A stretch of 48,436 bases of DNA, taken from contig JAVHLM010000044.1 in NCBI GenBank assembly GCA_031082125.1, positions 1 to 48,436 of the forward strand. Direction: 5' to 3'. The translations under genes were made by a program, and so were the position numbers. Below the pieces are notes generated by a model. That model was not told the origin of the DNA, searched no databases, and saw only the letters and a program-made list of their open reading frames with translations. Positions 1-48,436 of this stretch are shown piece after piece (position 1 is the first letter of the stretch; the number at the start of each line of letters is the position of its first letter). The stretch comes from Candidatus Eremiobacterota bacterium. Its GTDB lineage: Bacteria; Vulcanimicrobiota; CADAWZ01; Ess09-12.

Positions 1-522
1 CTGCCGGGGGCAGGCTCGTCAGCCGTGTACACTAAGCCTTACCCGGGCGGCGCCTTCAGGGTTGATCGCCTGGCATTCTCCGGGATTTTATGCATAGTTT
101 TTGAGGCTTAAGACGCTGGTCTGGTGCCTCCCCCCGGGGGCGCCAGACCAGACGCACTTTCCCCCTTTTCTTCGAACCGGGCGCCTGGCGCGACCGCCCC
201 CTCACGTTGACCTCCTGGGCGGTGGCTGGGAGCACGGCGAATGCAAGCCCGCCGGTGTATCGATGCGGCGAATGTTTGCATTCGCAAACCCTGCGGGTCG
301 CCAAACATGGGATGTTGTGGCGACATTCGCGCCGTATCGGCGTACCCCTCGACAGCGACAGGGCCGGGCGCCGAAAGGACCGCCTTTCACCTCTTCGCCA
401 AGCCCTGCTGGTTTACAAAAAAGTAACACCCGCTGCCTTCTCTTAACTCCCCGGCAATAACCCGACAACATTCTTCCGTTACGATAGCTCCATAAAAGAC
501 TTTCTTTCCTGGAGCGGATGAT
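1..522. other. Non-coding leader of the IS91-like element with strong hairpins
   Basis: I see no convincing gene here. Two structures stand out. At 116-151 a near-perfect inverted repeat (CTGGTCTGG paired with CCAGACCAG, joined through C and G runs) forms a stem of about 17 bp. At 268-285 GCGAATG pairs with CATTCGC around a TTTG loop. The second arm can instead pair with CGAATGCAA at 238-246, so the two hairpins are mutually exclusive. The region probably holds the left part of the IS91 element and the transposase leader. The left end of the element cannot be fixed from one copy. Confidence 0.5.
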
Positions 523-1710
523 GTGGAAGGGTCCATAAAAGGGGCATATGTGCCCCGCAATCTCAGAGCATCTCCCCTGTATCAGCTCGTAGAAGACCAT
601 TATGAAGCCTTCGAAGGCTGCTATGACGAGCGCTATCAGGGGAAATACGGCTTCTGGAGGCCTGTCGTAAAAGATGTGTTCCTGAGATATCTGGACTGCG
701 GCTGCCTCCATGGCGGCTTTGCCCGAATCCGCTGTGAGGACTGCGGCGATGAGTATCTCTTGCCATACTCCTGCAAATGCAGGTGCTTCTGCCCGTCGTG
801 CAGTCAGCGGCGAGCCCTCGAGCTTGGAGAATCCCTTACAGAAGAAATCATAGATGCTCAAGTGCCGATAAGAACCAGCACGTTTACTATTCCCAAGATG
901 CTGCGCATTTATTTCATGTTTGACCATAAGCTCTACCCCAGGCTCTGCCAATGCGCCTTCGAGACGGTAAAAGAGCTTTTCCAGGCAGCTCTCGGCCGTG
1001 AGGATGTGGTTCCGGGAATGGTCATCGGCATCCACACCTGGGGAAGTTTCGTCAACACTCACCCGCACCTCCACGGCATGCTCTGCCAGGGCTGCTATGA
1101 TAAAGAAGGCAATTTCCACCCACTCCCTGATGCTTTTGACGAAAAGAAGTCGGAAAAGCTCTTCATGCACAAGGTCTTCAAGATGCTTTTAGTAGAAGAC
1201 AAAATCAACGAATCAGTCATCGAGAACCTTATGAGCTGGCATAACTCAGGGTTTAACGTGCATTTCAGCGATGTGCTTTATCCTGATGACCGGGAGAACA
1301 GGGAGAAAGCGGCACGATACCTGGTTCGTGCGCCCATATCCTTGAGCAAAATGAGCTATAAGCGTGACGAAGGGAAGGTCGTCTATGGAAATCAGGGCGG
1401 TGAGAAGAGAGTATTCGAAGCCCTGGACTTCCTGGCACTTGTATCTTCTCATATCCCGGACAGGTTCGAAAATCGTATTCTCTACTACGGCTATTGGTCG
1501 AAGAAATCCCGGGGCCTTCGTAAAAAGAGGGAGGAAGAGTTATCCGCCAAAGAGCTCACTGTAGCGGAGCCTTCGCTCTCCTCAAGAATCTGCCGCAGGC
1601 GCTGGGCTGCGCTCATAAGAAAAATATGGGAAACAGACCCTCTTATCTGCCGAGCCTGCGGAGGCTCGATGAAAATAATCTCCTTCATTGACGACTTTCC
1701 GGTTTACTGA
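523..1710 (+). CDS. IS91-family HUH transposase, C-terminal tail split off by a hairpin insertion
   Basis: The 395-residue product is a rolling-circle (HUH) transposase. The N-terminal third has a cysteine-rich zinc-binding region (about residues 58-95: CGC, CEDC, CKCRCFCPSC). HPHLHG near residue 184 is the HUH metal site, and ARYLVRAPISLSK (from about residue 265) precedes the presumed catalytic tyrosine region. A GTG start at 523 follows GGAG at good spacing. The frame stops at 1708-1710 inside a 60-bp hairpin element. Past it the same frame resumes (1765-1980) with IKKILTHLNLW...CNERPPP, the usual IS91 tail. The original gene therefore ran to 1980, and this product lacks about 70 residues. 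Whether it is still active is unclear. A 16-bp palindrome GGGGCATATGTGCCCC lies at 541-556, just inside the gene. Confidence 0.85.
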   Translation: MEGSIKGAYVPRNLRASPLYQLVEDHYEAFEGCYDERYQGKYGFWRPVVKDVFLRYLDCGCLHGGFARIRCEDCGDEYLLPYSCKCRCFCPSCSQRRALELGESLTEEIIDAQVPIRTSTFTIPKMLRIYFMFDHKLYPRLCQCAFETVKELFQAALGREDVVPGMVIGIHTWGSFVNTHPHLHGMLCQGCYDKEGNFHPLPDAFDEKKSEKLFMHKVFKMLLVEDKINESVIENLMSWHNSGFNVHFSDVLYPDDRENREKAARYLVRAPISLSKMSYKRDEGKVVYGNQGGEKRVFEALDFLALVSSHIPDRFENRILYYGYWSKKSRGLRKKREEELSAKELTVAEPSLSSRICRRRWAALIRKIWETDPLICRACGGSMKIISFIDDFPVY

Positions 1711-1762
1711 CGCACATCATACCCCCAGGTATGATGATGCCGTCAGTAATGCTCTGTGAGTA
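1704..1762 (-). repeat. Two-stem-loop element (long form) inside the IS91 transposase
   Basis: Read on the minus strand it opens with TACTCACAGAGCATTA, in which CTC pairs with GAG. A large hairpin follows (CTGACG, CATCATACC, a short loop, GGTATGATG, CGTCAG) at 1746-1707. The insert between transposase codons GTT and ATC is 60 bp, a multiple of three, so it keeps frame but brings several stop codons. An identical copy sits at 21104-21162. The plus-strand hairpin might also act as a terminator for the shortened transposase gene. Confidence 0.65.
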
Positions 1763-1865
1763 GGATCAAGAAAATCCTCACCCATCTGAACCTGTGGCAT
1801 ATCCCCTGCAATGAGCGCCCGCCGCCCGGGATGAGCGCGTATTCAGAAGATGAGCAAGCTGAGCG

Positions 1866-1916
1866 TACCCAGGGGGGCATCACTGATGCACAAATCGCAG
1901 ATTTGGCATCAGTACA
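1866..1916 (+). repeat. Two-stem-loop element (51-bp form) in the transposase tail
   Basis: The unit starts TACCCAGGGGGGCATCA (CCC can pair with GGG). A hairpin CTGATGC-AC-AAATC / GCA / GATTT-GG-CATCAG follows, and it ends TACA. The 51-bp length keeps the transposase tail in frame and adds 17 codons without a stop (RTQGGITDAQIADLASV). It aligns end to end with units at 20947-20997 and 30813-30863, which have different stem sequences. Confidence 0.65.
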
Positions 1917-1973
1917 TCTGCGCACCAAAGACCCCTATGCCGATTACTATTTCCTCGACGTGGTTCTCGGACG

Positions 1974-2203
1974 CAACTGAAGATATAAGGGGCAGTAAGG
2001 GCTCTGGTTCTGCGCGTACAGGATCGGGGTTTTCTGCTCGCTATTCCGCCTTTTTCCTCGCATCGACACACCGCTTCCCGGAATTCTTCTCTCTTTGCCC
2101 CCTTTTCGCCACCCTCCGCCGGAAAATTTCTAGACTTTTCCCGAAATTTCTTGTATAATTTCTTCGGAGGCCGGGGGGCGCCGAAATCTAAGTTCCTATA
2201 AAT
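1974..2203 (+). repeat. IS91 right-end repeat, copy A (230 bp)
   Basis: This starts at the old transposase stop codon (CAACTGAAG) and ends CCTATAAAT. It is almost identical to 4297-4526, 21374-21603 and 30940-31149. A diverged version lies at 6311-6480, and only the last 28 bases are present at 28779-28806. It contains TTGTATAAT on the plus strand, with only a poor -35. On the minus strand it is open and adds a foreign tail (DFGAPRPP...) to genes it lands in. Confidence 0.8.
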
Positions 2204-2443
2204 CTCACGTAACACCCCGAAAACTGAGGTGAAAATGGAAAGGCGGGCATGTTCAATTAAATCTCTAACATACACTGATTCATTGGTGTGGTTAACTTCC
2301 GCCTGTTGTTTCAGCCAGTCCCTTAAAGTGGGCTCAAGGCGAATGCCAGGAGTGGGGGAGCTTGGCCTCGGCTTCTTTTCTTTGTCTTTTTTGGAAGAAG
2401 GCTTGCCCGCGCTGCTGGGTTTCTTTATCTTAATGGGTTTCAT
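2204..2443 (-). pseudogene. Ribbon-helix-helix DNA-binding protein, 3' end replaced by the IS91 end
   Basis: The ATG at 2443 follows GGGGAG at proper spacing. Eighty native codons remain. A lysine/serine/proline-rich basic N-terminus is followed by IRLEPTLRDWLKQQAE (from about residue 34) and NESVYVRDLIEHAR, which resembles a CopG/Arc-type ribbon-helix-helix. Such proteins are DNA-binding repressors, often antitoxins. After FGVLRE the frame runs into the IS91 right end and stays open to 1880, giving a chimeric tail. Whether the fused product is stable is unknown. It lies downstream of hicBA on the same strand, separated by a terminator. Confidence 0.6.
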
Positions 2444-2514
2444 AATATTCTCCCCTCTCTGCAATCTCTACAGGTGATTATCTCTTCCATGGGGGCCATG
2501 CTCACTCCTGCTGG

Positions 2515-2545
2515 GGAAACAAAGAGGAGCGGACCTGCCGCTCCT
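2515..2545 (-). terminator. Rho-independent terminator after hicA
   Basis: AGGAGCGG pairs with CCGCTCCT around a five-base loop. On the minus strand the stem is followed by CTTTGTTT, just after the hicA stop codon. Confidence 0.6.
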
Positions 2546-2573
2546 GTTACGTGCTATTGCTTACTCCTTTGCT

Positions 2574-2801
2574 TTACAGCAGTGTTATGAATTCTTCAAC
2601 GGTCAACTTTGCCTGCCTGATTATAGATAGCAGTGTCTTGAGAGGAAGGATTCTGCTTCCGTGCACCGGGATACATACAATGGAGCCCCCAGCGGGATGA
2701 AGAAAGTAATGATGGCTCCCTCGGACATGAGAAAGCCGAAACCCTCCTCTAAGCAGAGCATTCTTTGTATCCTCCCCGCTTATTCTCGGGAGTCTGCTCA
2801 T
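2574..2801 (-). CDS. hicA: HicA family toxin (mRNA interferase)
   Basis: The 75-residue product has the compact HicA double-stranded-RNA-binding-like fold signature. RGSHHYF at about residues 27-33 holds the catalytic histidine, IPVHG follows, and the end ILRQA-like/TVEEF (here IIRQAKLTVEEFITLL) is typical. HicA toxins cleave mRNA and are neutralised by HicB. The start codon overlaps the hicB stop as ATGA, so the pair is translationally coupled with the antitoxin first. The length is normal for the family and nothing looks broken. Confidence 0.85.
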   Translation of the reverse strand: MSRLPRISGEDTKNALLRGGFRLSHVRGSHHYFLHPAGGSIVCIPVHGSRILPLKTLLSIIRQAKLTVEEFITLL

Positions 2802-3028
2802 ACTGCAATCTCCAGGTTAACCCACTCAAGGGAGCCCTGATCTTCTTTGACCGGGATTCCCTCTTTCTGTGCCGCTTCAATATACCCCATGATGGCTTCC
2901 CTTGTATTCGCCAGAGCTTCTTCCCTGGTGTCCCCATAAGTTGAGATATTATTGAGTGCCGGAACATAGGAGATGAAAACCTTATCCTCTTCATCCCATT
3001 CAAGCAGAACATTGAAGTGCTTTAACAT
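2798..3028 (-). CDS. hicB: HicB family antitoxin
   Basis: This 76-residue protein begins MLKHFNVLLEWDEEDKVFIS, the partial RNase-H-like fold of HicB, followed by VPALNN, the GDTREEALAN turn and an amphipathic helix (AIMGYIEAAQKEG). The ATG at 3028 was chosen over upstream in-frame codons because GGGAGGGG sits at correct spacing. No separate DNA-binding domain follows, so autoregulation may need the HicAB complex or another factor. It is cotranscribed with hicA. Part of it is duplicated just upstream (3213-3284). Confidence 0.85.
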   Translation of the reverse strand: MLKHFNVLLEWDEEDKVFISYVPALNNISTYGDTREEALANTREAIMGYIEAAQKEGIPVKEDQGSLEWVNLEIAV

Positions 3029-3056
3029 GACATGCCCCTCCCAGCTTGCAGTATCA

Positions 3057-3212
3057 TCACAATGTCTCAAGGTACAGCTCAATGGCTTCCCCGATATTCA
3101 CCAGGGCTTCTTCAATGCTGTCCCCCTGGGTTTGACACCCCTTCAGTTCTGGGCAATAAGTATAATACCCATGAGAATCTTTCTCTATTACCACACTCAC
3201 CTTATAGGCCAT
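3057..3212 (-). CDS. Short HicB-like protein
   Basis: The 51 residues run MAYKVSVVIEKDSHGYYTYC then PELKGCQTQGDSIEEALVNIGEAIELYLETL, which is the HicB core alone. The ATG at 3212 follows a GGGGGG Shine-Dalgarno-like run. The gene ends 28 bp before hicB and no matching hicA lies with it, so it is either an orphan antitoxin or a relic. It is probably transcribed together with hicBA. Confidence 0.65.
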   Translation of the reverse strand: MAYKVSVVIEKDSHGYYTYCPELKGCQTQGDSIEEALVNIGEAIELYLETL

Positions 3213-3284
3213 TGTGTAACCCCCCTCTTTCTGTGCCGCTTCAATATACCCCATGATGGCTTCCCCGGTATTTGCCAGGGAAGA
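3213..3284 (-). pseudogene. Duplicated hicB fragment
   Basis: Out of context the minus strand encodes LANTGEAIMGYIEAAQKEG, matching hicB residues encoded at about 2858-2918 nearly base for base. It has no start or remaining domain. It is a partial tandem duplication placed between two hicB-type genes. Confidence 0.6.
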
Positions 3285-3351
3285 GGCCCTGGCAAGCTCT
3301 GCCGAGTGCCGATCACTTCCATGATGGCACTGCATTGTCCTGCCTTGATTA

Positions 3352-3387
3352 TATCACAAAAGAAAAGGAGCGGTCACTGCCGCCCCT
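3352..3387 (-). terminator. Terminator-like hairpin after the 99-residue gene
   Basis: AGGGGCGG pairs with CCGCTCCT (one wobble) and is followed on the minus strand by TTTTCTTTTG. It resembles the terminator after hicA. Confidence 0.5.
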
Positions 3388-3419
3388 CTGTTGCCGATGA
3401 GAGATCACCCCAAGGCTTA

Positions 3420-3719
3420 TTACTGGGGAGGGCTTTTCAGGCTTTCCTTCCAGTCCTGCCGCCTGGCGTGCTCCATACCTGCAAGGAAGCCTGCGCGGTA
3501 AATGAAGAATTGTTCCTGCTCCTCCAGGTTCATCGTTGCCCTGTGGCAGAGCCCCTGGAGAGTGTCCCTCTCATTGGTCATCTCTTCACGTTTCATCTTC
3601 TCAATAGGGGCAAGGTAGAGCCTCCTTTGTTCCTCGCCATGCTCATAGAATTCCGAAAGTGAGTGCTCAATAAGTTCATTCAGTGCATCTTGTTTCTTAA
3701 TCTCCTCAATGGCCTGCAT
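3420..3719 (-). CDS. Small hypothetical protein, charged and helical
   Basis: I do not recognise this 99-residue protein. It is rich in Glu, Arg and Lys, likely all-helical (EEQRRLYLAPIEKMKREEM in the middle), and has no signal peptide or membrane segment. A strong GGAGGG precedes the ATG at 3719, and a terminator-like hairpin follows the gene. It lies just downstream of the broken gene tail at 3729-3868 and may have formed an operon with it. Confidence 0.55.
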   Translation of the reverse strand: MQAIEEIKKQDALNELIEHSLSEFYEHGEEQRRLYLAPIEKMKREEMTNERDTLQGLCHRATMNLEEQEQFFIYRAGFLAGMEHARRQDWKESLKSPPQ

Positions 3720-3728
3720 GGTTCCCTC

Positions 3729-3868
3729 CTATTCCGACAGCACCGGCACGGGCTCACCGAAGAGCTCCTCATAGACATCGGGGTTATGCTCGAGGCAGAG
3801 CCTCTTCGCCTCATCGGCATCGATCACCTCAGCATGATCCCTCTCCCCCTGCCACTGAGTTCCATGGC
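3729..3868 (-). pseudogene. C-terminal remnant of an unknown gene
   Basis: The frame reads DADEAKRLCLEHNPDVYEEL then FGEPVPVLSE and stops at 3729. No start codon or ribosome site is found, and upstream it runs into antisense pentapeptide-repeat sequence. It ends 9 bp before the start of the 99-residue gene, as an upstream operon partner would. I cannot name the family. Confidence 0.4.
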
Positions 3869-3877
3869 ACACATGGT

Positions 3878-4117
3878 GAAGACCTGACCTATGCGGACCT
3901 GAGCGGTGCGATCCTGACCCGTGCGACCCTGCAATATGTGAGCCTGACCAGTGCGAACCTGTCCAATGCGGACCTGGCCGATGCGGACCTGAGCGGTGCG
4001 AACCTGCAATATGCGATCCTGAGCTACGCGAACCTGAGCGGTGCCATAATGCCTAATGGCCAGCCTTATAATGGACCAGTGCCCGGCCCTCAGGGTTACG
4101 TGCCCACGCAGCTATAA
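3878..4117 (+). pseudogene. Pentapeptide-repeat protein fragment
   Basis: Eighty codons contain about eleven units of the A(D/N)LXX type (YADLS, SNADL, DADLS, GANLQ, YANLS), ending in a proline/glycine-rich tail PVPGPQGYVPTQL and TAA at 4115. Pentapeptide repeats fold into a right-handed beta helix. No start codon with a ribosome site is present in this frame, so only the 3' part of the gene survives. Confidence 0.6.
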
Positions 4118-4296
4118 GCGCAGCGCGGACACCGTCAAAGCACTCACGAGGATGGCTCTCCTGACATAGAAACGCCCATCCTTGAGCTTCCCCATTCCGA
4201 GGTGTCTCCCTGCGCTGCCGCAAGTGTGATTCCTGCCATCCCAGTGATCCAGGTTTTCGGTGTACTCCACCATGCCGATGGCCGCCCCATTCTCAT
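4112..4296 (-). pseudogene. C-terminal gene fragment cut by IS91 right end B
   Basis: The minus frame is open from the repeat junction to TAG at 4112: GMVEYTENLDHWDGRNHTCG, then GRHLGMGKLKDGRFYVRRAI and a short hydrophobic end. The composition looks like real protein but I do not recognise it. Its upstream part is missing at 4297, where the repeat starts. Confidence 0.45.
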
Positions 4297-4526
4297 CAAC
4301 TGAAGATATAAGGGGCAGTAAGGGCTCTGGTTCTGCGCGTACAGGATCGGGGTTTTCTGCTCGCTATTCCGCCTTTTTCCTCGCATCGACACACCGCTTC
4401 CCGGAATTCTTCTCTCTTTGCCCCCTTTTCGCCACCCTTCGCCGGAAAATTTCCAGACTTTTCCCGAAATTTCTTGTATAATTTTTCCGGAGGCCGGGGG
4501 GCGCCGAAATCTAAGTTCCTATAAAT
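4297..4526 (+). repeat. Solitary IS91 right end, copy B
   Basis: A 230-bp copy begins exactly at the base corresponding to the transposase stop codon and ends CCTATAAAT. It has no transposase sequence. It separates two minus-strand gene fragments (4112-4296 and 4527-4629). Confidence 0.8.
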
Positions 4527-4629
4527 AAACCACTCTGCTCCCTCCCGCAAGCTCGTCGAGTGCTTCGCTCCCGAGGGGGGATATCAGCGCGGTGGCCTTG
4601 AGGTTCGCCTTTATCTCTTCTCTGTTCAT
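4527..4629 (-). pseudogene. Start of a possible cyclic-nucleotide-binding-type protein, cut by IS91 right end B
   Basis: The ATG at 4629 overlaps the preceding stop as ATGA. The product starts MNREEIKANLKATALISPLG then SEALDELAGGSRVV, which resembles the first helices of a cNMP-binding domain (identity inferred from a short stretch). After Val the frame enters the repeat and reads its foreign tail. The gene is clearly truncated. Confidence 0.4.
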
Positions 4630-4826
4630 CTGGCAGCGTCCCGGTATCCCTCCTGTGGAATATGCTCTGCACTATAGCTTTTTCTCCCGCCCTCCAAAGT
4701 TCCTGCCGCGAGCTCGCTTCCTGTCCTCGCAAGGCCCGCACTGAAGCAGTCGAGGAACGCATTCGAAGCGCCGGCAAGATCTGCCCCGAAGCGCTCCTCA
4801 AAGGTTGTCGTGGCGGATCGCGCCGG
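4626..4826 (-). pseudogene. Unknown gene end preceding the truncated cNMP-like gene
   Basis: The open frame reads FEERFGADLAGASNAFLDCF, then SAGLARTGSELAAGTLEGGR, and ends YRDAAR. It has normal codon use for the GC-rich genes here. The start is not visible and sequence upstream of about 4826 does not continue it convincingly. The function is unknown. Confidence 0.35.
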
Positions 4827-4853
4827 TATTGACGATAATCCTCAATGCCTGTG

Positions 4854-5009
4854 GCGCGAATTTTTCAGATCAGATTCCTGAAAGGGCGCCTGTTAAGAGA
4901 GAGGGCGTTCAGTCAGGCATGGGGCATGAGCATCAGTGAATATGCAGCCGGCACAGGCGGGCAGGTAATAAGCCTGGATCCGAAGGCCCGGGCGGTCATA
5001 TATATTTAA
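4854..5009 (+). pseudogene. C-terminal remnant of an unknown gene
   Basis: The plus frame is open from about 4854 to TAA at 5007: ARIFQIRFLKGRLLRERAFS, then QAWGMSISEYAAGTGGQVIS and a short end. No start is present. It may be an IS or host gene scrap; I cannot assign a family. Confidence 0.25.
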
Positions 5010-5075
5010 CAGGAATCCGTAATTTCTTCATACTCTTGTCATAATCTGTCAGCATGAAAGTGCTATGCTTGTTCC

Positions 5076-6086
5076 ATGAAGAAGGGCAGGCACCATGAAC
5101 CATCCAGGAAAAAACTAAGAGACAGGGGCTACAAAATGCTCTTCTCCCATCCCGCGATGGTGGAGGACCTCATCAGGTCCTTTGTAAAAGAAGATTTCGT
5201 CAAAGAAATAGATTTCACCACTCTCAAGAAAGTGAATGCCTCCTATGTGTCGGAAGAGCTCCTGGAAAGGCAGACCGATATCATCTGGGAAGTGACCGTC
5301 AAGGGGAGCCCGGCCTATTTCTATATTCTGATCGAGTTCCAGTCAACAGTCCATAGATTTATGGCGCTTAGGATTCTCACTTACATTCTGCTGTTCTATC
5401 AGGACCTCATAAGGGCAAGGAAAGTGAAGCGGGGCATGCTGCCGTCAGTTTTTCCGGTGCTGCTCTATAGTGGAGGAAGGGCGTGGAATGCCCCTTTGAA
5501 CATAAGAGAGCTGATTGAGAGGCCCTTTGGAACCATGAGCCCTTATACGCCGGTCTTTTCCTATTACAAGATTGCGGAGAATGAGTTCTCCAGGGAAAGC
5601 CTCAGGGAGCTTGACACCATAGTCTCCCAGTTATTTCTGATTGAGACGGCAGGCGAAAGAGAATTGGCGAAAATCATAAGAGATGCTATAATAGTATTCA
5701 GGAGAGAGGTAAACCCGGAGCTGCAGAGGGACTTCGGGATATGGCTGAGAAGAATGCTTCGCGCGAAAAATATCACTTTGGATACCGCTGCGCTGGAAGA
5801 AAGGTCGGTGAGCCCCATGCTTGAGGAAACCCTGGAGAAGTATGAGAAGAAGCTGCTCAGGAAGGGAAAGCGCGAAGGCATGCGTGAAGGCATGCGCGAA
5901 GGCATGCGTGAAGGCATGCGCGAAGGCATGCGTGAAGGCAAACTTGAAGGCTTGCGCGAAGGGTTGCTGAAAGGCAAGCTCGAAGACGCGAGGATGATGA
6001 AGCAAAAAGGGTTCGACAGTGAGACCATCTCAGAAATTACCGGCCTCTCAAGGGAACAGATAGAGAAATTGCCTAGCTCCTCTTAG
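5076..6086 (+). CDS. Rpn-family recombination-promoting nuclease / putative transposase
   Basis: The 336-residue product belongs to the PD-(D/E)XK Rpn/Transposase_31 family, whose members are DNA endonucleases linked to recombination. The N-terminus has RDRGYKMLFSHPAMVEDLIR. The likely catalytic residues are D68 (RQTDIIWEV) and E87/Q89 (YILIEFQS), followed by MALRILTYILLFYQ. The C-terminal part has an RKGKREGM(REGM) tandem tract around residues 265-290, then a tail FDSETISEITGLSREQIEKL that predicts recognition of a small helix bundle. The ATG at 5076 has only a weak ribosome site. It appears intact, unlike its neighbours. Such genes are often multicopy, and a second tail of this type closes the window. 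Confidence 0.85.
   Translation: MKKGRHHEPSRKKLRDRGYKMLFSHPAMVEDLIRSFVKEDFVKEIDFTTLKKVNASYVSEELLERQTDIIWEVTVKGSPAYFYILIEFQSTVHRFMALRILTYILLFYQDLIRARKVKRGMLPSVFPVLLYSGGRAWNAPLNIRELIERPFGTMSPYTPVFSYYKIAENEFSRESLRELDTIVSQLFLIETAGERELAKIIRDAIIVFRREVNPELQRDFGIWLRRMLRAKNITLDTAALEERSVSPMLEETLEKYEKKLLRKGKREGMREGMREGMREGMREGMREGKLEGLREGLLKGKLEDARMMKQKGFDSETISEITGLSREQIEKLPSSS
5870..5941 (+). repeat. 12-bp coding tandem repeat in the Rpn gene
   Basis: Six units encode REGM/MREG. The arginine codon alternates CGC and CGT, making a 24-bp higher-order unit. The tract keeps frame for any unit number, as expected for a length-variable charged linker. Confidence 0.75.
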
Positions 6087-6088
6087 AT

Positions 6089-6137
6089 CTCCCCCCGGGC
6101 GCTTTCACTCCCCCCGGGCGCTTTCATCTCCCCCCGG
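6089..6137. repeat. Short GC-rich tandem repeat
   Basis: About two and a half copies of CTCCCCCCGGGCGCTTTCA follow the Rpn stop codon. I see no hairpin with a T run, and its role is unknown. Confidence 0.5.
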
Positions 6138-6310
6138 CCTTCTCACTCCCCCCCTGGGGCAGCGTGATGATGAAGGCGGCGCCGGTGCCGCCGCTCTCGG
6201 CGCATCCCACCTGGATCAGAGGCTTCACGCCCGGCAGGGCGTGGCTGAGGGAGTTGTGGAAGAGGTTCGAGAAGACCTGCTCGAAGGCCTGGGGGTCGCA
6301 GAGGACAGGG
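6124..6310 (-). pseudogene. C-terminal scrap of a sensor histidine kinase
   Basis: The minus frame reads DPQAFEQVFSNLFHNSLSHA then IQVGC and GTGAAFIITLPQGG. This is the N-box (NLFHNSLSHA) and the end of a GHKL ATPase domain. The upstream part is replaced by a diverged IS91 right end at about 6311, so only the last 60 or so codons remain. Confidence 0.6.
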
Positions 6311-6480
6311 GTATTTCGCTCCCGCTCCCGCCTTTTTCCTCGCACCGACGCACCGCTTACTGGAATTTTGTAGATTTTCGGCCTCCTTCACTGCTCTTCA
6401 CCAGGAACTATTTGGACTTTCCGGAAATTTACTGTATACTATCTTCGGAGGCCGGGGGGCGCCGGGATCTGAGTTCCTCT
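6311..6480 (+). repeat. Diverged IS91 right end, copy E
   Basis: Similarity to the 230-bp right end is clear at CGCCTTTTTCCTCGCA and at CGGAGGCCGGGGGGCGCCG, with many substitutions between. It ends ATCTGAGTTCCT and then departs from the other copies. It is an older or related element. Confidence 0.6.
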
Positions 6481-6600
6481 CCTCTGCCTTGACTGCCTCG
6501 TCAAATTTACGGCGAGCATGGGCCCAGCATCCAATCAGGTTGACATTGGGTATATGCTCAACAAGCTCTGAGTAATAGATAACGTACACAATATAACATC
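6481..6600 (-). pseudogene. IS66-type transposase fragment
   Basis: The minus strand encodes VNLIGCWAHARRKFDEAVKA, the cysteine/HARR motif of IS66 TnpC transposases, preceded by YYSELVEHIP. Only about 40 codons remain. It lies immediately downstream of the defence operon. Confidence 0.7.
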
Positions 6601-6621
6601 TGCTCAATTTGATGATTCAAT

Positions 6622-9600
6622 TCATTTCTTCGGCACATATATTACACGGCATTTCTTTGCCAGCCTGGTTTTGCTTGATTTGCCAGGTTCTGGCGGGTAA
6701 AACATATCGAGTCCCCTTCCAAGAATGACTTGCCATTTTTCCGTTTCAATCGAGCGATCATGCAGAGTCTGCTCAAAAGTAAAGGACAATTCTATTCCTC
6801 TATCCTTCAGCTTTTTCTTCAACTCTGAGAGCCGTTTTCGCGATTCCTTTTCTTGTGAAAGACCATAGGGCTCCTGTGATTCATAGGTCGTAATTAATTC
6901 CACCATAGCATTGTGTGGTAGTTTGACTGAGCTGAGCAGATCCTCGAGATTTCTTACTTGATAATCCAGTCTGATATAGGGATCCAAGATCTTTATCCAC
7001 TTTTCATTATTGAGAATAGGGCCAAACAGCTTTAGATAAGTGATATCGGCTTGGCTGTCCTCAATATCAGTTATATTAAAGCCTTCCCTTTTCGAAGCGG
7101 CAAAGGATGAGGCTGATATTGGCTTAGCTCCGCTCATGCATTTCTCTATAAGCTCAATAGCTCTTTTTACGACGACTGAATCAAGATTATAAACAAGACG
7201 CTTTGATTCCAGGGCAGATGATAAGACAAGAGGCTCGCCTATTGAAGCTATTGACATTTTATCATCCCCACCTTTATCGATTGCCAGTTGCCATCCAGTT
7301 GAGGGCGCTTGCGATATTTTGTGGAGCTTGACTCCTGATTCAATGAGATCGAGAAGACCCTTCACGGATAATAGATTATGCTCATTTATCTCGGAGAGTT
7401 CGGGAATCTGGCTGATTCCTATTTCAATTTTGATTCCGGCCATTCTTTCTTTTTTGAGTTCAGCAAGGAATCTCGCCCATGGTATACCATGGGGGACCTC
7501 GTCATTATCGCATGTACCTGCTATCGCAATTATCCTTTGGGAATTTCGGAGCTTTCTTTGAAGCCACTCTGTATTGTGTGCTCCGCAAAACCTAGATGTA
7601 CCTTTTTCGTATTCAACAAGCAGGCCTTTTTCCTGTGCGCTATTGAGGATTATGAGGTGATCAAGATAGGGTTGTATGAGCCTTTTATCGAGCATGATAT
7701 GCTCTGATTGATTTTCATAAGAGCGGAGGCACTTATAACAGGATTTCTCGCATTGACAACCATCGAGAATGCTCCGCGCTGTTGTAAGTATATTTAGAGC
7801 TTGTGCCGCTATTTTACGCACATATCCAGCTCCACCAGGGACATTATCATAAAGAACAATTTGAAAATTCACAATTCCGTCTATTTTGATACTTCTTACG
7901 AAACCACTGAGCTCACCCGATTCAGCGCCAACTACTGCCTGAGCGGCTTCAATCAATGCCGCCTTAAGGCTTGTGAAAAACTCAGGTGCTTTTATCTCAC
8001 AACCTGGAAGATTTATCAAAAGAACATCTGTCTGAAATTGATGCCCGAGGTGAAATCTGGTCGAGTTACCACCACAGCTTTGCCTTCTATTATGGAGAAT
8101 TCTGTGTTCTTCAAAGGAGGATTTGTTGGTAGGCGCATGCCAGTGTCCGCAGGATCGGCATAACATAAAACCGCTTCCCCCTTCCTCAGAAAGGCCGTTG
8201 TTGACAATAAGGATTTCTCCTTTTCTCATATACTCAAATTCAACGCCCTCAGCTTGGAATTTCTGCATATCCTCGGAAGTACCTGCAAGATAAGTATTCG
8301 AAACATAAAAGGCTCTCTTTCGATATTCTTCATCTGAACCGATGGCTTCTGCTCTCTCTGCCATAAATGAAGTGGCAAAAAGAATTGGAAAATCCCTGGG
8401 TAAAAGAGCTTCTTTGCAGAAAGGGCAGACAGTTTTTGAGAGATCGAAAGAAAGAAAATCGCATGTTTCACATTTTCGATATACTTTATTGAGATCGGGG
8501 ACTGGGGCACGATGAAAGTCGAGCCCGATAACCTGGTATTTCTTTCCATCCATATAGATCGTATTCCCGGGGGCGTATTCATAGATAGCCATCTCGAGGC
8601 TGCGAAAAATAGGTTTCTTGACCTCATCTTTGGCAACGAGCCGTCCTGAATCTGAGGGGAATGCATAGCTGGGCAGAAAGCCTGTGTTTGATAGGTATGA
8701 AAGGGGATAATTCCCGTCAATCTGATCGAGCAACTTGTAGAGATGTGCCTCCCGCTCAGAAAGCTCTGCCGCTCGCTTCGGATTTGTTCGACTGATTCTT
8801 ACCTTTTCAGTGCTCAGCTCAAGTACATCCGAAAATAACGCCTCCCTCTCCAGAATCCAGGGGCTAAATGCCTCAATGAGATGTGAGTAAAAATCATCAA
8901 CCAAGGCACCTATTTCTTTGGCATCAATCCATTGGATGCCCTTTTCCTTTCTATCTTTTTCAAAAGCCTTCATAACAGCATCAATAATTTCTTTTCTTCG
9001 AATTTGAACTTCTTTTTCAATCTCCGGAAATGCGAAATCTTTCTCGCTTTCTGAGAGAAGCTGACCGAGTGTATCCTTGAATTGAAAATCAAGTTTTTCA
9101 AGAATGAGAGAATTAATTTGCCGCTTGACAATGCGCTCATTCTCTATTGTAAACTCTGGGGGATCAATTTCTCCCGATATCATATCTGATGGTCTTTCAA
9201 AAAAATATGTATCGTGAGCCCTATCGAGGGCATAGGTATTTATCAGAGAAATGCGCTCTTTTCGGCCTGCTCTCCCGCTTCGCTGAGCATAATTTGCGGG
9301 ACCAGGGGGAACATTTCGCATAAAAACACTTGGCAGATCGCCTATATCCACACCCATCTCCATTGTTGGTGTGCAGACAAGGATATCTGATGCGCCACTT
9401 TTAAAAGATCGTTCTATCTGAATTCTACGTGTACCAGAGAGCTGCGCAGAGTGCTCATTCGATATCATCCGGAAAGGCTCTTTATGCATATATACATCAA
9501 CATAATAATTCATAAGGGGATCTGGTTGGTAATTCTCCAGCCTTCCTGAACAACGCCAGCGCGGACAGATACCACGAACAGAATGACTTGTCACGGAACT

Positions 9601-12522
9601 GCAGTTATTGCATCTAAAAAGCTCATCTGGAATCGTAAGCATTATCCTCTGATGATTGACCATGGTAACCTGACGAGTTGATTTTTCGTTTCCAATCTCA
9701 ACTTTAATGATAAAACCCTGATTATAAAGGAACTCGAGCCAATCTTGAAGTGCTTCAGGTGAGCGCTCCTTGCCAACTACCTTAGCCGCAAGATTGAGAA
9801 GCGCTGTCTCTCCTCCTGTAATTGAGAGAAATCCAAATACTCTATAAGGTTGTTTTTCACTGCTTATTTTATGATTGCAATAACCTACTGGCAGATTTGA
9901 TCGGCCGAAAAGATTTCTTTCGTTTTCCATGGGTCTTAGCAACATTGGATGTGAAAGAGCTCTTTTGAAACGCATTTCATCCAATATCAAGGCAAGGAGA
10001 TTATGGAGCTCTACACCATTAAGTTTCCATTTTCTTTGTAGATCTTCCGCGATGTGGGCTAATTCCTTCAACATCTCTTTCTCTTTATAGTAGAGGACAG
10101 CGATTAAGCCAATACCCTCAAGACTGGTCCTTCGAGAGCCGGGTTTTGCGATTTCGGAAAGCATGACCATTTGAATATCGGCATGTTCAACAGCCACATC
10201 ATCCGGATTTTCAGGTTTGCGAATGTTATAGCTGAGCTGCCCCCCTTCTTCTCGCGTGGGCTTGGGACAATAGATTTGATATTGGAGCCTTCGTTTATAA
10301 AGCAGTTGCTGCAAGCGCTCGAAGCTTACAGGATCTCCATTGTGAGCGTCCAATTCATTGCGCAATACCTGGTATATAAGTTGCCGGCCGGTAAAATGAG
10401 AATGCTTGAGATTGAGATATGCAGCTTGAAAGGCCGTATCCTGTCGATTATCGCAGAAGATCAATAATTTTCGCTGTTCAGAAGTGAGATGTTGAAATAT
10501 ACCCTCCACCAAAATGTTGATACCAACCATTGTTGCAGAACGAAGTGGTGTCACAACTTCCATTCCCCCGCCATATATGCCTTCGCATGCGGGGCACTTA
10601 TGTATTGGGCCAAAATAGGCTTTGGGTTTCCTAATTACCCGCGCGCTTTCTGCGACGGCATTGTTATTCCTGCAATCACATGCTACAGGGCCTTTCACAT
10701 AGAGCGTTCCACAGCAGGGACAATAGTGTGCTGTGAACTCTGAGGTATCTTCATCAGCCTGGTTATCACCTTCATCTTCTCCAGTCTCTTTTCTTTCATA
10801 GAGATGATAGGTTAAATGAATGGGCTTGCTATCTTTTTGCTGTTCATCAACTAATTTCACCCATAACGGGATTACATTTGATTTTTTCGATTTTCTGCCT
10901 TTTCTTGTGGGTTCCTGATCCTCGACCAGCTCTTCTCCAGGAAAGGCGCGATAAAAGTCCTGACCACAGTTCCTGCAGACTTCAAGGGGGAGACAACGGG
11001 CACCACAGTTTGAACAGCTATCTACATATTCAGTGTGAAGCATTGCACATTCATCATTGGTGCAACGATATATTCCCTGGATTCCTCTCCAGAAAATATG
11101 AACTTTGGGTCTGATAAGAGGTTGGCCATTAAATTTTGCTTTTGCGCCCAGCAGCAGATATGCTTCGACTTCTCTCCTGAGATAGGTTTCGTCATTGCCA
11201 GCTCTCATTGCATCGTCTGCAAATCTTTTTTCCTGTTGATATCCTTTATCAATGTTCCCTCCGGTGCCAAGAAATCTTGTCACTTCATCGAGAGAGCGTG
11301 GTTCATTGAGCAGTTCTTGAATTGAATGAAAGAGCATATTATCTGCGAGTATTCTTCCCAGAAATTCAGCCGGCGCATCAATGCCTTTCTTGTCGGTTGT
11401 CTCCATGGCGGTCAGTACGACTGAATCAGGTGCGATATAGTCCATGCAAAAGTCATATACTAGATCGATATTTGAAAGATCGCGAAGCTTGCGAATATCC
11501 TCTTCTTCTATTGCCGGTGCGGGCGGCATATATGGCTGAGTTGGTTGCTGAAGTGCCTGGTATTGTTCGATACATATATGTCCCGGCAAGAACAATTCGC
11601 CAAACAATTCTGATGCAAAATCTGCCACTGGTTGAGAATCTTTGCCTTTTACTGTTGCGCTTGTGCCGATGCACAGCAGCTTTCCTTCAATTTTATTTAC
11701 ATGCTCTTTAAGCCTGCGTATGAGACAGGCCACTTCAATACCCCTGGCCCCCTGGTAAGTGTGGATTTCATCGAGAACAAGAAAGCGTAGTCTCTCATCA
11801 AAGAGCACCCTGTCTAATTTCCTCAGTAGCAAATATTCCAGCATCGAGTAGTTCGTCATCAGAATGTTGGGTAGTGTCTTCGCATTCCTTATATCCTTGC
11901 GATACCATATCGCCTCTTCGCACAATCCCTGGGGTCGTCTTTCTTTATTGTGCCTATCGGCATCAGATTCGTCTTCCGGTGTGTCGCCTGTATAGCGGGC
12001 GAGTGTCACTTGAGTGCCAGCAAGATATCGTGTAAAGCGTTCGTATTGATCATTTGCAAGTGCATTCATGGGGTAGAGGATCAAAGCTTTGATGCCAGGG
12101 CCTGGATTCTGCAGGCAATAATTCAGTATGGGAAGGAAAAATGCTTCTGTCTTTCCTGAGCCTGTACCGCTGGAAATTATAGTATTGTTTCCTGCCAATA
12201 TCTGTTCTATGGCGGTCTGTTGATGTGAGTAGAGCACCCATTCACCAAATGGAGGGTATTTCTCGCCTTTCTCATCAACATATGAGCTTGCCTCAAGGAG
12301 CTTCTTATTGAGGTCGAGTTTCTTCTGCTGTTTGGCTAAGCTTTCACCGGCGAGCTCATAGGGCCGCTGTAACGATAAATAGGGACCGCGCCAGAGAAGA
12401 TTTTCCTGATCGATAAGTGAATGCAGATCTTCGCGTAGCTTAACATCTGCCACGGGGAATGCTGTCTTGATATAGTTCTTGTAATTTGCCTTTACGCGCT
12501 CGACGATTTCTAGAGGTTGCAT
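6622..12522 (-). CDS. DISARM/Druantia-like giant DEAD helicase with DUF1998 and MITD1-like C-terminal domain
   Basis: This is a 1966-residue superfamily-2 helicase. The ATP-binding loop is GTGSGKT (119-125), motif II is DEIH (251-254), motif III is SAT (288-290) and motif VI is QRSGRAGR (1080-1087). Cysteine clusters (CRNCGQDF type) lie between the RecA lobes. The DUF1998 end has four cysteines at 1589, 1591, 1595 and 1598 (CQCEKSCYKCLRSY). This combination is known from YprA/MrfA-type helicases, from Druantia DruE and, as two proteins, from DISARM DrmA and DrmB. Residues about 1827-1945 look like the phospholipase-D-like C-terminus of MITD1 (HDRSI, then ILGRGLDMF). The ATG at 12522 follows GCGAGG. 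It is the last gene of the operon, 33 bp after the methylase. A role in phage DNA recognition or translocation is inferred from relatives. Confidence 0.85.
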   Translation of the reverse strand: MQPLEIVERVKANYKNYIKTAFPVADVKLREDLHSLIDQENLLWRGPYLSLQRPYELAGESLAKQQKKLDLNKKLLEASSYVDEKGEKYPPFGEWVLYSHQQTAIEQILAGNNTIISSGTGSGKTEAFFLPILNYCLQNPGPGIKALILYPMNALANDQYERFTRYLAGTQVTLARYTGDTPEDESDADRHNKERRPQGLCEEAIWYRKDIRNAKTLPNILMTNYSMLEYLLLRKLDRVLFDERLRFLVLDEIHTYQGARGIEVACLIRRLKEHVNKIEGKLLCIGTSATVKGKDSQPVADFASELFGELFLPGHICIEQYQALQQPTQPYMPPAPAIEEEDIRKLRDLSNIDLVYDFCMDYIAPDSVVLTAMETTDKKGIDAPAEFLGRILADNMLFHSIQELLNEPRSLDEVTRFLGTGGNIDKGYQQEKRFADDAMRAGNDETYLRREVEAYLLLGAKAKFNGQPLIRPKVHIFWRGIQGIYRCTNDECAMLHTEYVDSCSNCGARCLPLEVCRNCGQDFYRAFPGEELVEDQEPTRKGRKSKKSNVIPLWVKLVDEQQKDSKPIHLTYHLYERKETGEDEGDNQADEDTSEFTAHYCPCCGTLYVKGPVACDCRNNNAVAESARVIRKPKAYFGPIHKCPACEGIYGGGMEVVTPLRSATMVGINILVEGIFQHLTSEQRKLLIFCDNRQDTAFQAAYLNLKHSHFTGRQLIYQVLRNELDAHNGDPVSFERLQQLLYKRRLQYQIYCPKPTREEGGQLSYNIRKPENPDDVAVEHADIQMVMLSEIAKPGSRRTSLEGIGLIAVLYYKEKEMLKELAHIAEDLQRKWKLNGVELHNLLALILDEMRFKRALSHPMLLRPMENERNLFGRSNLPVGYCNHKISSEKQPYRVFGFLSITGGETALLNLAAKVVGKERSPEALQDWLEFLYNQGFIIKVEIGNEKSTRQVTMVNHQRIMLTIPDELFRCNNCSSVTSHSVRGICPRWRCSGRLENYQPDPLMNYYVDVYMHKEPFRMISNEHSAQLSGTRRIQIERSFKSGASDILVCTPTMEMGVDIGDLPSVFMRNVPPGPANYAQRSGRAGRKERISLINTYALDRAHDTYFFERPSDMISGEIDPPEFTIENERIVKRQINSLILEKLDFQFKDTLGQLLSESEKDFAFPEIEKEVQIRRKEIIDAVMKAFEKDRKEKGIQWIDAKEIGALVDDFYSHLIEAFSPWILEREALFSDVLELSTEKVRISRTNPKRAAELSEREAHLYKLLDQIDGNYPLSYLSNTGFLPSYAFPSDSGRLVAKDEVKKPIFRSLEMAIYEYAPGNTIYMDGKKYQVIGLDFHRAPVPDLNKVYRKCETCDFLSFDLSKTVCPFCKEALLPRDFPILFATSFMAERAEAIGSDEEYRKRAFYVSNTYLAGTSEDMQKFQAEGVEFEYMRKGEILIVNNGLSEEGGSGFMLCRSCGHWHAPTNKSSFEEHRILHNRRQSCGGNSTRFHLGHQFQTDVLLINLPGCEIKAPEFFTSLKAALIEAAQAVVGAESGELSGFVRSIKIDGIVNFQIVLYDNVPGGAGYVRKIAAQALNILTTARSILDGCQCEKSCYKCLRSYENQSEHIMLDKRLIQPYLDHLIILNSAQEKGLLVEYEKGTSRFCGAHNTEWLQRKLRNSQRIIAIAGTCDNDEVPHGIPWARFLAELKKERMAGIKIEIGISQIPELSEINEHNLLSVKGLLDLIESGVKLHKISQAPSTGWQLAIDKGGDDKMSIASIGEPLVLSSALESKRLVYNLDSVVVKRAIELIEKCMSGAKPISASSFAASKREGFNITDIEDSQADITYLKLFGPILNNEKWIKILDPYIRLDYQVRNLEDLLSSVKLPHNAMVELITTYESQEPYGLSQEKESRKRLSELKKKLKDRGIELSFTFEQTLHDRSIETEKWQVILGRGLDMFYPPEPGKSSKTRLAKKCRVIYVPKK

Positions 12523-12555
12523 ATTTGCCTCGCTGCTATTTTAAGCAATTCCAAT

Positions 12556-15500
12556 TCAATCGATACTATTAATAATCTTTCTCTGTTGAGAGTCTAGATT
12601 AAATATGTCCGCCACCAACTCATCTATTTCACATAATTTTTCTGCCAGATGCTTCTTATTTTTTTGATTGAGTTGGGACTTAACTAGAGCCGCTATTGCA
12701 TCTCTTTGGGAATATGCCAAGTCATATGATACTATAGGAATCGAATATAATTGTTCATGTGTGTACCACGGATAAAGTTGATCGAATATTTGATGCTTGT
12801 TTTTCAAATAGAATGCCATTACATTTGATATAAGTTGACCCAAGTAAAAGAAAAGTTCGGATTCTTTGACCTTCATCTTGGGTTTAGCGATATATAGCGA
12901 TTGATCAAAAACAGTATCGTCGGTGAAAAAAGTTGCAATAATTCTCTTTCCAATTATCTTCCTCAAAACAATCCTTGGTCCATCAAAGAAATCCTTTGTT
13001 CGAGATTCGGCCAACCACTCGCCATAAGAGATATATTCATATGACTCAATATGCGATAACATATCAATATCCTGTCCTTTAAAAAAAGGACGATATGTGT
13101 CATCTAGTTTATTTTTTGAATGATATGAACGTTCCTTCTTATCTCTAGTTGTCTGGGGACCATCGCCAAATTTTGATTTTCCATAACCATCGGTCCGATA
13201 TGCATGTACTCCGCGGTTGGTGAAAAACAGCTCTTTAATTACAATATCAGATTTCTTTTCTATCTGCCGAATTATCCTCTCTGCATCAATGGAATAGACC
13301 GTGGGTATGGTTTTCTTGATATTCGAATCAACCACTTCATATGGGATATTGATCTGCTTAATTATCTCACCAATTGCATTCATTGTTTTTATTAAGAAAT
13401 GATCTTTTATTTGATTATGATCTGTTATTAGGATTGCATTCTCTATTGATGCATCTTTAAATGGTGGTTCTGTAAAAATCGTGATTTCTCTTATTAGTCT
13501 ATTGACCGTTATATGATCGCGAAGATCGAAGAAGTACTTATTTCCCAACCATGAATCCGGGGTGATAATGCTAATCATACCTGTGTGCTTGATTATTGAA
13601 AGTGCTCTCTCAATGAAGTAAACATAATAATCAGTTTGATACTCTCCCAGCTTATATTCACGAAAATAATCTTCATTCTTCTGACCTGCACTATAGAGAT
13701 ATGGCGGATTCCCCACTACAGCATCAAATCCCCCGTTCTTTAATCGCCCTCCTTGCTCATCGTACCATACTTCCGGAAATTCTATTTCCCAATGGAAGAA
13801 CCGGTTTACTCGAGCCACTTTTGAGTGTCTGTCTTTTGCAGTTTTTAAGTCCATTATAATGCCCTCATAATCAAAGCATTTTTCACCGAAATAAGTGGCA
13901 GTCCAGATGTCGGCTATGTTCTTGAAATGAATTTTAGTTGCCTCAACGGAGATTTCAAGAGCCTTTTTGACATTGATATCAGCAGAGGTGACCGTCTCTC
14001 GCCTTGATATACTTATGAGATCCGCCACCATGCTTGGCAACCGTTCTTTGAATGACTTCTCAAAAAAGCTTATCTGATTTTTGGGCATCTGCTTTAAATT
14101 GCGTTTCGATTTCTTATCAATAACTGGCAGTTCTCCGAGATCCTTTATCCAGGCACCGATCAATGAATTACCACATTTAAGATGATGATTCAGGAACGAA
14201 AGAGGGCGTGTAGAATCCATTGTAATGAGCCAAAGAGAAAGCTTAGCCAATTCGACAGCCATTGGATTAATATCGACACCATATACACATCTTTCAGCGA
14301 CCCTTCTCTTGTATTGAGTATATTCCTCATCTGTTATGACGCCATCGGCATCTTTGCCTTCCTTTATAAGAGCCTCGCCATAAGCTTTTGCAAGATATTC
14401 CACGGCTGCTACGAGAAAATGGCCTGAACCCATTGCAGGATCGAGGACTTTTAGCTCAAGAATCTCATCAGATGAGAGAGGCACATCCCTCAAATTATTT
14501 TCCCTGTTTTCTCCCTTAATAAGCGGCCCAAGAGTATTTTCTACCATATATTGAACGATATAATCAGGTGTATAGTAAGAACCAGATGATTTTCTCTTTG
14601 ATTCCTTGCCGCCAAATACCAAAATATATTGGTCTTTTTTCTTGAAATCAGTGACTTTACAGTTTTTTGGTGGTTGTGGATATATATGATTATCGCTATA
14701 AGCTTCAAGCCACAACTGGTAATCATGTTTTTCTTTTTCATCAAGTTCTGAAATATTCTTGAATTCTTCATAACTATTCTTCTTAGAGCTCCGCTTTATA
14801 GAAACTTGATCTTCCTTTGTAAGGCACGCAGTATATTCCAGAATCCCCTCATAGATACTGCCCAAATGACGCACATCAAGATCCCTATAGGTGAATTTCT
14901 TGCGCCCTTGGCCTCGCACCTGGCCGGCTCCAACCCTAGTTCTGCTCAAATGATCTATTGCGAGCGAAAGATAACGGTCGCTCATTGCAAATTGTTCAAT
15001 AAAAGCGTGTTGAGCGGGATCAAATAGACCTCCATTAAAGGCAGTAATGGATGATGAGAATCCGTTGTTGATAAGAGAGAAAAGTTCTTTCAGACGCTCC
15101 CATAATAAATAATTTCCTTCGCCGAAGTATTGTGTGAACTGTGGGCTGTCGATCACGCTGATGATCTCATCTCTGATAGATTCTAAGCTGTAAGAAACTC
15201 TATATACTTCATCATCCATTGGGAGCATATCACGGCTTTCGGCATAAAAAAGAAATAATAATCGATACATGAGCACCAGCGATTCTTGATAAACTGCGTT
15301 CAGTAGCTCATCCGAAGAGAGTAAATGCCTCATTTCGATATCAGGCAAGTATTGTTTCCGCCATTTATCTAGTTCTTGCTTATCTAGCCTCCGCAGGTGA
15401 TTCAAGAATCCGTCACCGAGTCTCTCCAACGCCTTATAGACATTACTCTTCAATTCATCGCCAATTTCTTTTCCGTGACGCTGGCTCTCTTCGAGAATCT

Positions 15501-16809
15501 TATCAAGTCGCGTTTTTCCGTTCATATCTTTTTCATCGAAAGAAGAACCTGAAAAAATGCAGAGCATTATGCGAAAGGCGAGAAGGGCATCATTATCTCC
15601 TTTGAAATCTTTTATCGCCTCAAGATCGATTTCGAAAAAACACCGGGGTTTATGCCCTGTAGTCTTATTCAGAAGCCGTAATTGTCTTCCATTCGTGATT
15701 ATTGCCCATGGGACATCTGATTCTATGAGAGCCTGGTGTACGACATCGATGTATGAGCTTTCTTTATAGTCTTCTCCTCTATATACGGCATCGAGAGTCG
15801 ATGACCAAGGAAGTAACCAAATAAGACAAGCGATGTGCTTCCCTGTGTTCTTCCCATCATAAAAGCTTTGGGTCTTGGAACCACCTTCATTCCAATGAAC
15901 GATGTACGCCGGCGTAAATATCGTCTTCTCAGTTGCAATTTTGATTCCAGAAATAGGTTTTATACCCAGGGCTTCGAAGAGGAACGGCTCGCACCAAATT
16001 CTGCCTGTGTTTGAATAATCTGCATCTTTCAATGAGTCTTCATTCTCCTTGAAGCTTCGTGAGATCTTCTTCATTTTCTCCTTAGATGTCGTCTCCGGAA
16101 ATGAACCCAAGTGAGCTTCTTCAAGAAGGTTTTCGATATAATAGTCTGAAAAGAAACTATCAGAATTGTTCATGAAAGGCCACAAATATGCAATATAGAG
16201 CTCCGTCTTTCCAGTCGTTCCTTGTATCGGATGGCTTATAATAGTCTCAATAGCTGCTTCGGCAAGCATGATAAAATATGGTGATGCTAGTTCAAAAACA
16301 TGTCTTATATGAATACTTGACGGATTATAAGTGGGATGGGATATTACATTACGTAGATCGCGCGCAATAGTAAATACATAATTGCAGGCTTTTTCAGGTG
16401 TAAGGTCCGGTTTCTTCAACCATATTTCTGCGCATTGTTTAGAATCACGGTATTTTTGTAATTCATTATTGTAAAGGACGGTCTTTTCAGCCTCAAGCAG
16501 TCTTTTAAGTAATTCCATAGGCATATTCTTGGCAATTTTTCTTACTGAAGGCGAATCCTCAAGATGGCCAACAAATTTGAAATATGTCTTGTTCTCATCA
16601 TCGCCCTTTACATGGGCACTTAAAGAAAGGTTATAAATGGCGCTCCAGGCGCATCGAAAAACCTCAACTTCGTTTTGTGTTCTATTTGAATTATCTATGT
16701 GATTTATTGCTTTTCGTAGCCCGCTGTACCACCTGCACGAGGCAGGATAATTCCTTGCCTCTTGCTCCCGGCGCATTATAGAATTTAATTTTTCTTTATA
16801 TACTAACAT
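12556..16809 (-). CDS. DrmMI-like N6-adenine DNA methyltransferase with HEPN-like N-terminus
   Basis: The 1417-residue protein is an Eco57I/type IIG-style adenine methylase. SGSYYTPDYIVQYMVENTLG leads into motif I DPAMGSG (790-796), and motif IV is NPPY (1034-1037). The last 350 residues look like a target-recognition region. No PD-(D/E)XK nuclease motif is evident. Residues about 50-190 contain an FxxxW helix (FRCAWSAIYN) and RNVISH (153-158), the Rx4H signature of HEPN ribonuclease-like domains. PWAIITNGRQLRLLNK (367-382) is common in large type IIG-like enzymes. In DISARM the methylase marks host DNA as self. GAGGGGGG precedes the ATG at 16809, 12 bp after the SNF2 gene. Confidence 0.85.
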   Translation of the reverse strand: MLVYKEKLNSIMRREQEARNYPASCRWYSGLRKAINHIDNSNRTQNEVEVFRCAWSAIYNLSLSAHVKGDDENKTYFKFVGHLEDSPSVRKIAKNMPMELLKRLLEAEKTVLYNNELQKYRDSKQCAEIWLKKPDLTPEKACNYVFTIARDLRNVISHPTYNPSSIHIRHVFELASPYFIMLAEAAIETIISHPIQGTTGKTELYIAYLWPFMNNSDSFFSDYYIENLLEEAHLGSFPETTSKEKMKKISRSFKENEDSLKDADYSNTGRIWCEPFLFEALGIKPISGIKIATEKTIFTPAYIVHWNEGGSKTQSFYDGKNTGKHIACLIWLLPWSSTLDAVYRGEDYKESSYIDVVHQALIESDVPWAIITNGRQLRLLNKTTGHKPRCFFEIDLEAIKDFKGDNDALLAFRIMLCIFSGSSFDEKDMNGKTRLDKILEESQRHGKEIGDELKSNVYKALERLGDGFLNHLRRLDKQELDKWRKQYLPDIEMRHLLSSDELLNAVYQESLVLMYRLLFLFYAESRDMLPMDDEVYRVSYSLESIRDEIISVIDSPQFTQYFGEGNYLLWERLKELFSLINNGFSSSITAFNGGLFDPAQHAFIEQFAMSDRYLSLAIDHLSRTRVGAGQVRGQGRKKFTYRDLDVRHLGSIYEGILEYTACLTKEDQVSIKRSSKKNSYEEFKNISELDEKEKHDYQLWLEAYSDNHIYPQPPKNCKVTDFKKKDQYILVFGGKESKRKSSGSYYTPDYIVQYMVENTLGPLIKGENRENNLRDVPLSSDEILELKVLDPAMGSGHFLVAAVEYLAKAYGEALIKEGKDADGVITDEEYTQYKRRVAERCVYGVDINPMAVELAKLSLWLITMDSTRPLSFLNHHLKCGNSLIGAWIKDLGELPVIDKKSKRNLKQMPKNQISFFEKSFKERLPSMVADLISISRRETVTSADINVKKALEISVEATKIHFKNIADIWTATYFGEKCFDYEGIIMDLKTAKDRHSKVARVNRFFHWEIEFPEVWYDEQGGRLKNGGFDAVVGNPPYLYSAGQKNEDYFREYKLGEYQTDYYVYFIERALSIIKHTGMISIITPDSWLGNKYFFDLRDHITVNRLIREITIFTEPPFKDASIENAILITDHNQIKDHFLIKTMNAIGEIIKQINIPYEVVDSNIKKTIPTVYSIDAERIIRQIEKKSDIVIKELFFTNRGVHAYRTDGYGKSKFGDGPQTTRDKKERSYHSKNKLDDTYRPFFKGQDIDMLSHIESYEYISYGEWLAESRTKDFFDGPRIVLRKIIGKRIIATFFTDDTVFDQSLYIAKPKMKVKESELFFYLGQLISNVMAFYLKNKHQIFDQLYPWYTHEQLYSIPIVSYDLAYSQRDAIAALVKSQLNQKNKKHLAEKLCEIDELVADIFNLDSQQRKIINSID

Positions 16810-16821
16810 CTAGTTCCCCCC

Positions 16822-19800
16822 TCATAATGGCATTAATAAAACCATATTAAGCAATTCTGGCGCGGGGAAAGCCCCGAGCCTCATTTGTTCTATCTCTTGT
16901 CGCCTTTCCTTCATCCTCTGCTGATGCATCCTCATCTGATTTTCAATTCGTGTCCTTTGACCTTTCTGCGCAGGTGTCTCAAGATCGGGCAATGACATTT
17001 GCGAACCTATTATCTGGAAAAGAGCATTTTCCAGGAACTGGATGCGCCCTTTATTGAATCGCTCCATATCCTCGATCAACACCTCTATATCCTTGTTTCT
17101 TGATTTCTCAACCCTTTCATAATACTCCAGATACTGTTTTCTTATATGTGCTTCCGCCTGGAGCTGAAGTTCTTTGTTCTTTTCTATAAGATTTTTTAAT
17201 GTCTCGCAATGCGCTTCCTTTTGTGGGGCCGTTCTGTCAAGAAATAGTCTTCGCCCAATTTCTTTCTGCACAGTTCCCTCAATATCAACGAAGACTGGCT
17301 CCAGTTCTTCTCGAATTACTCTGCCTCTCTTATCTTCGAAACGCAGAAGAAAATTAAAAATTATTCCCGGTAGACCCGTATAGTCAGCTCGCAGGCAGGC
17401 AACCTGACTAGAAAGTTCACTGGCTTTTACCCTTCTACAATAATGAACCATTCTTTCCAATAAGGGGTGGCCAAAAGCAAGGAAATCAGGCTGCTGATTC
17501 CTGGACCAATCTTCCGTCGCAATTAACCTGCTAAAGGTGACACGTGGGTATGAAGAGGGAAGCTTATCATCTCTTATGACCGAGGGGACGATAAGCCTGA
17601 AAATATCCCTATTATTCGTTGGATGCAGAATTCTTCCGTTTTTATCTCCTGTTCCATCATCTCCAAAAACCCGCAAGAATAATTTTACAAACTCCTGAAC
17701 ATCTTTAGCGCCGGGAATTGCCTTTTCTGATTGCACAATGGCGCCATTCATTATCCCAATATCTTCGCGGGAGAATTCTCGGCATCCAGATAAGAACTGC
17801 GTCTCCTGAATCTGGCGGGCAATCTCATCCATCTTCTTCAGTTCTTTTTCGGCGATAATGCCGACTGATTTTTCATCGATATTCTTATCTAGAACTCGCA
17901 GGATTAGATCATCAAGTGAGATTCTTTCCAGCACACCAAGAACCTCAGCCATATTTCCCAATTGCCTTCTTATGGTTTCGATCTTTTCCTGAAGAAGCGT
18001 GAAAATCTGTGCTTCTTTTGAGCCGCTGATCATCAGGTTGTATATTTGTGCTATATATTTTTGTCCGTATCTATGGATGCGGCCGATTCTCTGCTCCAAC
18101 CTGTTCGGATTCCAAGGTAGCTCATAATTGATGAGATTATGGCAATATCGCTGCAAATTGAGGCCTTCAGAAGCTGCATCCGTGGCAAGAAGAATCCTTG
18201 TATCTGGCTCATTGAATCGCCTTTCTGCATAAAGCTTTGAACCTAATTCATCTTCATCTTCACCTAGCGGCATCCCTCCATGAATCACCACAATTGCTTC
18301 TTTATTCATAAAGAACTCATTTTCAAGTTTTGCTTTCAAAAAATTTAGCGTGTCTCGATATTCAGTAAATATTATCACTTTATCTGCGGGATTGCTTGTA
18401 AACAATTTCTTTAGAAATTCTCTGAGCCATTTGTACTTGCTGTCCTCACCGGAGTGCATCAATTTCTCTACTTTTTCCAGAAGAGCGCGTAATGTCTTAA
18501 TCTCTTTTGTTCTCTCAGCATGGCTTGCCTGAATGCGCCGGGTTTCTATGTAGCGTTCGACAAATTCTCGGTCTTCTTCTTCCAGGTAGTCTCCGCGCTC
18601 ATAACTCTTAAGCAGCCTCTTGATTTCCTGTTTTTCAGGAGCGTTTGTCTTCGTCGCGGTTCTTTCGTCGACAATGCTATCGATTCGTCGCTTCAATGTC
18701 TCCCTGAGGGCGGCTGGGCTGGAAACCATTCTTTTTTGAACGAGGGTCAGAAGGAATCTGCCTGCATTCAATTCTGACTTGCTGATGCTTTGTTTCCGGC
18801 TCAGTTGAGACCACTCTGTACCCGTAAATGATGAAACCTCATTGTACAACTGCCTCTCATCGTCAGTGAATTCTATTGCCTGTGGATGAGGCTCACGATC
18901 TTTGAATTTCTTCACAAGCTCGCCCTGCTGGTTTATTTCGAAAATTGTCTCTTTCCCTCTGCGGATCATCACCTTATCAATCCTCTGTCGCGCGTCCTGT
19001 CGATCAAGATCACTTGCTTCGGCAAACATAAAGGGGTCGATGAGGTTTAAGATATTGAAAAAGTGCTCTGGGTTACCTGAATGTGGCGTCGCAGTGAGCA
19101 GCAGGAGATTCTCACAACGGTCCTGAAGCTCCTTGGCTAGATCCGCTCTATTTGAATCTGTTGATACATAATGGGCTTCGTCAATAATCATCAAATCCCA
19201 GAGCTTTTCAGTGCTTGTTAGTTTATCAAATACCTTATTGGAATTTTTTTGTGACAACCCGCTTCCTTCATATTGAGGCTTAATCCAGTCAATTGATGTT
19301 ATTATCGAGTCCTTTGCGAGCCAGGGATTCAGATTCTCATCAACCAGCTCCTGTATACCTTCCATTTTGCGACTATTATATATGAAGAAATTCCTGTGGA
19401 AGTGACGCTTCATTTCCTTTTTCCACTGATCCTGGAGGGATGCTGGACATATAATAAGAATGCGGGCACCCCTTCCTCGGGCAGTCAACTCCTGCATAAT
19501 AAGGCCCGCTTCAATAGTCTTGCCCAGACCAACGTCATCGGCGATAAGGAACCGCTGTCGAAGCGATTCCATAACCTTTTTTACTGCTATGAGCTGGTAT
19601 GGCTCTGGAATCATAGTTGAGTTGCTTATACTCAACAATTTGTCATATTCATAAACCAGAGACAATAGCGTTGCATAAGTGAATAGATGATAATGATCGA
19701 TGTGCCCTATCCGTTCAGCGCTAACACCGGACTGTATTGGCTCCATATTTGTATATGGATAAATAAACCCCTGCGGTCTGCCTCCAGAATCAGGATAGAG

Positions 19801-19902
19801 ACGGATCGTGAATGTCCCGTCATTGTTATTAGAAACCGACAGAACTTCCCACTCAATGTTGCGACATCGGACTTTACACCCAACATCAAAGGGTGCGTTC
19901 AT
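16822..19902 (-). CDS. DrmD-like SNF2-family helicase
   Basis: The 1026-residue protein begins with FDVGCKVRCRNIEWEVLSV, typical of DrmD/HepA-like proteins. It has a Walker A DVGLGKT (123-129), DEAH (241-244), TATPHSG (270-276) and a helicase C domain ending QRIGRIHRYGQ (604-614). The C-terminal 300 residues are charged and probably coiled. A SNF2 helicase next to an adenine methylase defines DISARM class 1. The ATG overlaps the stop of the upstream PLD gene (ATGA), so translation is probably coupled. It likely acts as an ATP-driven DNA translocase on incoming DNA, inferred from the family. Confidence 0.85.
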   Translation of the reverse strand: MNAPFDVGCKVRCRNIEWEVLSVSNNNDGTFTIRLYPDSGGRPQGFIYPYTNMEPIQSGVSAERIGHIDHYHLFTYATLLSLVYEYDKLLSISNSTMIPEPYQLIAVKKVMESLRQRFLIADDVGLGKTIEAGLIMQELTARGRGARILIICPASLQDQWKKEMKRHFHRNFFIYNSRKMEGIQELVDENLNPWLAKDSIITSIDWIKPQYEGSGLSQKNSNKVFDKLTSTEKLWDLMIIDEAHYVSTDSNRADLAKELQDRCENLLLLTATPHSGNPEHFFNILNLIDPFMFAEASDLDRQDARQRIDKVMIRRGKETIFEINQQGELVKKFKDREPHPQAIEFTDDERQLYNEVSSFTGTEWSQLSRKQSISKSELNAGRFLLTLVQKRMVSSPAALRETLKRRIDSIVDERTATKTNAPEKQEIKRLLKSYERGDYLEEEDREFVERYIETRRIQASHAERTKEIKTLRALLEKVEKLMHSGEDSKYKWLREFLKKLFTSNPADKVIIFTEYRDTLNFLKAKLENEFFMNKEAIVVIHGGMPLGEDEDELGSKLYAERRFNEPDTRILLATDAASEGLNLQRYCHNLINYELPWNPNRLEQRIGRIHRYGQKYIAQIYNLMISGSKEAQIFTLLQEKIETIRRQLGNMAEVLGVLERISLDDLILRVLDKNIDEKSVGIIAEKELKKMDEIARQIQETQFLSGCREFSREDIGIMNGAIVQSEKAIPGAKDVQEFVKLFLRVFGDDGTGDKNGRILHPTNNRDIFRLIVPSVIRDDKLPSSYPRVTFSRLIATEDWSRNQQPDFLAFGHPLLERMVHYCRRVKASELSSQVACLRADYTGLPGIIFNFLLRFEDKRGRVIREELEPVFVDIEGTVQKEIGRRLFLDRTAPQKEAHCETLKNLIEKNKELQLQAEAHIRKQYLEYYERVEKSRNKDIEVLIEDMERFNKGRIQFLENALFQIIGSQMSLPDLETPAQKGQRTRIENQMRMHQQRMKERRQEIEQMRLGAFPAPELLNMVLLMPL

Positions 19903-20792
19903 TTACTGCACCTTCTTTTGAACATCCTGATCAGCCCATCTGACAGTCTCCTGTCCAATGAAAAACCACATTCCGCTGAAGAACATATGATCCTTAGATT
20001 CAATCCTTTATGGATTTGCATTCCCGAATTGCAGAGAGGGCAAGACAAATCCAGTGATATATCATCTGGGTCATCCGACAAACCACCTGTCGACTCTTTG
20101 TAAGATGATGATCCCGAACATGAGGGGCTATTTTTGCATAGCCACATGGCGATATTTCTATATAATTTCATTTCAGCGCCACATTCAGGACATTCTTGAT
20201 CTGCCAGGGTTTTGATATTCGTGTCATTTTCATTTAAATCTGATGATGCCTTATGAAATACCTCGATCTTTAGATCGGAAAGCAATTCTTTCACGAGATC
20301 TTGACATTCGACACGTAGCATGGATTCTTTTGTTTCGTTATGGGATAATATGTTTAGACTCCCATGCCAGACGATCTTTTCATCAATAAATGCAATTTTT
20401 TCATGCATACCTGCTCGCTCGTGAACGATAGCACCGGCATTCGTAAGACAATTTTCAACTCCTTCGTAGTGGTTTCTAATTTCAAAAGGTTGCTCCGCCT
20501 TTGGCTTTACAAAGATAAGAATCTCGACCTGCCTTGCGGAAAGAGAAGAGAATATCGAATAATATCTACTTGCTCTGCGCTGCGAAAGAAAAGGAGATAG
20601 GATGATTACCTGATTTTCAGAATGAGCTAGATCGTTGATGAAAGATTCATGAAAATCCGCATCAGAACAATGGATCATATCTATTCGTTCTATGATCATA
20701 AATTTGATTGGATTCAGAACTTGGATTGTAGGTGAATAATTCTGTTTATGATGAAGATACCTATCGGTCTTTAATTTATTGATTATGTTCAA
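19899..20792 (-). CDS. DrmC-like phospholipase D-family protein with two zinc ribbons, possibly 5'-truncated
   Basis: The 297-residue protein has one HKD motif: H130, K132, D137, then GSLN (144-147). One HKD copy means it must dimerise for catalysis. VIILSPFLSQRRA before it is usual in PLD nucleases attached to helicases. Two zinc ribbons follow, with cysteines 201/204/219/225 and 251/254/270/275. The frame begins at TTG 20792 with AAGGA four bases upstream. It is open further back to an in-frame stop at 20823-20825, inside the IS91 remnant. A start at ATG 20699 lacks a ribosome site. The original N-terminus may have been lost to the IS91 event. It is first in the defence operon, overlapping the SNF2 gene by four bases. 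Confidence 0.75.
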   Translation of the reverse strand: MNIINKLKTDRYLHHKQNYSPTIQVLNPIKFMIIERIDMIHCSDADFHESFINDLAHSENQVIILSPFLSQRRASRYYSIFSSLSARQVEILIFVKPKAEQPFEIRNHYEGVENCLTNAGAIVHERAGMHEKIAFIDEKIVWHGSLNILSHNETKESMLRVECQDLVKELLSDLKIEVFHKASSDLNENDTNIKTLADQECPECGAEMKLYRNIAMWLCKNSPSCSGSSSYKESTGGLSDDPDDISLDLSCPLCNSGMQIHKGLNLRIICSSAECGFSLDRRLSDGLIRMFKRRCSK

Positions 20793-20946
20793 AAATCCTT
20801 CAATAACCTGAACTTTTCTCGCTCAATACTGTATTACGGGCATTGGTCGAAGAAATCCAGGGGCCTGCGGAAAAAAAGGGAGGAAGCGCTTCCCGGCCAG
20901 GAGTTCACCGTAGCGGAGCCTTCACTTTCCTCAAAAGCCTGCCGCA

Positions 20947-20997
20947 TACCCAGTCGGGCATAAGAAATTCACAAATCAAAGATTTGGAATTTCTACA
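20947..20997 (+). repeat. Two-stem-loop element (51 bp), variant stem
   Basis: The unit TACCCAGTCGGGCATAA has CCC-AGTC-GGG as a mini-hairpin. It is followed by GAAATTC-AC-AAATC / AAA / GATTT-GG-AATTTC and TACA. It is absent from the same place in copy A (about 1595), where the transposase reads straight through, so its insertion boundaries are directly visible. Confidence 0.75.
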
Positions 20998-21103
20998 GGC
21001 GCTGGTCGGCCCTCATAAGAAAAATATGGGAAACAGACCCGCTTGTCAGCAGGGCATGCGGAGGCTCGATGAAAATAATCTCCTTCATTGACGACTTTCC
21101 GGT

Positions 21104-21162
21104 TTACTGACGCACATCATACCCCCAGGTATGATGATGCCGTCAGTAATGCTCTGTGAGTA
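21104..21162 (-). repeat. Two-stem-loop element (long form) in remnant C
   Basis: Identical to 1704-1762 and at the same transposase position, so it was present before the IS91 copies separated. Confidence 0.65.
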
Positions 21163-21265
21163 GGATCAAGAAAATCCTCACCCATCTGAACCTGTGGCAT
21201 ATCCCCTGCAATGAGCGCCCGCCGCCCGGGATGAGCGCGTATTCAGAAGATGAGCAAGCTGAGCG

Positions 21266-21316
21266 TACCCAGGGGGGCATCACTGATGCACAAATCGCAG
21301 ATTTGGCATCAGTACA
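21266..21316 (+). repeat. Two-stem-loop element (51 bp) in the tail of remnant C
   Basis: Identical to 1866-1916 and at the same place in the transposase tail. Confidence 0.65.
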
Positions 21317-21373
21317 TCTGCGCACCAAAGACCCCTATGCCGATTACTATTTCCTCGACGTGGTTCTCGGACG

Positions 21374-21603
21374 CAACTGAAGATATAAGGGGCAGTAAGG
21401 GCTCTGGTTCTGCGCGTACAGGATCGGGGTTTTCTGCTCGCTATTCCGCCTTTTTCCTCGCATCGACACACCGCTTCCCGGAATTCTTCTCTCTTTGCCC
21501 CCTTTTCGCCACCCTTCGCCGGAAAATTTCCAGACTTTTCCCGAAATTTCTTGTATAATTTTTCCGGAGGCCGGGGGGCGCCGAAATCTAAGTTCCTATA
21601 AAT
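21374..21603 (+). repeat. IS91 right end, copy C
   Basis: A 230-bp right end whose last base abuts the stop codon (TGA, 21605-21603) of a minus-strand gene, so that gene's product is not fused to the repeat frame. Confidence 0.8.
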
Positions 21604-21962
21604 CACGGAAGAAGCTCCCCTTCCCCGGCGGGCCCGGCATTCTCCTCCTCGGTGTAGAAGAAATCATAGACTGACTGCAGAGCTTTTATGCTGAGAAGGA
21701 GAAGCCATTCCATGAGCCCCATGGTCCGGGCTGCCCCTCTCTCCGGGGATGCCGTCAGGGCCGTCATGAGACGCGTCTGCATCCTGCCGATCAGTGAGCG
21801 GGCGCCGGAGCTGAAAACTGCCTGGTCATTATGAGCATGCGGTAACAGCGCTGATCCCGGTGCCTGAACGGCAGAGGCGCCTGGAAGCCTTACCACGGCT
21901 CCTTTTCTCCGCACAAGCTTGAGAAGGCCGTCAAATTCAGAGGTGCTGCCTTCATTGCTCAT
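21603..21962 (-). CDS. Hypothetical small protein with a hydrophobic C-terminal segment
   Basis: I do not recognise this 119-residue protein. The ATG at 21962 follows AGGAGACCCCCC, the same leader as the divergent gene at 22190. Residues about 80-105 (GLMEWLLLLSIKALQSVYDF) could be an amphipathic or membrane helix. The end is acidic (TEEENAGPAGEGELLP). The IS91 end reaches exactly to its stop codon, so its terminator and any downstream partner are gone. Confidence 0.5.
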   Translation of the reverse strand: MSNEGSTSEFDGLLKLVRRKGAVVRLPGASAVQAPGSALLPHAHNDQAVFSSGARSLIGRMQTRLMTALTASPERGAARTMGLMEWLLLLSIKALQSVYDFFYTEEENAGPAGEGELLP

Positions 21963-22015
21963 GGGGGGTCTCCTGTCAAGGGGGGATATGTTAATAGTAC
22001 GATCCGGTGATGAAC

Positions 22016-22041
22016 AAAATGTTACGAAATCGTAACATTTT
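22016..22041. promoter_or_regulatory. Perfect 12-bp inverted repeat between divergent genes
   Basis: AAAATGTTACGA and TCGTAACATTTT are exact inverse copies separated by two bases. The spacer is too short for a normal terminator loop, so a symmetric dimeric repressor or activator site is more likely. It lies 54 bp upstream of the gene at 21962 and about 150 bp upstream of the gene at 22190. Confidence 0.5.
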
Positions 22042-22189
22042 TCTGAATTTTTATGTCCCATAGCCTTGAAACTGGAATGGAACGAACGGGCAGGGGGCAT
22101 GGACCTCTCTCGTGCCTGGGCAGGCAGGCAAACCCACCGCTCAGGGTGAATATTCCCGGGCCACCCCATGAGATTGAGAGGAGACCCCC

Positions 22190-22849
22190 ATGGACAGAAG
22201 AAATGACAAGGAGGGCGCCACCTTCGCCGCGCCCGGTGATCTCCTCTTCTCGCTCCCCACGATATGCGACTGGATGCCCCCCCTCACGGAGAGAATCCTT
22301 TACTCCGGCGAGATCCTCGCCCTCCATGAGGACGACTGGCGGCAGGTCGAATTGATTGCCTACGAGTACTGCGATGATATCGAGGCAATGCTGGCGGGCA
22401 TTTACGATATTTATGAGAAGGAACGCTCTCCCGGCGGAGCTTTCCGCAGGATTTTCGTCCGCGACAGAATCGCCGACCCGCTGAGCCTGAAGTCCATCAA
22501 GGTCGATACGCTCCGGACGCACTTTCAGGACGCTACCGACTATCACTTCCTGGGATATGAAGCCTTTGAGGGAATCGTCGAGGGGGGATTCACCTGGAGG
22601 ACCGGAGGGGGCCTTCTCGTCTACGGCCGCCATGCCGGCAATGTGCTCCATACGCTCTGCCTGGAGATCCTCGGGCGGGGACCGGGGCTTGAAAAAGACA
22701 GGCAGGTTCTCGAGGATTTCTGCAGAGCTCACCGCCTCGTGCTCGTAGACTGGTGCTTCTGTGAAGCCTTGCTCCCTCAAGAAGAGGGCTTCAGGACCTA
22801 CTTCTCACCTTCAGGCCGGGGCTACCGCTCCATCGGCAGGCGCCCCTGA
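22190..22849 (+). CDS. Hypothetical protein
   Basis: I cannot assign a family to this 219-residue protein. The ATG at 22190 follows GAGGAGACCCCC. It is soluble and acidic in the first half (ALHEDDWRQVELIAYEYCDD), has a glycine-rich middle (VEGGFTWRTGGGLLVYGRHA), and ends in a cysteine/aromatic-rich region (LVLVDWCFCEALL). There is no signal peptide. Its start mirrors that of the gene at 21962 across a palindrome, suggesting joint control. Confidence 0.6.
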   Translation: MDRRNDKEGATFAAPGDLLFSLPTICDWMPPLTERILYSGEILALHEDDWRQVELIAYEYCDDIEAMLAGIYDIYEKERSPGGAFRRIFVRDRIADPLSLKSIKVDTLRTHFQDATDYHFLGYEAFEGIVEGGFTWRTGGGLLVYGRHAGNVLHTLCLEILGRGPGLEKDRQVLEDFCRAHRLVLVDWCFCEALLPQEEGFRTYFSPSGRGYRSIGRRP

Positions 22850-23076
22850 AAGCGCCCCCGCCGCTTGAATGCCCGCCTCGGGCTTTAAATCTACAAAACT
22901 CACCTCCTGCCGGTCCCATGGCACCTCAGCCATCCTCAAAGGTGGCGAGCACCTGCCGGAAAAGTTAACAGAGATCGCATAATTTGTTACATCCTTGCCA
23001 TGAGAACGTTACATGAAAGAGGTACCATGAAAGGGTGGCAGGTGCTACAGCATATTCAACCGAGGAGGACCTTGCG

Positions 23077-23448
23077 ATGGATGACCACAGAGCGCTTGAA
23101 ATCATCGGCTCCCTTGCCGACGGCACCGATCCTTTGACGGGGGAGGTTTTTCCCGACGTGAGCCCTTACCAGCGGGGCGACACCATAAGGGCCCTGGCCA
23201 GGGCCATGGAGGCGCTGGCTCTTACGGCGAGATGGCGCGAAAAGAGGAAGGCCCTGCCGGAGCGTGCGGGAAAGCCCTGGGACGACGGGGAGACCGAAGC
23301 GCTCATAAGACGCTTCGACGAGGGTTATTCCATTATCGAGATTGCCAGGGAGCACCGGCGCACAAGGGGGGCCATAGAGAACCAGCTCGCGAGGCTGGGG
23401 AAGATATCCTTCAGTGACGTAAAGAGCGGCGCAAGGCGGCAGGCATAG
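23077..23448 (+). CDS. Small protein with a C-terminal helix-turn-helix/Myb-like segment
   Basis: The 123-residue product has an N-terminal module EIIGSLADGTDPLTGEVFPD...YQRGDTIRALARAMEAL, found in several bacterial DNA-repair or regulator proteins. A DNA-binding-like segment follows: KPWDDGETEALIRRFDEGYS and IIEIAREHRRTRGAIENQLARLG. The ATG at 23077 was preferred over the GTG at 23035 because GAGGAGG lies eight bases upstream. It is probably a regulator or DNA-associated protein. It converges on the kinase gene, with about 60 bp between the stops. Confidence 0.6.
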   Translation: MDDHRALEIIGSLADGTDPLTGEVFPDVSPYQRGDTIRALARAMEALALTARWREKRKALPERAGKPWDDGETEALIRRFDEGYSIIEIAREHRRTRGAIENQLARLGKISFSDVKSGARRQA

Positions 23449-23510
23449 CGGCACAGGCATGAGCCAGGATTCACAGGCAGAGCGAGAGCCGCTGCGAAGC
23501 CCGGGGGGCC

Positions 23511-26500
23511 CTATTTACGGGGGTCCCCTTGTAAATAGGGGTTTTCAGGTTTTCCCGGCTCCTTCGCGAAGAGGCTGAAAAGGTCCTCCCACCTGAGGGC
23601 CCTTATGTCCTCCAGAAAGACGCTGTTGTAGTAGTAATTCACCACCTCCACCTGACCCTGGGGGACTTCGCCGCCCCGGCAGTCAAAGAAGAACCGGGGG
23701 ATCACCACGAGGGACTGGTCACTGTCGTACTTGAGGAGGTAAGCTCCCCTGTTGTATGCCTGCGGTATGAGGGCATTCACAGGGGGGCAGGCCTTGACGT
23801 ACTTCGCATTCATGATCGTTCCCTCGAGACGCTCCAGATCGATGGGATAGCCGTCGGACCACTCATACTCATAAGAGAGAGAGAAGCGGAATCTCCTCTC
23901 CTTCCTTTCCTTCTCGAGGTCCTTGAAATGAACCTGGTAATAGAGCCACTGGAACTTGGGAAGGATCCTCCGCTCGTACCTGTTCACGAGAGTGATATTG
24001 TCCGAGCACGTGACAGGGGGCTCAGGGCCCGGGCCGTAATAGATCGATATCTTGGGGAGGCTCTCAGGGGGGATTCCCTCGCCCATGATGATGACCCTCA
24101 TCCTTGAGGGAATCTCACTGTGCTGCTCGATGAAGAGATAGGTGGGAAGGGGCCCTCCCGCCAGGCGGTTCCGGACCAGGACGGCCCGGGCCTCGCCGGC
24201 GCTCCCCTCTTTTGCCTGGCGACCCAGGTAAGCCTTGTAAAGGGGTTTTGCATCCCTGAAGCGCCCGGTGATATCAAGGCTCCAGGCCCACGTGAGCCAT
24301 TCATCGGCCTTGAGGGCGCCGGGGCTCTTTTCCCTGAGCTTCCCGGAGAGCTGCGCCACCTTGTCCCAGTACCGCAGCACCGCCGCGCAGTCCCTCATTT
24401 TCCTCATATAGACCTCGTTGCCTGCCGTCACGGGGTCGATGCCGGCCGCCTCAAGGCAGCGGAAAGCGTCGCCATAACTCTCATGGGCATAATGCTTTAT
24501 GCCAAGGAGGAGGCCGGCTTCGATCACGCTTGGAGAAGAAGCAAGCTCTGCCACATTGGCATTGCTTCCCTTCTCGGCGTACGCCTTCTTTATCTCCCGG
24601 GAAGCCTTCTTCACGATGGGATCGACAAGCGCGTCGGCCTGTTCCGTGGCATTCATCGAGTAAAGCCTGTCAACAAGGGATGCCCTGTCAGCCAGAGATG
24701 AGGCCATGTGTTTGATCTGGTAGAGGGCCAGGGGGATTGCGAGCTTTGAGCCGGCTCCCCCGCTGTAGAACGAGAGAAGATCCCGGTAATAGCGCGCCTT
24801 GTCCCGCTTCTCAAAAAGAGGGGCCCGGGCATTGAGCTCGCCGAGCAGCGCCTTCCCCGCGGGCTTATCACTGACGGCGCCGAGAAGCTCTCCCATCTCC
24901 CTGAAATACCCGCGGGCGGCAGGAAGATCACCCCGGCACTCGCAGCAGTATCCCCTGTAAAAGAGGGACGCCGCCAGGACCTCGTAATCGCATGAAAGGG
25001 GAATGCACAGGCCGCCATGGGCCAGGAAAAGGAACTCGTCAGGGACCATCAGGAAGCCTGCCGGGTCCCCGGCGCCGCCCCCCCGGGGAGAGGACTTGAA
25101 AGCCTTGATGACCGACGGTGAGAACAGAGAAGGGTCAGGTGAAAATCTGACGCTGAAGGAGGGGAACTTCATGGCCTCAAAGTCTCCGCTCAGCTCAAGC
25201 AACTGTGCCTGGCCCGCCATGAAGGCGAGTTTTTCGGCATCCAGGGAGGTTTTCTCTCCAAGGAGCCTTGAGGCCATGAGGTACTTGGCTCCCATCCCGT
25301 GGTAGTCCTTGATCTCGGCCTTTTTCCTGGCGGCATCAAGGCTCTCGTAAAACTTCTCCATGGTGGCGTCTACGGGCACCCCCGATGATCTCCATCCCAT
25401 GAGGGTTTTCATGGGATTCTTCCTGATCATTTCCCTTTGCTTTGCAGCCGAGGCAACGTTCAGCGCCTCAAAGGAGAGGGAGAGATTCATGAAGGCGGCG
25501 CAGGCAAAGAGCGCAAGGCCTGCCCTCACAAAGATCTTGAAACGGGGGAAGAAGAAGAAGAAAAGGGCTACGATGAGCGCCATGGCTCCTCCACTATACC
25601 CCACCGCAAGGGGGCCGAACACTTTAAGGAGCGTGAGGGGAAAATAGATGACGCTGGCGAGGGGACCCGTGGCCTGCAGAGAGCTCTCGGTGAGCTGACC
25701 TCTCAGGGTATCATACTGGAGAGAGAGGCTAAACCACAGTATGGTAAAGAGGAGTGCAAGGCCTGCCGTTCCTGCGCCATGCAGCAAGCGGGGCGACCAT
25801 GGGCCCTTCGGCCTGCCGGCCTCTTCCTGGAGGGAGCCCAGGAGGAAAAGAAGTGAGAAGAAGAGCGAAAAGCCCGCCGAAAGAGCAACGAAGGCTATCC
25901 TGTTGCTGAAAATAAAGGAGCCTTCGGCAGGTTTAAGGAGGGGGCCCACAAAGACAAGGGTGGGAAAGGCAAAGAAGCTTGCCATGATGACAAGGCGCAT
26001 GTCTGACCTCTGGGAGCGCGAGAGCCCCGCCGAGAGAATGAAGAGCAGGGCGTCAGTGATGACGGTGAAAGACAGGAACGCGGCAAAGACGGCGGCAGTG
26101 CCGGCGAAGAAGGGCGCCGCAGCCGCCCCCGCATTCAGGCGGCTCCCCATGAGGACAAGCCCGCCGAAGAGCCCGCTGTAAAAGAGAAGAGTCGCTTTTC
26201 TGAGGCGCTCCCGGTGAATGAGGAGCGCCAGCGCCAGTGCGGGGAGAAAAAGAGCCGCCATAAGAGACCATTGTGGAGCGCCCGGGAGCCTGAGAAAACC
26301 GCCCATCCAGACAAGGCCCGATATGACGGGGATGATGAGGAAGAGGGTGCTTGCGATGGCAGGTGACAGGCCCCTGAGGATCGTGGGCCTGTACTGCACG
26401 GTGACGGGCACGGTGATCTTTGAGGCTTCCGTCGAGACGGTTACGGAGGTCACGACGGATTCACCACGGGGGAAGCAGCCCGGCAGGGTCTTGACCTTCA

Positions 26501-27500
26501 AGGACGTGCGGGGGGCGGTGAGCTCCGCCGGCGCCACTTCGAGGCCGGGATGCGAGGACGTCACGATCCCTTTCACGTCGCTCCCGCTGCTGCTCTTTAT
26601 CATGAGGCTCTTTTCATGAGCGGCGCCGGGAGCGAGGTCGGTGAAGATGAGCTCCCTGGGCTCTATGATGACGAAGGACGAGGCAAAGGCCTCATCGGGA
26701 GAGAGCTCGCCCGTGAGCACTTTCCTCATCTCGGCGGCGCTCTGGAAACGGTTCTCCGCTTTTATCTCAAGGGCCTTCTGGATAACCTTTTCAAAGAGGG
26801 GTGACACTCCGGCGTTGACAAGGGAGACGGGCTCAAAGTCAAAGGGATTCAGGCCGGGGTCCCTGCGGGTGAGGAGGTAATGGAGGGTGGCGCCAAGGCT
26901 GTAGAGGTCGGAGCGGACGTCGCTCTGGCGCTGGCGGAACTGCTCCGGCGACGCATAGCCCGGCGTGCCCATGAAGATGGTGTCCTGCTCCTTCACGGGG
27001 TTGAAAAGCCTTGCGATTCCGAAATCCACGAACCTCACGCCCCGCACGGGCACAATGATTATGTTCTGCGGCTTTATGTCACGGTATATGACGGGCGGGC
27101 TCTGGCCGTGGAGATATTCCAGGATATCCAGGATCTCAAGGGCCCACCCCCTCACCTCTTCCTCGGGAAAGGGATCGCTCCGCTCCCCCAGAAGCGCCTC
27201 GAGGGTCTTCCCCTCTATAAGCTCCATCGCCATGTAGTCCCGGCCGTTGAAGGTGAAGGAGTCGGTGATTTCAGGGAGGCGGGGATGCCTGAGAGCCGAG
27301 AGTATCTTCACCTCTCTCGCGAACTGCTCTCTCACGGCGGCTATCTCCGATTCATCAAGGTTCCGGGGGCTGAACTCCTTGAGAGCCAGGCGCCTGGGAA
27401 GGACGAGGTCCTCAACCTCGTAGACATAGGAGAGGCCGCCTTTCGCAATGAGCCCCGCCACCTTATAGCGGCCGTTTATTACCTCGCCTTCCTGGAGCAC
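23511..27500 (-). CDS. Membrane Ser/Thr protein kinase with Ig-like, multi-span and helical-repeat regions
   Basis: The 1329-residue protein starts with a PknB-type kinase domain (about 11-265): glycine loop KGGLSYVYE, K41, YRD (139-141) with D141, N146 and DFG (159-161), MGTPGYASPEQF. The usual HRD is YRD. Residues about 277-371 look like an Ig-like beta domain. A block with at least eight hydrophobic spans follows (about 380-675). The C-terminal half resembles helical repeats (TPR-like) and probably lies outside the membrane. Such proteins sense envelope or cell signals and phosphorylate cytoplasmic targets. The start is GTG at 27500 with GAGAGG upstream, plus an extended -10 promoter at 27530-27538. 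Confidence 0.85.
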   Translation of the reverse strand: MLQEGEVINGRYKVAGLIAKGGLSYVYEVEDLVLPRRLALKEFSPRNLDESEIAAVREQFAREVKILSALRHPRLPEITDSFTFNGRDYMAMELIEGKTLEALLGERSDPFPEEEVRGWALEILDILEYLHGQSPPVIYRDIKPQNIIIVPVRGVRFVDFGIARLFNPVKEQDTIFMGTPGYASPEQFRQRQSDVRSDLYSLGATLHYLLTRRDPGLNPFDFEPVSLVNAGVSPLFEKVIQKALEIKAENRFQSAAEMRKVLTGELSPDEAFASSFVIIEPRELIFTDLAPGAAHEKSLMIKSSSGSDVKGIVTSSHPGLEVAPAELTAPRTSLKVKTLPGCFPRGESVVTSVTVSTEASKITVPVTVQYRPTILRGLSPAIASTLFLIIPVISGLVWMGGFLRLPGAPQWSLMAALFLPALALALLIHRERLRKATLLFYSGLFGGLVLMGSRLNAGAAAAPFFAGTAAVFAAFLSFTVITDALLFILSAGLSRSQRSDMRLVIMASFFAFPTLVFVGPLLKPAEGSFIFSNRIAFVALSAGFSLFFSLLFLLGSLQEEAGRPKGPWSPRLLHGAGTAGLALLFTILWFSLSLQYDTLRGQLTESSLQATGPLASVIYFPLTLLKVFGPLAVGYSGGAMALIVALFFFFFPRFKIFVRAGLALFACAAFMNLSLSFEALNVASAAKQREMIRKNPMKTLMGWRSSGVPVDATMEKFYESLDAARKKAEIKDYHGMGAKYLMASRLLGEKTSLDAEKLAFMAGQAQLLELSGDFEAMKFPSFSVRFSPDPSLFSPSVIKAFKSSPRGGGAGDPAGFLMVPDEFLFLAHGGLCIPLSCDYEVLAASLFYRGYCCECRGDLPAARGYFREMGELLGAVSDKPAGKALLGELNARAPLFEKRDKARYYRDLLSFYSGGAGSKLAIPLALYQIKHMASSLADRASLVDRLYSMNATEQADALVDPIVKKASREIKKAYAEKGSNANVAELASSPSVIEAGLLLGIKHYAHESYGDAFRCLEAAGIDPVTAGNEVYMRKMRDCAAVLRYWDKVAQLSGKLREKSPGALKADEWLTWAWSLDITGRFRDAKPLYKAYLGRQAKEGSAGEARAVLVRNRLAGGPLPTYLFIEQHSEIPSRMRVIIMGEGIPPESLPKISIYYGPGPEPPVTCSDNITLVNRYERRILPKFQWLYYQVHFKDLEKERKERRFRFSLSYEYEWSDGYPIDLERLEGTIMNAKYVKACPPVNALIPQAYNRGAYLLKYDSDQSLVVIPRFFFDCRGGEVPQGQVEVVNYYYNSVFLEDIRALRWEDLFSLFAKEPGKPENPYLQGDPRK

Positions 27501-27529
27501 CTTATACCTCTCATTACATTACTTACTCC

Positions 27530-27538
27530 ATTATAGCA
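27530..27538 (-). promoter_or_regulatory. Extended -10 promoter of the kinase gene
   Basis: The minus strand reads TGCTATAAT 30 bp upstream of the GTG start, a perfect extended -10. No good -35 is seen, as is usual for extended -10 promoters. Confidence 0.5.
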
Positions 27539-27633
27539 TGCAAGGGAAGAGGCCGGCCATGGAGAGGAGACTGGCAGTTTTTTTCCGAACAATGAGAGGA
27601 CCCTATTCAATGGCTCTTTTCAGGAGGTTTCCC

Positions 27634-28794
27634 ATGAAGATGCCTTCCCCTGCCCTTCCCCGATTGATTCTTATTGTGGTTCTCGCGGTCCTTGCGGCGG
27701 CAGCGATTCAGCCGCGGGCGGGAACAGGGGAAGAGCCCCTCAGGTGGCGCCAGATTGGCCCCTACTGGGGAGACCGCTTCCAGGTCATCGTGGACCCCGG
27801 GAAGGCAGGCCGCCTTTACTGCATCGGCCATGGCAGCATCCACCGGAGCGATGACGAGGGCGACAGCTGGAAGCCACTCTACCAGAGCGACATGTCCCTG
27901 GGCACCTTTCTCTCTTTCGCCTTTTCCCTTGAAAACCACAGGACTCTCTTCGCGGGAAGCTCGATGACGGGCTTCTGGCGATCCGACGACGGAGGAGCGT
28001 CCTGGAGCAGGAAAGTGAAAGGGCTCCCCTCCTTTGAGATCAACCACCCCGCCACGTGCTCCAAGGTAAAGGTATGGCCGGCAGTGGTCTCAATCGCCCC
28101 GGCGAAGGATGCCCTTTACCTGGGGATGAGCAGCCCCCATGAGACCGTCTCTCCCGTATACCGCTCAAGGGACAGCGGCGAGACCTGGGAGCCTTATGGA
28201 GAGGCGATGAAAGCGCGCCGCTCGCCGGAAAGGCCCGCCGTGTGCCAGCTTGCCTTTGACAGGAGAGACAGGCTGTGGGCAGCCATCCATGAGGGAGGCG
28301 TGTACCTCCTCAATGAGGGCCGCTGGGAGAAGCGCTCCCAGGGGCTCACGGGAAAGGACGAGGAGATCACCTTTCTGCTCACCGATCCGTTTTCGAGCGA
28401 CAGGGTCAGGATCGGGACCCGGCGCGGCTGGATATATGAGACCAATGACAGAGGGGCTTCATGGAAGCGCCTTCCTCTCCCAGGGGGAATGAACGCCGGG
28501 AAAATCCCCCTGGTGTACTGGATGGCTGCCGATTTCAACAATCCTGACCTGCTGTGGGCCGGCCTCTCGGGGAGCGGCACCGGCGTGTCCAACGAGCAGC
28601 CCCTCTTCGTCCCCGACGGGGACCAGGGCCCCGGGGGCATTGTGGTCTCACGGGACGGCGGGAGGCACTGGCTCTGGCCCGTAAGAAGCGCCTATTCAGG
28701 GATCAGGCTCACCATTGATCCCAATGAGACCTACACCGATACATGGGGGAAACGCTCGAAGCACTATTTTAAAACCTCGGGCGCCGAAATCTAA
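27634..28794 (+). CDS. Secreted Asp-box (BNR/sortilin-like) beta-propeller protein, C-terminus overwritten by an IS91 end
   Basis: The 386-residue product has a signal peptide (about 1-27, RLILIVVLAVLAAAAIQ). Five Asp-boxes follow, SDDEGDSW (72), SDDGGASW (117), SRDSGETW (178), TNDRGASW (270) and SRDGGRHW (339), as in sialidase/sortilin-type propellers. The fold is clear but the substrate is not. The ATG at 27634 was chosen because AGGAGG is six bases upstream and it places the signal peptide at the N-terminus. The last codons (GAEI and stop) come from the 28-bp IS91 end, so some C-terminal sequence has probably been lost. Confidence 0.75.
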   Translation: MKMPSPALPRLILIVVLAVLAAAAIQPRAGTGEEPLRWRQIGPYWGDRFQVIVDPGKAGRLYCIGHGSIHRSDDEGDSWKPLYQSDMSLGTFLSFAFSLENHRTLFAGSSMTGFWRSDDGGASWSRKVKGLPSFEINHPATCSKVKVWPAVVSIAPAKDALYLGMSSPHETVSPVYRSRDSGETWEPYGEAMKARRSPERPAVCQLAFDRRDRLWAAIHEGGVYLLNEGRWEKRSQGLTGKDEEITFLLTDPFSSDRVRIGTRRGWIYETNDRGASWKRLPLPGGMNAGKIPLVYWMAADFNNPDLLWAGLSGSGTGVSNEQPLFVPDGDQGPGGIVVSRDGGRHWLWPVRSAYSGIRLTIDPNETYTDTWGKRSKHYFKTSGAEI

Positions 28795-28806
28795 GTTCCT
28801 ATAAAT
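28779..28806 (+). repeat. Shortest IS91 right-end copy F (28 bp)
   Basis: GGGCGCCGAAATCTAAGTTC and the following CTATAAAT match the last bases of the other copies. It joins the 3' end of the propeller gene to a CPBP protease fragment on the same strand. Confidence 0.7.
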
Positions 28807-29039
28807 AAATACTGTATTTTACCGGGTTCTACCCATTTGATGCCGTGCAAATCGCCCTGCGGTTTGTCGAATTCCTGCCGGGAGTCATTGTTTTTACCTG
28901 GCTTTACAACCGGTCAGGAGGCAATCTCCTGAGAGCGGTGATATTCCATGCATCCATAGATGCTTTTCCTCAGATCCTTCCTGCGCAGACCGGGCAATTC
29001 ATCGGTAACTTTGGCAATCGATTTCAGGCAAATGACTGA
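28807..29039 (+). pseudogene. C-terminal fragment of a CPBP-type intramembrane protease
   Basis: The frame reads GFYPFDAVQIALRFVEFLPG, VIVFTWLYNRSGGNLL and VIFHASIDAF, the last helices of an ABI/CAAX protease-like (CPBP) protein including the FHAS histidine. The first part of the gene is missing left of the IS91 end. Confidence 0.6.
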
Positions 29040-29072
29040 GGTGCGGCGGGAACCTGCGCCCATCGCAGGCGT

Positions 29073-30344
29073 TCATTTCAACGACCTCAGGTACGCCGCG
29101 ATTGTCCTATCCTTGCTCTGAGCTGCAAGATCGAGGGGTGTCCTGCCGTCGTAATCAGCGTCACGAGGATCTGCGCCATGGGCGATGAGCGTCTTTACCG
29201 TGTTCAGGTCATGTTGCGCGGCGTAGTGAAGGGCAGTCTTCCCTGACTTGTCTTTCACGTTGATCTCAGCTTTTTTCTTTATGAGAAGCTCCACATACTT
29301 TGGTGCCGTCTCTGCAGCAATGTGCATGAGGGTCTTTCCTTCATCAGTGGCCGTCTCCAGCGATGCACCAGATTCGATGAGATATTTGACGACAGGGAAT
29401 ATGTCATCTGCAATGGCGATAAAGAGCGGGGTTTCGCCATTCTTGTCTCCTATTTCCAGGGAGGCGCCGTGCTCCACAAGAAGCTTTACCATGGGAAGGT
29501 TTCCTTCATCGACGGCCAAGTACAGGGGTGTCTCATGAAAGACCGTCGTGGCATCGACAGGGGCGCCATGCTCGATGAGCATCCCTGCGATGTCGAGATT
29601 GGAGCCGCTCTTGTAGTTCGGCGGAAAGACAAGGTGATCACCAGTCTCGAGCTCCTTCGCCTCCCGCGGGTCCTTGGAGCATACTGCGCAATGAAGAGGG
29701 GTCATATCGCCATCGCGAGTGCCACAGACATCGCCACCCTGCTCTATGAGGAGCCTCACTATCTCCTTATTTGACCCTTGCACGGCCAGGTAAAGTGCTT
29801 CTGCCCCTTCTCCGTCCTTTATATCATGTCTTGCTTTTAGCTTGAGGAGCTGCCGTACCGTCTCAATGGAGCCCATAGAACACGCCATATGCAACGCCGT
29901 CCTTCCCTCCTTGTCCTGGGCATTGACATCAATGAAATCTGCAAGCATGGGGAGAATTTCGGGATGAGCGCTGAGAACTCCATAGTGGAGCGCGGTGCAG
30001 CCGTTCATTGTCTTTCTGCTCCTCTGCCTCTCATCGCGAAGCATCTCCTTCAGCCGTTCCCTGTCGCCATTCCAGGCAGCCCGGTGCAGCGGTGACATGG
30101 AAATCTTCTCCTTCAGAGAGCTGAGCCATTCACTGATATTCTGGCGATAGGCGAAATAGATAATAAATGCCACGATAATCAGCACAAAAAGAAAACAGGA
30201 GCCCTCTTGCTGAGTGCCGGAATTCGATACGCCGGGTAATCGGGAGACTATGTCGAAGGCAAAGGAGCATACAAGTGCGGTTCCCAGGCAGCCAAGCGCG
30301 CGGCGGTCAATTTCTCCCCTGTTATACCTGCTGAACCTGTCCAT
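29073..30344 (-). CDS. Membrane-anchored ankyrin-repeat protein
   Basis: The 423-residue protein has two hydrophobic segments (about 16-34 and 49-66). About ten ankyrin repeats follow (from residue 83: MSPLHRAAWNGDRERLKEML, GCTALHYGVLSAHPEIL, GRTALHMACSMG and so on to GRTPLDLAAQSKD). Ankyrin repeats bind proteins; no enzyme domain is present. The ATG at 30344 was preferred to an upstream GTG because AAAGG precedes it. It is related in design to the protein at 31283, and the IS91 remnant lies between them. Confidence 0.8.
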   Translation of the reverse strand: MDRFSRYNRGEIDRRALGCLGTALVCSFAFDIVSRLPGVSNSGTQQEGSCFLFVLIIVAFIIYFAYRQNISEWLSSLKEKISMSPLHRAAWNGDRERLKEMLRDERQRSRKTMNGCTALHYGVLSAHPEILPMLADFIDVNAQDKEGRTALHMACSMGSIETVRQLLKLKARHDIKDGEGAEALYLAVQGSNKEIVRLLIEQGGDVCGTRDGDMTPLHCAVCSKDPREAKELETGDHLVFPPNYKSGSNLDIAGMLIEHGAPVDATTVFHETPLYLAVDEGNLPMVKLLVEHGASLEIGDKNGETPLFIAIADDIFPVVKYLIESGASLETATDEGKTLMHIAAETAPKYVELLIKKKAEINVKDKSGKTALHYAAQHDLNTVKTLIAHGADPRDADYDGRTPLDLAAQSKDRTIAAYLRSLK

Positions 30345-30685
30345 TTGAAAACCTTTGCTAAAATGTCCCACTCACGAGAGCCTGTCCCATGTATTGTGGC
30401 TGCAATAATCCGGGCATTAATGAGCCTGGATATTCATTATTACTGGAAATACCTTTTGAAATCCTGCTCTGGCTGCTTCACTATTATTTCAGCTTAGGCA
30501 AATCAAACACCTACCGTGCCATGAATATCCCTTTCAGTAGAGGGAATTATTCATCCAGACACTTGAATTACCACACTTTAAAGGCAATGCCCATGAATTA
30601 AGCAGGAATAATTCTTAAGAGAGGACTGGTTCAGCGTACTTCCAGGCTTTTCAGAGCCCAGAGCACCACGCCAGTCCCTCTCATT
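30345..30685. other. Intergenic stretch with a branched inverted repeat
   Basis: I see no gene. The notable structure is 30619-30682: GAGAGGACTGG pairs with CCAGTCCCTCTC (one bulge), enclosing a small GGCT/AGCC hairpin. It ends four bases before IS91 remnant D begins. Confidence 0.4.
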
Positions 30686-30780
30686 AAAATCCTCACCCAT
30701 CTGAACCTGTGGCATATCCCCTGCAATGAGCGCCCGCCGCCCGGGATGAGCGCGTATTCAGAAGATGAGCAAGCTGAGCG

Positions 30781-30882
30781 TACCCAGGGGGGCATCACTG
30801 ATGCACAAATCCTACTCATGTGAGCACTACAAATGCACCAATCAAAGATTGGGCATTTGCACGCAGATTTGGCATCAGTACA
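30781..30882 (+). repeat. Two-stem-loop element interrupted in its hairpin loop by another member
   Basis: The outer unit (30781-30811 plus about 30863-30882) is the same as 1866-1916. The split falls after CACAAATC, in the loop of its large hairpin. Confidence 0.7.
30813..30863 (+). repeat. Nested two-stem-loop element (51 bp)
   Basis: TACTCATGTGAGCACTA (CTC-ATGT-GAG mini-hairpin) is followed by CAAATGC-AC-CAATC / AAA / GATTG-GG-CATTTG. Both flanks are known from the uninterrupted outer copy, so the insert is 51 bp. Confidence 0.75.
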
Positions 30883-31149
30883 TCTGCGCACCAAAGACCC
30901 CTATGCCGATTACTATTTCCTCGACGTGGTTCTCGGACGCAACTGAAGATATAAGGGGCAGTAAGGGCTCTGGTTCTGCGCGTACAGGATCGGGGTTTTC
31001 TGCTCGCTATTCCGCCTTTTTCCTCGCATCGACACACCGCTTCCCGGAATTCTTCTCTCTTTGCCCCCTTTTCGCCACCCTTCGCCGGAAAATTTCCAGA
31101 CTTTTCCCGAAATTTCTTGTATAATTTTTCCGGAGGCCGGGGGGCGCCG

Positions 31150-31282
31150 GGACCAGGCTTTCTCGTGTGCGCACCTGGAGAATTCGCAATGCCGCAGTGA
31201 GCAATGTTCTTGAATACATGTGCTTAAGGTCAAAGCTGATGAGATAAAAGACCACTCCTGAGACATATCCGCCCGTGAATTG
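31150..31282 (-). other. Unassigned scrap between IS91 remnant D and the ankyrin gene
   Basis: The minus strand is open and encodes FYLISFDLKHMYSRTLLTAA then LRILQVRTRESLV, which may be a transposase end. I cannot confirm a family. Confidence 0.25.
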
Positions 31283-32797
31283 TCATCCTCTCCTGCTTTT
31301 CTTAATAAGAGGCGACCCTTTGAGGGCTTCTATCATTTCTGTGTTTTTCGACTTTTCAGCGATGTGGAGGGGTGTTTCCCCTTGACTGTCACGGGCGTTT
31401 ATATCGGCTCCTTCCGAAAGCAGGAATAAGGCTGTTTTCTTTCGCCCGGCCTGCACTGCGCAATGAAGAGGAGTGTCGCCACCCGAGGTCACCGCATTTA
31501 TCTCTGCTCCCTTCTTAAGGAGGAGCTCCGCAGTCTCCCTCGAGCCGCGGCATGCTGCCATGTGGAGGGGCGTGGTGCCATGTGAATCGGCTATTCTCGC
31601 ATCTGCCCCGCTGTCCAGGAGGAGCCTCACCAGGTTATTATGGCACTCGGCGGAAAGAATGAGGGGGGTCTTCCCTTCGGCGTTTCTTGAATTCACATTC
31701 GCGCCTTTTTTAATCAGGAGCCCGACAATTTCATTCCTGCAGCGGTATGTCACGGCATAATGAAGCGGCGTCATATTCCTGCTTTCGCCCAAGGCACCGG
31801 GATGGTCTCCCGGCTCCTGCAGTGAGGGCCATTTTTCACAAGTATTCACCGATTGTGGATCTTTCAATATGCAGCGGCGGACCAGGGCTTCATCATTCAT
31901 CTTCACGGCATCTAAAATAGTGACTTCAGCTCCATTGTTGAAAAGAAAGAGCGCACTGTCCCTCTCACCATAATCAAAGCAATAAGCAATCGGCGTGGCC
32001 CCTGCCTTATCGCGGGCATTGACCTTGGCGCCTCTTGCGACAAGAAGCTCCATCACTTTCTTTTTCGTCTTGCGCTCATAGCCCATGGCCGCCTTGTGAA
32101 GGGGCGTTCTGCCATAGTTGTTCACGCTGTTAACTTCTGCTCCATGCTCCAGGAGGTATGACACTGCCTCTTTTGAGCACCCAAAGGCCGCATTGTGGAG
32201 GGGCCTGTTGCCATTCTTGTCCGGTGCGTTGACATCGGCGCCATTCTTGATCAATAGAACCGCCGCGGCGGGGACCTCACCGGGACGGACATAGCTGAAG
32301 CTGTCACAGAGCGGTGTTTTCCCCTCGTTGTCCTTCTCTTCGAGTCCTGCGCCTCTCTTGATCAGCATCAGGGCTATTTCCTGATTTCTCTTTGTAGAGG
32401 CGAAGTGCAAGGCCGTTCTGCCCTCATGATCCCTGGCATTGACAGGGGCCCCGTGCGCGATAAGCATCTCGCTCATTTCCAGCCTGTTTTCCCAGACTGC
32501 CCTGTGAAGAGGGGATGCTGACATGCCGGCCTGATTGACCAGCCCTGGTTTTTTGTTGAGAAGGGCTTCCATACCCGCAAGGTCATTTCTTTCGATAAGA
32601 AGGGACATCCTGACCTCATCGCCTGCCATTCCGTTTCCGTAGAGGGGAGCTGTTGCAACGAAGATCTCCGTACCCACCTTTGTGGCCATGGTGGAGCGTG
32701 GCCCTCCCATGAGAGCCTGGTGTACAGAGTAAGTCAGAAGGCCAATGACTATCACCATAGCATACAGTACCATTACGAGCATGTGACGCTTCTTCAT
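31283..32797 (-). CDS. Secreted or membrane-anchored ankyrin-repeat protein
   Basis: The 504-residue product begins with a signal-anchor (MKKRHMLVMVLYAMVIVIGL). About twelve ankyrin repeats follow in two blocks (residues about 65-290 and 330-495), separated by a non-repeat linker with EKWPSLQEPGDHPG. Unlike the neighbour at 29073 it has one N-terminal hydrophobic segment, so the repeats are probably outside the cytoplasm. AGGAGGG precedes the ATG at 32797. No enzyme domain is visible. The two ankyrin genes look like relatives split by IS91 remnant D. Confidence 0.8.
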   Translation of the reverse strand: MKKRHMLVMVLYAMVIVIGLLTYSVHQALMGGPRSTMATKVGTEIFVATAPLYGNGMAGDEVRMSLLIERNDLAGMEALLNKKPGLVNQAGMSASPLHRAVWENRLEMSEMLIAHGAPVNARDHEGRTALHFASTKRNQEIALMLIKRGAGLEEKDNEGKTPLCDSFSYVRPGEVPAAAVLLIKNGADVNAPDKNGNRPLHNAAFGCSKEAVSYLLEHGAEVNSVNNYGRTPLHKAAMGYERKTKKKVMELLVARGAKVNARDKAGATPIAYCFDYGERDSALFLFNNGAEVTILDAVKMNDEALVRRCILKDPQSVNTCEKWPSLQEPGDHPGALGESRNMTPLHYAVTYRCRNEIVGLLIKKGANVNSRNAEGKTPLILSAECHNNLVRLLLDSGADARIADSHGTTPLHMAACRGSRETAELLLKKGAEINAVTSGGDTPLHCAVQAGRKKTALFLLSEGADINARDSQGETPLHIAEKSKNTEMIEALKGSPLIKKSRRG

Positions 32798-33019
32798 GGC
32801 ATGTCCCTCCTGGAAGCATTCTGCCGTCATTATTCCCTCTTCACAGATTTTTTAGACGCTCCTGCGGGAATCTGTCCCGATTGGCAAAAGTGAGGTTTGG
32901 ACTATGGACATAGAGTGGATAGCAGTAGGACCATACTCTCTTTCACCTTTGAAAAAGTCTTCATTGGTGATCGGATAAGGAAATTCTCTTCTGTTTCATG
33001 AGCTTTTTACAAGGTGAAG
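32798..33019. other. Intergenic stretch, nothing assigned
   Basis: Upstream region of the ankyrin gene and flank of a transposase remnant. I see no gene and no convincing promoter. Confidence 0.3.
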
Positions 33020-33021
33020 AC

Positions 33022-33350
33022 ATGATAGATGGCCAATATACCAAGTCTCTTACATCCCTTCCCGTCAGCGATATGTCGTTGAGGCACTTGTCCATGCTGC
33101 TATCCTGACCTTTATCGAGAGCAGAGCTCTGCTTCTCAGGCTGAGAATGTATCTTGGGGTCACGACTGACAGAACGCCTGAACAGAGATGGGCTCGGGTG
33201 TTCCAGAACGCTGCCACGGAGATTTTGAGGCTGATTACCTCCGGCAGACATTGTGTCAGAAGGTGGGATGACCTTGAAAAGTTCCTTGTTCATGAGTCCC
33301 AGGATCCTAATTGTAATCGGACTTTAAGGCTAAACTATGGTCGGGCTTAA
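33022..33350 (+). pseudogene. IS4-type transposase C-terminal remnant
   Basis: The open frame reads RWPIYQVSYIPSRQRYVVEA then LVHAAILTFIESRALLLRLR. This resembles the RWxIE...KPHVVEALIxxAILTLxxSRxLL segment near the end of IS4-like DDE transposases. The catalytic glutamate context has changed (RWPIYQ) and upstream is closed by a stop, so it cannot be active. Confidence 0.5.
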
Positions 33351-33516
33351 CCGAACTCCGATGAATGGTCTGTCGTGAGCCTGTTGCTCTTGCCATGAAT
33401 TCCGCAGGCTGCTCCGGATTCCACCGAAGGGCCTCTTCAAATGGCTGAAGAATCCCTGAGGGGAAAGCCCTTCCTGCGCATCTGCATCTCTCACATCGTT
33501 CCCCCTCTTTGAAAAA

Positions 33517-34020
33517 ATGGATTTCCAGATGATAAATGCATACAAGGCGAGCCACTTCCAGGCCTCAACGAATAAATTCAAATGGCCCTATATACTGTCA
33601 AATGCAATCCTGGGAATCGCCTGGCCCGAGGTGACCTCCAATTACGCGGCATACATGATTGCCGAATGCAACGAGCCAAACTATTCCCGGGCCTTCTCCA
33701 ACATTTACCTGAGCAGCACCGCGGGCATCGCTCTCCAGACCTTTGCACTGGCACAGGCGTACCGCAGGCGCCATGGGGCCTGTCCCGACACCCTCAGGAA
33801 AGCTTTCGAGGAGTATCATCTTGAAGTCCCGGCATATCCCGCTACGGGGGCTCCCCCGGGCTATCGTCTCGAGGGAGGTCATCCCCGCCTCTGGTGCGCC
33901 GGATTTGACAATAAAGATGACGGCGGAACCACCCAGAGCGACGAGACAGATTACGAAAAATCCCCGAAGGGAGCCAATGTCATCTATGAATGGGGTATAA
34001 TCCCCTCCTGGCTCCGATAA
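33517..34020 (+). pseudogene. 3' part of an unknown protein with a pseudopilin-like end
   Basis: There are 167 codons from an ATG without a ribosome site. The second half (LAQAYRRRHGACPDTLRKAF, GYRLEGGHPRLWCAGFDNKD) resembles the substrate/pilin-like C-terminal domain of T2SS-type proteins, where RxxxGxYP and DNKDDGG follow each other. Upstream sequence at 33351-33516 carries related coding potential in another frame, so the gene is probably truncated or frameshifted. Confidence 0.45.
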
Positions 34021-34111
34021 GAATCCTGAAAGTGGGGAATACATCTTAAGGCAAAGATGGTGCTGATCCTGGGTTTCTCTGCAGGAGCAGAGGACTCGCG
34101 CACAAGAAGAA

Positions 34112-34139
34112 GGCCGCTCGGCGAAAAAGCCGAACGGCC
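34112..34139 (-). terminator. Rho-independent terminator of katG
   Basis: GGCCGTTCGGC pairs with GCCGAGCGGCC around a T-rich loop on the minus strand. A T-rich stretch (TTCTTCTT) follows, just after the katG stop codon. Confidence 0.7.
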
Positions 34140-34165
34140 CTCATCGGCGCGATGCCCCGGCGGAT

Positions 34166-36883
<2,718 letters not shown>

Positions 36884-36970
36884 TCATCCCGGGAAGATCA
36901 CAGGAAATCTTCCGGGATTCACCTTCAAATCACTAAGGGGCACAATATCCTGGGAAAATTTGGTTCCCAT
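36884..36970 (-). pseudogene. Phd/YefM-type antitoxin, truncated
   Basis: GGAGGG precedes the ATG at 36970. The product starts MGTKFSQDIVPLSDLKVNPG, the classic N-terminus of Phd/YefM DNA-binding antitoxins, but diverges after Arg21 and stops at 28 residues (usual length about 80-90). The promoter is intact, so a nonsense peptide may be made. No partner toxin remains. Confidence 0.6.
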
Positions 36971-37001
36971 AAAAGCCCTCCTGACATGTCTTGTTTATTT
37001 A

Positions 37002-37010
37002 ATTATAGCA
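37002..37010 (-). promoter_or_regulatory. Extended -10 promoter of the antitoxin remnant
   Basis: TGCTATAAT on the minus strand, 32 bp before the ATG at 36970. It is the same sequence as in front of the kinase gene and the pilin-like gene. Confidence 0.45.
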
Positions 37011-37121
37011 CCAGTTTCCCTCTCATGGCTCCCGTGAAGAGGACTGCCTTTGAAGGTAAAGAAGCCTCGCAGAATGTGCCTGGAGGAGATGTATGACACC
37101 GCAGCGGCACAGGGCAATAAT

Positions 37122-37564
37122 TCAAACGCGGTGCTCATGGGCCTCTGCCGGGGTCCTTCCAGGCTTCAGGAACTCGTTGATATCCTCGCCCGTTGAGGCC
37201 GTGAGGGTCAGTGCAAGCTCGCCATTTATCAGCTCTTCCATCTCCCCTTTGCTGTAAGTGCTTCCGTCGCTTTCCACCTCGTTGATATGCATCTTCTCAA
37301 TGCTCTGGGACGCTGACGAAGAGCCTGGAGCACTCGCGTCGAACGGGAAGCTATGGCTCACTGCCCCTTTTTTGCTGTTGGCAATATTTGCCACCGTCTT
37401 CCATGAGGATCCGGCATTTTTGCCGCCGGTAAGCCTCCCGGTACAGGTATCATCGATCCGCTTACCCTTGACCGCGGCAATGCTCCTGTCGGCCTTGATG
37501 GCTTCCATTACAGGTATTTTTTGATGGGGCCGAGCTCTTTGCCGCTTAAAGGCTTTCTGTTCAT
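37122..37564 (-). pseudogene. Unknown small gene with a -1 frame break at an A6 run
   Basis: The ATG at 37564 opens MNRKPLSGKELGPIKK and stops three codons on. Slipping back one base on the AAAAAA run (plus-strand T6, 37517-37522) joins it to a 130-codon frame, IPVMEAIKADRSIAAVKGKR, ending in EEL...FLKPGRTPAEAHEHRV. Either a base was lost, or ribosomes shift -1 here, or the assembly is wrong. The family is unknown. It is last in a three-gene minus-strand cluster with the GIDE and zinc-ribbon genes. Confidence 0.45.
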
Positions 37565-37579
37565 TGCAGTTGAGCGCTT

Positions 37580-38344
37580 CTACAATGCATCGGTGAGGAA
37601 CAGACTGTACACAATCAGGGCAATACCAGCAAGAGACAGGACCACACCAGTTATATTCAGTGCCTGGATCGAGTCTTTGGTAGCCCCCATGAGAGCTTCC
37701 TCGGACTTGGTCGTGATTATGAAGTCCCTGCTCAATACGGCAGGCTTCTGGATGACAGGGCCGTTGTCCGTCTGCAGGACAGGCCCGAAGATATAGACCG
37801 GCACTTCCACGGGCAGAACCCACTCACGGAATTTCAAGCCCTTCGTCTGCCCCCTGCCGCTTCCTTCGAGATTCACCTCTGCAAAAGTCGCTTTTCCTGC
37901 GGGAACGCCTGGCTCATCTTTTTTCACCGTCTCAATTAACTCCACCTGGGCGCCTTCGGGATCGACGGGAAGCCTGCCGGAGTCATCCCTTACATAGAAC
38001 CTTGTTCTCACCTCGCGGCTCACAATCGATTCCGTTCCGCGCCGCCTTTTTCTATGGACTCTTCCGGCTGCGTCGGTTTCCTGATGCTCCTCCTCATATT
38101 CACGGGTGATGGTGCTTTTATAGCAGACACATTCCCTTCCGCCCACGTCACTTCTGAGGACCTGAATCGGCTCGATGAATCCCTTTATCTCCACGAAAGA
38201 GCCGTTCTGCGCATGCATCAGCCCGCTGCAGGGCGAGGTTTCCGTCTCCACAATCGCGATGAGCTTGTTGATCTCCGCGTGGCGGACAACAATGACAATG
38301 ACGGCCAGTATGATAAGACCGCACCCTGCACACCATATCCACAT
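37580..38344 (-). CDS. GIDE-type (MULAN-like) membrane protein
   Basis: The 254-residue protein has a membrane segment at each end (about 6-21 and 228-250). Between them lies a GIDE-type domain: VEIKGFIEPIQVLRSDVGGR, CVCYKSTITREYEEE, then RFYVRDDSGRLPVDPEGAQV. In eukaryotic MULAN this domain is followed by a RING finger, which is absent here, so ubiquitin-ligase activity should not be assumed. The ATG at 38344 has AAGGAG nine bases upstream; TTG and ATG codons further up are less likely. It lies between the zinc-ribbon gene and the frameshifted gene and probably works with them at the membrane. Confidence 0.7.
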   Translation of the reverse strand: MWIWCAGCGLIILAVIVIVVRHAEINKLIAIVETETSPCSGLMHAQNGSFVEIKGFIEPIQVLRSDVGGRECVCYKSTITREYEEEHQETDAAGRVHRKRRRGTESIVSREVRTRFYVRDDSGRLPVDPEGAQVELIETVKKDEPGVPAGKATFAEVNLEGSGRGQTKGLKFREWVLPVEVPVYIFGPVLQTDNGPVIQKPAVLSRDFIITTKSEEALMGATKDSIQALNITGVVLSLAGIALIVYSLFLTDAL

Positions 38345-38441
38345 GCTTTTCATCTCCTTTGACAAAGGGACATCTGCTCAATGCCTTGCGGTCATCCCGG
38401 CATTCTGTCCGCTCCCGACAACAGAACACCCGGTGCCGCGC

Positions 38442-39938
38442 CTAAGGGTTCTTATTGACACCTCCCTGCGCCGCATCGTTTTCAAAACTCTCAATTGTGC
38501 CGTTCTGTCGAATTCTTGCCATATAGCTCTTGCCTTTTTCGAAATTTTTCCACTCGGCCTCACGTGATGTTTGATAACAGTAAGCCTTGTTTCTGGGCCC
38601 CCTGAAACTCACGATATAGCGTTCCGTCCTGTCGCCTTCTTTCACTTTCGGGCCCACCGCAATGGCAGGCCAGAAAGGAGCATCATCGGTCCCTTCAGTC
38701 TTTCTGGTCTCAGTGACAATCCACCTTTTTACGCGGTACGTCACCTTTTCCTTATATACCGGCACATCCTTATAGTGAGGCACCTGCACCGTCCTTGTCT
38801 TCTGCACGTCCTTATACACGGGAACAGAGCGGTAGACATCCTTGAAATATCCGTTTCCCATGTTCTGAGTTCCTGTCCTGACCTTTTCAGTGCCCACCTG
38901 CACCCTGTCGGTGTAAGTCTCCGTCCTTGTCGAGACGCCGGTCTGAACTTTTTTTATCTCGTAAAGCTCAGTTCTCGTCTTTTTTTGAAAGGCGTCGGCA
39001 GGCACCTGGTCTGCCCACTTTGACTCGGAGAGCGTGGTAAAGACCTTCACTTCAGCGGTGCGCTCCCACCTCATTCCGCTCGCCGTCAATGGCTTTATCC
39101 GCGGAGAGAACATCAGGTGGCCCGAGATTACCAGAAAGACGACAAGGAAGAGTATTGAGAGGGCGGTAACGGATTTCCCAAGCACAGACCGGTTTTTCAG
39201 TTTCTCTTTTTCCTTGAGAAGAGCGCCTGACTGCTGGAAAAAGGAGCGCCTGCCGGCGGCCTGGGAAGCAGTCAGCTCCGCCGCCTGCGGGGTGTCCCAC
39301 TCATCTGTTCCCGGAGCCTCAGGGCTTTTCTTCTCTTTTCTCAGACGGGTAAAGAGCTTTTCAAAGGCCTCCCCGGCAGTGGCTCCCCTGAAAGTGCTTC
39401 CCAGGGCCTCCACTTCAAAGCCGCCGGGAACGGCGGTGAGCACATAATCGAGTTGCCGCCCCTCCTTATCGACATCGTCACGGTAGATTATCTGCTTTCT
39501 CCTGGGCGCATCTTCCGCAGGGGCGCCGCAGCCGGAGCAGAACTCGCTGCCTCCCCTGTTGTCGCCGCCGCAGTGGGGGCAGTTCCAGTCGGGTCCGCCA
39601 TGGGCACGGGCCAGTTCCGTTTCATCAGTGACATATTCGGCATCTTCGGCAAGATAGAACTGCACATCCTTTCCCCGGGGAACACCGCAGCCGCTGCAAT
39701 GCTTATCATGGCCCCTGTTGCGGCTTCTCCCGCAGTACAGGCAGTCCCAGACCCCTTCTCTCACCGTGTACCTCGGCACCTTGCACTTCCTGCAGGCCTG
39801 ATCGGCCGGGGAATTTTCATTGAAGCCGCATTCGCGGCACTTCCATTGAGCGGCAGACCCGCTGCTGCAGCGAGCGCAGAGCTTATATCCTGATTGGTTC
39901 ACCATCCCGCATTGCGGGCAGACGGCTCTCTTCTCCAT
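38442..39938 (-). CDS. Multi-zinc-ribbon membrane protein
   Basis: The 498-residue protein has four zinc ribbons. Their cysteines are 7/10/21/24, 34/37/49/52, 66/69/81/84 and 120/123/134/137; the middle two resemble RanBP2-type fingers (WKCRECG, WDCLYCG). A linker, one membrane span (about 256-275) and an extracytoplasmic part follow. That last part has repetitive YKDV-type strands (SVPVYKDVQKTRTVQVPHYK, DVPVYKEKVTYRVKRW), a pattern seen in several zinc-ribbon membrane proteins of unknown role. The ATG at 39938 has AGGAAAAG upstream. It is probably first in an operon with the GIDE gene (97 bp gap). Confidence 0.7.
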   Translation of the reverse strand: MEKRAVCPQCGMVNQSGYKLCARCSSGSAAQWKCRECGFNENSPADQACRKCKVPRYTVREGVWDCLYCGRSRNRGHDKHCSGCGVPRGKDVQFYLAEDAEYVTDETELARAHGGPDWNCPHCGGDNRGGSEFCSGCGAPAEDAPRRKQIIYRDDVDKEGRQLDYVLTAVPGGFEVEALGSTFRGATAGEAFEKLFTRLRKEKKSPEAPGTDEWDTPQAAELTASQAAGRRSFFQQSGALLKEKEKLKNRSVLGKSVTALSILFLVVFLVISGHLMFSPRIKPLTASGMRWERTAEVKVFTTLSESKWADQVPADAFQKKTRTELYEIKKVQTGVSTRTETYTDRVQVGTEKVRTGTQNMGNGYFKDVYRSVPVYKDVQKTRTVQVPHYKDVPVYKEKVTYRVKRWIVTETRKTEGTDDAPFWPAIAVGPKVKEGDRTERYIVSFRGPRNKAYCYQTSREAEWKNFEKGKSYMARIRQNGTIESFENDAAQGGVNKNP

Positions 39939-40022
39939 GGCATCTTTTCCTGGGAGTTCTCCTCATCATTACGCAAAAACTATCTTTTCCGGGAAACCGG
40001 CGGACCACTTCCATTTTCCTTT

Positions 40023-40105
40023 TCACTGCGCCCTGTAAATGATCCTGCCGTCCTTGATCGTTTCCAGCACCCTGATGGACCTCATCTGGTCATTCTCCGC
40101 CTTCA
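40023..40105 (-). pseudogene. Amidohydrolase C-terminal scrap
   Basis: The minus frame ends QMRSIRVLETIKDGRIIYRA, the usual last beta strands of YtcJ-like amidohydrolases (VLETIKDGKxxY), then stop at 40023. About 25 codons remain. Confidence 0.45.
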
Positions 40106-40218
40106 AGGGGAGAGAGCTGTTCATCGTGGGGTATGATGCCACTGAATTCGGCCTGAAGGCGGTGAAAGAAGGGGAAATAGACGCCACGATCTCCCAGGAG
40201 CCCTATGAAATGAGATAA
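40106..40218 (+). pseudogene. Sugar-binding-protein C-terminal scrap
   Basis: The plus frame reads ELFIVGYDATEFGLKAVKEG then EIDATISQEPYEMR and stops at 40216. VGYDAT and ATISQEP are the hinge and final motifs of periplasmic ribose-type binding proteins. It abuts the amidohydrolase scrap head-on. Confidence 0.5.
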
Positions 40219-40378
40219 ATCGCCATGAAAGCTCCAGGTTTTATCTCAAGTCTTTCCATGGGTTCCGTCATTTTCCTCTCCCCGCCAGGAGCACCAGTAC
40301 CGCTTTTTTCACATTCCAGGAAGATTTCGACATTTCGTGAAGATCTCAAGTATACTTTTGATGCAGAGAGGTGCTGCG

Positions 40379-41557
40379 ATGAAAAGAACAAGCCTCATGC
40401 TCACCCTGCTGGTGCTCCTGGGCGCCGCGGTCTTCCCACCCCTGGCGGCGGCGGGCGAAGGGGAGCCTGACCGCAGAGGGCCGGTGATAAGGCTTACTGC
40501 ACTGGATAAAAACGAGGGCCGGTGGACCATCAAGGGCTTTTTTTCTGACTCCCGCTCTGCCATAAAGGATGCCTACCTCTGCGTGCTCGACGGGCATGTG
40601 CCTTCGATAAGTGCAATCGCCGCCGATGACAGGGCTTTTGACGCGCCGCGGGAGCAGTTTACCGTGACAATCAAAAGGCCCGATGCCTCCGGGAACAGGG
40701 AGCTCTATTTCCAGGTCTCCGACGCGCAGGGAAATATTTCAACCATGGAGATTGCCTTATACCCCTATGCCAACAGCAGGGAGTGGGGCCATCTCACCTA
40801 CCTGAGCGAAGAGGCCCTTGGTTTTCAGTCCAGCGAATGCGGGAATTTCAGGCTGTTCTCCCGGGAGGACACCGACGGGGCCCTGGTGGAAGGGGTGAGA
40901 AAAAAGCTTGTGGAGCTGAAGAACCTCGCCGGAGAGAGTTTCGGTTTTCCCGCCTATAAGAATTTTGACGTGCTGATATATAATCCAGGCAGCGAGGGAG
41001 CCCTTACCTTTAAAAACTACCGCGGTCTGATAAAAGGCAATGTCTTCACCTTCCCGCTCCCTTTGCAGGGCAAAAATGACCTGGAGAAGTACAGCTATAC
41101 ACTCCATTACTGGATTCCCCATGAACTGGGGGACCATTCCACGGGGAAACTGGTGAAAAACAGTTTTTCAATGCAGTGGCTTGCCGAGGGGGTGGGAGAT
41201 TACCTGGCGTACCTCTATGCAAGGAGCTCTTTTCCCGAACAGGCCAGGGAGGGCCTGCGCACCAGGTACAGGAACGTGGACGAGAAAGACCGCCTCAAGA
41301 CAGTGAACATGCTCGACGGGAGATGGAGCACCTGCCATTATCTTGCAAGCTGCGCCTTTGTCGCCGACCTTGTGAAAAAGAGAGGAACCGGGCCCATCAA
41401 GACCGTAATCGAAAAGCTCGGCAGCCTCCCGGAAGAGGAAAGAAGCTCTGAGCGTGCCATCATCCTCCTGAGCGAGGCCCTGGGATATGACATAAGGCCG
41501 GAGCTTACCGCCTGCTCATTGAAAAAAGCCGTTCAAATCCTTGAAGACTATCGGTGA
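40379..41557 (+). CDS. Secreted gluzincin-like (peptidase MA) protein with a changed zinc motif
   Basis: The 392-residue protein has a signal peptide (about 1-26). A beta-rich N-terminal domain (about 33-130) is followed by a region with WIPHELGDH (245-253) and WLAEGVGDYLAYL (267-279). The latter matches the WxxEGxAxY glutamate motif of M1/M48-like gluzincins. The first motif should be HExxH, but here the histidine comes one residue late (HELGDH), so zinc binding may be changed or lost. GAGAGG precedes the ATG at 40379. It is intact and likely periplasmic or exported. The substrate is unknown. Confidence 0.6.
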   Translation: MKRTSLMLTLLVLLGAAVFPPLAAAGEGEPDRRGPVIRLTALDKNEGRWTIKGFFSDSRSAIKDAYLCVLDGHVPSISAIAADDRAFDAPREQFTVTIKRPDASGNRELYFQVSDAQGNISTMEIALYPYANSREWGHLTYLSEEALGFQSSECGNFRLFSREDTDGALVEGVRKKLVELKNLAGESFGFPAYKNFDVLIYNPGSEGALTFKNYRGLIKGNVFTFPLPLQGKNDLEKYSYTLHYWIPHELGDHSTGKLVKNSFSMQWLAEGVGDYLAYLYARSSFPEQAREGLRTRYRNVDEKDRLKTVNMLDGRWSTCHYLASCAFVADLVKKRGTGPIKTVIEKLGSLPEEERSSERAIILLSEALGYDIRPELTACSLKKAVQILEDYR

Positions 41558-41689
41558 ATATGATATTGCCTCTTGAGAGGTATTCACAACCGCTGGCAGG
41601 CTTGTTTTGCTGTGTAAGGAAAGGAGCACATCCAGCCCAGATGATGATTTTTTTCAGAAAAACCTTGAATTTGAGGTATTCAGCAAGGA
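41558..41689. other. Intergenic stretch
   Basis: No gene or clear structure. It leads into the rearranged IS91 remnant at 41690. Confidence 0.3.
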
Positions 41690-41890
41690 ATTCTTGCCTT
41701 GATGGCTTTTTCTTTTAAACTTGTGGGGAGCCGGAAAAGCAAGCTTCTAGCCTTTCGCAGGCTTTTACGGAGAGCAATGGCTCCGATCTCAAAGTCTCCT
41801 GACCGGGAAGCGCTTCCTCCCCCTTTTTCCGAAGGCCCCGGGATTTCTTTGCCCCCCCGCGGCGAAAAGTGACACCGGGTGCAAGAGGAC

Positions 41891-41941
41891 AGGGGCCATT
41901 CTCCAATCAGGCAAACGTTTGGAGTTGTCACTCCAGGTGTA
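41891..41941 (-). repeat. Possible diverged two-stem-loop element
   Basis: Reads TACACCTGGAGTGACAA on the minus strand (CAC pairs with GTG). CTCCAA then pairs with TTGGAG across a 12-base loop. The first hairpin fits the family with a third base-pair version, but the second is weaker. Confidence 0.4.
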
Positions 41942-41960
41942 CCGCACCACAGACAATTCC

Positions 41961-42016
41961 TACTCACAGAGCATCACTGACGCATCATTCTGCCGGCAGG
42001 CATAATGTGCGTCAGT
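41961..42016 (+). repeat. Two-stem-loop element (long form)
   Basis: TACTCACAGAGCATCA (CTC-ACA-GAG) is followed by CTGACGCATCAT...TGCC / GGCA...ATAATGTGCGTCAG. It is a diverged sister of 1704-1762 with compensating stem changes. Confidence 0.65.
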
Positions 42017-42139
42017 TGATGTTTTGCCCGGAGAAATCCCCTGGCCTCACGGTGCGCGCTCTCCGTCTGCAGGCCCTCGTTTCCGATGTCACCGCGGTCA
42101 ACAGTGAGCCACCCGACTCAGAGCCATGGGAGCGCGGGC
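42017..42139. other. Intergenic stretch
   Basis: No gene or structure recognised between the IS91 remnant and the end of the radical SAM gene. Confidence 0.3.
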
Positions 42140-43498
42140 TCATCCCTGTTCCGGGACAAGATCCTTCACGCCCATCGGGTCGAGTATGTTTTTCCGGAAC
42201 CTCGCGATTCCCCTGCTGCAGACCGTCGCCATCAGCTGCCGGAACAGGGAGACAATCTCTGTAAACTCTTCTCTCGGCATCTTCCTGTTCAGATAGAGAT
42301 ACCTCTCAGGGTCAAACTGAAATATCGGCATCGAGGTGAGGCGTGACCAGTCCATATCCTCGCTCACGATGCCCCTCTCCATCGCTTCATCCCAGACGGC
42401 GCTGCCCGGGAAAGGGACAAGGGCAAAGACGCTCACCATGTCAAGCTTCCCGCTGCGGTGATTCTCATAGATGAACTCATAGGTCTCCTTCATGTCGCCG
42501 GGGCTTTCATCGGGCGAGCCGATGATAAAGGAGCCTTCAACCTGGATATCTCTTGCGGCCAGCAGATCCAGCGCCCTCTGAACAGTTCTGATGGGCATGT
42601 TTCCACTTTTCAGATACCGGAGGATCTTCTCGGAGCCTGACTCTATGCCGATAAAAACGCATTTCACATTCATCTCGCGGTAGATGTCCGCCATCTCTTC
42701 ATCGATGATATCGGCGCGGCTCGAGACAAAATAGGCCATTTCCCTGTGGAGATTGTGCTCCTTCATCCTGCCGAGCAGGTCGCAAAGCCACTGCTTCTTC
42801 ATGGAGAGGATCTCGTCCTGGAACAGCACCGCCCCGGTCTGATACTCACTCCTGAGGAAAAGAAGCTCCGAGATGACAGAGTCGAGAGGAAACTTGCGGT
42901 AGTGGCTGTCGGGCATCGCGCAGAAACGGCATCGGCAGGGGCATCCCCTGCCACTGAAGATCTGCTTCATTTTCCCGCTGAGGTCCCACAGGCGGCGATC
43001 AGGCCGGGGGATCGTGCCCATGTCCTCAATAAGAAGCCTGGGGGGTGTCAGCGTGACCCTGCCCTCATGGTGGTACGCAATTCCCTTTATCTTTTCCAGT
43101 GACGCGGCAGTGAAACGCCCCTCCTGAAGAACCAGGCTCACCAGCTCGAGAAATGTCTGCTCGCCTTCGCCGATCACCCCGGCGTCAAAACACCCGGGAA
43201 GCGTACGGGGAAGGGCCGAGATGTGGGGGCCTCCGAGTATCACGGGAACGCCGGCCTCTCTCCTGATCCGCTCCGCTTTTGCCGCGGCGCGGGGAAAATG
43301 AAAGCTCATGGATGAGATGCCGATGAGATCATAGTCACCGGGCCGGAACGCCTCGTCACCGTTTATAATGGTAAAGGCGAGCTCTTCGTTCAGGTGGTGT
43401 CTCACATAAGAGGCGAGATAGCACAGACCGAGCGGGACCGCCATCTCGCTGAAAAAGGTTCCGTGGTCAATGTCCTGCGCGATAAGAAGTATCTTCAT
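42140..43498 (-). CDS. B12-binding-type radical SAM enzyme
   Basis: The 452-residue protein has an N-terminal Rossmann-like cobalamin-binding region (KILLIAQDIDHGTFFSEMAV, GISSMSF, VILGGPHISALP) and a radical SAM domain with CPCRCRFC. C186, C190 and C193 bind the iron-sulphur cluster. EGSFIIGSPDES and FIGIESGSEKILRYL are normal core elements. The cobalamin DxHxxG histidine motif is not obvious, so B12 may bind base-off or not at all. The ATG at 43498 has AGGAAT. Members methylate or modify unactivated carbons. The substrate cannot be told from this context. It lies 35 bp after the frameshifted gene at 43534 on the same strand. Confidence 0.8.
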   Translation of the reverse strand: MKILLIAQDIDHGTFFSEMAVPLGLCYLASYVRHHLNEELAFTIINGDEAFRPGDYDLIGISSMSFHFPRAAAKAERIRREAGVPVILGGPHISALPRTLPGCFDAGVIGEGEQTFLELVSLVLQEGRFTAASLEKIKGIAYHHEGRVTLTPPRLLIEDMGTIPRPDRRLWDLSGKMKQIFSGRGCPCRCRFCAMPDSHYRKFPLDSVISELLFLRSEYQTGAVLFQDEILSMKKQWLCDLLGRMKEHNLHREMAYFVSSRADIIDEEMADIYREMNVKCVFIGIESGSEKILRYLKSGNMPIRTVQRALDLLAARDIQVEGSFIIGSPDESPGDMKETYEFIYENHRSGKLDMVSVFALVPFPGSAVWDEAMERGIVSEDMDWSRLTSMPIFQFDPERYLYLNRKMPREEFTEIVSLFRQLMATVCSRGIARFRKNILDPMGVKDLVPEQG

Positions 43499-43533
43499 AT
43501 GATTCCTGCAGCATGAAAATGGGGGGCAGACTC

Positions 43534-43976
43534 TTATAGTAACAGAACGGCAGCGATCATGCAAGCGGGGAGGCTGTGCGAAACAGGGGAACCCGGTATC
43601 AGACGCTCATCAGCATGTGGCTTACTTTTCTGCCATTCTCCTCGCACCGTCCTTCCCAGGATCTTTGCCTCAGGCTGCTTTTCAGCCTTTTTTGCGGTGC
43701 CCAGGTAAGTGGATTTCACGTACGCCATGGCGCCCCCGCCTTCCTTCTCCAGTGATTCCGCCATCCCCTTATCGAGAAAGACCAGCAGGAGCTCGAACTT
43801 CTCTTTTCCCGGCGCGGCATTTTCAGGAAACACGAAGGAGGTCGCGCCGACACCCGCCCTGACGGGAGCTGAAAGGGTCAGGGGGACCTGGAAGGTGAGG
43901 CCCCTTTATGGTGGATCTGCGGTGTCTGAGCGCTTCCTGCCGCCGTGAGCGTCAGGAGAAGAAAGGCCGTGAGCAT
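43534..43976 (-). pseudogene. Secreted small protein with a frame break at a G run
   Basis: GAGGAG precedes the ATG at 43976. The first frame gives a signal peptide (MLTAFLLLTLTAAGSAQ) and stops soon after. Adding one G to the G4 run (plus-strand C4, 43901-43904) joins it to GLTFQVPLTLSAPVRAGVGA, TSFVFPENAAPGKEKFELLL and KGMAESLEKEGGGAMAYVKS. The whole would be about 145 residues, unknown family, probably periplasmic. The break may be a real mutation, phase variation or an assembly error. Confidence 0.5.
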
Positions 43977-44007
43977 TACAGGGCTCCTCACTCCCCTGGA
44001 GCACCCT

Positions 44008-45273
44008 TCATTCCCCGCCGTTCTTCACCGGGATCCTGAGGCCGTCGATGAGGATCCACTGCCCCTCGTCATCCTCGGAGATCCCCCCGTGGGGTGGCGC
44101 GGGGGCCTGGGGCCCCTCCCCCCCGTATTTCTTCCTGAGGGCCTCGTCCTTCAGGGCAGCCCCATCGAGGGGATGGTCGGCGCCGTAATATTGCTTCGCA
44201 AGGACGGGCGGTGCCTTGGAGGGATTTTTCAGGAGCTCCATGCCGTCGAGGGCGAACGCGCAGTGACCGCCGTCCATATAGCTCTCGTAAAGGATCATCG
44301 AGATGAACCCTTCATCGTCAAGCACCGTCTTGAGGGACGCCGATTCCACCGTGTCGAAGTTTTCAGGCGTCGCCTTTGCCGTGTCGCTCGACTGCCACCC
44401 GCTCCCCGCCCGCTCCCAGGTGTCCAGGGCCGCCCTGTCGAAGCCCCTGCAGTCCCGCCTCTCGCCTTCGGGGCTTCCGGGCTTGAGGGTTATCTCTTTC
44501 GGCGGGCCCGAATGCCTTCTCATCGAGACGTTCCACGCGCCTTCGGGGTGCTCCGCCGAGGGAGCCGTCCACCGCGGACGAGCGGTCTCGGTGCCCCCGC
44601 CGAAGAAGGAGTCCAGGCTCGAGAGCTCTCTGCGGGGAGCGCTTGCATGAAAGGCGACGGGCGGGGTCTCGCCCTCCTCGAAGAAATGCCTCTTGAGCAT
44701 GGGCGGCATCGAGCATCGGCCGGCGAAGTAGGATTCGGCGTCAAGCTCGTACACGGCCCCGCCGCCGTCCCTCCAGAGCTCCACGAAGGTCATCTCGCGG
44801 GCTCCGTCATCGCCGAGCCACATGATCATCTTTGAGCGGCTTATGAGCGTATAGGGGAGGTTGGACTCAATGACGCTCTCGCCGATCCACCCGCCGTCAG
44901 CGCGGATGATCCTGCCCGGGGCGGCGCCCCCCGGCGCGCCGTGGAAAGCGACAGCGCCCTCTCTCGCGCCGTTGTCAAGGCTCAGAGTGCCCGTGCCGCC
45001 GAAGGGCCTTTTCAGGGTGACGGTCCACTTTCCCTTCATACGATCCTTCGAGGGGGCCTCGCGGGCGCAGCCGACGGCGCCCGGCCCATCCCTGAAAAAG
45101 AGCTCGAGGGACGACGCCTTTCCGCTCCCTCTCGCGCCGCCCTTGGCGGGGCGGCTCTTCGGTGACAGTGACACGCGGTCTGCCGGTGCTGGTGAGCCTC
45201 CCGCCGTGGCGCCCTTCTGCGCGGGCGCCTGCGGCGTGTCATAACGTGGTGAGCCGGGTGTGATTCTGTCCAT
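44008..45273 (-). CDS. Hypothetical protein with two tandem related domains
   Basis: I cannot name this 421-residue protein. The N-terminus (about 1-50) is low-complexity (proline, alanine, serine) and ends ADRVSLSP. Two copies of one domain follow, about 54-198 and 218-363. Landmarks repeat in order: SSLELFF/SSLDSFF, GKWTVTLKRP/GAWNVSMRRH, MTFVELWRDGG/ISMILYESYMDGG, PPMLKRHFF/PPVLAKQYY. It has no signal peptide. GAGG precedes the ATG at 45273. It is only 31 bp upstream of the secreted frameshift gene, so the two are probably cotranscribed. Confidence 0.65.
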   Translation of the reverse strand: MDRITPGSPRYDTPQAPAQKGATAGGSPAPADRVSLSPKSRPAKGGARGSGKASSLELFFRDGPGAVGCAREAPSKDRMKGKWTVTLKRPFGGTGTLSLDNGAREGAVAFHGAPGGAAPGRIIRADGGWIGESVIESNLPYTLISRSKMIMWLGDDGAREMTFVELWRDGGGAVYELDAESYFAGRCSMPPMLKRHFFEEGETPPVAFHASAPRRELSSLDSFFGGGTETARPRWTAPSAEHPEGAWNVSMRRHSGPPKEITLKPGSPEGERRDCRGFDRAALDTWERAGSGWQSSDTAKATPENFDTVESASLKTVLDDEGFISMILYESYMDGGHCAFALDGMELLKNPSKAPPVLAKQYYGADHPLDGAALKDEALRKKYGGEGPQAPAPPHGGISEDDEGQWILIDGLRIPVKNGGE

Positions 45274-45319
45274 GGGATACCTCTTCTTTCCCTGGCGCGG
45301 CCTCTGTCAGAGCCTGGTG

Positions 45320-45478
45320 TCATAGAGGTGCCAGTACATCACCTTGAGGCTGGAGCCCGTGGGGAATGGCCCCTATGATGATCACCGAGAGGGCCGAGAG
45401 GATGAGGAGGGCTATCAGCACCTCTGCGAGAGAGAATCCTCCCGCATGTCCTTGCGTCAGCGATCTCAACGGCTTCAT
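45320..45478 (-). CDS. Truncated type IV pilin/pseudopilin-like protein
   Basis: GGAGG precedes the ATG at 45478. The 52-residue product has a prepilin peptidase site (GG then FSLAEVLIALLILSALSVII). It stops soon after the hydrophobic helix, so the globular domain of a normal pseudopilin is missing. Dropping one C from the following CCCC run would give PTGSSLKVMYWHLYDTRL and stop, still very short. It could be a minor pilin relic or a small regulator. Confidence 0.6.
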   Translation of the reverse strand: MKPLRSLTQGHAGGFSLAEVLIALLILSALSVIIIGAIPHGLQPQGDVLAPL

Positions 45479-45522
45479 TTCAACCTCCGGGAGGGGCACC
45501 CGGCCCCTCATCATACAAGAGA

Positions 45523-45550
45523 ATTATAGCATAAATAAGGGGGAGGTGAA
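45523..45550 (-). promoter_or_regulatory. Promoter of the pilin-like gene
   Basis: TTCACC (45545-45550) and TATAAT (45523-45528) with 16 bp between and a TGC extension. This is the best full promoter in the window. Transcription runs into the 45478 gene. Confidence 0.6.
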
Positions 45551-45574
45551 AGATGGGCCGACCGGCCCGTCGGA

Positions 45575-47962
45575 TCAGATTTTCCCATGCACCTGTCCCC
45601 CCCCATGCATCACCATTCCCTTTTCATAGACCAGGAAGGGCTTGCCTTCTGAGAGGGAGCCGAAGGTGAAAGTGAGGTCAAAGGGCGCCCTGCCCCTCAC
45701 GGTGAGGGTTCTGAGGCCATGGAGGAGGTGGAGGTGGCAGGCCTCGCAGAGCACGATGAGGTTCCATGGGTCATCGGTGCCGCCCTGGGAGCGCCTGATG
45801 ATATGATGCACATGCAGGTTGCGCCTGCAGCGGCAGCCCGGGGTCTGGCAGCGAAACCGGTCCCGCTTGAGGATCTTATGGTGATGGGCCGCTTTTTTCA
45901 AGGTGCCCTCGGTCTTGAGATAGTCTGCGAGGAGCGCCGCAAGGAATTTCTCTTCCGGTTGGCCCAGGCTGTCAGCGCCTTCCGCCTTGGCAAGGCGGCC
46001 GAGAAAGGCATGAGCTGCCAGGTTCCAGACCCTCTCAAGCTCCCGGGGGAGAAAGAACTTGATTGTCATAGTGCCTCTCCCTGACATTGACAAACTGCCG
46101 CTTGAGAGGATATCCACCAGGAAGGTCTCCTCGGGGCCCTCGCCGTGGGGAATGGTGCAGGCTTCCCTGGCTTTTTCACGCGCACACAGCCTGGAATCTT
46201 TTTCAATTTCCATGGAGGCCTCGGCGGCGCGCATCTCATCGACATCGCTGAAATACCTCCAGGGCGCATCAAAGCGCCTGTCGCGGGAAGCGATGAGCTC
46301 CTCGTCGTCTGATATGAGAGGCCATGAGGGATTGAGAGAGGGGCCTTGATACCACGAGCCATCACGTATACTGTCCTGCACCTCCTTCTGCAGGCCGTGG
46401 AACCGCTCGTCGGTGACGTAGCGGAAGCCTGGAAGCAGAGTATAACTGTGGGGGACCAGGCAGTCATACTCCAGGATCCTCGCGCAGCGCCCTGCCTCTT
46501 CCCGAAGGTCCGCCGTGGGCACGCTCGCGGCGTAGGCAATCCACTGAGCTTCATTCCTGGAGTCCACGAGAGGCAGAATAAAGCGGGCCTGCTCCCTGGT
46601 GATGACGCCTTTCCTGAAGGCATCCTCGGTGAGGGAGTGGCGGCGGAAGCCCTCGGCAAGCTTTATGAGCTGGCGGGTCTGGGCCATCGAGAAGCCGCAG
46701 CGCTCCCCGGCATAGTCCTCGATGAACTCAAAGCCGAGAAGGCGGTGGAGCTGCCGCGCATCCATCGCCCGCAGGAGCATCCCCGCGGCCACGTCGAGCC
46801 TCTGGCGGATCGAGGCGGCCCTGATCAGGCGGCCTGCAATTGCCCTCGCGGAGGCCCCGGTAACTTTTTCCGGCCGGGCCTCTTCAAGCCACGACGGGAA
46901 GAAGATGCTCCATGGTGATGACCACGGAGTCTCACCGGCCTCTCCCTCGCCGGCCTGCCCGCTGACCTCGCCGGGAGCGCTCACGCGGCGGTTTCTCATC
47001 CTCCTTTTCAGGAGGGGACCCCCCCGGGAGAATATGGGGCGGTTCCCGTCGGCATCGATGGCCGGAAGCTCCGGAGCCACTCTCCCTGAGGCCAGGAAGT
47101 TCGCAAGGAGCGCCTCGATGAATCCCGAAAGCGGTCCGTCATAGTGCTCTTTGTCCCGGAAGAAGGAGAGGGCGAAGTCCCAGGTGAGGGCAAGTGAGGG
47201 CGCCACGCTGAAGTACATCATCGTGCCCTCGGACTCATCGCCATGGGGCTCATCGCACTTCCCGCCGCCCGTGAAATCCGCAGGCCTGCCTTCAGCACAC
47301 GGGCTTTCCTTGGAGCAGGGGGCCTCATCGGCCTTCCCTTCAGCGAGGGCCTTCTTCACTTCCCCCTCAAGGCCGCAGAGGGAGCGCTCCTCTGCAACGG
47401 CGAGCCACCAGGACTCGTTCTCAGGCGTGATGACCCTCGAGAGAAATCTCAGAGCGCTTTTTGCGATCCTGCCCTGCAGATAGGCCTCCCGGGTGAGGGG
47501 GAGCGCCTTGAGGAGCTCATAGTTGTGCATCAGCTCCGACGCGGTGCGCCCCGAGAACGAGAGATGCTCCGTGGCGAAGACTCCCATGGAGCGGTATCCT
47601 AACTGATCAACCCCTTTCGCTTTAAGAGTGACGAGAAGGCCGCCGAGCAGAAGATCCAGTGCCATGCGGCCGCGGACTGCCTCGCAGAGCAGAACATCAA
47701 TGCGCGCTGCCCGCTCATCCCTGTCGATTGAGCCGAAGGTGATGTCCCCGGTGAGCCTTTCCGCTTCGGGGATGAGGCCTTCCCTGGTGATTTTGACGAG
47801 GTGCTCAGGCCTGCAGGGCCCCTCCGCGGGAAGCTCATAAGGCTCCGGGAGGAGGAGCATATCCTCGTAATCCTGGGAAGAAAAAGAATCACCGAGGTAA
47901 AGAAGCTCATCTTCATCGGGAAAAAACAGATCACAGATTGTTTGGGTCTCATGTGTATCCAT
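45575..47962 (-). CDS. HNH endonuclease with a duplicated DUF222-like region
   Basis: The 795-residue protein ends with an HNH nuclease: zinc cysteine pairs CQTPGC and CEAC, core HVHHIIRRSQGG and a following DPWNLIVLCEACH. The rest is made of two related halves. The first runs from about residue 97 (GRMALDLLLGGLLVTLKAKG) and the second from about 385 (RQRLDVAAGMLLRAMDARQL). Each contains a four-helix segment ending in ITPENESWWLAVA or DSRNEAQWIAYAA. Family members with one such region are common and their substrate is unknown. The ATG at 47962 is a compromise: GGAG is close (two bases), while the upstream TTG at 48088 has no Met-type leader. It is probably intact. Confidence 0.75.
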   Translation of the reverse strand: MDTHETQTICDLFFPDEDELLYLGDSFSSQDYEDMLLLPEPYELPAEGPCRPEHLVKITREGLIPEAERLTGDITFGSIDRDERAARIDVLLCEAVRGRMALDLLLGGLLVTLKAKGVDQLGYRSMGVFATEHLSFSGRTASELMHNYELLKALPLTREAYLQGRIAKSALRFLSRVITPENESWWLAVAEERSLCGLEGEVKKALAEGKADEAPCSKESPCAEGRPADFTGGGKCDEPHGDESEGTMMYFSVAPSLALTWDFALSFFRDKEHYDGPLSGFIEALLANFLASGRVAPELPAIDADGNRPIFSRGGPLLKRRMRNRRVSAPGEVSGQAGEGEAGETPWSSPWSIFFPSWLEEARPEKVTGASARAIAGRLIRAASIRQRLDVAAGMLLRAMDARQLHRLLGFEFIEDYAGERCGFSMAQTRQLIKLAEGFRRHSLTEDAFRKGVITREQARFILPLVDSRNEAQWIAYAASVPTADLREEAGRCARILEYDCLVPHSYTLLPGFRYVTDERFHGLQKEVQDSIRDGSWYQGPSLNPSWPLISDDEELIASRDRRFDAPWRYFSDVDEMRAAEASMEIEKDSRLCAREKAREACTIPHGEGPEETFLVDILSSGSLSMSGRGTMTIKFFLPRELERVWNLAAHAFLGRLAKAEGADSLGQPEEKFLAALLADYLKTEGTLKKAAHHHKILKRDRFRCQTPGCRCRRNLHVHHIIRRSQGGTDDPWNLIVLCEACHLHLLHGLRTLTVRGRAPFDLTFTFGSLSEGKPFLVYEKGMVMHGGGQVHGKI

Positions 47963-48090
47963 ATCTCCATGGTACCATACTTTTGATGAAAATGCAAACA
48001 GGCTGTCCTCATAAAACCCTTTCACAGAGCGGATAGAAGTGCATCGCAGGATGGCCTCCGGAGGCTCCGAAAGAGGTGAGGAGGTCAAAA

Positions 48091-48159
48091 ATGACTCTGA
48101 AGGCCATCAAAGACCTGCCAGCGAAAGACTGGGCCGGATTCCAGGCGCTTCAAGCCTGA
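48091..48159 (+). CDS. 22-residue ORF with a strong ribosome site
   Basis: GGTGAGGAGGTCAAAA ideally precedes the ATG at 48091. The product is MTLKAIKDLPAKDWAGFQAL plus QA. It diverges from the HNH gene on the other strand. It could be a small protein or the surviving start of a lost gene, and I do not recognise it. Confidence 0.4.
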   Translation: MTLKAIKDLPAKDWAGFQALQA

Positions 48160-48249
48160 CCTGCCGCCGGGCAGAACGTTTTTGTGGATAAAAAAATATG
48201 AGCAGCATCCAAAGTCTCCGCCTCCCCCCCGGAGAAAAAACTCTGCGTC

Positions 48250-48436
48250 TTAGAGCTTCTCTATTTCTTCTTCGCAGAGGTCCGTGTATGCGGCGACGGT
48301 TTTTGTGTCGAAGCCGTTCTTCTTCATTCTGAGGGCTATTTCTTGAGCCCGCTCACTGCTGCCCTTCTGCATGCCTTCCTTCATGCCTTCCTTCATGCCT
48401 TCCTTCATGCCTTCCTTCATGCCTTCCTTCATGCCT
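48250..48436 (-). CDS. C-terminus of a second Rpn-type nuclease, cut by the window edge
   Basis: The minus frame ends ALRMKKNGFDTKTVAAYTDL then CEEEIEKL, closely related in design to the tail of the Rpn gene at 5076, and is preceded by a KEGM tandem tract. The catalytic domain lies beyond the window. Confidence 0.65.
   Translation of the reverse strand, partial: GMKEGMKEGMKEGMKEGMKEGMQKGSSERAQEIALRMKKNGFDTKTVAAYTDLCEEEIEKL
48373..48436 (-). repeat. 12-bp coding tandem repeat (KEGM)
   Basis: Five full copies of GCCTTCCTTCAT (plus strand) run to the window end, encoding KEGM in frame. Like the tract at 5870 it is length-variable in principle, but here the units are identical. Confidence 0.8.

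Follow-up and report, generated by a model that had tools for sequence, protein, structure and literature searches.

A probable ARMADA-class defence operon whose YprA helicase ends in a PLD-like domain in place of Vsr

Four co-directional genes at positions 6622-20792 of the window (the whole stretch of 48,436 nucleotides from a Candidatus Eremiobacterota bacterium that we analyzed), all on the reverse strand, probably constitute an anti-phage defence system of the ARMADA class. We consider it very likely that the operon is an ARMADA operon with the order BrxHII > PglX-type methyltransferase > YprA, which lacks ArmD and in which the nuclease output has been replaced. The class itself is already known; new here are the PLD-like end of the helicase, a PLD gene at the front of the operon and an additional N-terminus on the methyltransferase.

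The operon and its ARMADA core

As called from the open reading frames, the operon begins with the PLD gene (20792-19899, reverse strand; 297 aa, with a TTG start and an internal ATG at residue 32), which overlaps the SNF2 gene (19902-16822, reverse strand; 1026 aa) by the 4 bp of an ATGA. The methyltransferase (MTase) gene (16809-12556, reverse strand; 1417 aa) follows after a 12-bp gap, and the YprA helicase gene (12522-6622, reverse strand; 1966 aa) after a further 33 bp. The first-pass annotation had described four tightly spaced genes, for a PLD protein, an SNF2 helicase, an Eco57I-type MTase and a 1966-residue helicase, with the PLD gene at the head, and the reading frames and Pfam matches bear out this layout. 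Pfam assigned PLDc_2 to the first protein, SNF2-rel_dom and Helicase_C to the second, Eco57I, N6_Mtase and TaqI_C to the third, and DEAD, Helicase_C, MZB (DUF1998) and MIT_C to the fourth; upon motif inspection, the catalytic motifs of all four were intact. An RNA feature search of the window found no Rfam matches, tRNA or tRNA integration site, and promoter and terminator scans were uninformative, as their counts equalled those of shuffled sequences.

Judged by its profile matches, the SNF2 protein (motifs GLGKT, DEAH and QRIGRIHR) is a putative ArmA-like SNF2/RapA helicase or translocase of the BrxHII/DrmD-like kind: its best PADLOC model was BrxHII (516 bits over residues 69-1026), followed by DrmD (420 bits), and its DISARM_DrmD score of 465 bits fell below the NCBIfam cut-off of 610. 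The MTase (motifs DPAMGSG and NPPY) is likewise a predicted ArmB-like N6-adenine methyltransferase of the Eco57I/PglX/DrmMI type, with matches to Eco57I (2.3e-34), the TaqI_C specificity domain (1.1e-11), DrmMI (394 bits in PADLOC) and BREX_1_MTaseX (1.2e-32). Its N-terminal extension (residues ~1-212; 16171..16809, reverse strand) was missing from five relatives in alignment A3 and gave no significant Pfam match. An RNVISH motif at residues 153-158 prompted the idea of a HEPN domain in this region, for which Pfam gave no support and the structure model was unusable (pLDDT 39).

A BrxHII-like protein, a PglX-like MTase and a YprA helicase are the components of ARMADA, a class described as a “missing link” between DISARM and Druantia (Bell et al. 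2025, PMC12458937). Its YprA helicase is closest to that of Druantia, its BrxHII-like and PglX-like genes are held in common with DISARM class 1, and the order SNF2 > MTase > YprA characterizes Type II throughout and Type I in part (PMC12458937). The first-pass annotation had taken the operon for an intermediate or hybrid of DISARM and Druantia. The likeness to components of both systems was confirmed, and so was the link between them, but the operon is not a hybrid put together from the two; its composition is exactly the one already published as ARMADA. The hybrid reading is explained by the PADLOC scores, in which DruE1 was the best model for the helicase, DrmMI for the MTase, and BrxHII and then DrmD for the SNF2 protein; PADLOC 2.0 profiles thus give a misleading picture of such operons, with labels from DISARM, Druantia and BREX side by side.

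Beyond the window, the order SNF2 > MTase > YprA was found at at least 17 other loci of haloarchaea, Acidobacteria, actinomycetes, Proteobacteria and others (L023, L024, L025, L046, L048, L049, L050, L058, L062, L068, L070, L090, L091, L093, L095, L115 and L117). Natrinema and Haloquadratum plasmids are among them, and four fetched loci (L037, L039, L127 and L128) have YprA first. Given the recurrence of this three-gene core and the position of the helicase on the ARMADA side of the trees described below, the operon does not represent a new class.

Some related loci hold further genes. At L030 (6621-10956; G013), HamA and a large DEAD helicase, a Hachiman-like pair, lie between the MTase and YprA genes of an ARMADA operon, and at L032 (4037-10032; G053), the closest relative, the same position is taken by AAA/SMC-like, DEAD helicase and DprA-like (DNA_processg_A) genes. 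On a Thermus thermophilus plasmid (L025, 1232-19249), the gene order is brxL > SNF2 > NYN-domain gene > MTase > YprA > 3'-5' exonuclease, i.e., an ARMADA-like set with BREX and nuclease extras. The E. coli plasmid p4M8F (L167, 4818-13270), a conjugative IncHI1B/IncFIB plasmid, encodes an ARMADA II-like YprA together with a UvrD-type helicase. In addition, four cyanobacterial loci (L026, L028, L066 and L073) encode a protein of 790-970 aa (annotated as chromosome-segregation ATPase-like at L026), a protein of ~310 aa and a YprA helicase of 2080-2127 aa with a PLD-like C-terminus, a set that looks like an unnamed Druantia-like system.

Placement of the helicase among YprA systems

The helicase (motifs GTGSGKT, DEIH and QRSGRAGR) is, from its domains, an ArmC-like member of the YprA family, comprising DEAD, Helicase_C, MZB and a C-terminal PLD-like module. 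In an 88-row tree built on the helicase core, with the C-terminus removed, it fell within a 39-row clade (SH-aLRT 96) that holds most of the operons bearing MTase and SNF2 genes, with DruH-bearing loci outside this clade. The core tree also placed it outside the MrfA/housekeeping group, in line with its original reading as a defence helicase, and far from the MrfA-like protein of its own genome. Housekeeping MrfA/YprA proteins are short and without conserved defence partners, whereas the window helicase has 1966 aa and does have such partners. When genome contigs were scanned for the helicase, an alignment-based scan worked, while single-protein patterns were too specific and gave no matches; the second MZB match of the genome lay in a shorter protein on a different contig. 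The window has a single YprA gene, unlike haloarchaeal BRIGADE, a 7-deazaguanine synthesis cluster with two YprA helicases.

A 50-row mixture-model tree split ARMADA-context from Druantia-context rows at 100/99, with the window helicase on the ARMADA side as sister to L029/L032 (96/94). Upon addition of E. coli anchors, it grouped with the ARMADA-II-like ArmC at 98/98, with E. coli DruE on the opposite side, and its nearest grouping weakened to 69/75 once these long branches were present. The ARMADA-II-like anchor is the E. coli plasmid YprA helicase that is followed by a UvrD-type helicase (L167), and the clade is labelled ARMADA by gene context and this one Type II-like anchor, rather than by the published paper's own labelled sequences. 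Core identity was low, reaching 36-39% at most, and no close relative was found.

The placement holds at the level of the class, not of Type I versus Type II. With Type I operons of reversed order, the window shares the BrxHII-like protein, the PglX-like MTase, the single-chain YprA, the haloarchaeal/cyanobacterial gene order and the core phylogeny; it differs in its PLD-like/MIT_C rather than Vsr end, its upstream PLD-zinc-ribbon gene and its longer MTase N-terminus. With Type II of E. coli, represented by the L167 anchor, it shares the order ArmA > ArmB > ArmC, but its C-terminus differs and it lacks the downstream ArmD (a RelE-GajB/UvrD-like helicase): the sequence past the helicase gene holds an IS91-like end followed by a YhgA-like transposase, and no ArmD.

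Could the operon instead be a DISARM class 1 system, with drmA and drmB fused and drmC moved to the front? Like DISARM class 1, it has a DrmMI-like MTase, a DrmD-like SNF2 protein and a PLD gene, whose product matches DrmC very weakly (E=0.0013) and without clear similarity. Yet, as the first-pass annotation had proposed, a single chain replaces separate DrmA and DrmB proteins, the 1966-aa helicase carrying both parts according to Pfam; it scored 53 bits against DrmA and 561 bits against DruE1, no separate DrmB is present, the DrmD score lies under its cut-off, and the core-tree clade is one of single-chain helicases with Vsr ends, which makes the DISARM reading very improbable. A Druantia system of a type III-like kind, or a recombinant formed when a DruE helicase acquired DISARM partner genes, would fit the choice of DruE1 and DruE3 as the best PADLOC models; moreover, the Druantia III (DruE-DruH) helicase is also a YprA protein that ends in two PLD-like domains, and loci L118, L083 and L088 also show the DPY...HxR pattern. 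However, neither DruH nor any other Druantia partner adjoins the operon, MTase and SNF2 partners are present, and the core lies in a separate clade, on the ARMADA side of the 100/99 split. The C-terminus argues in the same direction: a hidden Markov model (HMM) of DruE-III C-termini, built without the window, gave it 16.5 bits, a score like those of unrelated rows, as opposed to 4e-26 with an HMM of two BREX BrxL C-termini. On this evidence we give a Druantia origin of the operon hardly any credence, and we likewise rejected direct descent of its C-terminus from Druantia III DruE, an idea that arose from tblastn rows reaching residue 1941 (L083 and L118); a remote common PLD origin of the two ends is possible.

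The replaced helicase end and the stand-alone PLD protein

A Vsr end is typical of ARMADA, though not strictly defining, and in alignment A1 the relatives of the window helicase end in a Vsr-like domain that it lacks. A Vsr HMM built from six of these relatives matched 36 of the 39 clade members at E<1e-6 (30 of the 33 outside the build set), the exceptions being the window helicase, with 13 bits only, L039 and L082. The first-pass annotation had the protein ending in DUF1998; in fact, MZB spans residues 1519-1599 and is followed by more than 300 aa, including MIT_C (E=1.1e-23) at residues ~1827-1945 (6685..7044, reverse strand; DPYIRLDYQVRNL ... HDRSI ... GRGLD). Besides its match to the two BrxL C-termini, this last domain matched plasmid BrxL proteins (up to 5e-13) and human MITD1 (about 1e-10; 1.3e-10), with which it has the HDR...GRGLD signature in common. 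The structure modelled for the final 366 residues, with a pLDDT of 64 overall and of 84-92 across most of the last domain, matched the MITD1 fold at a TMt of 0.82; two-domain PLD enzymes and SauUSI gave weak matches. Ahead of the last domain, residues ~1660-1760 resemble a degenerate PLD half in secondary structure only. In a survey of the home phylum and the fetched loci, a helicase ending in MIT_C was found in one of 149 home-phylum genomes.

The BrxL-HKD protein of BREX type 1 has the same C-terminal MIT_C-type PLD-like domain with HDR...GRGLD, but there it follows an AAA+ ATPase, in place of an inactive Lon domain. BrxL-HKD carries an HRD variant that is thought to remain active (PMC12839542), and DruE, the 3'-ssDNA helicase-nuclease of Druantia III, has two PLD domains, of which the first is inactive and the second active (PMC13192584). 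The same signature occurs in MITD1, which makes the activity of the domain fused to the window helicase uncertain; it may be a binding platform only. To our knowledge, MITD1 is not a nuclease.

The stand-alone PLD protein has a PLDc_2 domain (E=3.6e-8) with a single, intact HKD motif (HEKIAFID...GSLN, residues 130-147) and, by zinc-ribbon profile matches, two C-terminal CxxC zinc ribbons. Apart from the DrmC match, PADLOC returned weak matches to MkoC (9e-12) and MkoB. Such a gene in front of an ARMADA core was unmatched in every collection searched: there was no counterpart at ~100 related fetched loci, and no match to the PLD-double-zinc-ribbon protein in plasmids, other home-phylum genomes or viral contigs. 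The expectation that the gene set stays together in other genomes thus held for the widespread three-gene core and failed for the PLD gene, and so far the full set of four is known only from the window. As no relative stands beside any other ARMADA operon, the gene could be a passenger, an unrelated neighbour that lies upstream of a three-gene ARMADA operon by chance, and a mobile-element end does adjoin it. Against this, the ATGA that it shares with the start of the SNF2 gene implies that the two are coupled in translation, the low-GC block of the operon extends through the PLD gene, and DISARM, Dpd and BRIGADE also come with PLD nucleases (PMC12458937), so that we regard a chance placement as unlikely, if well worth keeping in mind.

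Proposed action and genomic setting

The ARMADA II system tested in E. coli needs each of its four genes and protects in a non-abortive way (PMC12458937). The window itself shows gene content and order, intact motifs, the core phylogeny and the exchanged end domain; by analogy with such relatives, we infer a division of labour in the window operon, with methylation-based discrimination of self from non-self and PLD rather than Vsr cutting chemistry. The N6-adenine MTase would mark host DNA or read its modification state, the BrxHII-like translocase would scan DNA, and the YprA helicase would load on invader DNA, either 3' single-stranded or replicating, and unwind it. The unwound DNA would then be cut by the C-terminal PLD-like module and the stand-alone zinc-ribbon PLD nuclease, the outcome being direct, non-abortive restriction. 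Alternatively, as it is uncertain whether the fused MIT_C domain is active, cutting may in fact fall to the stand-alone HKD protein, with the fused domain as its dock.

YprA helicases connect DISARM, Dpd, Druantia and ARMADA. In the window, the helicase core and its two partners remain those of ARMADA, and the nuclease end comes from another superfamily, in common with BREX BrxL. We tentatively suggest, at somewhat less than even chances, that the operon is a separate ARMADA subtype, recognized here for the first time, in which the Vsr (PD-(D/E)xK) output was switched to a two-part PLD machine made of a BrxL-type fused domain and a stand-alone zinc-ribbon HKD nuclease. Were this so, the nuclease would be a replaceable module passed among BREX, Druantia and ARMADA; if the system is functional, recognition and unwinding of the invader would be separable from cutting, and the interchangeability of the nuclease would be directly testable.

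The operon has a GC content of 38-48%, compared with 50-61% in its flanks, and lies between IS91-like sequences. On its right, a partial IS91-like 3' end (20826..21603, forward strand; 89% identity over the 727-bp query, with repeats D2, D4 and D7) lies 34 bp away from the start codon of the PLD gene, and on its left, just past the helicase stop codon, there is a diverged IS91-like end (6302..6478, forward strand; 75% identity, with repeats D5 and D6). The window also holds an IS91-like Y2 transposase gene, tnp (523-1710), and further partial copies of the 3' end at 1477-2203, 4297-4526 and 30686-31149, and ~50 fragments of the genome match the 727-bp end. Rolling-circle transposition may reasonably be supposed to have delivered the operon.

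The YhgA-like transposase ORF to the left (5076-6086) contains an in-phase 12-bp repeat at 5853-5996, and in-phase pentapeptide-type 15-bp repeats occur at 3866-4073. To the right, a reverse-strand gene (23511-27500) encodes a protein of 1329 aa whose only recognized domain is a Ser/Thr kinase at the N-terminus (PADLOC PD-T4-6/MkoA-like); we considered and rejected a Mokosh system formed by this kinase and the PLD gene, as the kinase protein has no Pfam helicase domain and lies 2.7 kb away. Farther along are genes for two ankyrin-repeat proteins (29073-30371 and 31283-32830, both reverse strand) and a peroxidase-domain protein (34166-36529).
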